A stretch of DNA of 58,828 nt from assembly GCA_018652955.1 (NCBI GenBank), contig JABIBA010000010.1, forward strand, positions 1 to 58,828, read 5' to 3'. Source of the DNA: Candidatus Peribacter sp. GTDB taxonomy: Bacteria; Patescibacteriota; Gracilibacteria; Peribacterales; Peribacteraceae. A model generated the notes under the pieces. The model was not told the DNA's origin, did not search any database, and saw only the letters and a list, made by a program, of their open reading frames with translations. A program made the position numbers and the translations under genes. Positions 1 to 58,828 of the stretch are shown one piece after another (position 1 is the first letter of the stretch; each line of letters opens with the position of its first letter).

Positions 1-1941
1 ACTACGAGTTGGGTACTCTCTGAGAAAAACAACCTTATAGAATCTAGTCGAGATGCAGTATTTCGGACTCGATTTTCTCGTGAAGGAAACTATGTACTAG
101 TAGCAGAGGTAAACAGCAACGGAAAGAAAACAGAGCGTACGTTCTTTGTGGAAGTGCGTCAGCGCAAAGTTGAAGATCGAGCAGTCCCAGGAAGTGCGGG
201 GGACATTGTTATCATAGATCCTCCAGAGTTTAGAGGTGCAATCCCCCTAAGCCTTGGCAGACAAGTCATTAGCATTACCCCTATTCGTGAAGACGTACAG
301 GTGCTTGCATTCGACTTTGATATCGACTTCGATAGTAATAATGATGGGAACCTTCAGAATGATGAAGATACTCGCAATACGCTTTTTCGATCGGAAGGAA
401 ATCCTCTACACGTCTGGTTTGTCGATGGATCCGAGCGGTCTATTCGCCTTGGTGCACTCTTTGCAGATAACACCACGAACTTTACAACCTACACTGTAGG
501 CAAAAGATCTGGAGAGCCTGTGCAGGAAGTACGCGATACTGTTGAGAATTCAAATATCAACAAAGGAGATATGAAGATAATGGTGACAAAGAGTGATAAC
601 GGAGAAGTGCATTTTTCTCTGCAACTTCCAGCTGGAGAAGAAGTGCCACTGCTCATGCACTGGAACTTTGGTGATGGCAGCACGAGTTTGCTAGACAATC
701 CTATTCACGACTTTGCGGATTCAGGTCAGTACAAAGTACAAGTTGAAGTGCGCGACTTAAAAACTGGTCGGGTTATTGAAACTGTCGAAGATACTATTTC
801 TGTAAATAGACTCCGCGATGAAAACCCCGACAACAAAGATCCAGAGCCAACACCAGACAAGAAGAAACCTAAAAAAGAAGGTGGATCATCTGTTCTTGGA
901 CTCATCATCAAACTTATTTTGAGCTTAGTAGGGTCTGCAATCGTTGGTGCACTTATCTTCTTCCTTGTTGGAAAAGCGAAGAAGAAAGGATTCTCTTTAG
1001 AGAAAACTATGGAACAAGCAGAAAAGACAATTGTCAAAACTCCAGAAGAGTCTGTGCAAGATGGCGCACCTCCACCTATGGAGATACAGGCAGAGGAAAT
1101 TCCTGAGCCTCCAGTAGCACCTCCACCTCCTGTAGAACCTGCTCCACCTCCTCCACCACCAGTGGAACCTGCTCCTCCTGCACCTGCACCTGCACCTGCT
1201 CCAGAACCAGTGCCAGAACCTCCAGTAGTTGAACCTACACCTGAGCCAGTTACACCACCTGCACCTGCTAGTACTGCCGAAGCTGCTGCTCCGGCATGGC
1301 TTCAGGAAGGACTCGGTCAAAACACTACTTCACCAGAACCTGTAGCACCTGCACCTCCAATGGAAGTACCTGCTGCTCCACCTCCTCAGCCTCCAGTCGC
1401 CGAGCCTGTGCCTGAGCCAGTTGCTCCGCCACCGCCTCCACCACCAGTGGAAGCACCACCTGCATCTGCACAAGTAGATACGCCTGCACCAAATGTAGAC
1501 CACACCGCATTAAACCCTTCAGCAGATCAGCTCGAGGCAGATACTGAAAATGCACCAGATTGGCTACAGGCAGGTATAGCGCAAGCAGAGACAGCCGGGC
1601 AAACTCCTGCAACTCCAGTAGAGCCTCCACAAGAAGTTGCTCCTACTGCTCCTGCAGAAAAAGCGAAGGACCCAGAAGCTCTTGAGCGAGAGAAAGACCG
1701 AAAGCGCCGAAAGCGCCAACGCTATCGTGAGAACTTAAAGACACGAAAAATAGAGGCTAACGGAGAGACTCTAAAACAACCTGAGAATACTGCTCCAACA
1801 GAGCCTGCTCCAGAAGATCTTAATGAGCCAGTTGCCTTTGTTACAGCGGAAGATATTGAGCCAATGGAGCCTCCTGCTCCACCTCCTCCACCTCCTCCAG
1901 TTGAGGAACCGCATACACCAGAGGGCGAAAAGCCTGCGTAA
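1..1941 (+). CDS. PKD-domain membrane protein with proline-rich tail (5' end outside window)
   Basis: The frame is open from base 1, so the gene begins upstream of the window; a GTG at 148 is only an internal codon. The visible protein has an EF-hand/dockerin-like calcium loop (DSNNDGNLQNDE, about bases 340-375), then a PKD domain with the hallmark WNFGDGS (about base 660) and a β-sandwich ending near base 800. A KKPKK-type basic stretch precedes one transmembrane helix (about bases 890-975). The remainder is a long Pro/Ala/Glu/Val-rich tail, interrupted by two related motifs (APAWLQEGLGQ and APDWLQAGIAQ) and a basic segment near 1670-1750. Topology would be outside-PKD, one helix, inside-tail. 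PKD domains usually bind proteins or sugars at the cell surface. Specific function is unknown. The gene is followed by tRNA-His. Confidence 0.8.
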   Translation, partial: TTSWVLSEKNNLIESSRDAVFRTRFSREGNYVLVAEVNSNGKKTERTFFVEVRQRKVEDRAVPGSAGDIVIIDPPEFRGAIPLSLGRQVISITPIREDVQVLAFDFDIDFDSNNDGNLQNDEDTRNTLFRSEGNPLHVWFVDGSERSIRLGALFADNTTNFTTYTVGKRSGEPVQEVRDTVENSNINKGDMKIMVTKSDNGEVHFSLQLPAGEEVPLLMHWNFGDGSTSLLDNPIHDFADSGQYKVQVEVRDLKTGRVIETVEDTISVNRLRDENPDNKDPEPTPDKKKPKKEGGSSVLGLIIKLILSLVGSAIVGALIFFLVGKAKKKGFSLEKTMEQAEKTIVKTPEESVQDGAPPPMEIQAEEIPEPPVAPPPPVEPAPPPPPPVEPAPPAPAPAPAPEPVPEPPVVEPTPEPVTPPAPASTAEAAAPAWLQEGLGQNTTSPEPVAPAPPMEVPAAPPPQPPVAEPVPEPVAPPPPPPPVEAPPASAQVDTPAPNVDHTALNPSADQLEADTENAPDWLQAGIAQAETAGQTPATPVEPPQEVAPTAPAEKAKDPEALEREKDRKRRKRQRYRENLKTRKIEANGETLKQPENTAPTEPAPEDLNEPVAFVTAEDIEPMEPPAPPPPPPPVEEPHTPEGEKPA

Positions 1942-2004
1942 AGCAGACTAAAAGCCTTCCCTAAGTCCATTTGCCCTAGTAGGATAGGCGGGCTGTTTAA
2001 ATAT

Positions 2005-2082
2005 GGCGAGAGTAGCTCAGTTGGTTAGAGCGTCCGGTTGTGGTCCGGAAGGTCGTGGGTTCAAACCCCATTTCTCGCCCCA
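2005..2082 (+). tRNA. tRNA-His (GTG)
   Basis: A full cloverleaf can be folded. The extra G at 2005 is G-1, paired with C73 at 2079, which is diagnostic of tRNA-His. The acceptor is 2006-2012/2072-2078, the D stem starts at 2015, and the anticodon stem TCCGG/CCGGA encloses loop TTGTGGT with anticodon GTG (2040-2042). The T arm is 2055-2071. CCA is encoded at 2080-2082. Its 3' half is duplicated downstream at 5526-5542 and 7683-7709. Confidence 0.96.
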
Positions 2083-2137
2083 GACTTTTCTTGGCTTACC
2101 TAAGCCATTTATTTGCTATACCACCATGTAGTGCATA

Positions 2138-2166
2138 TTGAAAAAAGCTCTGTTTTATGGTAAAAT
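2138..2166 (+). promoter_or_regulatory. Promoter for the 101-aa/964-aa gene pair
   Basis: TTGAAA at 2138-2143, a 17-base spacer, then TAAAAT at 2161-2166 preceded by TG (extended -10). The ATG lies 18 bases after the -10, giving a leader of roughly 10 bases with no Shine-Dalgarno. Confidence 0.7.
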
Positions 2167-2184
2167 AATAAGATTTGTATTTAT

Positions 2185-2490
2185 ATGGAAAACTCTGTTT
2201 CAAGCCTCATTACTGGCAGTATCAGCATAAGTAAGGAGGACAAAGATACACTGCTTTCCTCTCTGGATTCACTAAGTGCACAAGAGCTTGAGGTAATTAA
2301 GCAAACCCTTATCTTAGAACAAAAAGAAGGAGCTTCCATAGATCAAGAATACTCTGCAAGTCGCCATGGAGCATATGCTCGTTTTATAGATACTCTCCAT
2401 ACAATAAAGTCGTGGGCATTTTCTCATGCAGAAAAGGCAGAAAATAAAGAAGATATTTCTACACTTGAACACTTCTTTGACGATGAGTAA
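2185..2490 (+). CDS. Small acidic protein of unknown function, partner of the caspase-like protein
   Basis: Encodes 101 residues, mostly predicted α-helical, rich in Ser, Glu and Asp, ending in an acidic EHFFDDE. There is no signal peptide, membrane segment or motif that I recognise. The stop codon overlaps the ATG of the next gene (ATGAGTAA, 2483-2490), so the two are probably translationally coupled and may act together. The arrangement of a small helical protein followed by a very large one recurs at 49992-44996. The coupling suggests a chaperone, inhibitor or antitoxin-like partner, but nothing in the sequence proves it. Confidence 0.7.
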   Translation: MENSVSSLITGSISISKEDKDTLLSSLDSLSAQELEVIKQTLILEQKEGASIDQEYSASRHGAYARFIDTLHTIKSWAFSHAEKAENKEDISTLEHFFDDE

Positions 2491-5377
2491 TAAGCGCATA
2501 TTCAGATTTGGCATAAAAGAGAAGAGGCTTATATTTCAGTTTGAAGGACCCAAAAAACATCCTTTAGAGCAAGGAATTAGCGATTCTGTAGATAGTCTTC
2601 ATGAAAAGATTTCTACAACAGAGGAGGAGGAAGATATTATCGACCAAGATCGTATCGTAGATGATATCAATAAACTCAAGGTAGGTCTCCTCAACATTGA
2701 AAATAAAGATATAAAAAACAAAGCTCTACAGCAGCTAGATGATGCACTTGGAGTACTCCATACAGATTTTGATAAAGACGAATCTCAGAAGCAAGAAAGG
2801 CTTTCTCGTCTTAATGACCGTGTGTATTCATCTTTGCAGCCAATACTCTCCCGTCTCCTTGCAGAAAAAGAGGGTGTTACCAAGTTGGAAGGAAAAGGTG
2901 CAACAAGAACAATGGAATTTAACGGGGAAAAGGTAACACTAGAAATAGAAGGTCTTGGGACTGTTAAGAAAATCACGATGCCTGGCAAAAATATAGTCGT
3001 AGATGTCCCCAATGGGTATCCGACAAGAGTAATTGAAAGAATTCTTATCAATATACAAAGTATCCAGAATATTATTCCAAAACATTTACAGAAAGATGCA
3101 CAATCACTTATAGCTATAAATGGAGAAACATTTACTTTTACAGCAGAAGTAGATGGAGTAGAAGAATCGTACCGCGTTACTCCTTTCGAACTTCTTGAAA
3201 AAATACCTAAGGCAGACTATGCAAAGCAATATGAAGCAGAGCAGAAAGCAATGCAGGTAGAAATGGACATCATTAATAAGAACATGCCACGAGGACCAAA
3301 TGGTATGGATGTCTCTTCAAAAGAATTTAAAAAACTATATGCAGAAATACAGCAACTTACGTTTGATCTCGATGTTGGCACAGTCAAAAATGCACAAGAA
3401 TTACTTAAAAAGGGGGAAATTACGAAAGAGGATCTTGAAAAAATTACTCTTTATCAAGCGATGAATAAGGCAATCTACCGAGCAGAAAAGTCACAAAGAA
3501 AATTACGAGTACTTAAAGATAAAAAGTACGATCTTGAGCAGGGGTATACCAATGGGGAACGATTCAATACTGTAGATGATTCCCAAGAAACTCTTGAAGT
3601 ACGCTCTTTAAAGGGAGATGATGTCTACCACAACAAGAAAGGAGATATTGTCCGCACAAGAACATATATAAACAATAGTCTTACAACAGGAAGTCCTGAG
3701 AGATATTCAGATACCACAGAATATCATGAAGGTAAATCATCGACTACTACAAGCCGATTAAAAGATACTAATCAAATCACGAGCAAATCAGTGAGGGATA
3801 CTGATGGTTATTCAATGGAAAGCACATACTTTGAAAAGGATGGAAATATTACTTCAGTGAGCTATCCAAAATTTGGAGTGCAAATGGAATACCGGGATGG
3901 AAAGCCACATACGATACAGGTAAATAATAATGCATATGCCATCATCTACTGTGAAAAAGTACTACTACTGAAAGACGGAGAAAGTATACTCAAAAAAATT
4001 GCTGCAGGAGCACCGGGAGAGATTCTTGCAAGAATAGATGATATTTCTAAGCTCGGACAGCCACTTGCAAATGAGCTAGTTACAATTGCTCTAAATAATG
4101 CTGATGAAAAAGTACTTAAAAAAATTCTCCAAGACTTAGATAAATATGAACACATAAGAAAAACATTTTCTTCACCTCAGCAGCTAGAGCAGTTTACGAA
4201 AGAATGTGAACGCCGATTAGAAAAGTACAGAATTGCAAAAATACTCACACGCGCTTCGTATGGAGAAGAGCTTCCAAAGAAGATGCGAGAACTTTGGGAA
4301 GACCCTGCACTTAGTAATATACTTGAGGTTAAAGATGAATGGATTCCTAAAGATCACCCTCTTATGAAGCAATCCTCAAAAGGAGGGAACGAAGAGCTTG
4401 CATTGATTCAAATGAAAGCAATTATTGCAAGGAACCTCTACTTTACAAAGCTTCCTATTACTAAAGAAAATGTACAAAAGGAATTTGAACGTGTGGCCAA
4501 GGAGCGAGAGGCACTAAGGAGTACCCCTCTATTCCAAGGAAGAAATGTAGTGTTCGGAGCACATGAAGAAGTAATGCATGAAGAACGACGCATTAAAGAA
4601 TCTGGAGATAAGCATGCTTTTGGAAAAGAAGCTCTTGTTACCGCAATGCAAAAACAAATTGGCCCAGATGGCAGCTTTACTCTTATTAGGCCTGAGCTAG
4701 ATACAGTAGCTGAAGAAGATAAGATTGAGAATCTTACTCAGGCAAAGCAGAAGATTCTCGACCAGATTCGCACAACACCTCCTCCATTTACATTCGTTTT
4801 TGATGGTCATGGTGGACCTGATGCTATCTATCTATCTGATGGATCAATTGATGGATTTAGTCCTGGAGTCGGAGCTAGTGACTCTGAAGTTCAAGAATTC
4901 AAAGACACCATTAGTATATCAGCACAGGAAATAGGAGAAGCTTTTGCTGCCCGAGATGCAACATTTGGAAAAGAGATTGCTTCGTCTCCAGAGAAGAGAG
5001 ATGTTTTGATCTTGTCCTGTTGTTTTAATGCGAATTTTATTCGAAATATGTACAGGCATATGGGCTCTGCACCAAAACCTGTAGCAATTGGACAATCCGA
5101 ATACAACCAATACTCTTTGTACTTTAAACCTAATAAATACGGAAGTCCGTTTTTAGCAAATACTGTAGGAGCAGCTAAAGAAGATGGACCCGCTACCCTT
5201 GGAACGGTGTTCGATAAAGAGTTTACCAATATGGAAGAAATTACGGATGAAAAAGGCGAAGTCTTTGAGGGTAATACAAACCCAAGTGTATATGTTCCAG
5301 ACGAAAATAATGTCATCATGCAAATTACAAAGACTGATGATGATAGTGTAGATCCCTCAAGGGAATCTATTGCGTAG
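2483..5377 (+). CDS. Large protein with C-terminal caspase-like (clan CD) His/Cys signature
   Basis: The ATG at 2483 overlaps the preceding stop and was preferred over an in-frame codon at 2426 inside the upstream gene; this gives 964 residues. The N-terminal two thirds are coiled-coil-prone and Lys/Glu-rich, with a β-rich Tyr/Gly/Asp segment at about residues 380-490 that loosely recalls YD/RHS repeats. Near the C-terminus, a hydrophobic strand leads into FDGHGG (His776) and about 70 residues later a second strand leads into LSCCF (Cys846/Cys847). A strand-HisGly followed by a strand-Cys is the catalytic layout of clan CD peptidases (caspases, gingipains, CHAT). No signal peptide is seen, so it is probably cytoplasmic. 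Proteolytic activity is inferred from this signature only; the family is not one I recognise. Confidence 0.75.
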   Translation: MSNKRIFRFGIKEKRLIFQFEGPKKHPLEQGISDSVDSLHEKISTTEEEEDIIDQDRIVDDINKLKVGLLNIENKDIKNKALQQLDDALGVLHTDFDKDESQKQERLSRLNDRVYSSLQPILSRLLAEKEGVTKLEGKGATRTMEFNGEKVTLEIEGLGTVKKITMPGKNIVVDVPNGYPTRVIERILINIQSIQNIIPKHLQKDAQSLIAINGETFTFTAEVDGVEESYRVTPFELLEKIPKADYAKQYEAEQKAMQVEMDIINKNMPRGPNGMDVSSKEFKKLYAEIQQLTFDLDVGTVKNAQELLKKGEITKEDLEKITLYQAMNKAIYRAEKSQRKLRVLKDKKYDLEQGYTNGERFNTVDDSQETLEVRSLKGDDVYHNKKGDIVRTRTYINNSLTTGSPERYSDTTEYHEGKSSTTTSRLKDTNQITSKSVRDTDGYSMESTYFEKDGNITSVSYPKFGVQMEYRDGKPHTIQVNNNAYAIIYCEKVLLLKDGESILKKIAAGAPGEILARIDDISKLGQPLANELVTIALNNADEKVLKKILQDLDKYEHIRKTFSSPQQLEQFTKECERRLEKYRIAKILTRASYGEELPKKMRELWEDPALSNILEVKDEWIPKDHPLMKQSSKGGNEELALIQMKAIIARNLYFTKLPITKENVQKEFERVAKEREALRSTPLFQGRNVVFGAHEEVMHEERRIKESGDKHAFGKEALVTAMQKQIGPDGSFTLIRPELDTVAEEDKIENLTQAKQKILDQIRTTPPPFTFVFDGHGGPDAIYLSDGSIDGFSPGVGASDSEVQEFKDTISISAQEIGEAFAARDATFGKEIASSPEKRDVLILSCCFNANFIRNMYRHMGSAPKPVAIGQSEYNQYSLYFKPNKYGSPFLANTVGAAKEDGPATLGTVFDKEFTNMEEITDEKGEVFEGNTNPSVYVPDENNVIMQITKTDDDSVDPSRESIA

Positions 5378-5403
5378 GATACCTATTTAGCCCTATCCAG
5401 CCT

Positions 5404-5542
5404 CTTATACTGGTTATTCCCCAAATAACCTACATTCGTTTCGAAGGAGAAGATAAAGTAACCTAAGGAATCGCTCGCCCCAGATTTATTATATACAGTT
5501 GGTTAGAGCATTCGCCCATCTGACTCCCATTTCTCGCCCCAG
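5404..5542 (+). repeat. tRNA-His-derived repeat, copy A
   Basis: Bases 5404-5509 are nearly identical to 7549-7654 (about 5 differences in 106). The block contains CTCGCCCCAG, the tRNA-His 3' end, then a D-arm-like GTTGGTTAGAGC. It is followed by a shortened middle and a second copy of the tRNA 3' end, CCCATTTCTCGCCCCAG (5526-5542). It cannot fold as a working tRNA. Confidence 0.85.
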
Positions 5543-5556
5543 ATTTTACTAACTCG

Positions 5557-5838
5557 TTAGAGAATTTTTTGCACCATCAACGCTGGAGAATACTTAAAAA
5601 GCACAATAACAATAGTCCACAACAGTTGAACAATAATCATGGAAGTACAATCCGACCACTTACTCTTATGCTGCTTTATCATTTTATAATTCAAAAATAG
5701 ATATATCCCTAGCGGAAATACATATATGCCATACGCCAATACGTACACAAGAACCCACCAAAGTGGAGGGAGAAAGAAAAGCATGATGATCAATGCCTGT
5801 TTCCATGAAAACATTTTGTACTCTTTCTTTGTGTCCAT
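5557..5838 (-). CDS. Small membrane protein, unknown
   Basis: Encodes 93 residues with three hydrophobic stretches (about residues 13-30, 33-50 and 65-85) separated by short basic loops such as YKMIKQHKSK. This looks like a two- or three-pass membrane protein. A TATAAA box on the minus strand (5850-5855) ends 11 bases before the ATG, consistent with a near-leaderless transcript. The gene sits between two tRNA-derived repeats and so forms a one-gene unit. I do not recognise a family. The hydrophobic pattern and promoter support it as real, but it is short. Confidence 0.55.
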   Translation of the reverse strand: MDTKKEYKMFSWKQALIIMLFFLPPLWWVLVYVLAYGIYVFPLGIYLFLNYKMIKQHKSKWSDCTSMIIVQLLWTIVIVLFKYSPALMVQKIL

Positions 5839-5858
5839 ATGTAAGGCATTTTATAGTA

Positions 5859-5900
5859 AAAAGTAGTCTAAGGAATCGCACTCCCCAGTTTTTTAATAAA
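5859..5900 (+). repeat. Degenerate partial copy of the tRNA-derived repeat
   Basis: The segment CTAAGGAATCGC followed by CTCCCCAGTTTTTTAATAAA resembles the inner part of copies A and B (AAAGTAACCTAAGGAATCGC then TCGCCCCAGATTTATTATA). It lies between the 93-aa gene and the 506-aa gene. Confidence 0.55.
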
Positions 5901-5902
5901 TC

Positions 5903-7423
5903 CTATTTCTTCGAATCAAGAATATCGTGTAAAAATGCAGTCTTATCTTTGTAGTGATTAAGGCTGGGAATATCATCTCTCTTACCTTTGATCTTTTCAC
6001 ATAACTCTAGAGCCTCATCAGACAACTGCCTCTCTATAGGGGTACATTCGATAAAAAATAAGGCGAGATTCGTTAGTAATTCCTGTTCTGTCTCACTCGT
6101 ATACCGTGGATTATACCATGGTGAATTATTGTGGCGATTCTCTATATAACGCAATTGCTGTTTACAATAGTCTATCTCATCCTGATTAGGTGATTTCTTA
6201 AGTTCTCTAGCAGACAGAATAAAAAGTAACGGGAATTTTGAAAGGATTTTCCTTTTCTCAGAGCTATCCTCTGGGAGGTTTTTTACCATTTCATGTGCAG
6301 CCAATCGCATTTGAAGCCAATTGGTATCCTGTTTCCAGTCGTTGAGAGCATCCCAAATATATGTGCGCCCACTTTTCTCTGCACCAGTAAATGACTCATT
6401 TGTTACATCAAACGGAAATACTTGGATACGACCATTTTTATCTTGTGACATCACTTGAACAAGCGCATGTGGACCACCTTCTGTTCGATAATCTCCGTAA
6501 CTGTATTGTAGGATTGCTTCTAAATCTGGCTGTACTGCTACACGCTTTTTCTCTTCGTCAGTTAAAAGTCTCAATCTCCATAGAGCGGATTTTTCTTTGC
6601 CTTCCTTTGTATTGCGATCTATCTTTGAATCGGGCCTCATAACTACTAATTCACCAGTGGTAAACAGTTTATACACTTCTAGATCTTCTGGCTGCAGTCT
6701 ACCGTAGGGAAATCCACTAGCTGCAATCTTGTTACTTAGTATGCCAATGCGAGTGGTCTGTAAAAGACTTGTATCAGAAGCTTGTAGTAATTTAATAGCT
6801 TCGAATATTACAATCATCATTTGTGCCTTATTTCGGCACACCGTATCTTTATCGTCCTTATTTTTTAAAATAGTTTCTGGGCTATACACATCATTGCTAT
6901 GCCGTCCTTTTAATCGTTCCCGCAAAATATCATCATCCGATAAGCTTCCACCACTTCTTTTTAGCTGTTGCGATATGTCCATATTTTTATTCCCCTTATT
7001 GGTTAACGCCAATTGACTAGAGTCATACTCTGTCCGCTCGGAAAGAATAGTATGAGCGAGTGCTACCGCTTCACGTGGAGAAAGATTCGCTATTTTTTTT
7101 CCTACTCCTTTTCCGTAATTTTTATCAATAAATATGCTGATGCGTTTCATTGCCCTAGGGTCACTTAATGTATTTGTCTGTTTTGAAAAGTTATTATACT
7201 TAGGTAAAGAAAGGGTCTTTGGGATAGATGCTGCAAACTCTTGCCCAGGATTTACATCGGGATTCCACTGCTTTTTAGGGAATACCAGTGGATTACTACC
7301 AACAATAGGCATTGATACAAGTGATCGTTTACGCCAGCCAGGTTTATAATCTACATGCTTTTTATCTTCCTGTATTGGGCCTACAAATGCAGATTTTTGT
7401 TCTTGTGGTTTTTCTTTGGCCAT
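5903..7423 (-). CDS. Protein with transglutaminase-like Cys/His/Asp signature
   Basis: The ATG at 7423 was chosen because a TATAAT box ends six bases upstream; an alternative start at 7471 would lie upstream of that promoter. Encodes 506 residues, no signal peptide. Three motifs in the order of a transglutaminase-like (papain-fold) core are visible: VCRNKA with Cys196, PHALVQV with His319 and FDVTN with Asp339. The Cys-to-His distance is longer than in typical family members, implying an insertion. The N-terminal 100 residues are Lys/Pro-rich and the last 130 are helical. Such folds act as proteases, transglutaminases or peptide N-glycanases. It is bracketed by tRNA-derived repeats. Assignment rests on motif order and remains a hypothesis. 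Confidence 0.7.
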   Translation of the reverse strand: MAKEKPQEQKSAFVGPIQEDKKHVDYKPGWRKRSLVSMPIVGSNPLVFPKKQWNPDVNPGQEFAASIPKTLSLPKYNNFSKQTNTLSDPRAMKRISIFIDKNYGKGVGKKIANLSPREAVALAHTILSERTEYDSSQLALTNKGNKNMDISQQLKRSGGSLSDDDILRERLKGRHSNDVYSPETILKNKDDKDTVCRNKAQMMIVIFEAIKLLQASDTSLLQTTRIGILSNKIAASGFPYGRLQPEDLEVYKLFTTGELVVMRPDSKIDRNTKEGKEKSALWRLRLLTDEEKKRVAVQPDLEAILQYSYGDYRTEGGPHALVQVMSQDKNGRIQVFPFDVTNESFTGAEKSGRTYIWDALNDWKQDTNWLQMRLAAHEMVKNLPEDSSEKRKILSKFPLLFILSARELKKSPNQDEIDYCKQQLRYIENRHNNSPWYNPRYTSETEQELLTNLALFFIECTPIERQLSDEALELCEKIKGKRDDIPSLNHYKDKTAFLHDILDSKK

Positions 7424-7435
7424 CAGATTATTATA
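7424..7435 (-). promoter_or_regulatory. -10 box of a predicted leaderless promoter
   Basis: TATAAT on the minus strand at 7430-7435, preceded by TG, with six bases between it and the ATG at 7423. No Shine-Dalgarno is present and no clear -35 was found. Confidence 0.6.
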
Positions 7436-7548
7436 CAGGATTTTTATGATTTTTGGAATTATGCCCTTCAATCAAGGTTATAGATGCCTATATATCCTTA
7501 GTAGTGGGGGAATTTTTACCTAAATTACATAATAGGCTTATTTATTCG

Positions 7549-7709
7549 CTTATACTGGTTATTCCCTAAATAACCTACATTCGTTTCGAAGCTAAACATA
7601 AAGTAACCTAAGGAATCGCTCGCCCCAGATTTATTATATACAGTTGGTTAGAGCGTTCGCGGTTAGCGGCCCGTGAAGGTCTGGGTTCAAACCCCATTTC
7701 TCGCCCCAG
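7549..7709 (+). repeat. tRNA-His-derived repeat, copy B
   Basis: Bases 7549-7654 repeat 5404-5509. The copy then carries a non-canonical anticodon region and 27 bases (7683-7709) identical to the T arm and 3' end of tRNA-His (2057-2083). The 5' acceptor strand is missing, so this is a tRNA relic or attachment-site-like repeat. It closes the accessory island against the copper operon. Confidence 0.88.
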
Positions 7710-7726
7710 TTTTACCAATAAATAAC

Positions 7727-8350
7727 CTAATGGCCATTATCATCTTCATGATGATCATCATAATCTGGGTCGTGGTTTTGAGCTTCTTCAGTTCCGTGTG
7801 GATCTCCAGTTTCTACTACTCGCGGAGGCAAGTGCTCCTCCTTGTTAGTATGAGCGTGACCTACTGACCTGTTTGGCATAAGTAAAGCTGCTCCTTGAGC
7901 ACCTCCGTAGAAACCAGCTCCCCAAAATAATACAACACCTAGTGTCCCAACAAGAGTGGCATGCAATTTTCTTCCATTTCCATGATGTTCGTGGGTATGC
8001 AGCCAACGTAGTGATGTCCCAACTGCAATAAGTTCTAAGGTGACAACAATTAATGCTAGTGAACCCATAGCTTCTGATTCGCCAACAAAGGGAACAGGTA
8101 GGTATAGCATAATAAGGCACAGTATTGCCATTCCACCATTCATAGCAAGTCCTAGTCGATACGTACGCATTTTGGGCTGACGAAAAAAATGTACACCTAA
8201 TACAAGTTGCATTATTCCACCTACCATAAAGAACATTCCTTCAAGAGGAGGAAATGGTGTCCAGTGCTGCTGTGCAACAATGGAAACATGTAGTAGTCCA
8301 GCTGCTATGCTGCAAAGGCCAGTTATGCGTGCGGCGAGATAGTTTTTCAT
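7727..8350 (-). CDS. Multi-pass membrane protein with His-rich tail, end of copper operon
   Basis: Encodes 207 residues. About five transmembrane segments fill residues 5-165. Histidine clusters follow the fourth segment (HTHEHHGNG) and crowd the C-terminus (HAHTNKEEH, then DYDDHHEDDNGH), a pattern typical of metal-binding loops. The start overlaps the stop of the cusA-like gene by four bases (ATGA type), so it is translated from the same mRNA. No family recognised. The context and the His-rich tail suggest metal buffering or an accessory role in copper export; this is inference. Confidence 0.8.
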   Translation of the reverse strand: MKNYLAARITGLCSIAAGLLHVSIVAQQHWTPFPPLEGMFFMVGGIMQLVLGVHFFRQPKMRTYRLGLAMNGGMAILCLIMLYLPVPFVGESEAMGSLALIVVTLELIAVGTSLRWLHTHEHHGNGRKLHATLVGTLGVVLFWGAGFYGGAQGAALLMPNRSVGHAHTNKEEHLPPRVVETGDPHGTEEAQNHDPDYDDHHEDDNGH

Positions 8351-11300
8351 AGTTGTCGTTCACGAAGCATAGCAAATAACACAGGTAATACAATTAATGT
8401 AAGTAGCACCGATGTCGTCAATCCTGACATAACAACAAGGGCTAGAGGTCTGCTTACTTCTGCACCTGTGCCCGTTGAAGCAATCATAGGAATAAGGCCA
8501 ATGACAGACGTAAATGCTGTCATCAGAATAGGGCGAAGCCTGAGGAGAGACCCTGATACTACTGCTTCATGAATACCTGCCTTTGTAATGGCTGCATTTG
8601 CAAAGCGTTCTTTAAATGCATTTTCCAGATACACCACAATCACAGTACCTGTTTCTACAGCATTACCAAAGAGTGCGATAAATCCAACCCAGACCGCTAC
8701 AGAGAAGTTGAAATCAGCTATAAACAACGCAATCACACCTCCGACAAGACTAAGAGGAATGGTCAGCATTACAATAGATACTAAGCTGAGATCTTTATAG
8801 GTGAGGTACAGAAGCAAGAAAATAACGAAGAGCACTAGCGGAATTACTATTGAAAGTCGCTGCTTAGCTCGTAACTGGTTTTCGTATTGCCCTGCCCATT
8901 CGTACGAATATCCTTGAGGCAAGGTAAGCTCACTTTCAAGTCTTGCATCCGCTTTTTTTACAAATGAAGCCATGTCAATACCCCGAACATTTGTTTGTAC
9001 TACAGATCTTAGTATTCCATTTTCACTGTGAATCACTGCTGGGCCATCCGTCATTTTGATATCTGCAACGCTACTGAGGAGAACTCGTTCACCATTCATA
9101 CCTTGTAGTGGTAGAGATTTTATATCTTCTACGTCTTGGCGAAACGCCTGTTGCAAGCGCACCTGAACACCATATTGCTCTCGTCCTTCTATAGTTTTAG
9201 TAATCATGGCGCCACCAACACCTGCAGCAATTGTTTTCAAGGCATCCATTTTCATGATGCTGTGCTGCGCAAGAAGGTCGTCTTTTAGGTCTATATCCAA
9301 ATACCGTAAGCCCGTTGTACGAATGGCTACAGTATCAGCAGCTCCAAGAACCCCTGAAAGAATAGCTTCTGCTTCAATGGCAAGTGCCTCAAGTTTTACG
9401 GGGTCATCACCGAAGAATTTCACACCAAGTGTTGTGCGTATACCAGTAGAGAGCATATCGATACGACCGATAATTGGCTGTGTAAAGCTATTCCATAAAT
9501 TATCAAACTGTATATTCGTATTCATTTCACGAATAATTTTTTCTTTAGTCATGCCTCTGCGCCATTCACTTTTTGGCTTGAGGGTGATAAATGTTTCAAA
9601 CATCGCAAGAGGTGCTGGGTCTGTCGCTGTATCTGCACGGCCTGCTTTACCGACAACCATTTGTACTTCGGGTATTTCAGAAATAATCTTATTGGTAGCA
9701 ATCAGTAATTCCTGAGCACGTTCTTCTGATACATCTGGAAGAGAGATAGGCATGTACCACAGCGTTCCTTCATCTAGTGGTGGCATAAACTCAGATCCGA
9801 TCTGGGTCATTGCACCAAAGCCAATGACGGCAAGTGCACCTGCAATACCAAGCGTTAGCCTTCTTCGTGCAAGAGCTAAGAGCAAGATCGGCTTATATTT
9901 ATTCTGTAACCACTGAACAATAGGAATTTCGTCGTCATTACGGAGTTTTCCCTTCAGAAAGAATACAGACAATGTTGGCACTAAGAAAAGTGCTGCGATA
10001 AGAGCTCCAAGCATTGCGAACAGGTTTGTGTAGGCAAGTGGCGTAAAGAGTTTTCCTTCCTGTCCCGTCAGAGTAAAAATTGGAGCGAAAGAAAGAATTA
10101 TAATAAAGATGGCGAACACAATAGGCTTTCCTACTTCAAGCGTTGCCTCTTTAATGCGCGCTACTCGATCTGCAAGAGTTTTTGGCGGGTTCTCTAAGAG
10201 CTTGCGATAGGCATTTTCACTAATAACAATTGCCGCATCAACCATTGTTCCAATAGCAATGGCAATACCTCCCAAGCTCATAATATTACTAGGGATACCA
10301 AACAGGCGCATGAAGATAAATGTCATCAGTACTCCCATGATAAGTGCTATGGCAGTAATTGCCGTTGAGCCCATGTGCCAGAGGAAAAGCCCAAGTATGA
10401 CTGTGGTAATAATCAGTTCCTGTGTCAGCACGCTTCGCAGTGTGGCAATCGCGGACAAGATCAAATCTGTACGATCATAAAAAGGTTTAATCGTTACTCC
10501 ATCTGGGAGAGACTCTTCAAGCGTTTTTATACGCTCTTTAACAGCATCGATAACTTTAAGAGGGTTTTCTCCGTATCGCATAACAACAACACCACCTACT
10601 TTTTCTTTCTCTTCGTTGGCAAGAATTGCTCTGCGGAACATTCCAGACTCACGTACTTCACCAATATCTGTGACAGTAAGTGCCATACCATCTGACCGCT
10701 TTCCAACAACGGTACTTCCAATCTCCTCTATTTTTTCAAAGAATCCAATTCCTTGAATGGCAACTTCTCGCCCTCCAGTATCGATGACTTTACCTGAGAC
10801 ATTATTATTTGCCATTCGTATAGCATCCATAACTTGGGTAATTCGGAGATTAAACTGTTGCAGTTTCTGTGGGTTAAGAATTACTTCATAGGTTTTCTTG
10901 TATCCACCAACAGAAGCAACTTCGGCAACACCTGGTACACTTTGAAGACTGTATCGAACGACGAAATCTTGCAAAGAGCGAAGCTCTGTAAGTGTGTGCG
11001 TATCGCTTTCTAGTGTGTACATAAAGATGTGCCCTACACCTGTCGCATCAGGACCGAGAATAGGCGTTACACCCAGAGGGAGCTGAGCTTGCACCAAGCT
11101 TAATCTCTCAGAGACGCGGTCACGAGCAAAGTAAATATCAATGTTGTCATGAAAAATAACGGTTACCATAGAAACACCTAACATAGAAGATGCACGAATA
11201 TCTCGTACACCTGCTAGTCCTTGCATACTTACAGTAAGTGGATAGGTTATTTGATCTTCGATATTGCGAGGGGTTTGTCCGGTCCACTCTGTCATAATAA

Positions 11301-11442
11301 TCACCTGATTCTCTGAGAGATCTGGGATAGCATCTACAGGTGTATGCATCATGGTTACGACACCGCCAATTGCAATTACGGCAAAAGAAAGCAGAGTAAT
11401 GAATCTATTTTCAAGCGCCTTGGTAATGAGGTAGTTAATCAT
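8347..11442 (-). CDS. cusA: CusA-like heavy-metal RND efflux pump
   Basis: Encodes 1031 residues, the usual size for a heavy-metal RND proton antiporter. The N-terminal helix, the VDAIPDLSENQV segment and the porter domains match CusA/CzcA. In TM4, IGTMVDAAIV carries Asp402, matching the proton-relay Asp of E. coli CusA. The methionine-containing motifs DPAPLAMFET and RIDMLSTGI match the CusA metal site for Cu(I)/Ag(I). The TM10 glutamate is present (NAVETG), but the lysine that CusA has in its last helices is replaced (RPILMT, as in CzcA-type pumps). It overlaps cusB by eight bases. Role: export of monovalent copper or silver, with the CusB-like adaptor. No outer-membrane channel gene is in the operon. 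Confidence 0.93.
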   Translation of the reverse strand: MINYLITKALENRFITLLSFAVIAIGGVVTMMHTPVDAIPDLSENQVIIMTEWTGQTPRNIEDQITYPLTVSMQGLAGVRDIRASSMLGVSMVTVIFHDNIDIYFARDRVSERLSLVQAQLPLGVTPILGPDATGVGHIFMYTLESDTHTLTELRSLQDFVVRYSLQSVPGVAEVASVGGYKKTYEVILNPQKLQQFNLRITQVMDAIRMANNNVSGKVIDTGGREVAIQGIGFFEKIEEIGSTVVGKRSDGMALTVTDIGEVRESGMFRRAILANEEKEKVGGVVVMRYGENPLKVIDAVKERIKTLEESLPDGVTIKPFYDRTDLILSAIATLRSVLTQELIITTVILGLFLWHMGSTAITAIALIMGVLMTFIFMRLFGIPSNIMSLGGIAIAIGTMVDAAIVISENAYRKLLENPPKTLADRVARIKEATLEVGKPIVFAIFIIILSFAPIFTLTGQEGKLFTPLAYTNLFAMLGALIAALFLVPTLSVFFLKGKLRNDDEIPIVQWLQNKYKPILLLALARRRLTLGIAGALAVIGFGAMTQIGSEFMPPLDEGTLWYMPISLPDVSEERAQELLIATNKIISEIPEVQMVVGKAGRADTATDPAPLAMFETFITLKPKSEWRRGMTKEKIIREMNTNIQFDNLWNSFTQPIIGRIDMLSTGIRTTLGVKFFGDDPVKLEALAIEAEAILSGVLGAADTVAIRTTGLRYLDIDLKDDLLAQHSIMKMDALKTIAAGVGGAMITKTIEGREQYGVQVRLQQAFRQDVEDIKSLPLQGMNGERVLLSSVADIKMTDGPAVIHSENGILRSVVQTNVRGIDMASFVKKADARLESELTLPQGYSYEWAGQYENQLRAKQRLSIVIPLVLFVIFLLLYLTYKDLSLVSIVMLTIPLSLVGGVIALFIADFNFSVAVWVGFIALFGNAVETGTVIVVYLENAFKERFANAAITKAGIHEAVVSGSLLRLRPILMTAFTSVIGLIPMIASTGTGAEVSRPLALVVMSGLTTSVLLTLIVLPVLFAMLRERQL

Positions 11443-13246
11443 TGAAGAGGTCGGGAGGATCGAGAATAACTTGGCTTTCTTTGTCTAAGGCTCCAGTAAT
11501 CTCTGCAAATTCACCGTCTTCAGCAAAAACTGAAACAGTAAGTTGCATGGGCTCATTGGTTTCTAGGTCAAGCAGCCAGATAAAGTTACGGTCATCCTCG
11601 CGCTTTACTGCGGAAGATGGCACGCGGTAGATCGGCTTCTTATTATCAGTCAGACGAATGCGCACACTTGATTGATGTGGAAGACTAAGATCGTCAGGAA
11701 TTTTTGCTTGGACAGTGACCGTATGAGATTTCATATCCACTTGTGGACTTTTGCGTGTTATCTCTGCGCTATACTCTTGCACTTCGTCTTCCTGTAAGTA
11801 GAAGGTAATCTGGTCACCGATATCTACTGCAGAAAGAAGATATTCAGGAAGTCCAAATTGTACTTCTGCTTTTGCATTTTTTGCGAGACTCGTAAGTACG
11901 TCAGTCATTTCAAAGGCTGGCATAGAAGGAGAAACTATCTGACCAACATTCAAAAATCGCTTAGAAACAGTTCCAGAGAATGGAGAGAGAATCTTGCGAT
12001 GACCACTCTCAGCATATTCTGACTGCAACATTGTATTCGCGATATCCAACATACTCTTTTGTCTTTCGACTATTTGTTGTTGGTTCGCTTCTGTAAGACC
12101 TAGGGTATTGTTTGCAGATCGGATGTGCTCTTCGAGCATCCGAACCTTGTTACTTTTTAGGCCTTCGTATTGCCCGCTGCGAAATGCAGCGAAAATTTCA
12201 GGCTCAGAGGATGTGAGCGTTTGAAATGCAAAGCGTGCATCCTCCAGTTTCTCTTTTGATGCATAAATAGAATTTTGTGCTGCAGTAATTTTGCCAATCC
12301 GATCTGTAAGCTGGACGTGAGTAAGACGGTCAAAGCCGTTAGCAGTGACTTCAGATGGAGTGTATTGCAAGAGCATATTTGTAACACTGAGAGCATCTAA
12401 TGCCTGTGCCAGTATTCGATCTATCACAACTGGCTTCTGAATATCTGAAGCATTGGCATACTCCCTTTCTGAATCTGTAAGTGTATTGAATGCTTCTATG
12501 ATGGAATAGCGAGATGTATTACTACTGTCTTGTATTCCAAGGTTTCTCAACAGATCATCACTGCGCATATGCATGCCACTGCGACTATTGCTACCGAGAA
12601 CAATCCACTCAATAAGCTGTCTGGTGTTTTGCACTACAGTAAATGCCTGTTCACGTTTTTGTGTGATATTCCCTTCTGATTCAGCAAATTTTTGAAGAAG
12701 AGAATCTTGCTCTCTCTGCGCAATCAACAACTCAGTTTCTTTTTCATTAATTTTCTGACGAGTGCTGATAATAGTTTCCTCTGCAACTTGGGTTGCTGTA
12801 GAAAGGTTGGACTGTGCTTCAGATTTTCGAGCTTGTTTCTCGGCAATCTTTGCAGCGCTTTGGCCTTCAACTCCTTTTGGAAGAAGTAATGCAACAACCT
12901 GACCTTTTTCTACCCTGTCGCCGATATCGACATATATGTCTTCAACGATACCGCTGCGACGAGGGTAGATGTTGGCTGTTTCATGAGAGAGGACTGTCCC
13001 TAGTAGAATTACAGAGGAGGAATCGCTGACAAATTCAGGTGCCACAGTAGTAAGAGTGTTGAGATCTTCTTCTGTTTCTAGCTTACTGGTCTGATTAGGT
13101 GATAGCGAGTCGCTACCACGCATTGTGGCGTAAGAAGTTGAAGATATGATTACGATAAGGAGAACACCCACTGACCGAACAGCAAGCTTGCGCCTCTTGA
13201 GGAGGGCTAACTTTGCCTGTGATAGTAATTGGATGACGTTGTTCAT
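11435..13246 (-). CDS. cusB: CusB-like membrane fusion (adaptor) protein
   Basis: Encodes 603 residues. One N-terminal membrane anchor (about residues 22-42) is followed by half of a lipoyl-like domain (GIVEDIYVDIGDRVEKGQVV). A very long helical hairpin spans roughly residues 130-400, and the other lipoyl half is LSPFSGTVSKRFLNVGQIV. A β-barrel and membrane-proximal domain complete the protein. This is the order seen in RND adaptors. The hairpin is long for the family. The gene overlaps cusA by eight bases, which supports a stoichiometric complex. In a cell without an outer membrane the hairpin would have no TolC-type partner; it may instead cross a thick wall or S-layer. Confidence 0.88.
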   Translation of the reverse strand: MNNVIQLLSQAKLALLKRRKLAVRSVGVLLIVIISSTSYATMRGSDSLSPNQTSKLETEEDLNTLTTVAPEFVSDSSSVILLGTVLSHETANIYPRRSGIVEDIYVDIGDRVEKGQVVALLLPKGVEGQSAAKIAEKQARKSEAQSNLSTATQVAEETIISTRQKINEKETELLIAQREQDSLLQKFAESEGNITQKREQAFTVVQNTRQLIEWIVLGSNSRSGMHMRSDDLLRNLGIQDSSNTSRYSIIEAFNTLTDSEREYANASDIQKPVVIDRILAQALDALSVTNMLLQYTPSEVTANGFDRLTHVQLTDRIGKITAAQNSIYASKEKLEDARFAFQTLTSSEPEIFAAFRSGQYEGLKSNKVRMLEEHIRSANNTLGLTEANQQQIVERQKSMLDIANTMLQSEYAESGHRKILSPFSGTVSKRFLNVGQIVSPSMPAFEMTDVLTSLAKNAKAEVQFGLPEYLLSAVDIGDQITFYLQEDEVQEYSAEITRKSPQVDMKSHTVTVQAKIPDDLSLPHQSSVRIRLTDNKKPIYRVPSSAVKREDDRNFIWLLDLETNEPMQLTVSVFAEDGEFAEITGALDKESQVILDPPDLFND

Positions 13247-13260
13247 AGTAGTAAGAGGAA

Positions 13261-13482
13261 TTAGTTGTGGTCCATCATCTTCATGTCGTCTGAATCAAGC
13301 ATTTTCATGTGCTCTTCAAGGCTCATATTCATACGGGCAGCAGCACGCTTTTCTGATCGGAACTCTTCTACGGTAATACCGTATTTGGCTGCTTGTTGCT
13401 CTTCAGTCATTGGGACATCAGATGCACATCCTGTAACAAGAAGGATAGAAAGTACGAGAAGTGGAGATAAAAACTTTTTCAT
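13261..13482 (-). CDS. Small Met-rich lipoprotein
   Basis: The ATG at 13482 begins MKKFLSPLLVL and leads to a lipobox LVTGC; an ATG at 13521 would put extra residues before the signal and is less likely. Mature length is about 55 residues. The C-terminus is rich in metal ligands: MNMSLEEHMKML and DDMKMMDHN. It lies in the copper operon between cusB and a second metal-binding protein. The likely role is binding Cu(I) outside the membrane and passing it to the pump, as CusF does, though it is not a CusF homologue by sequence. Confidence 0.75.
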   Translation of the reverse strand: MKKFLSPLLVLSILLVTGCASDVPMTEEQQAAKYGITVEEFRSEKRAAARMNMSLEEHMKMLDSDDMKMMDHN

Positions 13483-13558
13483 AAGAGAAATGGGGAAAAA
13501 TAAATAAATAGTATGCATCAACGCATATGCGATGAAGCATGAAATAAAAGGCGGAGAT

Positions 13559-13924
13559 TTACACTCTCAATATGACCGTCCCTACAAGTGATACCGATAA
13601 GGGAGGAGGCCCTGTGTCTGCGAGAAATGGTCTTGGACTATTAATGGTGTAGCTATCAAAAACAACTGCCACAGGTGACATAACAGTGTTTAGCAAGTGA
13701 GATGTTTGTTGAACTTCAGTAGTGATAGTAGAAAACGCAACGTCTTCAGATTCCATATCACATGTTTCACACTCTTGCTCAGCTTCCATATCGTGATCCA
13801 TATCTTGTGCTGCCATGTGCATCTCTCCCATATCCATAGGTTGCATACCGATATTCATAGGGCAGATGCTTGCACAAATCGTGGAAAGTGTAATGCCTGT
13901 AAGAGTGAGAAGTGAGATGTTCAT
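13559..13924 (-). CDS. Met/His/Cys-rich metal-binding protein
   Basis: Encodes 121 residues. A hydrophobic N-terminus (about residues 3-20, with Cys17 and Cys21) could be a signal or anchor. Residues 22-60 are packed with Met, His and Cys: MDMGEMHMAAQDMDHDME followed by CETC. Methionine clusters of this type bind Cu(I) or Ag(I). The C-terminal half has no motif I recognise and ends in a hydrophobic stretch. It is encoded 13 bases after the permease in the copper operon. Suggested role: extracytoplasmic copper chaperone or buffer. Confidence 0.75.
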   Translation of the reverse strand: MNISLLTLTGITLSTICASICPMNIGMQPMDMGEMHMAAQDMDHDMEAEQECETCDMESEDVAFSTITTEVQQTSHLLNTVMSPVAVVFDSYTINSPRPFLADTGPPPLSVSLVGTVILRV

Positions 13925-13937
13925 CGGTTGATACTAT

Positions 13938-15002
13938 TTATAGAGACATTTGATTAAGAATCAAGGCAATTAGTATAACTTGAGGAAGAGTAACTAGTGG
14001 AAGAAAAAATGCAATTTTCCATCTTCCGGTTGTTTCTTTAAGGGTAAGCATCTCTGTGTAGTCTGTAGATACTCCTGCCATCAAGAAGCCGAACATGTTT
14101 CCCGGTGCTTTAGCGCGCAGAAGGAAATCAGCAGCAACAGGCATAGATCCTTCGCTGCAAACTTCTAAGATTGTTGCAAAGAGCAATGTGGCACCAAGTC
14201 CTGCAACTGTAGATCCAAACACTTGTGCAAAAAGCTCTACAGGAACTGCTGCACGAATAATTGATGCAAGTACGATACCAAAGAAGATCCAACGAAGGAT
14301 CATTGTAGATTCAGTAAGTCCTGTGTAGAGCATTTTTCCAAATGCATTTAGAGACCAATGAATAGATTGTATGTACTCTTTTAGCTCTTTCCGGAATCCA
14401 TTGTGGTTTTCCGCTCCAGTACTGTTTGGATTTGGAGGCAGCACTCCTTTAGCGACTAACTTGTCAAAAATCACACCTGAGATAATTGCCATGACGAGTG
14501 ATAACACAAGAATTGTTAGTGTCCACTTTATTCCAACAAGTGCAAAAAGAATGAGTGTCAACGATAAGGAGTTCCAGGGGCTTGCGATAAGAAAGGCCAT
14601 CATCTGACCAAGGCTTGCTCCACGTTTATACAGCTGCATTCCTACAAGTAAAATTCCATGAGAACACAAATCCAGAAGTACTCCTGCAGCTGTTGCTCGT
14701 AACAGACCATTCATCGTTCCACCTTTTCCAAGTATCGACATCACAAGCTCACGAGGAACACCGGCTAATATTCCTACAAAGATAATACCAAGAGCAACTC
14801 CCCACCACATCTTATGTAGTAGCTCTACAACGCTTGTTGCAAACTCGCTTCCATAAGGAATAAGTGGTAGAAAATCAGGTAAAAAGAAACTTGCAGCATA
14901 TGTCGCTACCAGAATTATTCCGGTAGTCCACAAGAGCCAATCCGTTTTCTTTGAGGCATGACAACATGATTCTTGTTGTTGCTGATGATTCTGATGATCC
15001 AT
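13938..15002 (-). CDS. Permease of the YraQ/ArsP-like (DUF318) family
   Basis: Encodes 354 residues with about eight to ten membrane helices. Two homologous halves are suggested: the first carries LLDLCSHGILLVGMQLYKRG and AFLIASPWNS, the second ILEVCSEGSMPVAADFLLR and MAGVSTDYTE. These match the Pro/Cys-rich signatures of the permease family PF03773, some members of which export copper, zinc or methylarsenite. The N-terminal cytoplasmic tail contains QESCCH, a possible metal-capture site. It follows csoR by six bases, so it is presumably copper-regulated. Confidence 0.82.
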   Translation of the reverse strand: MDHQNHQQQQESCCHASKKTDWLLWTTGIILVATYAASFFLPDFLPLIPYGSEFATSVVELLHKMWWGVALGIIFVGILAGVPRELVMSILGKGGTMNGLLRATAAGVLLDLCSHGILLVGMQLYKRGASLGQMMAFLIASPWNSLSLTLILFALVGIKWTLTILVLSLVMAIISGVIFDKLVAKGVLPPNPNSTGAENHNGFRKELKEYIQSIHWSLNAFGKMLYTGLTESTMILRWIFFGIVLASIIRAAVPVELFAQVFGSTVAGLGATLLFATILEVCSEGSMPVAADFLLRAKAPGNMFGFLMAGVSTDYTEMLTLKETTGRWKIAFFLPLVTLPQVILIALILNQMSL

Positions 15003-15008
15003 AAGAGA

Positions 15009-15278
15009 TTAACGTTTAGATAATCCAATTACCGTAAGAAGTTCTTTAATAAATGCATCCTTGTCCTTTGGAGATGATAGATTTTTTTCTGCACACGTGT
15101 GCATGTGGCTTTCAAGAATGTGCTCTTGAACACCATCCAAATGCCCCTTCATAGCAAGAACGTTACGAAGAATTTCAGGACAATGTTCATTCTCATCCAT
15201 TTGAGTTGCAACCTTCTTACTCAGACCATCCAACCTCTTTAATGCAGCCAGCGCTTTTGCTTTCTGATCAGGTAACAT
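15009..15278 (-). CDS. csoR: CsoR-type copper-sensing repressor
   Basis: Encodes 89 residues, all helical, the usual size of the CsoR/RcnR (DUF156) family. The Cu(I) ligands are present with exact CsoR spacing: Cys33, His58 and Cys62 (25 and 4 apart). RcnR-type nickel sensors carry an extra N-terminal His, which is absent here. It is the first gene of the copper operon and lies directly behind a promoter overlapped by a G-rich operator. It probably represses the whole operon until Cu(I) binds and releases it. Confidence 0.9.
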   Translation of the reverse strand: MLPDQKAKALAALKRLDGLSKKVATQMDENEHCPEILRNVLAMKGHLDGVQEHILESHMHTCAEKNLSSPKDKDAFIKELLTVIGLSKR

Positions 15279-15289
15279 AGGTAGTAGGG

Positions 15290-15333
15290 GTACTGGGTAG
15301 GGGTACTATATCCTTCTAAAGAGTTAGTGTCAA
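15290..15333 (-). promoter_or_regulatory. Copper operon promoter with CsoR-like operator
   Basis: On the minus strand, TTGACA (15328-15333), 17 bases, TATAGT (15305-15310). Immediately downstream, over the expected +1, plus-strand bases 15290-15306 read GTACTGGGTAGGGGTAC: a G-tract flanked by GTAC arms, the usual look of CsoR-family operators. The csoR ATG is about 26 bases after the -10. Confidence 0.8.
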
Positions 15334-15389
15334 ATAGCCCTCCAGTTTTACCCTTCCCGAAAGGCGTTAAGTAGGGTAGACTCCTTGGC

Positions 15390-16721
15390 GTGTCTGAAGC
15401 CAAATATCGCACACCAAAGGGTACTTCTGATGTCCTCCCCGAGGATCACCAGTATCACACCTATATCAAAAAGGCTGTGAGGCACCGTTGTAGGCAAGCA
15501 GGATTTAAGCGTATAGACCCACCTACATTCGAGAAAAAGGAGATCTTTGAGCGTGGAATTGGTGAGCACACCGATATCGTAGAGAAAGAACTCTTCATGG
15601 TGGGGTCCCACCACAGCGAAGAGGGAATGGAGGAATTCGCTTTGCGACCAGAATTTACAGCCAGTATCTGTAGAAGCTACATCGAACACGGTATGAAGCA
15701 ATTGCCTCAGCCTGTGGAGCTGTATTCTATTGGTCCTTGTTTCCGTCACGACCGTCCTCAAAAAGGACGCTACCGTCAGTTCCACCAATTTGACCTTGAG
15801 GTGATTGGTCTCAGTGATCCATCACTTGATGCTCAGCTTATTCACGTCTGTAATAAAATCTTTAAAGACCTTCGTATTCAAGATCGTCTTACGTTGCAGC
15901 TCAATAACATTGGAACTTCAGAAAACCGCAAAGAGTACATCGCAGCTCTTAAAGATTACTTCATTGGAAAAGAACGTAACCTCCCTGACCTCGATAGAAC
16001 TCGTCTAGAAACTAACCCTCTACGACTTCTCGATTCTAAAGAAGAAGATACGCGCATTCTCCTAAAGAATGCTCCTACTCTTGATCAATTTATTGGTGAT
16101 GAGAGCAAAGAGTACCACGAGACTGTTAAAGAATATCTCGCAGAGCTTGGAGATGAGTTTGTCGAAAACACGCAACTGGTACGAGGACTCGATTACTACA
16201 ACCAAACAGTATTTGAATTCTGGGATAACGACACCGGAGGAAAGAACGCCGTTGGTGGAGGAGGTCGCTATGACCCTCTGATCGAAATGCTAGGCGGACA
16301 GCCAACACCTGGAGTGGGATTTGCTGGTGGAATGGAACGCATCATCTACCAAATGAAACAAGCTGGAGTACAGGCTCCACACAAAGATCAAATCGATGTG
16401 TTCGTAGCTCAGCTTGGGCCTAGTGCTAAAAAGACTTGTCTAAGTTTAATCTCTGAACTTCGTGACTTTGGTGTACACACCCTTGGAGCTCTTGGTGAAG
16501 CAAGTCTCAAAAGCCAAATGCGCCTTGCAGATAAGTTTGGTGCAAAGTACACATTGCTACTCGGTCAGATGGAAGTAAAGGCTGGAACGATCATCTTGCG
16601 AGATATGGCAGCAGGAAAACAAAAAGAGATGAAGTTTGATAAAGCAGTTCCAGAAATTATTAAGTTGATCGGAAAAGAAAACCTCGACACCTACGTGCTT
16701 CGAGACGGATTCGAGGAATAA
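15390..16721 (+). CDS. hisS: Histidyl-tRNA synthetase
   Basis: Charges tRNA-His with histidine. Encodes 443 residues, normal for bacterial HisRS. The class II motifs are visible: GTSDVLPED near the N-terminus, motif 2 FRHDRPQKGRYRQFHQFD, the histidine-binding LVRGLDYY and motif 3 GVGFAGGMER. A C-terminal anticodon-binding domain follows. The start is GTG at 15390; no ATG fits. A TAGACT box at 15377-15382 ends seven bases before it, suggesting a leaderless message. The gene is divergent from the copper operon. Its tRNA is encoded at 2005-2082 but is not linked in an operon. Confidence 0.95.
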   Translation: MSEAKYRTPKGTSDVLPEDHQYHTYIKKAVRHRCRQAGFKRIDPPTFEKKEIFERGIGEHTDIVEKELFMVGSHHSEEGMEEFALRPEFTASICRSYIEHGMKQLPQPVELYSIGPCFRHDRPQKGRYRQFHQFDLEVIGLSDPSLDAQLIHVCNKIFKDLRIQDRLTLQLNNIGTSENRKEYIAALKDYFIGKERNLPDLDRTRLETNPLRLLDSKEEDTRILLKNAPTLDQFIGDESKEYHETVKEYLAELGDEFVENTQLVRGLDYYNQTVFEFWDNDTGGKNAVGGGGRYDPLIEMLGGQPTPGVGFAGGMERIIYQMKQAGVQAPHKDQIDVFVAQLGPSAKKTCLSLISELRDFGVHTLGALGEASLKSQMRLADKFGAKYTLLLGQMEVKAGTIILRDMAAGKQKEMKFDKAVPEIIKLIGKENLDTYVLRDGFEE

Positions 16722-16754
16722 AGTGGAAAACTGAAAGTGGAAAGTGGAAAAAGA
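16722..16754 (+). repeat. Left imperfect inverted repeat around the four-helix gene
   Basis: Starts at the base after the hisS stop and consists of repeated AGTGGAAA units. Its counterpart, reversed, is 17235-17263. Confidence 0.55.
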
Positions 16755-17111
16755 TTACTTGTTGTTGTTTTTTGCAGTTTTGATGCTAGCAATTAATAGA
16801 TACTTAAGTTCATTACATAGATCAATATGACCATTCATTATTGGTGTAGATGCTAAATTAGAATCACGTATTAGTCTCAACCAATATTCGGTCTCTTTTG
16901 TTTCTTTTAGAGATATACTTAATTTAGAGATAAAATCTTTTCTACTTTGAGCTTCAGAAGCCTCCTGTACATTTGCCCCTATACTTGTTCCAGATTTCAT
17001 CAACTGCCTTGTTAGTATGTATTCTTTATTCTTCTCAGCAATATTTCTGCAAAGGTGAACCATCTGTAATCCAAACGTGTAGGATTTATCTTGTATGATA
17101 TTTTGAGTCAT
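16755..17111 (-). CDS. Four-helix bundle protein (23S rRNA intervening-sequence type)
   Basis: Encodes 118 residues from ATG 17111 (a TTG six codons earlier is possible). Conserved features of the S23/IVP family are present: FGLQMVHLCRNI, LTRQLMKSGTSIGANVQEA, then KDFISKLSISLKETKETEYWL and a closing KYLLIASIKT helix. The family was first found inside insertions of 23S rRNA genes and is also widespread as stand-alone genes; its molecular role is unclear, with RNA binding often suggested. It fills the gap between the hisS and gyrB stops and is flanked by imperfect inverted repeats, which suggests it arrived as a unit. Confidence 0.88.
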   Translation of the reverse strand: MTQNIIQDKSYTFGLQMVHLCRNIAEKNKEYILTRQLMKSGTSIGANVQEASEAQSRKDFISKLSISLKETKETEYWLRLIRDSNLASTPIMNGHIDLCNELKYLLIASIKTAKNNNK

Positions 17112-17234
17112 GCATCTATGATCATTCAATACTCTGCCTTAGCCAATAGACTCTGATAATTCGTATGTACGTCCTTCTATTTTTTTCGCTATGAATAAGC
17201 AAAATATCAGTTCTTCTACTCTATAGAACTCGTT

Positions 17235-17263
17235 GATTTTCCATTTTGCACTTTGCACTTTCC
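17235..17263 (+). repeat. Right imperfect inverted repeat around the four-helix gene
   Basis: Contains TTTTGCACTTTGCACTTTCC; its reverse complement (GGAAAGTGCAAAGTGCAAAA) resembles the AGTGGAAA-rich left end at 16722-16754. It ends two bases before the gyrB stop codon. Confidence 0.55.
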
Positions 17264-17265
17264 GT

Positions 17266-19344
<2,079 letters not shown>

Positions 19345-19395
19345 TTAATTCAAATACTTGCCTTACTGTCTCTCTCTCCCTAAGCTTCCCCAGAA

Positions 19396-19611
19396 ATGAC
19401 AGTTCACGCACACAAGAGAGGCAACGAAAGCAATGACGCTCTACAACAGCGTTTCAAGCGTCAGGTCCAGAAAACTGGGCTTCTCAAGCTTTTGCGCGAG
19501 CGTGGTCACCGTAAGAAAAAGCCAACTAAGCGTCTTACACGCCAAAAAGCTCTTAAGCGTGAAGAGTACAGGGATAAAAACCGCAAAAAGCAGTTTTACT
19601 CCAATATGTAG
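19396..19611 (+). CDS. rpsU: Ribosomal protein bS21
   Basis: Encodes 71 residues, highly basic, with the S21 pattern: NDALQQRFKRQVQKTGLL, then the RERGHRKKKPTKRLTRQKA block and a basic C-terminal tail. S21 is a late-binding 30S protein near the anti-Shine-Dalgarno region. The ATG at 19396 gives the expected N-terminus (MTVHAHKRGNES). It is divergent from gyrB and its 3' end faces the SLH-protease gene five bases away. Confidence 0.9.
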   Translation: MTVHAHKRGNESNDALQQRFKRQVQKTGLLKLLRERGHRKKKPTKRLTRQKALKREEYRDKNRKKQFYSNM

Positions 19612-19616
19612 TTTTT

Positions 19617-21251
19617 CTATCTAAGTAGATCCAGTGCCTTAAGGAGAGGTTCGTCTCTTCCATCTATTTCAGAAATTCCAAGGTCTGGATATACACCAAT
19701 TCCATCAATCTTATTACCATCTGGGGTATACCACTCAGCAATAGTAATTTTTAGGCTGCTTTGGTCATTAAATTGCAATACCTGTTGCACAGTCCCCTTT
19801 CCAAATGTCTTAGCTCCTACAATGGTTCCTCTTCCAAGATCTTGCAATGCGCCTGCAACAATCTCTGATGCAGATGCAGATCCTTCGTTTACAAGAACAA
19901 CAAGTTTTACATTGTCATCAATTACTTGCTCTTGAGTTGTTAGAGAAAGGCTTTGATCTTGCCTTGAGCGTACCTCTACGTATGGAGTGCCCTTTGGCAC
20001 AAAGAGGCTTACTACAAGGTTAGCAGCTGAGAGCAGTCCACCTGGGTTGCTCCTCAAATCGAGGACTATTCCCTGAGGGTTCTTCTCCGAAATTATTTCC
20101 ATTTGAGGTCGCAATTCTTGTTGGGTAATACGTCCGAACTGTGTGAGTTGTACAACGGCAATATCTCCCTGCCATGTAATGATTGCTTCTGGCACTCGAA
20201 TAATGTCGCGCATCACATTAAAGTCCAGCTCAATTCCCTGTCTGCGAATAGTCATCTTTATTGTGGAACCTTTAGGTCCACGCACTTTTTCGACTGCATC
20301 CATAAAGGAAAGTCCTGCAAGAGGTACACCATCTACCTTGAGCACTTGGTCACCAGGCTCGAGTCCCGCAGCTTCTGCAGGAGATCCTTTTATTGGAGAC
20401 ACAATAGTGAGAACACCATCGATGTATTCTACTTGAGCTCCTATACCTGTTACTTCTCCGTTAATCTGCGTCTGAAACTGCTTTGCACGTACTGGTCGCA
20501 TAAACGTGGTGTATTTATCACCAAGACTTTTAACAAGTCCTTCTGCAGCACCAAATGCTGCCTCGTCTACATCAATCTTATCGGAGTATAGATATTGCCT
20601 TTCGATCACACTCCAGATCGATTCAAGAATCTGAGTCTTCGGCAAATTCATAAGCCGCTTTTGCGAGCCAAAGTTTACCTTGATGGTTTTTGCGTTTGTC
20701 TTAATAGATGGAGCCGCATTAGAGTTATCTCCTGATACTTTTCTGAGCAAAAGTATCCCTTCGCGACCGGTGAGCTTTCTACGGACACCAAAGAGGTCAT
20801 CGCGAATTGGCTGCATCCAATCTTCCTCAACAGCTACTTGCACTGCTTCCTCTTCTGGTGTTCCGCTACGAACATCCTTAAAGGCTACTGAGTTTGAAGA
20901 GCTCAAATCCGTGAGACTCGTTACTATCCGCAATGCATCTCCACGCGAAACTCCTTGTGCAAGAAGAAGGTCGTATCCAAATGCTTCGAGGGCGTCTTTT
21001 TCGTGTGCAACGCGTACATATTTCTCAAGTCCTCTGGCAACTCTACGATATGGTAGATCTATTGACTCATCTACTTCTGTATTTTCTAAATTCAATACCT
21101 GCACTGCAGCACGTATAAAATCTCCACGTGTTACCACGTCGCCTTCGCCATATCCTCGCAACGCGTCATGAGCAGTTGTCGCTTGCGCAACACCAGTAGT
21201 CGTCAGAAGCACTAAAAGTGCAGATGCAACAATACGAGAAAGACGTTTCAT
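19617..21251 (-). CDS. Exported S41 (C-terminal processing) protease with N-terminal SLH-like region
   Basis: Encodes 544 residues. A signal peptide covers residues 1-24 (LLVLLTTTGVAQA). Residues about 30-180 contain SLH-like units (GDVVTRGDFIRAAVQVL; LTGREGILLLRKV), which would attach the enzyme to cell-wall polymers. The PDZ domain is at about 255-330 (GIGAQVEYIDG, SPAEAAGLEPGDQVLKVDG). The S41 core has the catalytic Ser460 in NEGSASASE and Lys485 in KTFGKGTVQ. CtpA-type enzymes trim or degrade exported proteins. A 12-base palindrome GTTGCTAGCAAC (21294-21305) lies upstream, and TACAAT (minus strand) about 20 bases before the ATG may be its -10. Confidence 0.9.
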   Translation of the reverse strand: MKRLSRIVASALLVLLTTTGVAQATTAHDALRGYGEGDVVTRGDFIRAAVQVLNLENTEVDESIDLPYRRVARGLEKYVRVAHEKDALEAFGYDLLLAQGVSRGDALRIVTSLTDLSSSNSVAFKDVRSGTPEEEAVQVAVEEDWMQPIRDDLFGVRRKLTGREGILLLRKVSGDNSNAAPSIKTNAKTIKVNFGSQKRLMNLPKTQILESIWSVIERQYLYSDKIDVDEAAFGAAEGLVKSLGDKYTTFMRPVRAKQFQTQINGEVTGIGAQVEYIDGVLTIVSPIKGSPAEAAGLEPGDQVLKVDGVPLAGLSFMDAVEKVRGPKGSTIKMTIRRQGIELDFNVMRDIIRVPEAIITWQGDIAVVQLTQFGRITQQELRPQMEIISEKNPQGIVLDLRSNPGGLLSAANLVVSLFVPKGTPYVEVRSRQDQSLSLTTQEQVIDDNVKLVVLVNEGSASASEIVAGALQDLGRGTIVGAKTFGKGTVQQVLQFNDQSSLKITIAEWYTPDGNKIDGIGVYPDLGISEIDGRDEPLLKALDLLR

Positions 21252-21313
21252 GAAGAGAAGAGGTTGAACCTATTGTACAGGACTCAAACCACTGTTGCTA
21301 GCAACCGGAATTA

Positions 21314-21688
21314 CTACCCCGCGATTGCTCGATAGAGCTTCCTCGCTGCTCCACGAATACCATACCCTACTTGATCGCTTGAAGGCTGAACACCTTCGGC
21401 TAAAATCGTAAATGTACCGCTGTCTGTTTTGAGTGTTTCTGATCCGTCTTTATTAGTGGATCTATCTTGGATAGCAGCAAATTTTTGTATCATCCTTCCA
21501 TTAAGGTCATTTCCGAAAAATGATACTAACCTGTTATTAGAGATGAGTGATCCTTCATAAGGCTTTTCTGCTAAGAGGTGTTTACGCGCTTTTCTATCTC
21601 CTGCTTCTAAATTCTCTAAGCCTTCAACAGCCATTGCTTCTGACTGATCATTTTCTAGTACCGTATCAATAGGAAGTATATCTGGCAT
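21314..21688 (-). CDS. Unknown 124-aa protein downstream of the PrsW-like gene
   Basis: No family recognised. The protein starts acidic (MPDILPIDTVLENDQSEAMAVEG), has a basic middle (GDRKARKHLLAEK) and ends with VGYGIRGAARKLYRAIAG. No membrane segment or signal peptide. The ATG is two bases after the stop of the PrsW-like gene, so the two are almost certainly co-translated and may be functionally linked. Base composition resembles the neighbours. Confidence 0.65.
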   Translation of the reverse strand: MPDILPIDTVLENDQSEAMAVEGLENLEAGDRKARKHLLAEKPYEGSLISNNRLVSFFGNDLNGRMIQKFAAIQDRSTNKDGSETLKTDSGTFTILAEGVQPSSDQVGYGIRGAARKLYRAIAG

Positions 21689-21690
21689 GA

Positions 21691-23388
21691 CTATTTTGCG
21701 TACCGGGAGTAAAAGTTTTCTGTCGGAACAAACTCATCTACTTCTACGAGTACACCTCGTTCTTTCATGCACTGCTTCTTATAGAAGAGGATAGATAGTA
21801 TCCAGAATCCACCAACTACATAGAAGAGTGACGGAATAATAAGAAGAGCAATGTAATGCAAAACAGAATCAGGATTACTCCCCATTAGGTCACCCATAGT
21901 ACGAGGGTTTCCTGGTAGGAGATCTGGAAGTGTTACTAGGAAGTTAAACATTCCATGGAGCACTACCGCAGAAACAAGACCGATAAGCATGCTCTCGCGA
22001 CGGAACACGAGCTTTTCTGGAAGTCTAAATGCCTTATGAAGTATCAGAGGGATAGGGTGAATTTTTCCTGCGTTGTGCTCCTCTTCTAGAACTGGACCTG
22101 CAAACAACATCTTTCCGTAGAAGTATGCAAGAACTCCTGTTGAGAGAATGTGCACCATGTTTGTAAGGATCGCACGACCGAGGACATTCCCCATAAACGC
22201 TCCCCACTGAGGAACCTCTGGGTTAATGAGGTATGAACGAACGAATGCCAAGAAGTAACTTGGATTCATAACGTTTTCTGCAAAAGCGAATCCAATAGCA
22301 ACGATAATACCAAGCTGCAATACATCATCGATCGAACTAAAGAATTTTCGACCACTCTTTTTTAGTACCCAGAACTTCGAGAACTCCTCTATAAGACCAA
22401 CTATCAAGAATGAAATTAGCGTTGCAACCAATGTAGACTTCATACCAGAAACACCAACAAGGTTTCCACTGACAAACGCATTGGTACTGCGTGTGAAGTT
22501 TTCTGGTGTGATTTTAAAGAGGAAGAACTGCAACTCTACCTTGTGACGCACCATTGCATCATAAAAGAGAATAGGAGCAGTCGAGAGCATTCCAGCAAAG
22601 AACATCAGTATTACAAGACTCATGCGTTGCTTGTGTTCTTTTAGGAAGAGCATGCACCAGATAACTGCTGGGATAAATGCAACAAATATTGCAAGAAGAT
22701 GAGCAGTTCGCTGTGTAGGAGGCTCACGTAAAATCATGTGCACTCCAAGCCATAAGATGAATGTTCCAAGAACTGTTGCCTTTACCTTTGGACGCCATGG
22801 ACCAAACAGGAATCTCCACGTCATAACAACACAGACAATTCCAAGTGCCATGAAGAATGGATCCTGCTGGACACTTCTATCAAAGAGCATGTAATAGAAT
22901 CCAACGAGGATAAATGTAACGAGCGTTCCTATAGAGACTGCAAACACGTAGTGTTTTGCCTTCGGCCATAGAAATTCTGCAAATACAGCTACGAGACCTA
23001 AGATACCAAAGAAGACCGCTGCATTTGATTGTCCACTGGGTCCGTTAAATGGAGCAATGCCACCCATAGTCTTAAGACTTAAGAGGAATAAACATGCCGT
23101 GCAAATAACGGTTGTGATAATTGTCGAGAATGACGGAAGATACGGAACCGTATTTATAGACTCTTGAGGTTCTGAAGAATGTTTGATGATTCCTGCCAAT
23201 ATCTTTATTAGTACTGCAGAGATAATGACAAATGTTACGGCAAACATTATTGAGCTAGATCCTTTGTCTGAAGCCTGCGCAAAGAGCTTAGTTGGCGCTG
23301 CAGCAGCTGCAGGAATAGGAAATGCACTTGCCATAGCGACAAAGGCGTACTTGAGCCTGATATTTACAATTTGTAGTATTTGTTTCAA
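21691..23388 (-). CDS. PrsW-like intramembrane metalloprotease
   Basis: About twelve membrane helices. The PrsW/CAAX-protease-like motifs are visible in the C-terminal half: EEFSKFW, GFAFAENV, NMVHILSTG and VVLHGMFNFL, providing the Glu and His residues expected to hold zinc. B. subtilis PrsW cuts an anti-sigma factor; the substrate here is unknown. The start is uncertain: a TGGTATAAT box (23398-23406, minus strand) lies inside the longest open frame, so I place the start at TTG 23388, giving 565 residues with a signal-like N-terminus (KYAFVAMASAFPIPAAAAA). ATG 23334 is an alternative. Confidence 0.8.
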   Translation of the reverse strand: MKQILQIVNIRLKYAFVAMASAFPIPAAAAAPTKLFAQASDKGSSSIMFAVTFVIISAVLIKILAGIIKHSSEPQESINTVPYLPSFSTIITTVICTACLFLLSLKTMGGIAPFNGPSGQSNAAVFFGILGLVAVFAEFLWPKAKHYVFAVSIGTLVTFILVGFYYMLFDRSVQQDPFFMALGIVCVVMTWRFLFGPWRPKVKATVLGTFILWLGVHMILREPPTQRTAHLLAIFVAFIPAVIWCMLFLKEHKQRMSLVILMFFAGMLSTAPILFYDAMVRHKVELQFFLFKITPENFTRSTNAFVSGNLVGVSGMKSTLVATLISFLIVGLIEEFSKFWVLKKSGRKFFSSIDDVLQLGIIVAIGFAFAENVMNPSYFLAFVRSYLINPEVPQWGAFMGNVLGRAILTNMVHILSTGVLAYFYGKMLFAGPVLEEEHNAGKIHPIPLILHKAFRLPEKLVFRRESMLIGLVSAVVLHGMFNFLVTLPDLLPGNPRTMGDLMGSNPDSVLHYIALLIIPSLFYVVGGFWILSILFYKKQCMKERGVLVEVDEFVPTENFYSRYAK

Positions 23389-23397
23389 AGCATCATT

Positions 23398-23406
23398 ATT
23401 ATACCA
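23398..23406 (-). promoter_or_regulatory. Extended -10 box of the PrsW-like gene
   Basis: TGGTATAAT on the minus strand, nine bases before the proposed TTG start. No strong -35 seen, which fits an extended -10 promoter. Confidence 0.55.
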
Positions 23407-23497
23407 CATTTTGCAATATTTAGAAAGAGTCACATTTCATGGATCTAAGGGGTTTGAGGTAGGAAACCTCCTCTGATACTGCTACTCTCACCCCCAC

Positions 23498-24907
23498 ATG
23501 CCAGCAACCTCCCTCGACCAAGTCGTCTCTCTCTGCAAACGCAGAGGCTTTATCTTCCCAGGATCTGATATCTATGGAGGTCTCGCTAATACATGGGATT
23601 ACGGCCCACTCGGAGTAGAGCTTAAAAACCGCGTAAAGCAAAACTGGTGGACCACCTTCGTTCATAACCGACCTGATATGGTGGGACTGGATAGCGGAAT
23701 CCTCATGAATCCAAGAGTATGGGAAGCAAGTGGACACGTTGGTTCTTTTGCAGACCCTCTCGTGGATTGCAAAAGCTGTAAAGAGCGTTATAGAGGAGAC
23801 AAGCTCCTTGAAGAAAAGCTTGGAGTAGAAGCAGCAGCTGTACTTACACTCGACCAAGTACAACCAATGCTTGCAGCCGAAAAGATTAACTGTCCTAAGT
23901 GTGGAAATAACGACTGGTCTGAAGCGAAACACTTTAACCTGATGTTTAAGACTCAGCAGGGTGTCGTAGAAGGAGAAGGAGATGATATCTACATGCGACC
24001 AGAAACTGCTCAGGGAATCTTTGTGAACTTTAAGAATGTTCTCACAACTTCTCGAATGCGTCTGCCATTTGGTATCGGACAGATCGGAAAAGCATTCCGA
24101 AACGAGATCACTCCAGGTAACTTTACGTTCCGTACAAGAGAATTTGAGCAGATGGAAATTGAATACTTTGTAGAACCCGATGATAAGCAAGAAGCGTTTG
24201 ATCTCTGGAAAAAAGCAGTCTGGAGTTGGTACGAAGGCCTTGGAGTCGATACCTCTCGTATGCGATTTCGCGACCATGACAAAGATGAGCTCAGCCATTA
24301 CAGTAGCCAAACAGTTGATATCGAATACCAGTTCCCGTGGGGTTGGGGTGAGCTCTTTGGACTTGCTGACCGTGGAGACTACGACCTTTCTCAGCATGAG
24401 AAATTTAGTAGCCAAGAACTTAAATACACAGACCCAGACGATGCTACTCGCAAATTTGTTCCACATGTTATCGAGCCAAGCTTTGGTTGCGACCGTAGCG
24501 TGCTTACGTATTTGATCGAGGCATACACCGAAGAAGAACTCGAGAATGGAGACGTGCGTACGGTAATGAAATTTGATAAGCGCCTCTCCCCTATCGATAT
24601 CGCAATCTTACCCCTCAGCAAAAAAGAGCACCTCGTCGCCAAAGCAAAAGAGATCCATCAGTTGCTCTTGGATCAAACAAATTTAGTAACAGACTTCGAT
24701 GTCACCGGAAGTATCGGTAAGCGCTACCGCAGACAGGATGAAATCGGAACGCCTCTCTGTATTACCGTAGACTTTGGAACCATTGGAGAAGACGCAGAAC
24801 AAGGAGACCCAGACACAGTGACTATTCGTGACCGCGATACCTTAGAACAGAAACGTGTAAAGATTTCTGATCTTCGTGCTGAGATTGCCGAATACTGGAA
24901 GAATTAG
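23498..24907 (+). CDS. glyQS: Glycyl-tRNA synthetase, single-chain α2 type
   Basis: Charges tRNA-Gly. Encodes 469 residues and belongs to the eukaryote/archaea-like homodimeric class found in Firmicutes, Actinobacteria and CPR rather than the α2β2 enzyme. Signatures: LCKRRGFIFPGSDIYGG, WDYGPLGVELK, a zinc-binding pair (CKSC and CPKCGNNDW), RPETAQGIFVNF, FRNEITPGNF and FEQMEIEYF, with motif 3 near EPSFGCDRS. An anticodon-binding domain ends the protein. The ATG at 23498 has no Shine-Dalgarno. Confidence 0.95.
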   Translation: MPATSLDQVVSLCKRRGFIFPGSDIYGGLANTWDYGPLGVELKNRVKQNWWTTFVHNRPDMVGLDSGILMNPRVWEASGHVGSFADPLVDCKSCKERYRGDKLLEEKLGVEAAAVLTLDQVQPMLAAEKINCPKCGNNDWSEAKHFNLMFKTQQGVVEGEGDDIYMRPETAQGIFVNFKNVLTTSRMRLPFGIGQIGKAFRNEITPGNFTFRTREFEQMEIEYFVEPDDKQEAFDLWKKAVWSWYEGLGVDTSRMRFRDHDKDELSHYSSQTVDIEYQFPWGWGELFGLADRGDYDLSQHEKFSSQELKYTDPDDATRKFVPHVIEPSFGCDRSVLTYLIEAYTEEELENGDVRTVMKFDKRLSPIDIAILPLSKKEHLVAKAKEIHQLLLDQTNLVTDFDVTGSIGKRYRRQDEIGTPLCITVDFGTIGEDAEQGDPDTVTIRDRDTLEQKRVKISDLRAEIAEYWKN

Positions 24908-24973
24908 AATATTATCTTCCAAACCGTAGTTGACCTTTTTGTAATATGTGGGAATATGGCTTTAATAAGCGGT

Positions 24974-25020
24974 TGGATGCTTGTCGCATCCATGATCTTT
25001 CACAAGTGAGCATTGCTCAC
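24974..25020 (+). other. Two tandem hairpins before the GC-rich isomerase gene
   Basis: TGGATGC-TTGTC-GCATCCA (24974-24992) and GTGAGC-ATT-GCTCAC (25006-25020) are perfect stems. They lie between a weak promoter-like TTGACC (24930-24935) and the Shine-Dalgarno at 25036. They could control expression or mark the edge of an insertion; no riboswitch class was recognised. Confidence 0.5.
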
Positions 25021-25046
25021 ATCACTCAAGAGATTGGAGAAGTACG

Positions 25047-25925
25047 ATGACGACATTGATTCCTTTTTCCCAACAAGGGACATCCGCCTGGCAATTCCAG
25101 GTGGAGTACGAGGGCTTGCAAAAGCGCAGCCTCCTCGAAGTCATGAAATTGGCTACGGACGCCGGCATGGGGTATTTGGATCTCATCCACCCCGACGAAC
25201 TCGCGGTAGTGATGAGTACCGGCAACCTCAAAGTCGCATCCCTCGTAATGTTGGACTACGACGGCGAAGGACACCCGCCCTTCATGGTGGGTCCGAACAA
25301 CCCTGCCAACCACGATCTCTTTGTCGCCAACACCACGAAGATGATTGACGCGGCAGCCGAATCTGGCATCTGCGATTGCGTCACCGTATTCTTCGGTGAC
25401 GAGCGGGTGAATCCGTTCAGCGAAAAAGTAGGCTCGAAGTTTTCCCTCGAAGGCGGTGTGCGAAACTGCATCGCCGGCTACAAGAAAGTCGTCGGGCATG
25501 CAGAGGAAAAGGGTGTCACCCTCGCGCTTGAACTGCTTTCGAGTATCGAACGTGACCATCCGATGAAAGGTCACCCTGGCTACCAAGGGGACCGACTGGC
25601 TCAGTGCCAAGCGGTCATCAATCAAGTCGGGAGTTCTCGTCTCAAGTTGTTGTTTGACTCCTACCATTTCTCACTCATGGAACCGAGTAAGACCCCTGCA
25701 GAGTGGATTCGCCATCTTGGCAAAGACGCTATCGGCCATTTTCATCTGGCCGGCAAGGACAACCGTAACGAGCCGTACTTGGACGAAGGTATCGACCATA
25801 CTGCCTGCATGCAGGCTCTGGTGGATATCGAATGGGAAGGTCCCGTGATTCACGAGTACCTTCCTTCGGTCCGAGAGAATTTAAAAGAAGCTCTTCGAAT
25901 GTCTGGTCGGCTTTGCGCCGGCTAG
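25047..25925 (+). CDS. Sugar phosphate isomerase/epimerase, hydroxypyruvate isomerase-like TIM barrel
   Basis: Encodes 292 residues of the AP-endonuclease-2-like xylose isomerase superfamily. Expected metal ligands are seen: Glu in TLALELLSS, Asp/His in FDSYHF, His in GHFHLAG and the final Glu in VIHEYLP. The HPGYQGDR segment resembles hydroxypyruvate isomerase (Hyi). The actual substrate cannot be read from the sequence. Unlike its neighbours the gene has a proper Shine-Dalgarno (GGAG, 25036-25039, seven bases before ATG). It is also GC-richer: 35 of 60 bases at 25441-25500 are G or C, against 24 of 60 at 24661-24720 in glyQS. Hairpins flank it on both sides. Recent horizontal acquisition is likely. 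Confidence 0.88.
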   Translation: MTTLIPFSQQGTSAWQFQVEYEGLQKRSLLEVMKLATDAGMGYLDLIHPDELAVVMSTGNLKVASLVMLDYDGEGHPPFMVGPNNPANHDLFVANTTKMIDAAAESGICDCVTVFFGDERVNPFSEKVGSKFSLEGGVRNCIAGYKKVVGHAEEKGVTLALELLSSIERDHPMKGHPGYQGDRLAQCQAVINQVGSSRLKLLFDSYHFSLMEPSKTPAEWIRHLGKDAIGHFHLAGKDNRNEPYLDEGIDHTACMQALVDIEWEGPVIHEYLPSVRENLKEALRMSGRLCAG

Positions 25926-25942
25926 TGATGTAAGCGACCGCT

Positions 25943-26005
25943 GCTTGAAAATCAAGCTTGTTACTACTTCCCGGCTACGCGACGCGTACGTAGCCGGGAT
26001 TTTTT
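25943..26005 (+). terminator. Terminator region of the isomerase-like gene
   Basis: A small hairpin GCTTGA-AAA-TCAAGC (25943-25957) is followed by a strong ten-pair stem CCCGGCTACG/CGTAGCCGGG (25970-25979 with 25989-25998) and a T run (26000-26005). Classic intrinsic terminator on the plus strand. Confidence 0.9.
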
Positions 26006-26417
26006 AAATCTCTATCTTCGCCGTACGCGTCCCCGAAGCTTTTTCTTCTTGGTCGTGTATGAGTTGCTTGAGCTTTGCAAAAGATTGATCATGGAAAATA
26101 TCTGATACGATTTCTCGCAATTGATCCACTTCAGAATAGATCTGACGTGTCTCGAGAATATGTGTCTTGAGCTCTGGTCCGATCTTCAATATTCCTTCGT
26201 CGTCCACAGGAGTCTGCGTCGGAATATTCTGAATTTCGGAGAATGCTCTACCGGCGTCAAAAGCCAGCTGAAGCTGGCGTTTAAACTCCTTTTGTTGCTC
26301 GTGTGGGACACGGTCTGTTATGTAGTATCGAAGGATTGATAGATCTCGTCCTATTCTGCGTAATTTCTTACGCATTTGCCGCATTCTGCTATCTTTAGGT
26401 GGATAGTTAAACGTCAT
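26004..26417 (-). CDS. Unknown 137-aa helical protein
   Basis: Basic N-terminus (MRQMRKKLRRIGRDL) followed by long predicted helices with heptad-like spacing (LKTHILETRQIYSEVDQLREIVSDI), suggesting a coiled coil. No signal peptide, membrane helix or known motif. It ends at the terminator of the convergent isomerase gene. No Shine-Dalgarno and no clear promoter; ATG 26417 is the only good start. Likely a lineage-specific cytoplasmic protein. Confidence 0.6.
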   Translation of the reverse strand: MTFNYPPKDSRMRQMRKKLRRIGRDLSILRYYITDRVPHEQQKEFKRQLQLAFDAGRAFSEIQNIPTQTPVDDEGILKIGPELKTHILETRQIYSEVDQLREIVSDIFHDQSFAKLKQLIHDQEEKASGTRTAKIEI

Positions 26418-26537
26418 ATTGTTGAGGGTGAGGCGGCATGTTAGGTGGGCAAAACACCAAAGTCACTAGCGGTATTTCCCCCATCTATTTCTGGTAGTCA
26501 TCCGCTAAGAAAAATGGACATTTGCAGGGCATTCTCC

Positions 26538-26698
26538 TTGCGCTCTGAGGCTCTAATAGGTATAAATATCCGGCACTTTTGACCGATCGCTGTGGTCCTG
26601 GCCTAAGAATCTCGATTCAAAGGACTCCTCCACAACTAATGCGAGAAGACGTCAAAAGGAAGATAAGGATTCTCATCACCATTTACTAACCTACTATT
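26538..26698 (+). promoter_or_regulatory. rpsB promoter and about 130-base leader
   Basis: TTGCGC (26538-26543), 17 bases, TATAAA (26561-26566). The leader before the rpsB ATG is long for this genome. It includes GAGAA/TTCTC arms and several purine blocks that could fold. In other bacteria S2 represses its own operon through the leader; whether this leader does so is unknown. Confidence 0.6.
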
Positions 26699-27391
26699 AT
26701 GTCTACTGTTACAGAAAAAGATCTTCTAGATTCTGCCTGTCACCTCGGTCACCCACGTCACAAGTGGAACCCGAAGATGGCCTCTTATATCTATGGCGTA
26801 CAAAACAAAGTACACATCTTTGATCTTGTTCAGACAAAAAAAGCTTTGGACGAAGTATGCGAAATTCTTGGCAAGCTTCAGGCCGAAGGAAAAACTGTCC
26901 TGTTTGTTTCTACAAAGCAACAGAGCATTGTGTACATCGAAATGTTCGCTGAAGCTCTTGGTCAGCCCATTGTTACTAAGAAATGGCTCCCAGGACTTCT
27001 TACTAACTGGAACACTATCAAGAAGCGTATTAAGCACTATCTTGATCTCCAGAGTTCATTTAAAACTGGTGAAATTGAAAAGTACACCAAGAAAGAACAG
27101 ACACAACTTCGTAAAGAACTTACAAAGCTCGATACTGCTCTCGGAGGTGTATCTGCTTTGACTGCTATGCCTGACGCAGTGTTTGTCATCGATGCAGTGC
27201 GCGACCGCGTTGCTGTCCTTGAAGCAAACAAGCTTCGCATTCCTGTATATGGAATCTGTGATAGTAACGCAGATCCAGACTTGTTTACCAAGTGTATTCC
27301 TGGAAACGACGATGCGGTAAAGTCTATCGAACTTATTATGAACACTGTTTTAGAAGCAATGGGCGGAAGCGCTCCTGCAAAGAAGAAGTAA
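26699..27391 (+). CDS. rpsB: Ribosomal protein uS2
   Basis: Encodes 230 residues, typical of uS2. Signatures: LLDSACHLGHPRHKWNPKM near the N-terminus, YIYGVQNKVHIFDL, WLPGLLTNW and PVYGICDSNADP in place of the usual AIVDTNCDP-type motif. It binds the 30S head/body junction near S1. It is followed after 26 bases by tsf, the standard rpsB-tsf operon. The intergenic stretch 27392-27417 has no Shine-Dalgarno but contains CCCTAACCCTTAACCCC. Confidence 0.94.
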   Translation: MSTVTEKDLLDSACHLGHPRHKWNPKMASYIYGVQNKVHIFDLVQTKKALDEVCEILGKLQAEGKTVLFVSTKQQSIVYIEMFAEALGQPIVTKKWLPGLLTNWNTIKKRIKHYLDLQSSFKTGEIEKYTKKEQTQLRKELTKLDTALGGVSALTAMPDAVFVIDAVRDRVAVLEANKLRIPVYGICDSNADPDLFTKCIPGNDDAVKSIELIMNTVLEAMGGSAPAKKK

Positions 27392-27417
27392 CCCCTAACC
27401 CTTAACCCCTACTACCC

Positions 27418-28191
27418 ATGACAAATATTGACGCAAAAGCTGTCGGCTCACTAAGAACTCGCACTGGAGTATCTATGATGATGTGCAAAAAGGCACTCGA
27501 AGAAGCTGGTGGTGATGAAGAAAAGGCAATTGAGATCCTTCGTAAGAATGGAGCTTCTGCCGCAGCTAAAAAGGCAGAACGCGACCAAAGTGAAGGCTCT
27601 GTATTCTCAGCAAGCAGCGATGGCAAAGCAGCTATTGTTCGTATCGACTGCGAGACAGACTTCGTAGCTCGTGACGATAACTTCAAAGCTCTAGGACAGG
27701 AGCTTGCTGATACTCTCCTTAGTGGTGGCCTCGAAAAGGCACAAGCCGCTGTTGATGAGAAGATTCCAGCTCTCGTACAGAAGCTTGGAGAAAACATTAC
27801 TCTCGGAAAGATGGAGCTTGCAGAAGCTGCTGTCTCTGGAGTATACGTTCACAGCAACGGAAAGATTGGAGTTGCTATTGGCCTTAGTGGTGGATCTGAA
27901 GATCTTGCAAAAGACATCGCTATGCACGCAGCTGCTATGAACCCTCTTTATGTACTTCCTGAAGAGGTATCTGAGGAAGAACTAAACAAAGAGCGTGAAA
28001 TCTGGAAGGATCAGCTTGCTGCAGAAGGTAAGCCTGCTGAGATCATGGATAAGATTATGGCCGGAAAAGAGAAGAAATTCCGCGAAGAGAACGCTCTAAC
28101 GACTCAAGAGTTTGTTAAGGAGCCAGGAAAGCTTGTTGGAGAGCTTCTTGGAGACGCAAGTATCGTTAAATACGTACGAATCGCCGTCTAA
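27418..28191 (+). CDS. tsf: Elongation factor Ts
   Basis: Nucleotide exchange factor for EF-Tu. Encodes 257 residues. The N-terminal UBA-like domain (VGSLRTRTGVSMMMCKKALEE then EEKAIEILRKNGASAA) is followed by the core with ETDFVARDDNF, the EF-Tu contact motif. The domain ending in AMHAAAMNPLYV and the C-terminal FVKEPGKLVGELLGDAS are present. Co-transcribed with rpsB and closed by a terminator at 28209-28242. Confidence 0.95.
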   Translation: MTNIDAKAVGSLRTRTGVSMMMCKKALEEAGGDEEKAIEILRKNGASAAAKKAERDQSEGSVFSASSDGKAAIVRIDCETDFVARDDNFKALGQELADTLLSGGLEKAQAAVDEKIPALVQKLGENITLGKMELAEAAVSGVYVHSNGKIGVAIGLSGGSEDLAKDIAMHAAAMNPLYVLPEEVSEEELNKEREIWKDQLAAEGKPAEIMDKIMAGKEKKFREENALTTQEFVKEPGKLVGELLGDASIVKYVRIAV

Positions 28192-28208
28192 TACACTGCG
28201 CTTAATAA

Positions 28209-28242
28209 CCCAGAATACAGGTGTTGCAACCTGTTTTTTGGG
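28209..28242 (+). terminator. rpsB-tsf terminator
   Basis: Stem ACAGGT-GTTGCA-ACCTGT (28217-28234) followed by a T run to 28239, with an outer CCCA/TGGG pairing. Confidence 0.85.
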
Positions 28243-28295
28243 TATAGATGATCGATTCTTCTATAATATCCACATCTTTCCTCCATTTTAAGTGA

Positions 28296-28324
28296 TTTAC
28301 TTCTAATTGCTTTTCTGGTATAAT
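28296..28324 (+). promoter_or_regulatory. Response regulator promoter (leaderless)
   Basis: TTTACT (28296-28301), 17 bases, TATAAT (28319-28324) preceded by TGG. Only seven bases separate the -10 from the ATG at 28332, so transcription should start at or next to the start codon. Confidence 0.75.
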
Positions 28325-28331
28325 AATCTAT

Positions 28332-28724
28332 ATGGCTAATACAGATATCCTTATTGCTGAAGACGACGCGGTTCTCCGCGAGGTCTATACAAAGAAGTTC
28401 ACTCTGAGCGGATACACTATCCGTACAGCTCAAAACGGTGAAGAGGCCATTGCAGAGATTCAAAAGAAAGAGCCAGATATCCTCATTCTAGATATCAATA
28501 TGCCTATTCTTGATGGATTTGGCGTATTAGAGAAGCATCCAAAAGAAGGACGAAAGTTCCCTATCATCATGCTGACAAACTTCGGAGATGATAAAAACAA
28601 GGAGCGAGGACAAGCTCTTGGAGCTGATGACTATTTTATTAAGAGTGAAATGACGATCCGTAAGCTACTCGAGATGGTTGAGACGCTTCTAAAGGCCAAA
28701 CAGTATTGGGCAGAGAAGCAGTAA
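28332..28724 (+). CDS. Receiver-only (CheY-like) response regulator
   Basis: Encodes 130 residues, a single REC domain. The acidic pair Glu10/Asp11/Asp12, the phosphoacceptor Asp54 (ILILDINMP), the switch Thr in IIMLTNF and the conserved Lys in DYFIKSE are present. There is no output domain and no histidine kinase nearby. It precedes the VirD4-like ATPase by 83 bases with a separate promoter. It could signal by protein-protein contact, as CheY does; the partner is unknown. Confidence 0.92.
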   Translation: MANTDILIAEDDAVLREVYTKKFTLSGYTIRTAQNGEEAIAEIQKKEPDILILDINMPILDGFGVLEKHPKEGRKFPIIMLTNFGDDKNKERGQALGADDYFIKSEMTIRKLLEMVETLLKAKQYWAEKQ

Positions 28725-28786
28725 ATATTCTTATCTTATAAGCTATCTGAAGAGCAAATTCTCTATCAGATACTCTTTAGACGTGG

Positions 28787-28792
28787 TATAAT
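28787..28792 (+). promoter_or_regulatory. -10 box of the VirD4-like gene
   Basis: TATAAT preceded by TGG (extended -10), 15 bases before the ATG at 28808; expected leader about nine bases. Confidence 0.6.
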
Positions 28793-28807
28793 GGTAAGAT
28801 ACCCTCA

Positions 28808-31294
28808 ATGGAACTAATAGATATCCTCATTGGCCTACTGTCTGCCGGAATACTTGGCTTCCTGGGGCTATGGACGTGCCGTCGAAATACAGATAGATCT
28901 CGCGGAGAGGAAATGGTATTTCTCCAAGTCATTGTTCCAAAGAAAGAAAGTAAAGAAGATAAGGAATCTACGTCAGAGCAATTCTCTTCTGGTCAGGACT
29001 TTAAAGAAGTCGTTGGTGTAATGGATCACCTGTATCAGTCTCTTTATGGAATCTTTAACTCAAGAGTATCTCGATTTTGGAAGGGGCAGCATTATTTGTC
29101 TCTTGAATACGCAGCACTCGGCGGAGAGATCTTATTCTTTATTGTCTGTCCACGATCTATTGCGCACCTTGTCGAAAAGCAAATCACGTCGTTTTATCCT
29201 GATGTGATTATCAACGAAGTAGAGGATTACAATATTTTTACGCCAGACTCTCACACAGCATCTGAAACACTTTTCCCTGCCGAAGACTACAGCTTTAGCT
29301 TTAGGACATATGCAGAGATGAAGAGTGATCCCCTCAATGCTATTACCAATGCATTCTCTAAACTCAAAGATGATGAAGGGGCTGCAGTGCAATTTGTGAT
29401 TAGACCTGCTGCATCTGGTTGGCAGAAAAAGTTACAGAAAGCAGCTGTAAAAATGATCAACCCAAAGAAGACACACGCCAAATGGTACAACCCTGTTTCT
29501 TGGATGAGCGCGGTGTTCTCTCTTCTTACTTCTTCTGAGACTTCAGAAGTAGTCAGCCTTGATAGTGCAAACGATGCAACAGGAAACCGTGTAACCCAAG
29601 TACAAGAAGAACGCAGTAAGATGCTCGATGAAAAAGCACTCAACCCAGGATACTACTGCAGCATTCGTACAATTGGGTCTGCAGAAACAGCAGTCAAAGC
29701 GCAAAATGTTCTCGCAGGAATTGTGACTGCATTTGCACAGTTTGATGTTGTGCGAGGTAATAGTTTTAAGCGACCACAGATGAGCAGCAAAGGAAAGATC
29801 GTAGAACGATTTATCCGCAGAAGCCCTCGCCGAAGCATTGGCCAATGGCTGATGTATAAGAAGATGCTCGTGGGGACTGCTGAGCTAGCAACGTTCTTCC
29901 ACTTACCAAACATTAAATATAACAAGGTAGATATGATTAAGTGGCAACGATTTAAAGTAGCACCAGTTCCAAAGGGAATCCCTGATGAAGGGTTATATCT
30001 TGGGACGAATACTGTTCGTGGAGAGAAGAAGAAAATCTTCATGGCCAACGAAGATCGATTTAGACACTTCTATATTATTGGACAGACTGGTACTGGTAAG
30101 TCTTCGATTATCCAGCTCATGGCACGGCAAGACTTTCATAGTGGCAAAGGAGTCTGTGTTATTGACCCTCACGGATCTCTGATAGAAGACCTACTTCCGT
30201 ACATCCCACGAGAACGTGCTGATGATGTGATCTACTTTAACCCTGCCGATACAGAGCGCCCAATGGGTCTTAATATCCTTGAGGCAGAAGGACCTGAAGA
30301 GCGTGACCTTGTTGCCCTCGATGCCATGAACATGATGGTGAAGATGTTTGGAGAAGAAATCTTTGGACCACGTATTCAAGATTACTTTAGAAACGGATGT
30401 CTTACTCTTATGGAAGATGAAGAAGAAGGCGGTGCTATCACCGATCTTGTAAAACTCTTTACGGATGAAGAATGGCAGAAATATAAAGTAACCAAAGTCA
30501 AAAATCCTATTGTCCGTAGTTTCTGGGAAAAGCAGATGGCCCAAACAGGACAGCGTGAAAAAGCAGAGATGATCCCCTACTTCGCCGCGAAGTTTGGACA
30601 GTTCTATACAAACGCTCTCATTCGAAATATTGTCGGACAAACCAAGTCTGCATTTAATATTGCTGACTGTATGAGTGAATCAAAGATCTTGCTGATGAAC
30701 CTTTCGAAAGGACTTGTCGGAGATATTAATGCACAGCTTCTTGGTATGATTGCCGTTAGCAAAATTCAGGTAGCTGCTATGCGCCGCCAACGTTTGGCAA
30801 AAGAAGAACGTAAAGACTTCTTTATGTATATCGATGAATTCCAAAACTTCGTAACTCCTTCTATCGAATCTATTCTGTCTGAGGCTCGTAAGTATCGCCT
30901 CGGTCTCATCCTTGCTCACCAGTATATCGACCAGCTCGAGAAAGACAGTAAGCTCTCTGGAGCTGTCAGCCTGAAGGGTGCAATCTTCGGTAACGTTGGA
31001 ACCATGATGTTTTATAAGATTGGTCCACAAGATGCAGAAGTGTGTGCCAAAGAAATGGCCCCAGTATTTTCTGACCAAGACCTTATAAACATGGACGCGT
31101 TCCAAGGAGCAATGAAGGTAAGTGTTAATAACCAACCATCACGGCCGTTTAGTATCGAAGTGCCAAAACCTTGGCTGGATACAACGTATCCAAAAGACGA
31201 CCAAGCAGGAGAAGCATTCAAGCAGCTCTCTCGTCTTACGTACGGGCGCCAAAAAGAGTTCGTGGATCGAGAGATCTTACGAAGGATTGGGTAG
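28808..31294 (+). CDS. VirD4/TraG-like membrane-anchored DNA-transfer ATPase
   Basis: Encodes 828 residues. One N-terminal membrane helix (about residues 3-24). A conserved N-terminal domain, common in CPR homologues, precedes the ATPase. Walker A is GQTGTGKS at residues 425-432, the CVIDPHGSLIEDL strand follows, and Walker B is FFMYIDEFQNF with a downstream arginine-rich LSEARKYRLGL. This is the coupling-protein/HerA (DUF87) group that pumps DNA in conjugation or type IV secretion. In CPR such genes often stand near pilus or DNA-uptake genes. No relaxase or VirB channel is in the window, so the role (DNA import, export or segregation) is open. Confidence 0.88.
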   Translation: MELIDILIGLLSAGILGFLGLWTCRRNTDRSRGEEMVFLQVIVPKKESKEDKESTSEQFSSGQDFKEVVGVMDHLYQSLYGIFNSRVSRFWKGQHYLSLEYAALGGEILFFIVCPRSIAHLVEKQITSFYPDVIINEVEDYNIFTPDSHTASETLFPAEDYSFSFRTYAEMKSDPLNAITNAFSKLKDDEGAAVQFVIRPAASGWQKKLQKAAVKMINPKKTHAKWYNPVSWMSAVFSLLTSSETSEVVSLDSANDATGNRVTQVQEERSKMLDEKALNPGYYCSIRTIGSAETAVKAQNVLAGIVTAFAQFDVVRGNSFKRPQMSSKGKIVERFIRRSPRRSIGQWLMYKKMLVGTAELATFFHLPNIKYNKVDMIKWQRFKVAPVPKGIPDEGLYLGTNTVRGEKKKIFMANEDRFRHFYIIGQTGTGKSSIIQLMARQDFHSGKGVCVIDPHGSLIEDLLPYIPRERADDVIYFNPADTERPMGLNILEAEGPEERDLVALDAMNMMVKMFGEEIFGPRIQDYFRNGCLTLMEDEEEGGAITDLVKLFTDEEWQKYKVTKVKNPIVRSFWEKQMAQTGQREKAEMIPYFAAKFGQFYTNALIRNIVGQTKSAFNIADCMSESKILLMNLSKGLVGDINAQLLGMIAVSKIQVAAMRRQRLAKEERKDFFMYIDEFQNFVTPSIESILSEARKYRLGLILAHQYIDQLEKDSKLSGAVSLKGAIFGNVGTMMFYKIGPQDAEVCAKEMAPVFSDQDLINMDAFQGAMKVSVNNQPSRPFSIEVPKPWLDTTYPKDDQAGEAFKQLSRLTYGRQKEFVDREILRRIG

Positions 31295-31303
31295 GCTTTT
31301 TTA

Positions 31304-32611
31304 TTACTGTAAAGCAATAGTCTCTACTGGTACTGCATGTACCAAGTATCTTTGAGCAATACTATCTGGAGGCCAGCAGGTAAAGAGGATGAGCTCTTCT
31401 CCTACTCCCTCATCCATAAAGGCTTTGTTGGCATCTTTGGCGATAATAGTTTGCTCGTGAGTTACCTGATAGATGTGCAACTCTCCTGCATACGTAACGT
31501 ATACTTTGTCTCCTGGATTTAGCTCGTTGATTCGACGGAAGATCTTTGTAAATTCAGAGACATCCCATGGGTATCCAGAGCTGTGTCCGTATACCATCAT
31601 CTTTCCTCCTCCACCTGGATACGAGAAGAGGTGACCGACACCTTGCTTCAGTACTGCCAGTACACCGTCTTTAGAAACGGCATCTTGTGGGTGTGTAATC
31701 GTAAGATCTGTAACACCAATTGAAGGCATAGAAATAGAGAAGTACTTCTCGGAGGCGTATGGGTGATCTATCTTTGGGGCAATGGTAACGTTGGCAGGCT
31801 GAGACGGTTTAATAATATTATTGAACGAAGAAACTCCTGTGGATCCTCCAGCATTCTGCTGGACTACTGGTGGTAAATTAGGAGCCGTAACCTGCTGAAC
31901 AGGTGCTACGGGTGCAGGTGCATTTGTAGGTGCGGTTGGCTCTGGTCCATCGAAGGCAACTTTGTTATTAGCTCTAGAAGAGTGAAGGCGATAGACCATA
32001 TCGAAGAACTGACCACGAGTAATGGCAGTTCCTAGTCGTAGCTTTCCTTTGTGCATAATAAGGTTCTTACTGATGGCTGAATTGATAGGCCCTGTAAACC
32101 ACTGGTTCGACTGGTTCTCAATATACGGACTTAATGTTGCAGTTGTAGCTTCTGTTGGCTCTTTAAAGGTACGCATAAGGAGAGCTACTGCTTCTTCTGT
32201 ACGAAGGAGCTGCGCAGGACCAAATGTTCCATTTGGATATCCCTTTACGATTTGCTTCTCGTAAGCAGCCTCGATATACGGAGCATACCACTGGGTCTGG
32301 TCGCTATCGGTAAAGAGGGGAACCGGAGGGGTGTTTTTGGCGAAGTGGGCAATACGTGTATCGAAGCTTCCTTCTGCTTTAAGGATAACCTTAAGAGCTT
32401 CTACACGGTTGAGTGGAGAGTTAGGTCTTGCAAGTCCATCTGCATACCCCTGTACAATATTCTGTGCACTAAGGTAAGAGAATGCAGCATTATAATCTGT
32501 ACCCTGTGTATCTGGGAATCCAGCTGCAAGAGCCTGTCCTGCCGTAAGGCTGGCAAGGGATACGAGAGCTAGACTGGCCGCAAATCGACGAACGTAATCG
32601 TTGTTGAACAT
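31304..32611 (-). CDS. Exported sortase fused to SLH domains
   Basis: Encodes 435 residues. Signal peptide about residues 1-29 (LASLTAGQALA). Two to three SLH units occupy residues 30-200 (AFSYLSAQNIVQGYADGLARP and AYEKQIVKGYPNGTFGP are clear). A Pro/Ala linker (about 210-260) leads to a sortase domain. His343 (VYGHSSG), Cys412 (LFTCWPP) and Arg421 (IAQRYLVH) form the transpeptidase triad. Sortases join LPXTG-like proteins to the wall or to pili. Anchoring one through SLH domains, not a membrane helix, is uncommon. The gene converges on the VirD4-like gene nine bases away. Confidence 0.88.
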   Translation of the reverse strand: MFNNDYVRRFAASLALVSLASLTAGQALAAGFPDTQGTDYNAAFSYLSAQNIVQGYADGLARPNSPLNRVEALKVILKAEGSFDTRIAHFAKNTPPVPLFTDSDQTQWYAPYIEAAYEKQIVKGYPNGTFGPAQLLRTEEAVALLMRTFKEPTEATTATLSPYIENQSNQWFTGPINSAISKNLIMHKGKLRLGTAITRGQFFDMVYRLHSSRANNKVAFDGPEPTAPTNAPAPVAPVQQVTAPNLPPVVQQNAGGSTGVSSFNNIIKPSQPANVTIAPKIDHPYASEKYFSISMPSIGVTDLTITHPQDAVSKDGVLAVLKQGVGHLFSYPGGGGKMMVYGHSSGYPWDVSEFTKIFRRINELNPGDKVYVTYAGELHIYQVTHEQTIIAKDANKAFMDEGVGEELILFTCWPPDSIAQRYLVHAVPVETIALQ

Positions 32612-32617
32612 AGGAGT

Positions 32618-32648
32618 AGTATCCTATACTTTTTCCTGTTTTTGTCAA
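32618..32648 (-). promoter_or_regulatory. Sortase gene promoter
   Basis: Minus strand TTGACA (32643-32648), then TAGGAT (32621-32626, spacer 16) or GATACT (32618-32623, spacer 19). Either leaves fewer than ten bases to the ATG at 32611. No Shine-Dalgarno. Confidence 0.65.
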
Positions 32649-32678
32649 GTACTCCTAGCAACCCAAACGACTAATAAT

Positions 32679-32707
32679 TTGGCAACCATTGGGCAATCCT
32701 GTACATT
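32679..32707 (+). promoter_or_regulatory. ychF promoter (leaderless)
   Basis: TTGGCA (32679-32684), 17 bases, TACATT (32702-32707), then seven bases to the ATG at 32715. This decides the ychF start in favour of 32715. Confidence 0.7.
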
Positions 32708-32714
32708 TTCCCAG

Positions 32715-33809
32715 ATGTCCCTTCAGATCGGAATCGTCGGCCTCCCAAATGTGGGTAAATCTACCCTCTTTAACGCACTGACCCGTTCTAAGGGTGCAGA
32801 GGCACAGAACTACCCCTTCTGTACTATCGAACCGAATGTCGGGATTGTAGAGGTGCCAGATAAGAGGCTGCTAAAGCTCGCTGATATGGTGAAGCCAGAG
32901 AAGGTGATTCCTACTGCTATAGAGTTCGTCGATATCGCCGGTCTCGTAAAAGGAGCTTCTAAGGGAGAAGGTCTTGGGAACAAGTTCCTCGGAGCTATTC
33001 GAGAAGTCGATGCTATCTGCCATGTTGTGAGGCATTTTGAAGACGGTGATATTACTCATGTCGAAGGGTCTACAGATCCGAATAGAGACAGGGGAATTAT
33101 CGAGACAGAGTTGATTATTGCAGACCTAGAATCCCTCAATGGCAGAATGGATAAGCTGGCAAGCCTTGCCAGGGGTGGAGACAAAGAGAAGATCAAAGAG
33201 CTGGCTGTATTTGAAAAGATATTAGTAGTGCTCAATGAAGGTAAGATGGCAATAGAAACAGATGTCACAGAAGAAGAGCATGCCTTCTTAAAGACTGCTC
33301 AGCTCCTTACCTATAAGCCTATTATCTATGCCTGTAATGTCGCAGAAAACGAACTACACACAGTAAGTGTGCATGAGGTAAAGGATGAAATGGGACTAAC
33401 AGAGAACGATCAGCTCATTACGATATCTGCAAAGATCGAAGAGGACCTACAAGACTTAAGTGCAGAAGATGCTCAGGAGTTTTTAGAAGATCTCGGAGTG
33501 ACAGACTCAGGACTCGATAGATTGATCCACGCTGCCTACGCAGCCCTAGGGTATGAGACCTACTTTACTGCAGGTGTGCAGGAGGTGCGCGCATGGAATA
33601 TTCTTAAAGGGAGCACTGCACCTCAAGCTGCTGGGGTTATCCACACCGACTTTGAAAAAGGATTTATTAAAGCAGACACGATTGCCTACGAAGATTTTGT
33701 AGAACACGGAGGAGAACAAGGAGCAAAGACCGCAGGAAAACTTCGCCAAGAAGGAAAAGAATACATCGTCAAAGATGGTGACGTGATGCACTTTAAATTT
33801 AATAACTAA
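32715..33809 (+). CDS. ychF: Ribosome-binding ATPase YchF (Obg family)
   Basis: Encodes 364 residues, the standard length, from ATG 32715 (an open frame continues upstream to 32601 but precedes the promoter). The P-loop is GLPNVGKSTLFNALT, switch region ends in VDIAGLVKGASKGEGLGNKFL. The altered G4 motif (NVAENE in place of NKxD) is the hallmark of ATP preference. The C-terminal TGS-like domain includes RAWNILKGSTAPQAAGVIHTD and FEKGFIKADT. It binds ribosomes and modulates translation and stress responses. Followed at once by the RNHCP gene. Confidence 0.95.
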   Translation: MSLQIGIVGLPNVGKSTLFNALTRSKGAEAQNYPFCTIEPNVGIVEVPDKRLLKLADMVKPEKVIPTAIEFVDIAGLVKGASKGEGLGNKFLGAIREVDAICHVVRHFEDGDITHVEGSTDPNRDRGIIETELIIADLESLNGRMDKLASLARGGDKEKIKELAVFEKILVVLNEGKMAIETDVTEEEHAFLKTAQLLTYKPIIYACNVAENELHTVSVHEVKDEMGLTENDQLITISAKIEEDLQDLSAEDAQEFLEDLGVTDSGLDRLIHAAYAALGYETYFTAGVQEVRAWNILKGSTAPQAAGVIHTDFEKGFIKADTIAYEDFVEHGGEQGAKTAGKLRQEGKEYIVKDGDVMHFKFNN

Positions 33810-33817
33810 CGGTTTTT

Positions 33818-34102
33818 ATTGCTCGCCAAGAACCGTTTGAGTGTGGACACTGCAAAGAAAGCGTAAAACCTCTTGAAGATGGCAGCTACAGAAACCACTG
33901 TCCGAAGTGTTTATGGAGCAAACATGTAGATGACAAGGGGCCTGGAGACCGTGCGTCAACCTGTAAAAGCATGATGAAACCAGACCGCATCGATCATCGT
34001 AAAAAGAAGGGCTGGATGATCGTTCACCTCTGCGAAGCTTGTGGCAAAGAGATCCCAAACATGGCTGCTTGCGATGATGACTTAACTGTTTTAAAGTCGT
34101 AG
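33818..34102 (+). CDS. RNHCP zinc-ribbon protein, apparent ATT start
   Basis: The frame encodes a compact cysteine-rich protein with FECGHC, the family signature RNHCPKCLWSKHVD, a conserved CKSMM..., GWMIVHLCEACGKE and a closing AACDDD. These match the RNHCP domain (named after this motif), thought to bind zinc; biological role unknown. No ATG, GTG or TTG exists between the upstream in-frame stop near 33802 and the first conserved residues. ATT at 33818 gives 94 residues starting (M)ARQEPFEC and is the best candidate. The gene begins eight bases after ychF stops, so it is probably translated from the same mRNA. A 117-codon frame on the opposite strand is its shadow. Confidence 0.82.
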   Translation: MARQEPFECGHCKESVKPLEDGSYRNHCPKCLWSKHVDDKGPGDRASTCKSMMKPDRIDHRKKKGWMIVHLCEACGKEIPNMAACDDDLTVLKS

Positions 34103-34363
34103 AAAAATTGTATACATGAAATAAAATTGTGTTCGACTTTTTTGTTTTAGGCAAGGGCTCTTTGGGCATGTACCCTTGCAGTATTTACTTCGACCAATTA
34201 CGATAGTGAATACCTGCTACCCACACACTTATGCGTTTTCTACTTTGGGCATCGGCATTCGGAGTTCTATTTGTTGCCTTTTAACTGTAACAAAAACAGG
34301 GGTAACCCGTTAGAACATATGAACCTACCCCACACTACCTCATGGACATCATAATATGCCGAC
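34103..34363. other. Intergenic gap with one inverted repeat
   Basis: Contains GCAAGGG...CCCTTGC (34151-34157 with 34173-34179, loop 15) without a T run on either strand. No supported gene. Confidence 0.4.
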
Positions 34364-34798
34364 CTACAACTGCGATAGATACGACTCCGTCAGACTCTTA
34401 GATAACGGAATCTTCTCCCCAACATTCCCCTCTGGCTTGATTACAAGCTGATCGGGAACATCTTCTGAAGGACTAGTAACATCAATATCAAAAGAACCTG
34501 ATTCAATCTGTTGCTTCATCTCATTTGATATATCTGGATTACTGAGCACCGCCTCTATCCCCTGCTGCGCAATATCTTTTTCTATCTGCTGCTTGAAGGC
34601 TTCTTGAAATTCAGGCTCTGTCTCTAGCCCAAACTTTATCTGTGCCATGGCTTCATTCCTCTGCATTTCTTGTTTGGCCTTCTCGGGTCCTACGACTTTC
34701 TGACGCAACTTCTCATACGCCCTAGCACTCATCTTGTACTTTGCATTTTGTTTTTGCTTTGCAGTACCCGGTAATTTATCGAGCCAAGAGTCAGACAT
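34364..34798 (-). CDS. Unknown 144-aa helical protein downstream of nrdJ
   Basis: A Lys/Gln-rich N-terminal half (KQKQNAKYKMSARAYEKLRQK) followed by an acidic Gln-rich half and a hydrophilic end. Predicted mostly helical; no membrane segment, signal or known motif. Its ATG lies 14 bases after the nrdJ stop on the same strand, so it probably belongs to that transcription unit and would share NrdR control. No evidence for a direct role in nucleotide metabolism. Confidence 0.65.
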   Translation of the reverse strand: MSDSWLDKLPGTAKQKQNAKYKMSARAYEKLRQKVVGPEKAKQEMQRNEAMAQIKFGLETEPEFQEAFKQQIEKDIAQQGIEAVLSNPDISNEMKQQIESGSFDIDVTSPSEDVPDQLVIKPEGNVGEKIPLSKSLTESYLSQL

Positions 34799-34812
34799 AC
34801 AGTGATTCTATC

Positions 34813-37800
34813 CTAACTACAGCCAGAAGTACCACCGCAATCAAGACATAGCTCACAAGAGCCATTACGCTTCATCTTGGTAGAACCACACTCCGTACAA
34901 ATAGAACCGGTGTATCCTTGAAGTTTGGCATTCTCGATTTTACCTTCGAGTGTGTCTGCTCCTGCCTCATCTTCTACAACTGCTTCATGAAGGTGTTCCT
35001 TTACTGCACTACCCATATCAGTAGCTGCAGAGGTTCCTTCATCGACAACAGGTAAGCGCATAGCAAATGCATCTTTACTCTTGCTTCCTGTGGCATAGGC
35101 CTTATCGATAAGCTCTCCATTGTGGAAACGCTTTGCCTCTGTCTTTGTCATAAACTTGAGAGCTAGCCAACGACCAAGATAGTCCATAAGACTCTTTACC
35201 ATTGGAATCTCTTTATTGATGGTCATTCCCATTGGTTCAAAACGTGTGTGTACAAGCTTCTCACAAAGAACATCAAGTGGCACACCGTACTGGAGGTTCA
35301 TGGATAGGCTCAGTGCCAATGTATCCATGACCCCAGAAAGTGTAGACCCTTCTTTTGCCATCTTGATGAAGATTTCACCAGGGGCTCCATCTTCATACAT
35401 ACCAACGTGCAAGTATCCTTCGTGACCTGCTACAGAGAATTTATGTGTCATAGACAAGCGCTCGTCTGGAAGCTTTCTTCTTCGAGGAGCTTCTTTGGTA
35501 ATGATCTTTTCAATGATCTTAGTTTCAATTTCTTTTTCTTCACTCTTGTCTTCTTTACTATCGGACTTATTGCTAAGCGCCTGACTCATTTTAGAACCAT
35601 CACGATAGAGAGCGTTTGCTTTTAGGCAGAGTTTCCAACTGAGGAAGTATGCATTTTTGATATCTTCGACCGTTGCTTCGTTTGGCAAGTTAATCGTCTT
35701 AGAAATCGCTCCAGAAAGGAATGGTTGAGCAGCAGCCATCATGCGGATGTGCCCTTCGTAGTAAATAAATCGCTTTCCATCTTTACCACACCTGTTTGCA
35801 CAGTCGAATACAGTGAGGTGTTCTGTTTTAAGATGTGGAGCACCCTCTACAGTCATGTTTCCTGCGATGTAGGTATTCGCTTGATCAATCTGGTCTTTCG
35901 TAAATCCAAGTTCCACAAGCACATCTAAATTCATATCTTCTATCTGCTCAGCATTAAAGCCAAGTCTCTTCATTGTCTCTTCTCCAAGGGTAAACTTGTT
36001 AAAAGCAAATGGGAGCTCGAAGACCCCTGGAAGGGTCTTTTCTATATTCGCAATATCTTGGTCTGTACATCCCTTCTCTTTGAGTGACTCTCTGTTAATG
36101 TGTGGGGCACCCTCTAGCGTTAATGTACCCATCACATACTTCATGATTTCATTTACTTCTGTCTCGTTGTATCCAAGTGTAATGAGAGCAGGTTTTACAG
36201 ATTGGTTTGCGATCTTCATATATCCACCTCCAGCAAGCTTCTTGAATTTTACGAGAGCGAAATCTGGCTCTACACCAGTGGTATCACAATCCATAAGAAG
36301 GCCGATTGTTCCTGTTGGAGCAATAACCGTTGTTTGCGCATTACGATATCCGTGCTTCTCTCCAAGAGCGAGAGCCCTATCCCAACATTCTTTTGCAGGT
36401 TCAAGCATGTAGGAAGGACACACGTTCTGCTCTATTCCTACAGGGTTAACGTGCAATGCCTCATACTCACTATCGGGTGACGCGTACGCAGCTCTTCGGT
36501 GGTTTCGCATAACACGGAGCATATGGTTCTTGTTTTTTTCATATCCTTTAAATGCTCCAAGCTTCTCCGCCATTTCTGCAGAGGTAGCGTAACTTTCTCC
36601 AGTAAGAATGGCAGTAATCGCACCACAAATTGCCCGTCCCTGCTTACTATCGTATGGAATACCCATGCGCATAAGCATTGCTCCGAGGTTTGCGTATCCA
36701 AGACCGAGTGTCCGGAACATATAGCTAAGTTCTGCAATTTCTTTGCTAGGGAACTGTGCCATAAGCACAGAAACCTCTAGGACAATTGTCCATATACGGA
36801 CAGCATGCTTAAACTTATCGACTTCGAATGTTCCGTGCTCTGCATCGTAAAACTTCATCAAGTTGATTGAAGCCAAGTTACAAGCAGTGTTATCGAGGAA
36901 CATGTACTCACTACAAGGGTTTGATGCGTTAATCGGTCCATCCTCTGGGCACGTGTGCCAATCGTTGATGGTTGTATCGTACTGAAGCCCTGGATCTGCA
37001 CATGCCCATGCTGCGTATCCAATTTGATCCCATAGGTCACGAGACCGTAGTGCCTTACTAGGCTGCGCAGTGCGTCCTTCTTTCTCTGCAGTCTTTAGTT
37101 CTGTACGCCAGAACAAGTTCCAGTTGGCATCTTTTTCTACAGACTCGAAGAAGTTATGAGGAATACGAATGGAGTTATTGGAGTTCTGACCAGAGACTGT
37201 CGCGTAGGCTTCGCCGTTAAAGTCTGTATCGTATCCAGCTTTTGCCATCGCTCCTACTTTCTTCTCTTCGTTTACCTTCCAGTTAATAAACTCTTCGATA
37301 TCTGGATGGTTTAAGTCGAGACACACCATTTTGGCAGCTCGCCTTGTTGTTCCTCCAGATTTAATGGCACCTGCTGCACGATCTCCAATCTTTAAAAAGC
37401 TCATAAGCCCCGAGCTCTGTCCTCCTCCAGAAAGTGGCTCCCCTGCTCCGCGAAGGCTACTGAAGTTTGTTCCTGTTCCAGATCCAAACTTAAAGAGTCT
37501 TGCTTCTCGTACCCAAAGATCCATGATTCCTCCTTCGTTTACCATGTCATCATCAACAGATTGAATAAAACACGCGTGTGGCTGTGGATGTGTGTAGGCA
37601 TCTGGGCTTTGGCTCACTGCACCACTCTCTGGCTCACAGTAATAGTGTCCTTGTTTCTTTCCTGTAATACCGTAGGCGTAATGCAGTCCCGTGTTAAACC
37701 ACTGAGGGCTATTAGGGGCTGCCATCTGGTGCACGAGCATGAAACTAAGTTCATCTTCGAATGTTTGAGCGTCTTGTGCGGTATCAAAGTAACCGTACTG

Positions 37801-38190
37801 CTGACCCCAATGGCGCCAACAACCAGCTAAACGACGTACGACTTGTTTTACCGTACGCTCTGGCCCCGTGATAATCTCTCCGTCTGCATCTTTCTGTACC
37901 TGGCCTGCTTCGTCGTACTGGGGGACACCTGCTTTGCGGAAGTACTTACTTACGACAATGTCTGTTGCAACCTGTGACCAGTCAGCAGGAATTTCTGCAC
38001 CTTCCATTTCAAATACCACAGAACCATCTGTGTTATTGATTCGACTCGTGCGCTTTTCGTATGTTACTTGTTCTAGTGGGTCACTACCGGGAGTAGTAAA
38101 CATACGTTCTATACGCATACCACTACTAGCCTTCGTCGCGTTCTGCGTTTCAGACGTATTAATAGAAGACGAGGCATTAGCGGGGTTCAT
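34813..38190 (-). CDS. nrdJ: Adenosylcobalamin-dependent (class II) ribonucleotide reductase
   Basis: Makes deoxyribonucleotides using vitamin B12. Encodes 1125 residues from ATG 38190 (MNPANASSS); a frame open to 38244 runs over an NrdR-like box and is unlikely. Catalytic motifs: [21 protein letters not shown] with the active-site Cys and Asn/Glu, [28 protein letters not shown]. The internal duplicated segment with LEGAPH and VEGAPH and the C-terminal zinc-ribbon (CTECGS...CELCLDCGG) are typical of the long NrdJ type. Class II enzymes work with or without oxygen. CPR genomes usually lack B12 synthesis, so the cofactor is probably imported; no transporter is in the window. Confidence 0.95.
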   Translation of the reverse strand: [1125 protein letters not shown]

Positions 38191-38210
38191 GATAAGGGGG
38201 TGGGGAGTTA

Positions 38211-38275
38211 ACACACTATGTTGTGGCACTGGGCTCACAACCACACAAGATATTGAAGTATTGCTGAATGGTCAA
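38211..38275 (-). promoter_or_regulatory. nrdJ promoter with two NrdR-like boxes
   Basis: Minus-strand TTGACC (38270-38275), 17 bases, TATCTT (38247-38252). Two 16-base sites resemble the NrdR box ACACAATATATTGTGT. Box 1, 38211-38226 (ACACACTATGTTGTGG), matches at 13 of 16. Box 2, 38243-38258 (ACACAAGATATTGAAG), matches at 12 of 16 and covers the -10. Their starts are 32 bases apart, about three helical turns, as is usual for NrdR. The comparison is by eye. Confidence 0.75.
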
Positions 38276-38460
38276 CGGCTACTTCACCCCGCAGATACGT
38301 CTTGTCAAAGACTGAATATTTTTTGAGCGTACTGCAAAAGGGAGCAAGTGTACCATGAAGTGATGTTTATAAAAATGGTCGTGTCACGGTACAAAAGTAT
38401 CAGTTGTGTAAAGGAGAAATAGGTTACAACCCTACAGAAAAACTCTGCTATCATTGCACT

Positions 38461-39135
38461 ATGAATATCCTTGTTCTCGTTTGCAGTACAAATAAACAAA
38501 GTAACTCTGAATTTTTAGCTGATATGTTTCTTAAAGGAGCTGAGGATGCCTGCGCCTGTAACGTACAAAAGCTGAGGCTTATTGAATTTGAACTGCCACA
38601 GTTCACCGTAGACTGTTACACAGATAATTGTGTATTTCCAAAACAGTATTCACAACTAAAGAACATGATTGAGGAAGCTGACGGTGTATTGATTGCTACT
38701 CCTATCTGGAACTTCGGTGTTCCAGCTCACTTAAAAAACTTTATCGATTGGATGGGCTGTTTTGGTTTAGATCCTGAGACTCGAACAAAAGGAACACTAG
38801 AAGGAAAACCGTTTTACTTTATTTTTACTGGCGGTGCACCCAAAGCTGTATGGAAGGGATTAATGCGATTTACTACTATGTTTGTTCGAGAAGGTATCCG
38901 CTATTACGGCGGAACTGTAGCAGGGCTGTATTACGAAGGCCGCTGCACTCCAGGCAGAGGACAATTTGGTTTGGTTGTCGATAAAAGAGAAGAAAGCATG
39001 AAAGCCGTACGCAACCGTGGAAAATGGTTTGCAGCATTTACTGATGGATACAAGAAATCACACCGTCTTCCGCTACGCCACAGACTCTTTGAAAGAGTGT
39101 ACAAGGCAGGTCAGAGAGTTGCCGCTAAAATCTAA
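38461..39135 (+). CDS. NADPH-dependent FMN reductase / flavodoxin-like protein
   Basis: Encodes 224 residues from ATG 38461; a TATCAT box at 38449-38454 ends six bases before it, which excludes a start at 38404. The flavodoxin-like fold shows in the strand MNILVLVCSTNKQSNSE (phosphate-binding loop), ADGVLIATPIWNFGVPAHLKNFIDW, the NAD(P)H:quinone/FMN reductase signature, and YFIFTGGAP. Two N-terminal cysteine-bearing segments (ACACN, DCYTDNC) are unusual. The C-terminus is basic. Likely reduces flavins, quinones or azo compounds; substrate unknown. It overlaps convergent ribD by four bases. Confidence 0.85.
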   Translation: MNILVLVCSTNKQSNSEFLADMFLKGAEDACACNVQKLRLIEFELPQFTVDCYTDNCVFPKQYSQLKNMIEEADGVLIATPIWNFGVPAHLKNFIDWMGCFGLDPETRTKGTLEGKPFYFIFTGGAPKAVWKGLMRFTTMFVREGIRYYGGTVAGLYYEGRCTPGRGQFGLVVDKREESMKAVRNRGKWFAAFTDGYKKSHRLPLRHRLFERVYKAGQRVAAKI

Positions 39136-40073
39136 CCAATAAGAATAACTTCTTCATCGACTATTCCTGCGGATTGAAATGCTTCCCAGGTTTTTGATCC
39201 ACCTTCGACAAGGATAGAAGTGATCGGTTGTCGGTTGTCGGTCGTCAGATATTGCCAAAGAGCGTTCCAATCGAAATGATTATCAATAAGAGGAACTGTA
39301 ATTACTTTTGTTTCACCAATAGGTTCTGATTCTTTTGCTGTAATAATGATAGTTCGATTATCAAGAAGCTTTGCATCACGGTTAATGCGAAGTTCAGGAT
39401 CAAAGATAATTTTAAGAGGCTGAAACTCAGAGTTGGTATCAATATTTCTAATGGTTAATTGAGGATCATCTATCTCTACAGTCTGTACCCCTATAAGGAT
39501 CGCATCATGGGAGGACCTGAGATGTGTGTGAGACCATTTGTTTTGGATATCAGAGGTGATACACAGCTTCGTGCCATCAGTGTTCGCCACTGCCCCCTCT
39601 CGCGTCTGAGCGCGTTTAAGTGTGATATACGGACGGCTTTTAGTCCGAAGACTGATATACCCCTTATTGAGCCTCTCGCAGAGCGTACCTGCTACTGGGC
39701 CTGTTACTTTTATGCCAGCAGATCGCAGTGCGGCAATCCCCTGTCCAGAAACTCTCTCGTCAGGATCCTTCATTCCTATAAAAACATTTTTGATACCTGA
39801 TGTGATAATTGCATCCGTACACGGGGGTGTTTTTCCGGTATGGCAACAAGGTTCTAAATTTACGTATAGCCCATCAGTTGGCAGTATATCTTGTTCACAA
39901 TTTTTGATCATATCTACTTCTGCATGGCCGGTTCCTACTCCGCGGTAATAGCCCTCTGCGATAACAGTTCCCTCTCGAACTAGCACAGATCCTACAAGAG
40001 GATTATTGCCCACGAGTCCCCTGCCCTTTTGGGCAAGCTCAATGCAGCGGTGCATGAAATATTCGTGATTCAT
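39132..40073 (-). CDS. ribD: Riboflavin biosynthesis protein RibD (deaminase-reductase)
   Basis: Bifunctional enzyme for the second and third steps of riboflavin synthesis. The deaminase half has TGHAEVDMI and PCCHTGKTPPC (zinc ligands and catalytic Glu). The reductase half has RPYITLKRAQTREGAVA and ends with the ILVEGGSKTWEAF motif. The ATG at 40073 (313 residues) is preferred to GTG 40100: a TATACT box (40081-40086, minus strand) ends seven bases upstream of it. At 313 residues it is shorter than most RibD proteins (about 360), stopping soon after EEVILIG. No other rib genes are nearby and no FMN riboswitch was seen. Confidence 0.92.
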   Translation of the reverse strand: MNHEYFMHRCIELAQKGRGLVGNNPLVGSVLVREGTVIAEGYYRGVGTGHAEVDMIKNCEQDILPTDGLYVNLEPCCHTGKTPPCTDAIITSGIKNVFIGMKDPDERVSGQGIAALRSAGIKVTGPVAGTLCERLNKGYISLRTKSRPYITLKRAQTREGAVANTDGTKLCITSDIQNKWSHTHLRSSHDAILIGVQTVEIDDPQLTIRNIDTNSEFQPLKIIFDPELRINRDAKLLDNRTIIITAKESEPIGETKVITVPLIDNHFDWNALWQYLTTDNRQPITSILVEGGSKTWEAFQSAGIVDEEVILIG

Positions 40074-40111
40074 TGTCTGTAGTATATCTCTCTCTGTCAC
40101 TTTTCAGATGA

Positions 40112-40459
40112 AAAGTAACCAAAAATCTTTGCCACAGATGTGAACGAAGAAGCAAAGACAGAATGTACCCGAGCGCTCCTGGACTAAGATTGCTACGCAA
40201 CTTAGCACTGCGTCGCTAAGCAGATCCTAAGGCGGGGTAATCTTCGTCCACACTACAGTGGCAGACGGGCGCATTTGTTTGAGAGCGAAGAATAGGGTTA
40301 TGACTAGTGTTTAGCACTTGAATGCCAAGTTGCGAAGCAAGCTTGGTTGAAAGTGCCCACAGAACAATACTTCTTTTATTGCTTCGCACGAGTCTGCGCT
40401 CGTCTTGATTTTTTTGGTTCGTTTTTGCATCAAGGCAAAAATGAACGAGAAGAAAGTAA
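40112..40459. repeat. Palindrome-rich noncoding block, possible non-autonomous element
   Basis: No gene. An outer stem GGACTAAGATT/AATCTTCGTCC (40181-40191 with 40239-40249) encloses CTTAGC/GCTAAG (40201-40220). Another hairpin CCAAG...CTTGG lies at about 40325-40346, and GTTC-GTTTTTGC/GCAAAAAT-GAAC at 40417-40446. Both edges carry AAAGTAAC(C/T)AAA in the same orientation (about 40113 and 40454). Composition and structure suggest a small mobile repeat (REP/MITE-like) or a structured RNA. No transposase is present. Confidence 0.5.
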
Positions 40460-40843
40460 CTAAAGATATTTCCTCAATGCTTCCCCATTATTAGGCTTTA
40501 CCTCCTCTGGTGTTTCAAATTTATTTAATGCAGCTTCTTTTCGTAGTCCCATTAAATACTTTTGATATGCTCCTGTACCGTTTTCGATAGACTTAGCAAC
40601 TCTTGTCACTGTTGTAGTGCTTGCTCCTGTATGTTTTGCGACTTCTCTATAGGTAAATCCTTGGCTAAGTAGCTTTGCGACTTCTAGTCGCTCACTCCAC
40701 GACTGCAACTCCGAAAGGCTTCCGAGGTCTCGGAGAAATTCCGCTATCTCGTCTTCACCATTACAAGAAGCAAGTGCGCTACATAGTCCGCGAAACCATG
40801 GATCTTTCTGCCAACCTTGTTCTGTAAAGCGTCGCTTACCCAT
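40460..40843 (-). CDS. TrpR/YerC-family DNA-binding protein
   Basis: Encodes 127 residues from ATG 40843 (a TTG at 40852 is possible). The YerC/YecD core of the Trp repressor superfamily is clear: LCSALASCNGEDEIAEFLRDL, ELQSWSERLEVAKLLSQG and the helix-turn-helix FTYREVAKHTGASTTTVTRVA. Homologues are predicted transcription regulators of uncertain ligand, and tryptophan binding is not established for this branch. A Lys/Glu-rich tail of about 30 residues is added at the C-terminus. No trp genes are nearby. Confidence 0.88.
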   Translation of the reverse strand: MGKRRFTEQGWQKDPWFRGLCSALASCNGEDEIAEFLRDLGSLSELQSWSERLEVAKLLSQGFTYREVAKHTGASTTTVTRVAKSIENGTGAYQKYLMGLRKEAALNKFETPEEVKPNNGEALRKYL

Positions 40844-40917
40844 ATCAAACAAATAGTACAGTTAACCTAACCTTGTTACAACGTGTTGTCACAGTAATAC
40901 AAAAAGTGTCAATCTAT

Positions 40918-40956
40918 AAAAAAAAGCCCAGCCAATCAACACATTGTTGATCAGCC
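40918..40956 (-). terminator. Terminator of the 98-aa membrane protein gene
   Basis: On the minus strand a twelve-pair stem (with G-T pairs) GGCTGATCAACA/TGTTGATTGGCT and loop ATG is followed closely by eight T (40918-40925). Confidence 0.85.
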
Positions 40957-40990
40957 GAGCCGGCCTCTCAAGCCTTTGCAGGGTTGAGTA

Positions 40991-41287
40991 TTAGAAGATG
41001 AATGCGCCAGCACCGATAAATGATGCAATGGCGATTGGCCCAACGAAGATGAGGCCAATTCGACAACGATTCCGTTTTGGGGAATCACTTCTAGCAATTG
41101 CCTCACCTCCAAGTAAGTATCCAACAACGATGCACACCATTACGATGGCAACGAGCATGTTCTTGAGGTCAGTGTGAAAAGGAATGACCTCCTGCAGGTC
41201 TGAAATCCAGACGAACGGGAGCCCACCGATGATTCCACCGATGAGACTAAACCACACCAACGCAGTAATTGAAACATGAAGCTTCAT
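40991..41287 (-). CDS. Small three-helix membrane protein with a true Shine-Dalgarno
   Basis: The ATG at 41287 has GGAG six bases upstream (41294-41297), so this start is preferred over 41368; it gives 98 residues. Three hydrophobic helices at about residues 6-27, 40-60 and 78-97, with a basic loop ARSDSPKRNRCR between the last two. No known family. The Shine-Dalgarno, its private terminator and its codon choice set it apart from nearly all neighbours and resemble the isomerase-like gene at 25047, so it may also be acquired. Function unknown. Confidence 0.7.
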   Translation of the reverse strand: MKLHVSITALVWFSLIGGIIGGLPFVWISDLQEVIPFHTDLKNMLVAIVMVCIVVGYLLGGEAIARSDSPKRNRCRIGLIFVGPIAIASFIGAGAFIF

Positions 41288-41407
41288 GCTATTCTCCTGA
41301 TTCGATGCGCTCTGCACATCTAGTAAAGACCGAAATAGGCGACTTGACCACAATGGTCTCCATGTCACCTATTCCTTACTTTACGATAATTTAGCTATTC
41401 TGTCAAA

Positions 41408-43513
41408 CTACTCCTCTGTTGCACCTCCTCCGCGTTTCTTGATGATCTCTTCTGCAACGTTGCTTGGTACCTTGTAGTAATGACCAAATTCCATACTGTA
41501 GTTCGCGCGACCCTGTGTCATAGAACGTACCTCTGTTGCGTAACCAAACATAGAAGCGAGTGGAACATCTGCAAGGATAACCTTTGCAGTTCCACGGTCT
41601 GCTTGCTCCTTAATCATTCCACGACGTGAACTAAGATCTCCCATAACGTCTCCGAGGAACTCTTCTGGAGTAACAACCTCTACTTTCATAATCGGCTCCA
41701 AGATAACAGGCTTTGCCTTTTTAGCTGCTTCACGGAAACCAACTGAAGATACCATCTTGAAGGACATCTCTGAGGAGTCCACATCATGGTAACTACCGTC
41801 GTACAAGTTTACTTTAACGTCTACAACAGGGTAACCCGCCAAGATACCGCGAGTCATTGCCTCTTTGAATCCCTTATCACATGGGTTAATAAATTCTTTT
41901 GGAATACGTCCACCAACAACCGTGCTTTCGAATTCATATCCTTTACCTGGCTCTTGTGGAATAAGCTTGAAGAGTACGTGACCGAACTGTCCACGACCAC
42001 CTGTCTGCTTACTGTACTTCTCTTCGTGATCAATTTCTTCTGTAATAGTTTCACGGTAAGCAACCTGTGGCTGACCTACTGTTGTTTCTACTTTAAATTC
42101 ACGACGCATACGGTCGACGATAATATCAAGGTGGAGTTCTCCCATTCCAGAGATAATCACCTGACCAGTTTCTTCGTCAGACTTTACACGGAATGTTGGA
42201 TCTTCTTCGGACAGTTTCTGTAGCGCAATACCCATCTTCTCTTGGTCCGCCTTAGTATTTGGCTCTACAGCGATACTAATAACTGGCTCTGCGAATGTAA
42301 TGTTTTCAAGCTGCACTGGTGCATCCTCATCACAAAGTGTAACTCCAGTACGTGTGTCTTTGAGTCCAATAACCGCAGCGATGTCTCCTGCCTGCACCTC
42401 TTGGATTTCTTCACGGGAGTTTGCGTGCATCTTTACGATACGACCGATTCGTTCCTTCTTATCTCGAGAAGCGTTAAGAATGGTGCTTCCAGATTTTAGA
42501 ACTCCAGAGTACACACGGATAAACGTGAGCTTACCAACGTATGGGTCTGTAGCGATTTTAAAAGCCAAAGCAGAAAGTGGCTCATCGTTTGAGGACTTGC
42601 GCACTACCTCTTCGTCGTTGTCTGGGTTTATTCCTGTAGCTGCTGGAATATCCAAAGGAGATGGAAGATATGCAACAACTGCATCAAGCATCTTCTGTAC
42701 TCCAACGTTCTTTAATGAACTACCACAGAGTACTGGATAAAGCTTTCCTGATGATGTTCCGGTACGCAAACCTTTTACAAGCTGCTCATCTGTAAGGGCG
42801 CTGTTTTCGAGGTACGCATCAAGCAAGCTCTCGTCACACTCTGCAACTTTCTCCATTAGTGTTGCGCGGTACTCGCTCACATCACTTTTCATATCTTCTG
42901 GAATATCAATCTCTGTCATGATCTCTCCGTGAACACCAGAGAAGGTGAACGCCTTCATCTGTACAAGGTCAACCATTCCATTAAAGTCCCCTTCTACTCC
43001 GATAGGAAGTTGAATAGCGACTGCATCTTTAGAAAGTCGATCGTGAATAGATCCGAGTGACATCGTAAAGTCTCCTCCTGTTTTATCCATCTTGTTGATG
43101 AATGCAATACGAGGAACATCGTACTTGTCTGCCTGACGCCATACAGTCTCGGACTGTGGCTCTACTCCTTGTGATCCATCGAACACGGCAACTCCTCCAT
43201 CGAGAACTCGAAGTGAACGCTCTACTTCTGCAGTAAAGTCTACGTGTCCTGGTGTGTCGATAATGTTAATAGTACAATCGATCTCTTCTCCTTCTGCGTT
43301 TGCAGCTTTCCAGTGACACTGGGTAGCAGCAGAGGTAATAGTAATACCACGCTCTTGCTCCTGTTCCATCCAGTCCATGGTTGCTTCACCTTCGTGAACC
43401 TCACCAATCTTGTAACTAACTCCTGTATAAAAGAGCACACGCTCTGTGGTTGTTGTCTTACCGGCATCGATGTGCGCGATAATTCCAATGTTTCGTACGT
43501 TCTTTAGGTCCAT
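41408..43513 (-). CDS. fusA: Elongation factor G
   Basis: GTPase that drives ribosomal translocation. Encodes 701 residues, the usual length. G1 is [14 protein letters not shown], switch region [12 protein letters not shown]3 DTPGHVDF, G4 NKMDKTG. Domain IV carries GGRGQFGHV and the conserved tip loop; domain V has [22 protein letters not shown] and [20 protein letters not shown]. It ends the str-like cluster. A short unknown gene separates it from rpsG. No Shine-Dalgarno at ATG 43513. tuf does not follow. Confidence 0.96.
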
Positions 43514-43598
43514 GTTCTAGATTGGGAAAAATTCCAGCCTACTCTAAGGAATTTGGGCTTGAATTGCAATACAGAGACCTGTTTTCTTTTTAAGTTAC

Positions 43599-43937
43599 TT
43601 ATGTGGTTTCCTTACCTGGCTGAATAGAATCTGCTAAGGAATCTCTTTTCTTGGTAGATTGAGCCATTACATCATCTCTCTCAGCCTTCCACGCCGGAAA
43701 TATCGGTAGATTACGAATTCCAGCCCAAGCAAGCTTTGCAGAACCCTTCATGGCGCCCCAAGCGAGTGTCCCTGCTATGCGAAATGGTGTCTTTAAGAGA
43801 TCCCCAGCAAATTCTCCTGCTCTAGGACGAATAACTGGAGCATTCTTACCAGAAATAACACTTACAAGCTTATCTACTGGAGCTGCAATAAGCTTTCCAC
43901 CAGATTCTCCCAGTGTTTCGAGATGTCTTACAACCAT
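43599..43937 (-). CDS. Unknown 112-aa protein between rpsG and fusA
   Basis: No family recognised. A middle segment with alternating Gly/Ala and Trp (TPFRIAGTLAWGAMKGSAKLAWAGIRNLP) could be an amphipathic or membrane-associated helix pair; the ends are hydrophilic. A TGCTATAAT box (43944-43949, minus strand) lies six bases before the ATG, so it has its own predicted leaderless promoter, which may also read into fusA. Its insertion in the otherwise conserved rpsL-rpsG-fusA order is lineage-specific. Confidence 0.65.
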   Translation of the reverse strand: MVVRHLETLGESGGKLIAAPVDKLVSVISGKNAPVIRPRAGEFAGDLLKTPFRIAGTLAWGAMKGSAKLAWAGIRNLPIFPAWKAERDDVMAQSTKKRDSLADSIQPGKETT

Positions 43938-43996
43938 TAATATATTATAGCATATTTAAAAAATATGTCTATAACCTATATATTCGGTATTTGAGA

Positions 43997-44449
43997 CTAC
44001 CTAGCCAAGTGAGCAAAGGCCTTGTTTGCCTGTGCCTGACGGATTACATCCTGTTTCTTCTTGAATGCAGCTCCTTGGTCAGTTGATGCCTCAAGTAGCT
44101 CCATAGCAAGACGCTGAGCCATTGGCATTCCTTTGCGGTCACGAGCAGCTTTGATGATCCAACGGATCGCAAGGCTCTGCTGACGCTTAGGGTTAACCTC
44201 TACAGGAACCTGGTATACAGATCCTCCAACACGCTTTGGCTTTACTTCTACCAAAGGAGTGATGTTAAGCATCGCTTTGTTGAATACTTCTAGAGGAGCA
44301 TCGTTTGTTCGAGTTTTGATGATATCCATCGCATCCCAGAAGATCTTTCGGGCTGTAGCCTTCTTTCCTTGCATCATGACGCAGTTAATAAACTTCTCGA
44401 TAACGAGGTCTGAATCCTTTGGAATGTACTGTTTTACAGATGTAGACAT
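43997..44449 (-). CDS. rpsG: Ribosomal protein uS7
   Basis: Encodes 150 residues. uS7 organises the 30S head and contacts tRNA in the E site. Signatures: LVIEKFINCVMMQGKKATARKI, PLVEVKPKRVGGSVYQVPVEV and RKGMPMAQRLAMELLEAS. The ATG at 44449 is eight bases after the rpsL stop, the usual str order. It has no Shine-Dalgarno. A separate promoter for the next gene implies readthrough is not needed for fusA. Confidence 0.95.
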   Translation of the reverse strand: MSTSVKQYIPKDSDLVIEKFINCVMMQGKKATARKIFWDAMDIIKTRTNDAPLEVFNKAMLNITPLVEVKPKRVGGSVYQVPVEVNPKRQQSLAIRWIIKAARDRKGMPMAQRLAMELLEASTDQGAAFKKKQDVIRQAQANKAFAHLAR

Positions 44450-44457
44450 AATAGAGG

Positions 44458-44883
44458 TTAAGAAGTTTTCTTAGGACGTTTAGCACCGTATGCAGATCGG
44501 CTCTGCCTTCGTGACTGCACACCTTCAGTATCGAGAACACCACGAACAATGTGGTACCTAACTCCAGGAAGGTCTTTTACACGACCTCCACGAACGAGTA
44601 CTACTGAGTGTTCTTGTAGGTTGTGTCCTTCACCTCCGATGTAGGCCTTCACTTCGTGCCCATTAGTAAGACGCACACGTGCAATCTTACGCAAAGCAGA
44701 GTTTGGCTTCTTTGGTGTCATTGTTGTTACTTTGATACATACTCCACGCTTGAATGGTGCTCCTTTTTTAGTAGGCACGTTTTTAAGCTTGAGAGCATTC
44801 CAGCCGTACTGAAGCGCAGGAGATTTACTCTTCTTCTTCTTATCTTGACGGCCTTTGCGGATGAGTTGATTAACGGTAGGCAT
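44458..44883 (-). CDS. rpsL: Ribosomal protein uS12
   Basis: Encodes 141 residues from ATG 44883, chosen because the protein then starts [13 protein letters not shown], the universal S12 N-terminus; the longer frame to 44928 is rejected. The decoding-centre regions [20 protein letters not shown] and [20 protein letters not shown] are intact. The lysine positions where streptomycin resistance mutations occur look wild type (TPKKPNS). A Lys-rich N-terminal extension ([14 protein letters not shown]) makes it a little longer than the E. coli protein. Confidence 0.95.
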
Positions 44884-44995
44884 AGTAATACGTGGAATCG
44901 CCCGATGGCACCATTTATCGGTACCCAAGATCAGACGAAAAGGACTGTAAAGCCTCTAAGACTCTAAGTAAAGGAAAATCAGTACAATTGTGTAT

Positions 44996-47900
44996 TTATT
45001 CTCCGTCTGTACCTGCAAGCTCTACTTCATCAGGTCCATCGGACTTATCTTTATCTGGAGAAAGCAAATCATTAAGAGTAGCTTGAGCCTCCTTATCAGA
45101 AAGTGGAGCTGGAGGCGGCATTTCATCTGGGAACAATGGAACAGGTTTGCCAGCTATTTGCTCCTGTGGTTTCTCATTAGCTGTTGGCAACCTCTCTCCT
45201 GTATTTGAATCTATACTCAGAAGGTCTTCCAAGTTATCAGTCGTTGATACTGGAACCTCATCTGGAGCTTTACCACTAAACAAATTAGGTTCTGGTGGTG
45301 CATTTTTTCCTGTTTGGAGTTGAACTTCTGCAACGACTTTAGCAATATCAAAGAGTTCTACTGAACCGGTAGCCATAGTAATGTCCTTGCCACCTACTGC
45401 TACGTTATCAATTTTCATATTGTCATCTACCTGAGTATCTACCGTAATAACCTGATCTCCTTTTGTAAGAGTGTATCTGTCATGACTGTCTACAAATGAA
45501 GCGGAAACTACGAAGTCTGAGCTAATCTGACTTGAAATCATTTTCTCCATAGAGTCATGACGCACACCTCTCTGTTCTACCTTTTTTTCTTCAGCAAGCT
45601 GATCTTTAAGTTCTTCCTGTTGAATATATTGATCGAGAATTGGGGAAGGCGCTGGGAGCCAGTGTGTAATTATACTTCGTGCTGGTTCAGATAAAGCTGC
45701 GTTTTCTTCATTCCTAAGGGTAAAGAAATCTTCTCCTTTGAATCGAGATGGATCATAAGAATCATCCTTCACTTTTTCTACTTTTCTAAATCCTTTAATT
45801 GTTTTTCCATCTTCTGCAATTTCTATAGTGTAGGTTCCATATTTATTATGTGTAAAGTTAACAAGGAATGCATCTCCATCTTGTTCTATCTTTGCAGAAT
45901 ATCCAGAAGCTCCTTTTATTTCTAATTCTTTGCTTACTGTTTCTGCTAGAGAATTTTTGCTGTTATTTTTTTCTGATGCATCAACTATTCCCTCTATAAG
46001 CGACACAATGTTTTCTGCTTTCATTCCAGCTGCATACGCAACCTCTCTAGAGAAACCTGTCGTAAAACTCACAGTCACTTTTTCTTGTCCAACCGTAATC
46101 GATCCTACCTTGAACGTACCTCTGTTCAAGTCAAACGTTTTATCATCACCATTATCAGAAACATTCAAATCTTCAAATGTATCTTTTGCCTTTAGTGCTA
46201 CAAGAATATCTCCTTGAAGTTTTGCATTTCGTGCTATCTCAAGTGCTTCTGGTGGAGGAGGGATGGAAGCCAGGGCTGCATCTGGATCAAGTGGATCTGG
46301 AGCATTCGGCACAACTGTTGGCTCGGGTGCATTATCTGTATTAGGTGCTTTTGCTTTGTCTGCTGGCTCATCTGGATTGTTATCGATAAGCTTAGCTAAT
46401 TCATCGTCAGAAAGAGGCTTGTCCGCTGGAGGATTAAATGGATCTGGAGGCACTGCAGGAATGCTAGTCTCATCCCCCTTCTTCTCAAGCTGTAGCTTTT
46501 CTATAACATGATCTGCAACTTCAGTAATCAATGCATTGCTTACATCATCTAGAGAAGTTTTTCTTTTTACTTGAATTGCATTTGATTCTTTTTCGTAGAT
46601 GATATTTTCAATAAAACCAGATTGAGAAACTCTTACAGTTGTATCTCCCTTTTTAGACTTCACTGTAATTATTTGGTCTGAATCATCAAAAGGGTCAAGG
46701 CGCTTCATCTCTACGGTGCATCCATACTCCTTCAAGGAATTTTCTAAGCCTACTCTCACCTTTTCTCCAATATCATGAGTAGTTACTTCTGTAGTCTCTG
46801 GAGCTGGTGCTGAAAGCTTTTTTACTGTATTTATAAATTTATCAATTACATCTGTAACTGTATTTCCCCTAAAAGGAATAAAAATTTGCTCACCCTTTGG
46901 AGGTGTTATGGCTATACCGTCTTTAATACTTACTGAATAATTCCCTCCTTCATTCTTTAAATTAAAAGAAGTGCCATCAGTACTATATTCTGATAACGTA
47001 AACTTTCCGATGTTATCACCATCCATGTTTCCTAAGGCTGTAACTACATCATCTTTTGATGCACTTTCTATATTAATGCCATCGCCTGCCTCCTGAGGTT
47101 CAGGCTTTTTACTTAGAGCATTCTCAATTTCTGTAAATACATCATCGATTGTCTTCCCTTCATAGGGAATAGTGAGCTCTGAGTCATATGTCTCATGATC
47201 AACAAGGGCAATATAGCTCTTGTCTACAATTAAATAATATGGAGGATTTACCTTCCCGTTCTTCTCTCCCAAAGTGTAATCATCTGATGTTTTGCCTATA
47301 GGCAAACCTGCGATAGTCGATCCTGCTTTAAGCTTTTCTTCCAATGCTTTATTCATGCGCTCTTTTGAAATAGCATCATCTGCAAGTTCTATCTTTGGTA
47401 GGTTGCTAACCTCGCTAGAGAGTTCTGCAAATACTTGCTCTGTTGTTTTTCCTGCAAATTCTACGGACTTATTATCGTTATCATTGATATCAGTAATAAC
47501 AATGTTAGTTTCACCTACGTGTAACTCATAAGTGGTATCACCAGATGCATTAACTAAATCAGCTCTTCCTAGCCAACTCATATTGCCGTCTTTTTCAAGC
47601 TTGTAATCACCTAACGATGGCGTTTTTAGTAATTTATCCAAAGCTGTAACCCGTGAACAATCTGCCCACATGGACACAAGCTCTGTAGCCCTTGCTTCAT
47701 TTAACGGCTTCTCTTTGAAAGCATTATATGGATTTTCGTCTTCGTCATCTAGTAATGAGTCTGCGCCTTGATAGATACCAATTACGTTTTCTCCATCTTC
47801 ATCAAGAAGAATAGTGTAATCATTAATTTCTCCAGGCATATGTACTATCACTTTTCTGGACTCTAGATTGAAAGACATCCATGGTCTTGCTGTTGCAGAC

Positions 47901-49645
47901 TCCATATTTCCTTTTGCATCAAGGGCAGACTGTACAAGAGCTGCTTTTTGACGAATGGAATTTGCAAGTGTCTCCTGTTTTGTGAGCTGTTCAATTTCTT
48001 CTGTGTCACCTTCGGTAATTACCTCCTCGGAAAGAGTTGTCTCACCCCCTCCTTCAACCTCTGCATATGCATCACTAGTAACTATGTCCCTTCCGGCTTT
48101 TTTGGCTTCTTCATAAGTTGAATAACTAGCAGATGAACCTTCTTTGCTTAAGGAGCGTGTTTTTTTACCTGTTTTTTTATCTTCATGTTCTTCTACTGAT
48201 ACTTTACTAATTAGTGACCGATTGATAATAGTAAATGTGTATACAGGCTTACCATCTACAAATTCATAATTTGTAGAAAGCTGTAACTGTTGCTTATTAC
48301 CGATATATACATTTCCACCCCGTATTGCTACTTTTGTTCCTGCTGGAACTCCTATGTCTTTTGCATATTGTGATATAGCCGTTTTAATCTCGAGTTCTGC
48401 TCGCCGTGTTGCAGCATTCTTCGCTTGATTTTCCTGTATTCTTCGACGCTCTGGAGCAATGTGGTCGATAGTTCCTCTATTAAAATCTACATCAGCACCT
48501 CTTGCTTTTGCCATAAGCATTTGTCTGGTAGCCCCGACATCCGCCGCTGTCCACCGTTGATCTGGGAGACGATGCGTTCCATATTTAGCATTGAAATCTG
48601 CATTGAACTTTCGCCGTGCCGGATCAAATATGATTCCCTTTACCCTGTCATACCCAAATCCATTTGCTTCACCACCCATCATGTGAGAGACCCTTCGTGC
48701 ACTACGCCTTCGAGCATCTTGGACTGGATCACGCCGCCAGCCCCTTAAGATCTGCAAGTTTTCCCATTGTCTCTTATTGTACGTTTCTCCTGTAAGACTA
48801 TTTGTGCCATACACCTTCTCACTACTCTTATCTCTAATAGCAAGTCGCGCACGAATAGCTGCGAAATCTACAGGTTCTACTTCTGTAGAGCGGCTCCATT
48901 TCCCAGTATTGCTACTGTATGTTTCCCAAAACTTTCCACGTCCACTGACATAGCGACTTCGCGCTTGGCCATGAACAGGATCGTAAGACTTTTTACCACT
49001 TTCGAATAAGCGAAGCTGATGCCTCGCATTTCTCGCTCGCCTACTATTCGTAGCTCTGCTGCGAAAACCACCTCTACGTGATCCTGATTCATATCTTGCA
49101 ATATTTCTTCGCAATGCTTCCATGCGACGCCTATCTTTAGGGCCTGGGTTGCTCGTTCGTTCTGATCTTTGTGCCATCATCGTGTCATACGACTCTCTCG
49201 ATATAAATTCAGCTTGGTCTACCATCAATGTAACCATCTCATCATTGCTTATAGGTAGTGCATTTCTATACTGTGAAATCTTTGCCTCTGGCACACCAAT
49301 GCCTTGCAACGCTGCGATAATCTTATTATTAACATAGGACAGACGTGTTACGTTTGTTCTGCGTCCATCTGCTGACTGGTGAAATCCAATACTTTCGGAA
49401 CTTGTTCCTTCGGCCTTAGAAAGCCATGCGCGTAAAATCATTTCTATCTCCTTCCCAGCTGTAGTGTTTTCTGTCTTAAGTCTTTTTAGACTCTTTGTAA
49501 GCTCATCTGATCCTGAAGGTTTAAATGGATCTCCTGGAGTTTCTGGTAAATCATCTGGTGATCCCCCAACTGTAGTGAAAAACAGCATGCGTCTCTCCGC
49601 ACTTGAATCTATTTTTTTGCCGAAGAGAAAACGTGTAAATCGCAT
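44996..49645 (-). CDS. Giant 1549-aa protein with tandem β-domains, inside the str region
   Basis: No known family. Residues 1-40 resemble the start of the 964-aa protein in style (RFTRFLFGKK then LFFTT). About residues 150-420 are Arg-rich and may bind nucleic acid. From roughly 440 on there are repeated units of 80-100 residues, each a β-rich half followed by a helix with a pattern like (F/Y)xGxTxxxVFxEIxxxL: VEFAGKTTEQVFAEL, IPYEGKTIDDVFTEI and IPFRGNTVTDVIDKF are clear members. Pro/Asp linkers follow. No signal peptide. Its ATG is two bases after the stop of the 114-aa gene. Situated between rpoC and rpsL, where other bacteria have no such gene. Confidence 0.8.
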   Translation of the reverse strand: MRFTRFLFGKKIDSSAERRMLFFTTVGGSPDDLPETPGDPFKPSGSDELTKSLKRLKTENTTAGKEIEMILRAWLSKAEGTSSESIGFHQSADGRRTNVTRLSYVNNKIIAALQGIGVPEAKISQYRNALPISNDEMVTLMVDQAEFISRESYDTMMAQRSERTSNPGPKDRRRMEALRRNIARYESGSRRGGFRSRATNSRRARNARHQLRLFESGKKSYDPVHGQARSRYVSGRGKFWETYSSNTGKWSRSTEVEPVDFAAIRARLAIRDKSSEKVYGTNSLTGETYNKRQWENLQILRGWRRDPVQDARRRSARRVSHMMGGEANGFGYDRVKGIIFDPARRKFNADFNAKYGTHRLPDQRWTAADVGATRQMLMAKARGADVDFNRGTIDHIAPERRRIQENQAKNAATRRAELEIKTAISQYAKDIGVPAGTKVAIRGGNVYIGNKQQLQLSTNYEFVDGKPVYTFTIINRSLISKVSVEEHEDKKTGKKTRSLSKEGSSASYSTYEEAKKAGRDIVTSDAYAEVEGGGETTLSEEVITEGDTEEIEQLTKQETLANSIRQKAALVQSALDAKGNMESATARPWMSFNLESRKVIVHMPGEINDYTILLDEDGENVIGIYQGADSLLDDEDENPYNAFKEKPLNEARATELVSMWADCSRVTALDKLLKTPSLGDYKLEKDGNMSWLGRADLVNASGDTTYELHVGETNIVITDINDNDNKSVEFAGKTTEQVFAELSSEVSNLPKIELADDAISKERMNKALEEKLKAGSTIAGLPIGKTSDDYTLGEKNGKVNPPYYLIVDKSYIALVDHETYDSELTIPYEGKTIDDVFTEIENALSKKPEPQEAGDGINIESASKDDVVTALGNMDGDNIGKFTLSEYSTDGTSFNLKNEGGNYSVSIKDGIAITPPKGEQIFIPFRGNTVTDVIDKFINTVKKLSAPAPETTEVTTHDIGEKVRVGLENSLKEYGCTVEMKRLDPFDDSDQIITVKSKKGDTTVRVSQSGFIENIIYEKESNAIQVKRKTSLDDVSNALITEVADHVIEKLQLEKKGDETSIPAVPPDPFNPPADKPLSDDELAKLIDNNPDEPADKAKAPNTDNAPEPTVVPNAPDPLDPDAALASIPPPPEALEIARNAKLQGDILVALKAKDTFEDLNVSDNGDDKTFDLNRGTFKVGSITVGQEKVTVSFTTGFSREVAYAAGMKAENIVSLIEGIVDASEKNNSKNSLAETVSKELEIKGASGYSAKIEQDGDAFLVNFTHNKYGTYTIEIAEDGKTIKGFRKVEKVKDDSYDPSRFKGEDFFTLRNEENAALSEPARSIITHWLPAPSPILDQYIQQEELKDQLAEEKKVEQRGVRHDSMEKMISSQISSDFVVSASFVDSHDRYTLTKGDQVITVDTQVDDNMKIDNVAVGGKDITMATGSVELFDIAKVVAEVQLQTGKNAPPEPNLFSGKAPDEVPVSTTDNLEDLLSIDSNTGERLPTANEKPQEQIAGKPVPLFPDEMPPPAPLSDKEAQATLNDLLSPDKDKSDGPDEVELAGTDGE

Positions 49646-49647
49646 AA

Positions 49648-49992
49648 TTACTTATCAGTGGAATCATCAATTTCCTTCTCAATAGACGTGAGAAGATCTT
49701 CTTCTTTTAATCCTACTTCTTGAGCAAACTCTTTTACGATTTCCTGTTTAATATTCAAGGAATTGCTTTCCCAGCCTTTGGCCATATCTTCAAACGCAGC
49801 AAAAAACATTTCGAAAGCTTCTGCGTATCGCTGGAGCCTTTCTTTGCGTTCTTGTTTTGATTCACCTTGATGAATATAGTCCAGCTCCGGAATCATGTCC
49901 GAAACCAAGTCTGGTTCGAACTCAAACATCAATGCATCGTAAATTTCGAGCATGTTTAGCTGAGTATCTGTGAGTGGTGTTTGTTTAGACAT
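49648..49992 (-). CDS. Small acidic helical protein, partner of the giant protein
   Basis: Encodes 114 residues, helical, rich in Glu and Phe (FEPDLVSDMIPELDYI, YAEAFEMFFAAFEDMAKGW) and ending acidic. No motif recognised. TGCTATAAT on the minus strand (50001-50006) ends eight bases before the ATG, giving a predicted leaderless promoter for this gene and the following giant gene, which starts two bases after its stop. The small-then-large arrangement parallels 2185-5377. Confidence 0.7.
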   Translation of the reverse strand: MSKQTPLTDTQLNMLEIYDALMFEFEPDLVSDMIPELDYIHQGESKQERKERLQRYAEAFEMFFAAFEDMAKGWESNSLNIKQEIVKEFAQEVGLKEEDLLTSIEKEIDDSTDK

Positions 49993-50033
49993 ATCAGATC
50001 ATTATAGCAAAAATAGACCATTTTGCCCATACC

Positions 50034-50063
50034 AAAAGAGACCTCCATCTATTGAAGGTCTCT
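50034..50063 (-). terminator. rpoC terminator
   Basis: Minus-strand stem AGAGACCT/AGGTCTCT (50056-50063 with 50037-50044, loop 11) followed by TTTT. It lies 20 bases after the rpoC stop and upstream of the next promoter. Confidence 0.75.
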
Positions 50064-50082
50064 ATTTAGTTGAACAAATTTT

Positions 50083-53000
50083 TTATTCAGTTATTTCCGC
50101 TTCAACTACAGCTTCCTCGGCACTCTTAGCCTCAGAATCCTGTGGAGCTCCTTTGTTGCTCTCTTCGTCCTCTCCGAAGCCAAATCGCTTCCTGTAGACC
50201 TCTCCTGTAGGGATAAGGCGTCCAATAATCACGTTTTCCTTAAGACCCTGTAGACTATCGACTTTTCTTGTTGTTGCAGCCTCTACAAGAACACGGATGG
50301 TTTCTTGGAAAGACGCTCCAGCTAGCCAAGAATCGGTAGCAAGGGCAGCTCTGGTGATACCGAGAAGGAGCTGTTCGAAAGTGGCACGCTTTTTACCTTC
50401 TTTTGCGAGCAATTCGTTCTCGTACTCTACATCTCCGAGGTCTACTGTCTCTGCAGGAAGGAATGTTGTATCCCCTGCATCGATAATACGTACCTTTGAG
50501 AACATTTTTCGTACGATGATTTCAAGGTGTTTATCGTTAATTGTCTGACCTTGAGAAGCGTAAATAGTCTGCACCTCTTGAACGATGTAGTTTTCTACAG
50601 CGTAAGAACCTTGCTTCGCGAGCAGGTCTTTAAGGTCGTAGTGACCTAGGTTAATAGGCTGACCTACATCGATCTTATCGTTGTTTTTAATAAGGAGAGA
50701 TTCACGAGGAGTGAATTCGTACTCACGATCCTGAATTTCTGCGTGCAGTACTCTTACAATACTTCCATCGATAGCACTGATCTTACCGGCAATCTTTGCC
50801 TTAACAGTGCTCTTATCAGAAGTAGATTTTGCAATCACTGTTCGCTCTTTTACTTCATCACCCTTCTTAAGGAGGATCTCGTATCCAGTAGGGATCATGT
50901 ACTTATCTTCTCCTTTATCTTTTTCAGTAATGTGAACAAGTGTTTTAGAACCAGAGCGTGAGATCTTCGCAACTCCAGCAATATCACTCAAGATAGCAGG
51001 TGTTCGTGGGCTTCTTGCTTCGAAGAGCTCTTCTACACGGGTTAGACCCTGTGTAATATCCGCACCATCAGCTACTCCTCCCATGTGGAACGTACGCATA
51101 GTAAGCTGTGTTCCAGGCTCACCAATGGACTGCGCAGCGATAATTCCAACAGGTGTTCCCTGTTTTACCATAGAGTTATCTCCGAGGTCCCAACCGTAAC
51201 ACATACGGCAGACACCCTTTCTTGTTCGACATGTCATAAGAGAGCGCACTGCAACTTCTGGAACTTCTTGTCCGGAAATTTCTTTGAGCAAGATTGCATC
51301 AATTTGATCGTTACGCTTAGCGATAGTTTTTCCTTTGTGGACAACATCAGCAGCAAGGATACGTCCGAAGATTCGGCTTTCGAACTTCTCTCCAATACGC
51401 TCACTATCTTCACGAGTAATAATGTGAGTCGTTTCGGATCCACAGTCGTGTTCACGGATAAGGATATCCTGTACGGCATCAACAAGACGACGTGTAAGGT
51501 ATCCAGCTTCCGCAGTCTTAAGCGCTGTATCGGACTTACCTTTACGTCCTCCGTGCGTCGCGATGAAGTACTCAAGTACAGAGAATCCAGCTTTAAGGTT
51601 ACTTTGAATCGGTAGCTCAATTGTTCGTCCAGATGGACTGGCTACGAGTCCTTTCATTCCAGAGAGCTGTGTGACCTGTCCCCAGTTACCACGAGCTCCG
51701 GAGTCAATAACGTAAGAGATATCGTTTTCATCATCTTTCAAGAAGCTTTTTACCATCACGGCACTAATCTCATTCTTGGTAGCAGCCCACACACGAATCG
51801 CATGCTGATATCGCTCTTCTGCAGTAATGAGACCCTTCCAGTAGTGGTTGTTAATGTGACGTACTTTCTCGTTTGCCTCTTCGAGTAATTCTCCACGTTC
51901 TTTTGGAACGATCATGTCAGAAGCAGCAATAGACACACCAGACATTGTTGCAAACTTGAATCCCATATCTTTCATTTGGTCTGCAAGAACTACAGTCTTC
52001 TCTGGTCCTGCTAGGCGAAGTGCTTCTGCCATCAGGTTACTCATATCATTCTTTCTCAAAGTTTGGTTAACGTAAGCAAGCTCCTCAGGAAGGATGCTGT
52101 TTAAGATAACACGGCCAACAGATGTTTCGACGATTTCTGTTTTTCCTTCTGCGTCTTTAAGACGAACATTAATGATAGCCTGCAAGTCGACGACATCTAG
52201 GTCGTACGCAAGTTGAGCTTCATCTGTGTTAGCGAATGTCATTCCTTCACCCTTCTTTCCTTTGTGAATCTGTGTAAGGAAGTAACACCCAAGCACCATA
52301 TCCTGTGAAGGGTTAATTACCGGCTCACCAGCAGATGGTTTTAGAAGGTTGGTGTTTGCAGCCATTAGAGTTTTGGCTTCTAGTTGTGCCTTATCAGACA
52401 GTGGAACGTGAACAGCCATTTGGTCTCCATCGAAGTCGGCGTTAAACGCAGCACACACTAGTGGGTGAAGCTGAATCGCTTTACCTTCAATGAGCTGAGG
52501 CTGGAAAGCCTGAATACCAAGTCTGTGAAGAGTTGGAGCACGGTTAAGGAGTACGTACTTTTCTTTGATAACTTCTTCGAGGATATCCCATACTTCTTTT
52601 CCTGCTTCTTGCACCATGCGCTCAGCGCCTTTTACGTTGTAGGCAAGCTCATCTCGGATAAGCCCTCCAATAACAAACGGCTTGAAGAGTTTCATAGCCA
52701 TTCCCTTTGGAATACCACACTGGTGAAGCTTGAGAGAAGGACCAACAACAATTACCGATCGACCGGAGTAGTCCACACGCTTACCAAGCAAGTTCTGACG
52801 GAAACGTCCTTGCTTTCCTTTAAGCATATCAGAAAGAGAACGGAGCTTACGCCTGTCTCCTGCAGTAAAGAGAGTCTTTCCTGCACGAGCTGAGTTGTTG
52901 AGCAATGTGTCGACCGCTTCTTGAAGCATTCGCTTTTCGTTTCGGCAGATAACTTCTGGAGCACCGATACTCATGAGTTTTTTTAGACGGTTGTTACGGT

Positions 53001-54018
53001 TGATAACTCTTCGGTACAAGTCGTTAAGGTCAGAGGCTGCAAATCGGCCACCATCCAACTGCACCATAGGGCGAAGATCTGGTGGGATAACTTGTAGACG
53101 GTTTAAGATCATCCACTCAGGCTTAATACCTGCCTTAATAAGAGAGGATACTAACTTAATACGCTTCATGAGTTTCTTGAGCTTTTGACCAGAAGACTCT
53201 TGGCGCTCTTTGTGAAGACGCTCAAGCATCTGCTCCATGTCTGTATTCATAATAATTTCTTTAAGAGACTCCGCTCCTGTTCCGGCGCGGAATACGTGTC
53301 CGAACTTCATGTTCATCTCACGGAACTTAAGCTCAGAAAGTACAGAACCAATGTGAAGGTTCTTTAGGTCGTCTAGTGCTTCTTTGTGGTTTGCCTTTAG
53401 TGAGTCCATCTTGTTGGCGAACTCTCCATCGAGTGCATCAAGCTGGTCACGTGTTGCAGAGCTTTCTTGTAATTGCTGCTTTGCCTGTTCGTATTCTTTC
53501 TTGAGTTGCGTTTGGCGCTGCTCCATTACAGATGCCAAGTCTTTATCCACTACTTCTTTTGCCTCAAGGTCTACGTTTACAACAATGTAGGCTGCGAAGT
53601 ATACGATCTGTTCGAGTGTCTTAATAGGAAGGTCCAAAAGAAGTCCCACACGAGATGGTGAACTTCGGAGGAACCAGATGTGTGTAACAGGAACTGCAAG
53701 GTTGATGTGTCCCATGCGCTCACGACGAACGATAGAACGTGTAACTTCTACACCACACTTCTCACAAACCACTCCTGCGTATCGCACTCCTTTATACTTT
53801 CCACAGAAACATTGGAAGTTCTTTGTAGGTCCGAAAATACGCTCACAGAAAAGCCCATCTGGCTCAGCGCGCTGCGTACGGTAGTTGACCGTTTCTGGCT
53901 TGGTAATTTCACCGCGTGACCAAGAGAGTACATCTTCTGGTGAAGCGATAGAAAGAGCTACAGCATCAAAACTGTCTGTAGCGGAGGATTTCTTACCGGA
54001 ATTAATTGGACCTGACAT
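50083..54018 (-). CDS. rpoC: RNA polymerase subunit β'
   Basis: Encodes 1311 residues. The N-terminal zinc site [25 protein letters not shown], the [23 protein letters not shown] rudder/switch region and the catalytic [12 protein letters not shown] motif with three Asp are present. The second zinc site is [13 protein letters not shown], followed by the trigger-loop/bridge region ([16 protein letters not shown]). The N-terminus has only a short extension ([16 protein letters not shown]). rpoB does not precede it: the upstream genes are a lipoprotein and a zinc-ribbon protein. A dedicated promoter and terminator make rpoC appear monocistronic, unlike the usual rpoBC operon. Confidence 0.96.
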
Positions 54019-54139
54019 AGTGAGAGTGGAAAAAATGCATATACAGAATACCGCAGCAATCCTCGGTCTGGTCTTCTATCCCAGTGAGTTCGCTTCGGTG
54101 ATTTCTGGCCAATTATAAGGAGAACCCACCTGTTTGCAA
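54019..54139 (-). promoter_or_regulatory. rpoC promoter and about 90-base leader
   Basis: Minus-strand TTGCAA (54134-54139), 16 bases, TATAAT (54112-54117). The leader before ATG 54018 is about 90 bases, much longer than most in this window, leaving room for regulation. No known leader motif recognised. Confidence 0.65.
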
Positions 54140-54158
54140 GAAAATATAACGGTTTTTT

Positions 54159-54431
54159 CTATTCCTGTTCCTCTCCAGACACTCCTTCTTCAATAAGTTC
54201 TTTACCTTGCATCAGTAAATTAACCCCACTTTGTACCTGATCTATGCGCTTTTTTGCATCTTCAATCATCTCTACAACACCATCAGTCACTGACTTTCCT
54301 GTTTTGATTGCATCGTTAATACTACCGGATGCTGTTGTTCCGTAATCTTTAATAGTACCGATAGCTATATCGCCCTCTTCACAAGCTGTGAGAGTGATGC
54401 ATGCCAAAACAAGGAGTGATCTTTTGAACAC
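54159..54431 (-). CDS. Small lipoprotein
   Basis: GTG at 54431 (in TAATGTG just after the upstream stop) gives 90 residues starting MFKRSLLVLACITLTAC, a lipoprotein signal with lipobox LTAC. ATG 54479 would add 16 hydrophilic residues and lie inside the upstream gene. The mature part is acidic and helical (DAIKTGKSVTDGVVEMIEDAKKRIDQV) with heptad-like spacing. No family recognised. Likely co-transcribed with the zinc-ribbon gene one base upstream. Confidence 0.7.
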   Translation of the reverse strand: MFKRSLLVLACITLTACEEGDIAIGTIKDYGTTASGSINDAIKTGKSVTDGVVEMIEDAKKRIDQVQSGVNLLMQGKELIEEGVSGEEQE

Positions 54432-54432
54432 A

Positions 54433-54801
54433 TTAAGAGTCTGAACCGTATTCTTCGAAGAGCTTATCAAACGAACCACCAGACTGTTCGAGTGCTGCGC
54501 TCAATGTAGAAAGTTCTTCTTTACTCATTTCTAATGTTGACGATGCGTTGACCACTTCTTCTCCTGCCTCCTCTGCCTCTTCTTTGAGTTGTGCCTTTAC
54601 TTGTTCAACACCTTGCAAAGAAGCGTGCAACACAATAAATGCGTTACAACTATCACATTTTAACTGAAGAAGCATTGCGTCTTCAGACACAACACGAACA
54701 GATGCAAAGTCGATCGGGACGGTTTTACCGCACTGAGGACATCGCATTTGCTGCTTTATGCGATCGAGTATTTTTTGGAGGGTGTGAGGGTCTAGTTCCA
54801 T
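54433..54801 (-). CDS. Zinc-ribbon protein, unknown
   Basis: Encodes 122 residues. Two CxxC pairs (MRCPQCGKTV and LKCDSCNAF, about 30 residues apart) form a zinc ribbon at residues 20-60. The remainder is acidic and helical (EEAEEAGEEVVNASS). TGGTATACT on the minus strand (54809-54817) ends seven bases before the ATG, so the transcript is predicted leaderless. Function unknown; nucleic-acid or protein binding would be typical of such ribbons. Confidence 0.75.
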   Translation of the reverse strand: MELDPHTLQKILDRIKQQMRCPQCGKTVPIDFASVRVVSEDAMLLQLKCDSCNAFIVLHASLQGVEQVKAQLKEEAEEAGEEVVNASSTLEMSKEELSTLSAALEQSGGSFDKLFEEYGSDS

Positions 54802-54872
54802 CTGTATAAGTATACCATAAACTTAGAATTAAAAGGAGAAAATTACTGCGACTTATCTGGTAGAATTACTGC

Positions 54873-55391
54873 ATGTTGCAATCACTTCGTTCTATAAGAC
54901 TTGGCACAAACCGCGCTGCTGCAAGCGTTGGACTTTTGGCCGTCGTGGTTCTTGCTGCATCGTCTTCTTCTGCTCCTGCCCTTCTTGGAAATCTTCGTGG
55001 AACCGTTGTCGACATCGGTATCGAACACGACAAGCCACTTTCTCTTTCGCTTGAAGTAAGCATATTAGAAGAGATGGCTTCCGTAGAATTTTTCTCTGAG
55101 AGTGGAGAAACTATTCTTATCTCCGTGCCGAGCACGTGGGTACGTCGTGAAGTAAAGAACGCACCGATCCACACCGTAACATCAGAAACTCCTTCACTCG
55201 GGTTTACGAGGTGGAAGCTCCCGCCTCGGGCAGGTATTTCTTTCCGTGTGCCGGAGGCTCCAGATTCTATCGTCTTGCATAACCCTTCTAGGGTACAAAT
55301 GAAGCTGGATCTTGTGAAAGTAAACTTAAGCACCGAAGAAGTCGAGCGCGATATTCTCCTCATTCAAGAAGACACAGTGAAGCTTTGGTAG
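54873..55391 (+). CDS. Unknown exported or membrane-anchored β-rich protein
   Basis: Encodes 172 residues. A basic N-terminus (LRSIRLGTNRAA) and one hydrophobic helix (about residues 17-38, SVGLLAVVVLAASSSSAPALL) form a signal or anchor. The rest is β-rich and soluble, suggesting an extracytoplasmic domain. TAGAAT preceded by TGG (54861-54866) ends six bases before the ATG: predicted leaderless. The CofE-like gene follows 14 bases after its stop. No family recognised. Confidence 0.7.
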   Translation: MLQSLRSIRLGTNRAAASVGLLAVVVLAASSSSAPALLGNLRGTVVDIGIEHDKPLSLSLEVSILEEMASVEFFSESGETILISVPSTWVRREVKNAPIHTVTSETPSLGFTRWKLPPRAGISFRVPEAPDSIVLHNPSRVQMKLDLVKVNLSTEEVERDILLIQEDTVKLW

Positions 55392-55405
55392 CTAGGATAG
55401 AGCTC

Positions 55406-56158
55406 ATGGAACTTCTCCCTATCACTACACCGGTTCTCAAAGCAGGCGATGATCTTGCAAGTATACTAATGAGTGCAGGTGATATCCTTGATGGAGATAT
55501 TGTTGTTGTATCATCTAAGGCCATTGCGACAGTAGAAGGTGCGGCAATTCATCTTGATGATGTGACAGTATCTTCAGAAGCTGCGCAGCTCGGAGAAGCA
55601 CACAGTAAACCAGGTGCGTATTATCAAGTGGTCCTAGATGAGACTGCGCGAATGAATGGAAAGGTTATTCAATCAGTAAGTGGCATTGTGCTTACGGAAC
55701 TTAAACCCGATGGAATGAAAGAGGGTTCTATCTTGGTTCCGAATGCAGGACTAGACCAAAGTAATGTCAAAGAGGGCCACGTAATTGGTTGGCCAACAGA
55801 TCCTGTGAAGTCAGCGAAGAAACTACGAGAAGATCTGGGAGGAAACGTTGGGGTGATAGTTACAGACTCAGGGTTATCTCCTCGTCGAAAAGGTGTCATT
55901 TCTTTTGCGCTTACTGTTAGTGGGCTTAATCCTTTTGTGTCAATGATCGGAAAGCCTGATTTATTTGGCAATGCGATGAGTGTCACCGAAGAAGCGATTG
56001 CAGATCAGCTGGCGACTGCAGCGAACTTTATTATGGGAAATACAAATCAATCTACTCCTGCAGTAATAATAAGAGGGCATGATATTTCGATGAATGATTT
56101 CTCTGGATGGGTAGAAGGCATAGAGCGCGAGAAAGATATTTATCACGGCGTCATTTGA
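55406..56158 (+). CDS. CofE-like γ-glutamyl ligase
   Basis: Encodes 250 residues from ATG 55406 (TTG 55385 overlaps the previous gene). Matches the F420-0:γ-glutamyl ligase fold: DGDIVVVSSKAIATVEGAA, the LVPNAGLDQSNV motif, VIVTDSGLSPRRKGVISFA for GTP and metal binding, and EEAIADQLATAANFIMG. In methanogens and Actinobacteria CofE adds glutamates to the cofactor F420. No other F420 genes are visible and CPR bacteria are not known to make it, so a different acceptor (for example folate) is possible. The stop is TGA. purN follows 15 bases downstream. Confidence 0.85.
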   Translation: MELLPITTPVLKAGDDLASILMSAGDILDGDIVVVSSKAIATVEGAAIHLDDVTVSSEAAQLGEAHSKPGAYYQVVLDETARMNGKVIQSVSGIVLTELKPDGMKEGSILVPNAGLDQSNVKEGHVIGWPTDPVKSAKKLREDLGGNVGVIVTDSGLSPRRKGVISFALTVSGLNPFVSMIGKPDLFGNAMSVTEEAIADQLATAANFIMGNTNQSTPAVIIRGHDISMNDFSGWVEGIEREKDIYHGVI

Positions 56159-56173
56159 AGGTACAGTGACCAC

Positions 56174-56758
56174 ATGAACTTTATTATTCTCTCCTCTTCT
56201 CGTGGCACAACAATGCAGGCCGTTATGGAAGCGGTCGATGATGGAAGTTTAACAATGGAATGCTTGGGTCTTGTATCCGATAAAGAAGATCGAGAATGTG
56301 TCGCAAAAGCAAACAAAGCAGGTTGGCCTGTTGCTATTGTGGAAAAAATAGACGGTGAGCAACGAGAGGATTACGACAAACGGATCGACCAAGCCTGTAA
56401 AGATTTAGGTGCTGATAACCATACACTCATCGCAGCTCTCGGCTGGATGTTTATTTTATCACCATGGTTTGTGACTGCATGGGCTAACCGCATCATCAAT
56501 GTGCACCCAGCACTTCTCCCGAAGCACCCAGGTGGGCATGCGATAAAAGATACAATTGAAAGTGGTGATGAAGAGGGTGGAATGTCGATCCACATTATCG
56601 ATGAAGGCGTAGATACAGGGCCAATACTTGTACAAAAAAAGTGTACAATAGAAGAAGGTGAGACGGAAGATTCCCTTAAACAAAAAATTCAAGCACTAGA
56701 GAAAGAGGAATATCCGAAGTTACTGCAGAGTATTGAGTCGGGTGCTGTAACGCTTTAG
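56174..56758 (+). CDS. purN: Phosphoribosylglycinamide formyltransferase (PurN-like)
   Basis: Encodes 194 residues, the usual size. Transfers a formyl group from 10-formyl-THF, normally to GAR in purine synthesis. The catalytic Asn/His pair is in INVHPALLPKHPGG and the catalytic Asp in HIIDEGVDTGPIL. The N-terminal phosphate loop is SSSRGTTMQAV (usually SGxGSN), an unusual variant. TACAGT (56162-56167) ends six bases before the ATG: predicted leaderless. No other purine genes are near. It overlaps the convergent reductase gene by four bases. Confidence 0.85.
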   Translation: MNFIILSSSRGTTMQAVMEAVDDGSLTMECLGLVSDKEDRECVAKANKAGWPVAIVEKIDGEQREDYDKRIDQACKDLGADNHTLIAALGWMFILSPWFVTAWANRIINVHPALLPKHPGGHAIKDTIESGDEEGGMSIHIIDEGVDTGPILVQKKCTIEEGETEDSLKQKIQALEKEEYPKLLQSIESGAVTL

Positions 56759-57471
56759 ATAAAACCTTCCATGTGCACGTCCTCTTTTGCGACTCCCCAA
56801 GTTTCGATCGCTTCTTGTTTTACAGACTTAGCCATAATAGGAGCTCCACAAATATAGATCTGCTTATTACTAAAATCTGTGATCACTTCAGCTGCGTGTT
56901 GCTGTACGTATCCCTTAAATCCATCGAAGCTACTCTCCGGGTCCCCTACTGATATGTGATACGAGAAATTAGGATACTGATTTACAAGCTCTTTCAGTTC
57001 TTCTTCCCAGAAAATTTCTTCTTCATTGAGCAATCCAAAGAATAGATCTATTTTTCGAGTCTCCCCCTTGGGCAAGATAGTCCTGAGTTGAGATCTAAAC
57101 GGAGCGATTCCTGTTGAGGTGCACATCATTACGTATTCTTTGGAAGTTTCTGTGTCGAGAACAAATTTTCCAAACGGACATTGAATGCGTGTTTGCGTTC
57201 CCTGTTTGACCTCCTCTTTTACCCACGTACTTGCTCTGCCATCTGGAACAAGTTTGATGACGAAAAGAAGAGTCTCATCATTTGGACTAGAGGCAATTGA
57301 GTATGCTCTTGGCTGTATGTCTTCTGTGTTTCCTATAAGTGGAACATCTAATAACAAGAACTGACCCTCTGTAAATTCAATCCCCTCTGGCTTTGTAAAT
57401 TCGAGTTCATGAATATTCTCCGCGATGACAGTATTGCTGATGCATTCGAAGGTAAAACTTGGTGTAGGCAT
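56755..57471 (-). CDS. Ferredoxin-NADP reductase-like flavoprotein
   Basis: ATG 57471 is chosen since a TATAGT box (57478-57483, minus strand) ends six bases upstream; it gives 238 residues. FAD-binding motif RAYSIASSP, then the NAD(P)H-binding domain with TSTGIAPFRS, FFGLLNEEE and IYICGAP. It lacks the C-terminal 2Fe-2S cysteines of PyrK, so despite standing next to carA it is not the dihydroorotate dehydrogenase electron-transfer subunit. Likely moves electrons between NAD(P)H and a ferredoxin or flavodoxin. Its promoter lies in the end of carA. Confidence 0.87.
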   Translation of the reverse strand: MPTPSFTFECISNTVIAENIHELEFTKPEGIEFTEGQFLLLDVPLIGNTEDIQPRAYSIASSPNDETLLFVIKLVPDGRASTWVKEEVKQGTQTRIQCPFGKFVLDTETSKEYVMMCTSTGIAPFRSQLRTILPKGETRKIDLFFGLLNEEEIFWEEELKELVNQYPNFSYHISVGDPESSFDGFKGYVQQHAAEVITDFSNKQIYICGAPIMAKSVKQEAIETWGVAKEDVHMEGFI

Positions 57472-57478
57472 GCTCGTA

Positions 57479-58591
57479 CTATACAGCAACAGGCTCCACT
57501 TGAAGTACCTTCAAAAATTCATCGAACAGATAGTCTGCATCCTCAGGGCCTGGAGTAGATTCTGGGTGGAACTGTACAGAGAAGAACTTTCCAGACTCGT
57601 GGCGAATTCCTTCCATTGTCTGGTCGTTTGCATTGGTAAACCATGGCCTCCAGCCTTCTGGTAATTTTTCTGAAACCGCAAACCCGTGATTTTGCGATGT
57701 GATAATACATTTTTTGGTTTCGCCTCCTTGGGTGTCATGTTCGATACATGGTTGATTACATCCGCGATGTCCGTATTTTAATTTGTACGTGTCCCCTCCT
57801 ATCGCAAGTGCAAGTAGCTGGTTGCCTAAGCAAATTCCAAAAGTAGGAATATTCTGATCGATACTCCACTTAATATTTTCGATCGTCTTACCGCACTGCT
57901 TCGGGTCTCCCGGTCCATTACTGATAAACACTGCATCGTACTCGAGATTTGAAGTTGCAAGATCGAAATCCCATGGAACACGGTGAACCGTTACTCCACG
58001 CTTTAAGAAACTTCTGATGATATTATTTTTGATTCCACAGTCGTAACAGATGATAGATGCCTGCTGCTTATTCTCTGTCGGTTCATACGTCACTGGCTCT
58101 TTGCAGCTAACCTCTGCAACAAGATTGATCTCATTTGGATCAGCAATTTCTGCAGAGCTTGAGGTTTCTGACTGCACAATGCGTCCGAGCATTACTCCAT
58201 GCTCTCTTAGCTTCTTCGTGAGCGCCCTCGTATCGATACCGGTAATCCCTGGAATCCCATGGTGCTCCATCCAGTTTTGCAAAGAGCTCACTGCAGTATG
58301 GTGACTGAAGTCATCGCTTACCTGAGAGACGATTACTCCACGCACGTGAATGTTCTCGCTCTCAAAATTCTTACTAAATCCCCATTCATTCTTCTCCTCG
58401 CTTGGTACTCCGTAGTTTCCAATAAGCGGATACGTAAATGTAAGAATCTGACCTCTGTAACTCGGGTCTGTCAGGCTTTCTGGGTACCCAGACATTCCTG
58501 TATTAAAGACGACTTCTCCATCGGAATCTACTTTTGCACCAAAAGCCTCTCCTTCGAAGATTGTGCCGTCTGAGAGGATGAGCTGAGCCAT
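57479..58591 (-). CDS. carA: Carbamoyl phosphate synthase small subunit
   Basis: Supplies ammonia from glutamine for carbamoyl phosphate (pyrimidine and arginine synthesis). Encodes 370 residues from ATG 58591 (MAQLILSDGTIFEGEAFG); a frame open to 58783 is rejected as leader. The N-terminal CarA domain has FNTGMSGYPESLTDPSYRGQ and GIDTRALTKKLREHG. The class I amidotransferase domain has the catalytic Cys in FGICLGNQLLA and the His/Glu pair in SVQFHPESTPGPED. carB is not in the window. Confidence 0.95.
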   Translation of the reverse strand: MAQLILSDGTIFEGEAFGAKVDSDGEVVFNTGMSGYPESLTDPSYRGQILTFTYPLIGNYGVPSEEKNEWGFSKNFESENIHVRGVIVSQVSDDFSHHTAVSSLQNWMEHHGIPGITGIDTRALTKKLREHGVMLGRIVQSETSSSAEIADPNEINLVAEVSCKEPVTYEPTENKQQASIICYDCGIKNNIIRSFLKRGVTVHRVPWDFDLATSNLEYDAVFISNGPGDPKQCGKTIENIKWSIDQNIPTFGICLGNQLLALAIGGDTYKLKYGHRGCNQPCIEHDTQGGETKKCIITSQNHGFAVSEKLPEGWRPWFTNANDQTMEGIRHESGKFFSVQFHPESTPGPEDADYLFDEFLKVLQVEPVAV

Positions 58592-58828
58592 AGTCGAACA
58601 GAGCTTATAGGAAGGGGCGTAAAATGCAAATTTGTCCTTAAAGAGCTGTTTGAGAGTATTATAGTAATTGACATTTTTGATAAATATGATATCATTATTA
58701 TCTAATAGAAGGTCTTTAACAGCACTGACAGTGCTTTTTGCACTGCTTCCCACGAATACTGGTTCCGAAGAACTGGTCCTCATAGTTTATTAATTTCGAC
58801 TGTTGGGGAACAAGTCGGAGCTGGTAAA
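58592..58828 (-). promoter_or_regulatory. carA upstream region with promoter and hairpins
   Basis: TATAAT on the minus strand (58658-58663) would give a leader of about 60 bases; no good -35 was seen. Farther upstream, CAGTGC-AAAAA-GCACTG and AGCAC-TGACA-GTGCT (58721-58745) share a strand and exclude each other. No recognised attenuator or PyrR site. Confidence 0.4.

Follow-up and report, generated by a model that had tools for sequence, protein, structure and literature searches.

A probable decayed accretion of serine-integrase elements at the tRNA-His gene of a Candidatus Peribacter genome

Results

The host is a tiny, parasite-like CPR bacterium of the Peribacter group with a reduced genome, and the locus described here lies within the window, i.e., the whole stretch of 58,828 nucleotides that was analyzed. 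A tRNA-His gene (GTG) occupies positions 2006 to 2083 of the plus strand (ARAGORN, 2006-2082; Rfam tRNA, 9.4e-13), with an attB-type target sequence, CCCATTTCTCGCCCCAG, at its 3' end, and it was the sole Rfam tRNA match within 1800-8400. It is followed on the same strand by a flank with a terminator-like hairpin (flank 2084-2130; hairpin 2092-2107), which is homologous to the flank after an intact element in a sister genome (p <= 0.0005, shuffles). The four open reading frames (ORFs) reported downstream by the first-pass annotation were found at their positions: ORFs of 101 aa (2185-2490) and 964 aa (964/983 aa; 2483-5377) on the plus strand, followed by ORFs of 93 aa (5557-5838) and 506 aa (5903-7423) on the minus strand. 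Since the flank to the right of tRNA-His looks native, being common to the window genome and the sister genome, the unit of the 101- and 964-aa ORFs has no clear-cut left boundary. On the far side, the conserved neighbor hisS (15390-16721, plus strand) was recognized by its N-terminal motif and is 94% identical to hisS of G003, a genome of the same genus.

None of the four ORFs, including those of 101, 93, and 506 aa that belong to no known family, gave a significant Pfam or PHROG match. For the C-terminal approximately 350 aa of the 964-aa protein (window 4280-5377), relatives (L060-L069, L073) were identified in 13 further genomes of the class, and the better matches keep the motifs FxFDGHG (His) and SCxxxxF (Cys). 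Going by the motifs only, this part, which has no Pfam family, might resemble a caspase-like (clan CD) His-Cys peptidase; single-sequence structure prediction was unusable (pLDDT 41). One relative, in G099, is located about 0.7 kb downstream of tmRNA. The claim of a separate promoter-like box for every unit found no support: 9 promoter-like sites were counted as compared to 17.8 expected by chance, i.e., there was no enrichment.

Between the last boundary and hisS lies an accessory region (7710-15380, strand not assigned) encoding an AcrB-family (CusA-like) RND pump, an adaptor-like protein and an ArsP_1 permease. Judged by its gene content, 7710-15300 is a metal-efflux island. The region 7710-15380 is absent at the G003 locus, and a search for an element end at its right side, near 15330, gave no significant match.

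The boundaries between the units contain repeats of the tRNA-His 3' end, as had been noted previously. Within the 58.8 kb window, five occurrences of the 10-mer CTCGCCCCAG were counted, always at boundaries within 2074-7709, as compared to an expectation of 0.03; this count was reached in 0/100 shuffles, and a chance origin was rejected. The stretches 5404-5515 and 7549-7660 share 95% identity over 112 nt (90% over 128 nt for the longer version of this pair), 7682-7709 repeats tRNA-His 2056-2083 without a mismatch (28 nt), 5526-5542 reproduces 17 nt of tRNA-His exactly, and 5860-5898 corresponds, with 82% identity, to the upstream portion of the repeat. A genome-wide repeat unrelated to tRNA-His, which would have spoken against a role of the tRNA gene, was rejected, as the boundary repeat was found at this locus only in the 1.2 Mb genome.

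The long boundaries, here named A and C, consist of two distinct pieces. The first is an approximately 96-nt sequence (A, 5388-5483; C, 7533-7628; both plus strand) terminating in CTAAGGAATCGCTCGCCCCAG at 5483 and 7628 and finishing in CGCTCGCCCCAG; at A the terminus reads AGTAACCTAAGGAATCGCTCGCCCCAG. In the second piece, the 12-nt spacer ATTTATTATATA precedes a degenerate copy of tRNA-His on the plus strand (5484-5542 and 7629-7709). Both copies are devoid of the 5' acceptor half; the former has kept the D-arm and the 3' end and has its middle deleted, and in the latter the anticodon arm is replaced, the final 28 nt being those of tRNA-His. Neither was called as a tRNA by ARAGORN or Rfam, and with RNA parameters they folded no better than shuffled sequences (z of -0.7 and -1.0). 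Boundary B (about 5860-5888, plus strand) is shorter and diverged and consists of the first piece only; its terminal core, CTAAGGAATCGCACTCCCCAG, is also the core of the element in the sister genome.

Comparison with relatives revealed both an empty and an occupied site. In G003, a PKD-domain gene is followed by tRNA-His and, about 186 nt after the tRNA, by hisS; in the window the same neighbors, tRNA-His and hisS, are 13.3 kb apart. G003 is thus an empty site of the kind that the first-pass annotation had proposed to look for in close relatives. In nine family genomes with the same orientation of tRNA-His and hisS, the window genome and G003 among them, the gap between both genes amounts to 0.2, 0.2, 0.8, 1.4, 2.0, 2.6, 3.2, 10, and 13 kb and holds differing genes; therefore, the interval is a variable insertion site. 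tRNA-His is inverted with respect to hisS in the relatives G002, G007, G008, G012, G022, G042, and G068. The 964-aa and 506-aa proteins were not found in the other four genus genomes searched (one of them 78% complete), so that these genomes do not carry the same genes in the same order without repeats. Two further genomes display rearrangements of the tRNA gene: G009 (L040, 3580-3760) has a tandem duplication of about 110 bp in which the 5' portion of tRNA-His and the stretch upstream of it are repeated, and in G015 (L049, 3054-3155) tRNA-His is followed after about 12 nt by a near-complete second copy that has an altered anticodon loop and lies between the arms of the inverted repeat CACCTATAT/ATATAGGTG.

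The occupied site was identified in the sister genome G002 (Candidatus Peribacter sp. UBA6535), which belongs to the same genus. There, the tRNA-His 3' end closes contig C41 and opens contig C30 (11,421 bp), the far end of which reads AGTAACCTAAGGAATCGCACTCCCCAG|TATCTTTTTTGGCTTGCA. C30 encodes a 570-aa large serine recombinase adjoining the tRNA end (PF00239, Resolvase, and PF07508, Recombinase; phrog_95, 1.8e-104), hereafter the C30 integrase, the reading frame of which extends through the attachment site and continues antisense to the tRNA. Behind it, C30 encodes additional genes, a TerS-like small terminase subunit (7.7e-17) and a PriCT_1/AAA primase-like protein. Among the selection of proteins scanned against Pfam and PHROG, neither structural (capsid) proteins nor conjugation or mobilization genes were detected. 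C30 is a whole integrative element of 11.4 kb at tRNA-His. By its predicted integrase, primase and TerS and the lack of structural genes in the selection scanned, it resembles a phage satellite. The sequence to the right of C30 (TATCTTTTTTGGCTTGCATAAGCC) resembles the tRNA-His flank of the window (p <= 0.0005), which suggests that C30 sits precisely between the tRNA end and the native flank. Both contig pairs, C41/C30 and C30/C2, have overlaps of exactly 24 nt, and their break points are those at which an assembly graph would split and rejoin for an occupied and an empty allele; these contig ends suggest that both alleles coexist in the G002 sample. A decayed element end beside the G002 tRNA copy was not significant.

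In blastn comparisons of C30 with window positions 1-16000, E values below 0.1 were obtained only for the C30 right end, at A (73%, 89 nt, E 1.4e-8), B (93%, 28 nt, E 2.4e-5), and C (76%, 82 nt, E 3.2e-10, the best match), and for the tRNA core. The end at C additionally matched G004:C18:1-74 (86%, 74 nt), where the copy sits directly upstream of hisS, and a 22-nt core is identical at A, C, and in G004. With at most one mismatch, the end motif was found among 74 family genomes in the window genome (three places, one with one mismatch), in G002 (one) and in G004 (one); allowing three mismatches added two other family genomes, and the reversed control gave 0. Because C30 matches the window at its right end and the tRNA core alone, the window repeats are, as judged from these alignments, attR-type right ends of C30-type elements with unrelated gene contents. 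This is in line with the earlier suggestion to search for other genes bounded by the same repeat, which exist in G002 with contents unrelated to those of the window. Left ends like that of C30 were not found in the window. Inverted attP arms can be seen by eye in C30 but did not reach significance even there (p 0.14) and were left aside.

Orthologs of the C30 integrase (59-64% identity) abut tRNA-His in three other family genera, represented by G042, G068, and G089, and another abuts tRNA-Val in G081, where the element has the same gene set as C30 (TerS 65%, primase 47%). These five closest integrases form one clade (support 100/100), and more distant members abut tRNA-Val, tRNA-Ile, tRNA-Met, tRNA-Arg, tRNA-Leu, and tmRNA. 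A serine integrase together with a TerS-like gene was also observed at tRNA-Val, tRNA-Ile, and tRNA-Met (L163 in G081; L165 in G066; G064:C3:75540-81775), and these loci are candidate phage satellites in CPR bacteria. The first-pass annotation had seen no integrase in view, and this holds: no cognate integrase is present in 2084-7709, and no member of the clade in the whole window genome. The two serine recombinases that the genome does encode fall far outside the clade (24-26% identity over partial length), and their action in trans was rejected. The serine recombinase genes of the genome include one at C7 (L123, 7683-9398) for an unrelated large serine recombinase with a frame across the tRNA-Tyr gene (7784-7868) and one at C9 (L124, 6004-13362), where ORFs of 112 and 1,893 aa come after a 412-aa serine recombinase, a pair of a small and a large gene that recalls the 101- and 964-aa arrangement of the window. 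No tyrosine recombinase was found at the locus, a single PF00589 protein being encoded elsewhere in the genome. Neither the integrase and the 964-aa protein nor the end motif had matches in IMG/VR; the window stretch had no match in a phage collection, and the integrase showed less than 30% identity in the top records of the latter.

Discussion

Here, the repeats at the tRNA-His locus of the window were traced to the right end of an intact element, and we consider it probable that the locus represents a decayed, tandem, CIME-like accretion of serine-integrase elements at the tRNA-His 3' end. The right ends in the window match those of the intact element, the integrase family is located at tRNA 3' ends, and the G003 site is empty. 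Of the two readings offered by the first-pass annotation, serial insertion at the tRNA site gains support from the empty site in G003, the same end with other genes in G002 and the integrases abutting tRNA-His. By contrast, an active cassette array using a tRNA-derived attachment sequence finds no support: the repeat is a serine-integrase element's right end, the cognate integrase is missing, left ends are not recognizable, and the boundaries are degraded.

Going by the integrase family, we propose that a large serine integrase recombined the attP of an element with the tRNA 3' end, with the crossover within the shared CCCCAG, which would regenerate the tRNA on the left and leave the element end (attR) as the mark on the right. 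Insertion may then have been repeated at the tRNA 3' end or at its copies, the cargo presumably arriving with the elements, before the integrase and the left ends were lost and, probably, homologous exchange took place between the tRNA copies. The remnants of such a sequence of events would be the three right ends (5483, 5888, and 7628), the two broken tRNA-His copies and the stranded cargo genes. The pile-up is regarded as decayed because the window contains neither a cognate integrase nor recognizable left ends. The same two absences also speak against the accretion, as do the unclear left limit of the unit of the 101- and 964-aa ORFs and the spacer and tRNA copy common to A and C, the latter pointing to duplication or homologous exchange and not only to independent insertions.

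This common module could be given more weight. An account that we hold possible, though clearly less probable than the accretion, allows for one or two insertions only, after which the module of end, spacer and broken tRNA-His would have been copied by unequal homologous recombination, making the array mainly a recombination product between tRNA-His copies. It would explain why A and C have the element end, the spacer and the tRNA D-arm in common (128 nt, 90%), and broken tRNA-His copies indeed occur near tRNA-His in other genera without the element end (G015, G020). However, the ends at B and in G004 have differing flanks, which requires more than one junction independent of the module, and the cargo between the modules is not duplicated.

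That the units are still working is, in our opinion, unlikely. Small non-autonomous cassettes, each an end with its cargo, would in this case be moved in trans by the serine integrase of a co-resident element, and the conserved attachment end would allow unrelated cargo to be picked up, stacked at tRNA-His and mobilized by satellite-like elements that are transient in Peribacter populations, a scenario to which we assign an equally small chance. The conserved ends (the core identical at A, C, and in G004) next to unrelated cargo, the lack of an integrase in the units and the presence of an intact element in the genus are compatible with such cassettes, but the window genome lacks the cognate integrase and a second locus with such units, the units share no common left end, unit 2 measures only about 350 bp, and the boundaries are partly deleted. 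A regulatory role of the tRNA-like copies, as a tRNA mimic or hisS leader, would agree with hisS being the conserved neighbor and with the copy about 130 nt upstream of hisS in G015. Yet the window copies are missing the 5' acceptor half, show no better folding than shuffled sequences and are 7.7 kb away from hisS, and no copy precedes hisS in G003; with no stable fold and an inconsistent position, this highly improbable reading was rejected.

The probable accretion at tRNA-His leads to a Peribacteraceae family of satellite-like elements whose serine integrases have tRNA 3' ends as their targets, a kind of site usually linked to tyrosine integrases, and it shows how gene islands can accumulate at a single tRNA gene of a reduced genome. 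Additionally, the related integrases offer integrase/attB pairs for tRNA-His, tRNA-Val, tRNA-Ile, tRNA-Met, tRNA-Arg, tRNA-Leu, and tmRNA.

Phage-inducible chromosomal islands carry a tyrosine integrase, and tycheposons are associated with tRNA genes. C30 is similar to phage satellites such as the former in its size of about 11 kb, its integrase at the end, primase and TerS and the absence of capsid genes among the proteins seen, but differs in its serine integrase, its CPR host and the lack of a known helper phage; the window units, in turn, have no integrase, primase or TerS. The literature search turned up no work on phage satellites of Patescibacteria, which is weak evidence, as its coverage of subscription journals was thin. 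Like integrons and tycheposons, the locus strings together small cargo units between repeated attachment-like boundaries, and like the latter it is tied to a tRNA gene. The integrase family (serine), the degraded boundaries and the absence of attC-like folding and of a tyrosine recombinase at the locus set it apart; integrons have a tyrosine integrase and attC sites folding as single strands.

Tandem accretion is already known, and it is the host group and the pairing of integrase and target that are little described in the literature searched. In the CIMEs and tandem accretions of ICEs and IMEs, integration genes are lost, and attachment-site ends are kept and stacked at the end of one target gene (PMC5704250). 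Likewise, the window units lack integration and transfer genes, have kept attR-type ends and are stacked at tRNA-His. In contrast to those systems, the parent here is a satellite-like serine-integrase element without recognized conjugation genes in a CPR host, and the attR-type ends are clear, whereas the left attachment ends are not recognizable. The closest parallel drawn for the integrase itself concerns the streptococcal integrases targeting rumA, which combine PF00239 and PF07508, have a frame that extends past the attachment site and into the target, and act by reciprocal exchange (PMC4701971). The C30 integrase resembles this group in its domains, in its frame crossing the attachment site and in the short direct repeats, but its target is the 3' end of a tRNA gene, which is left intact, instead of a protein gene.
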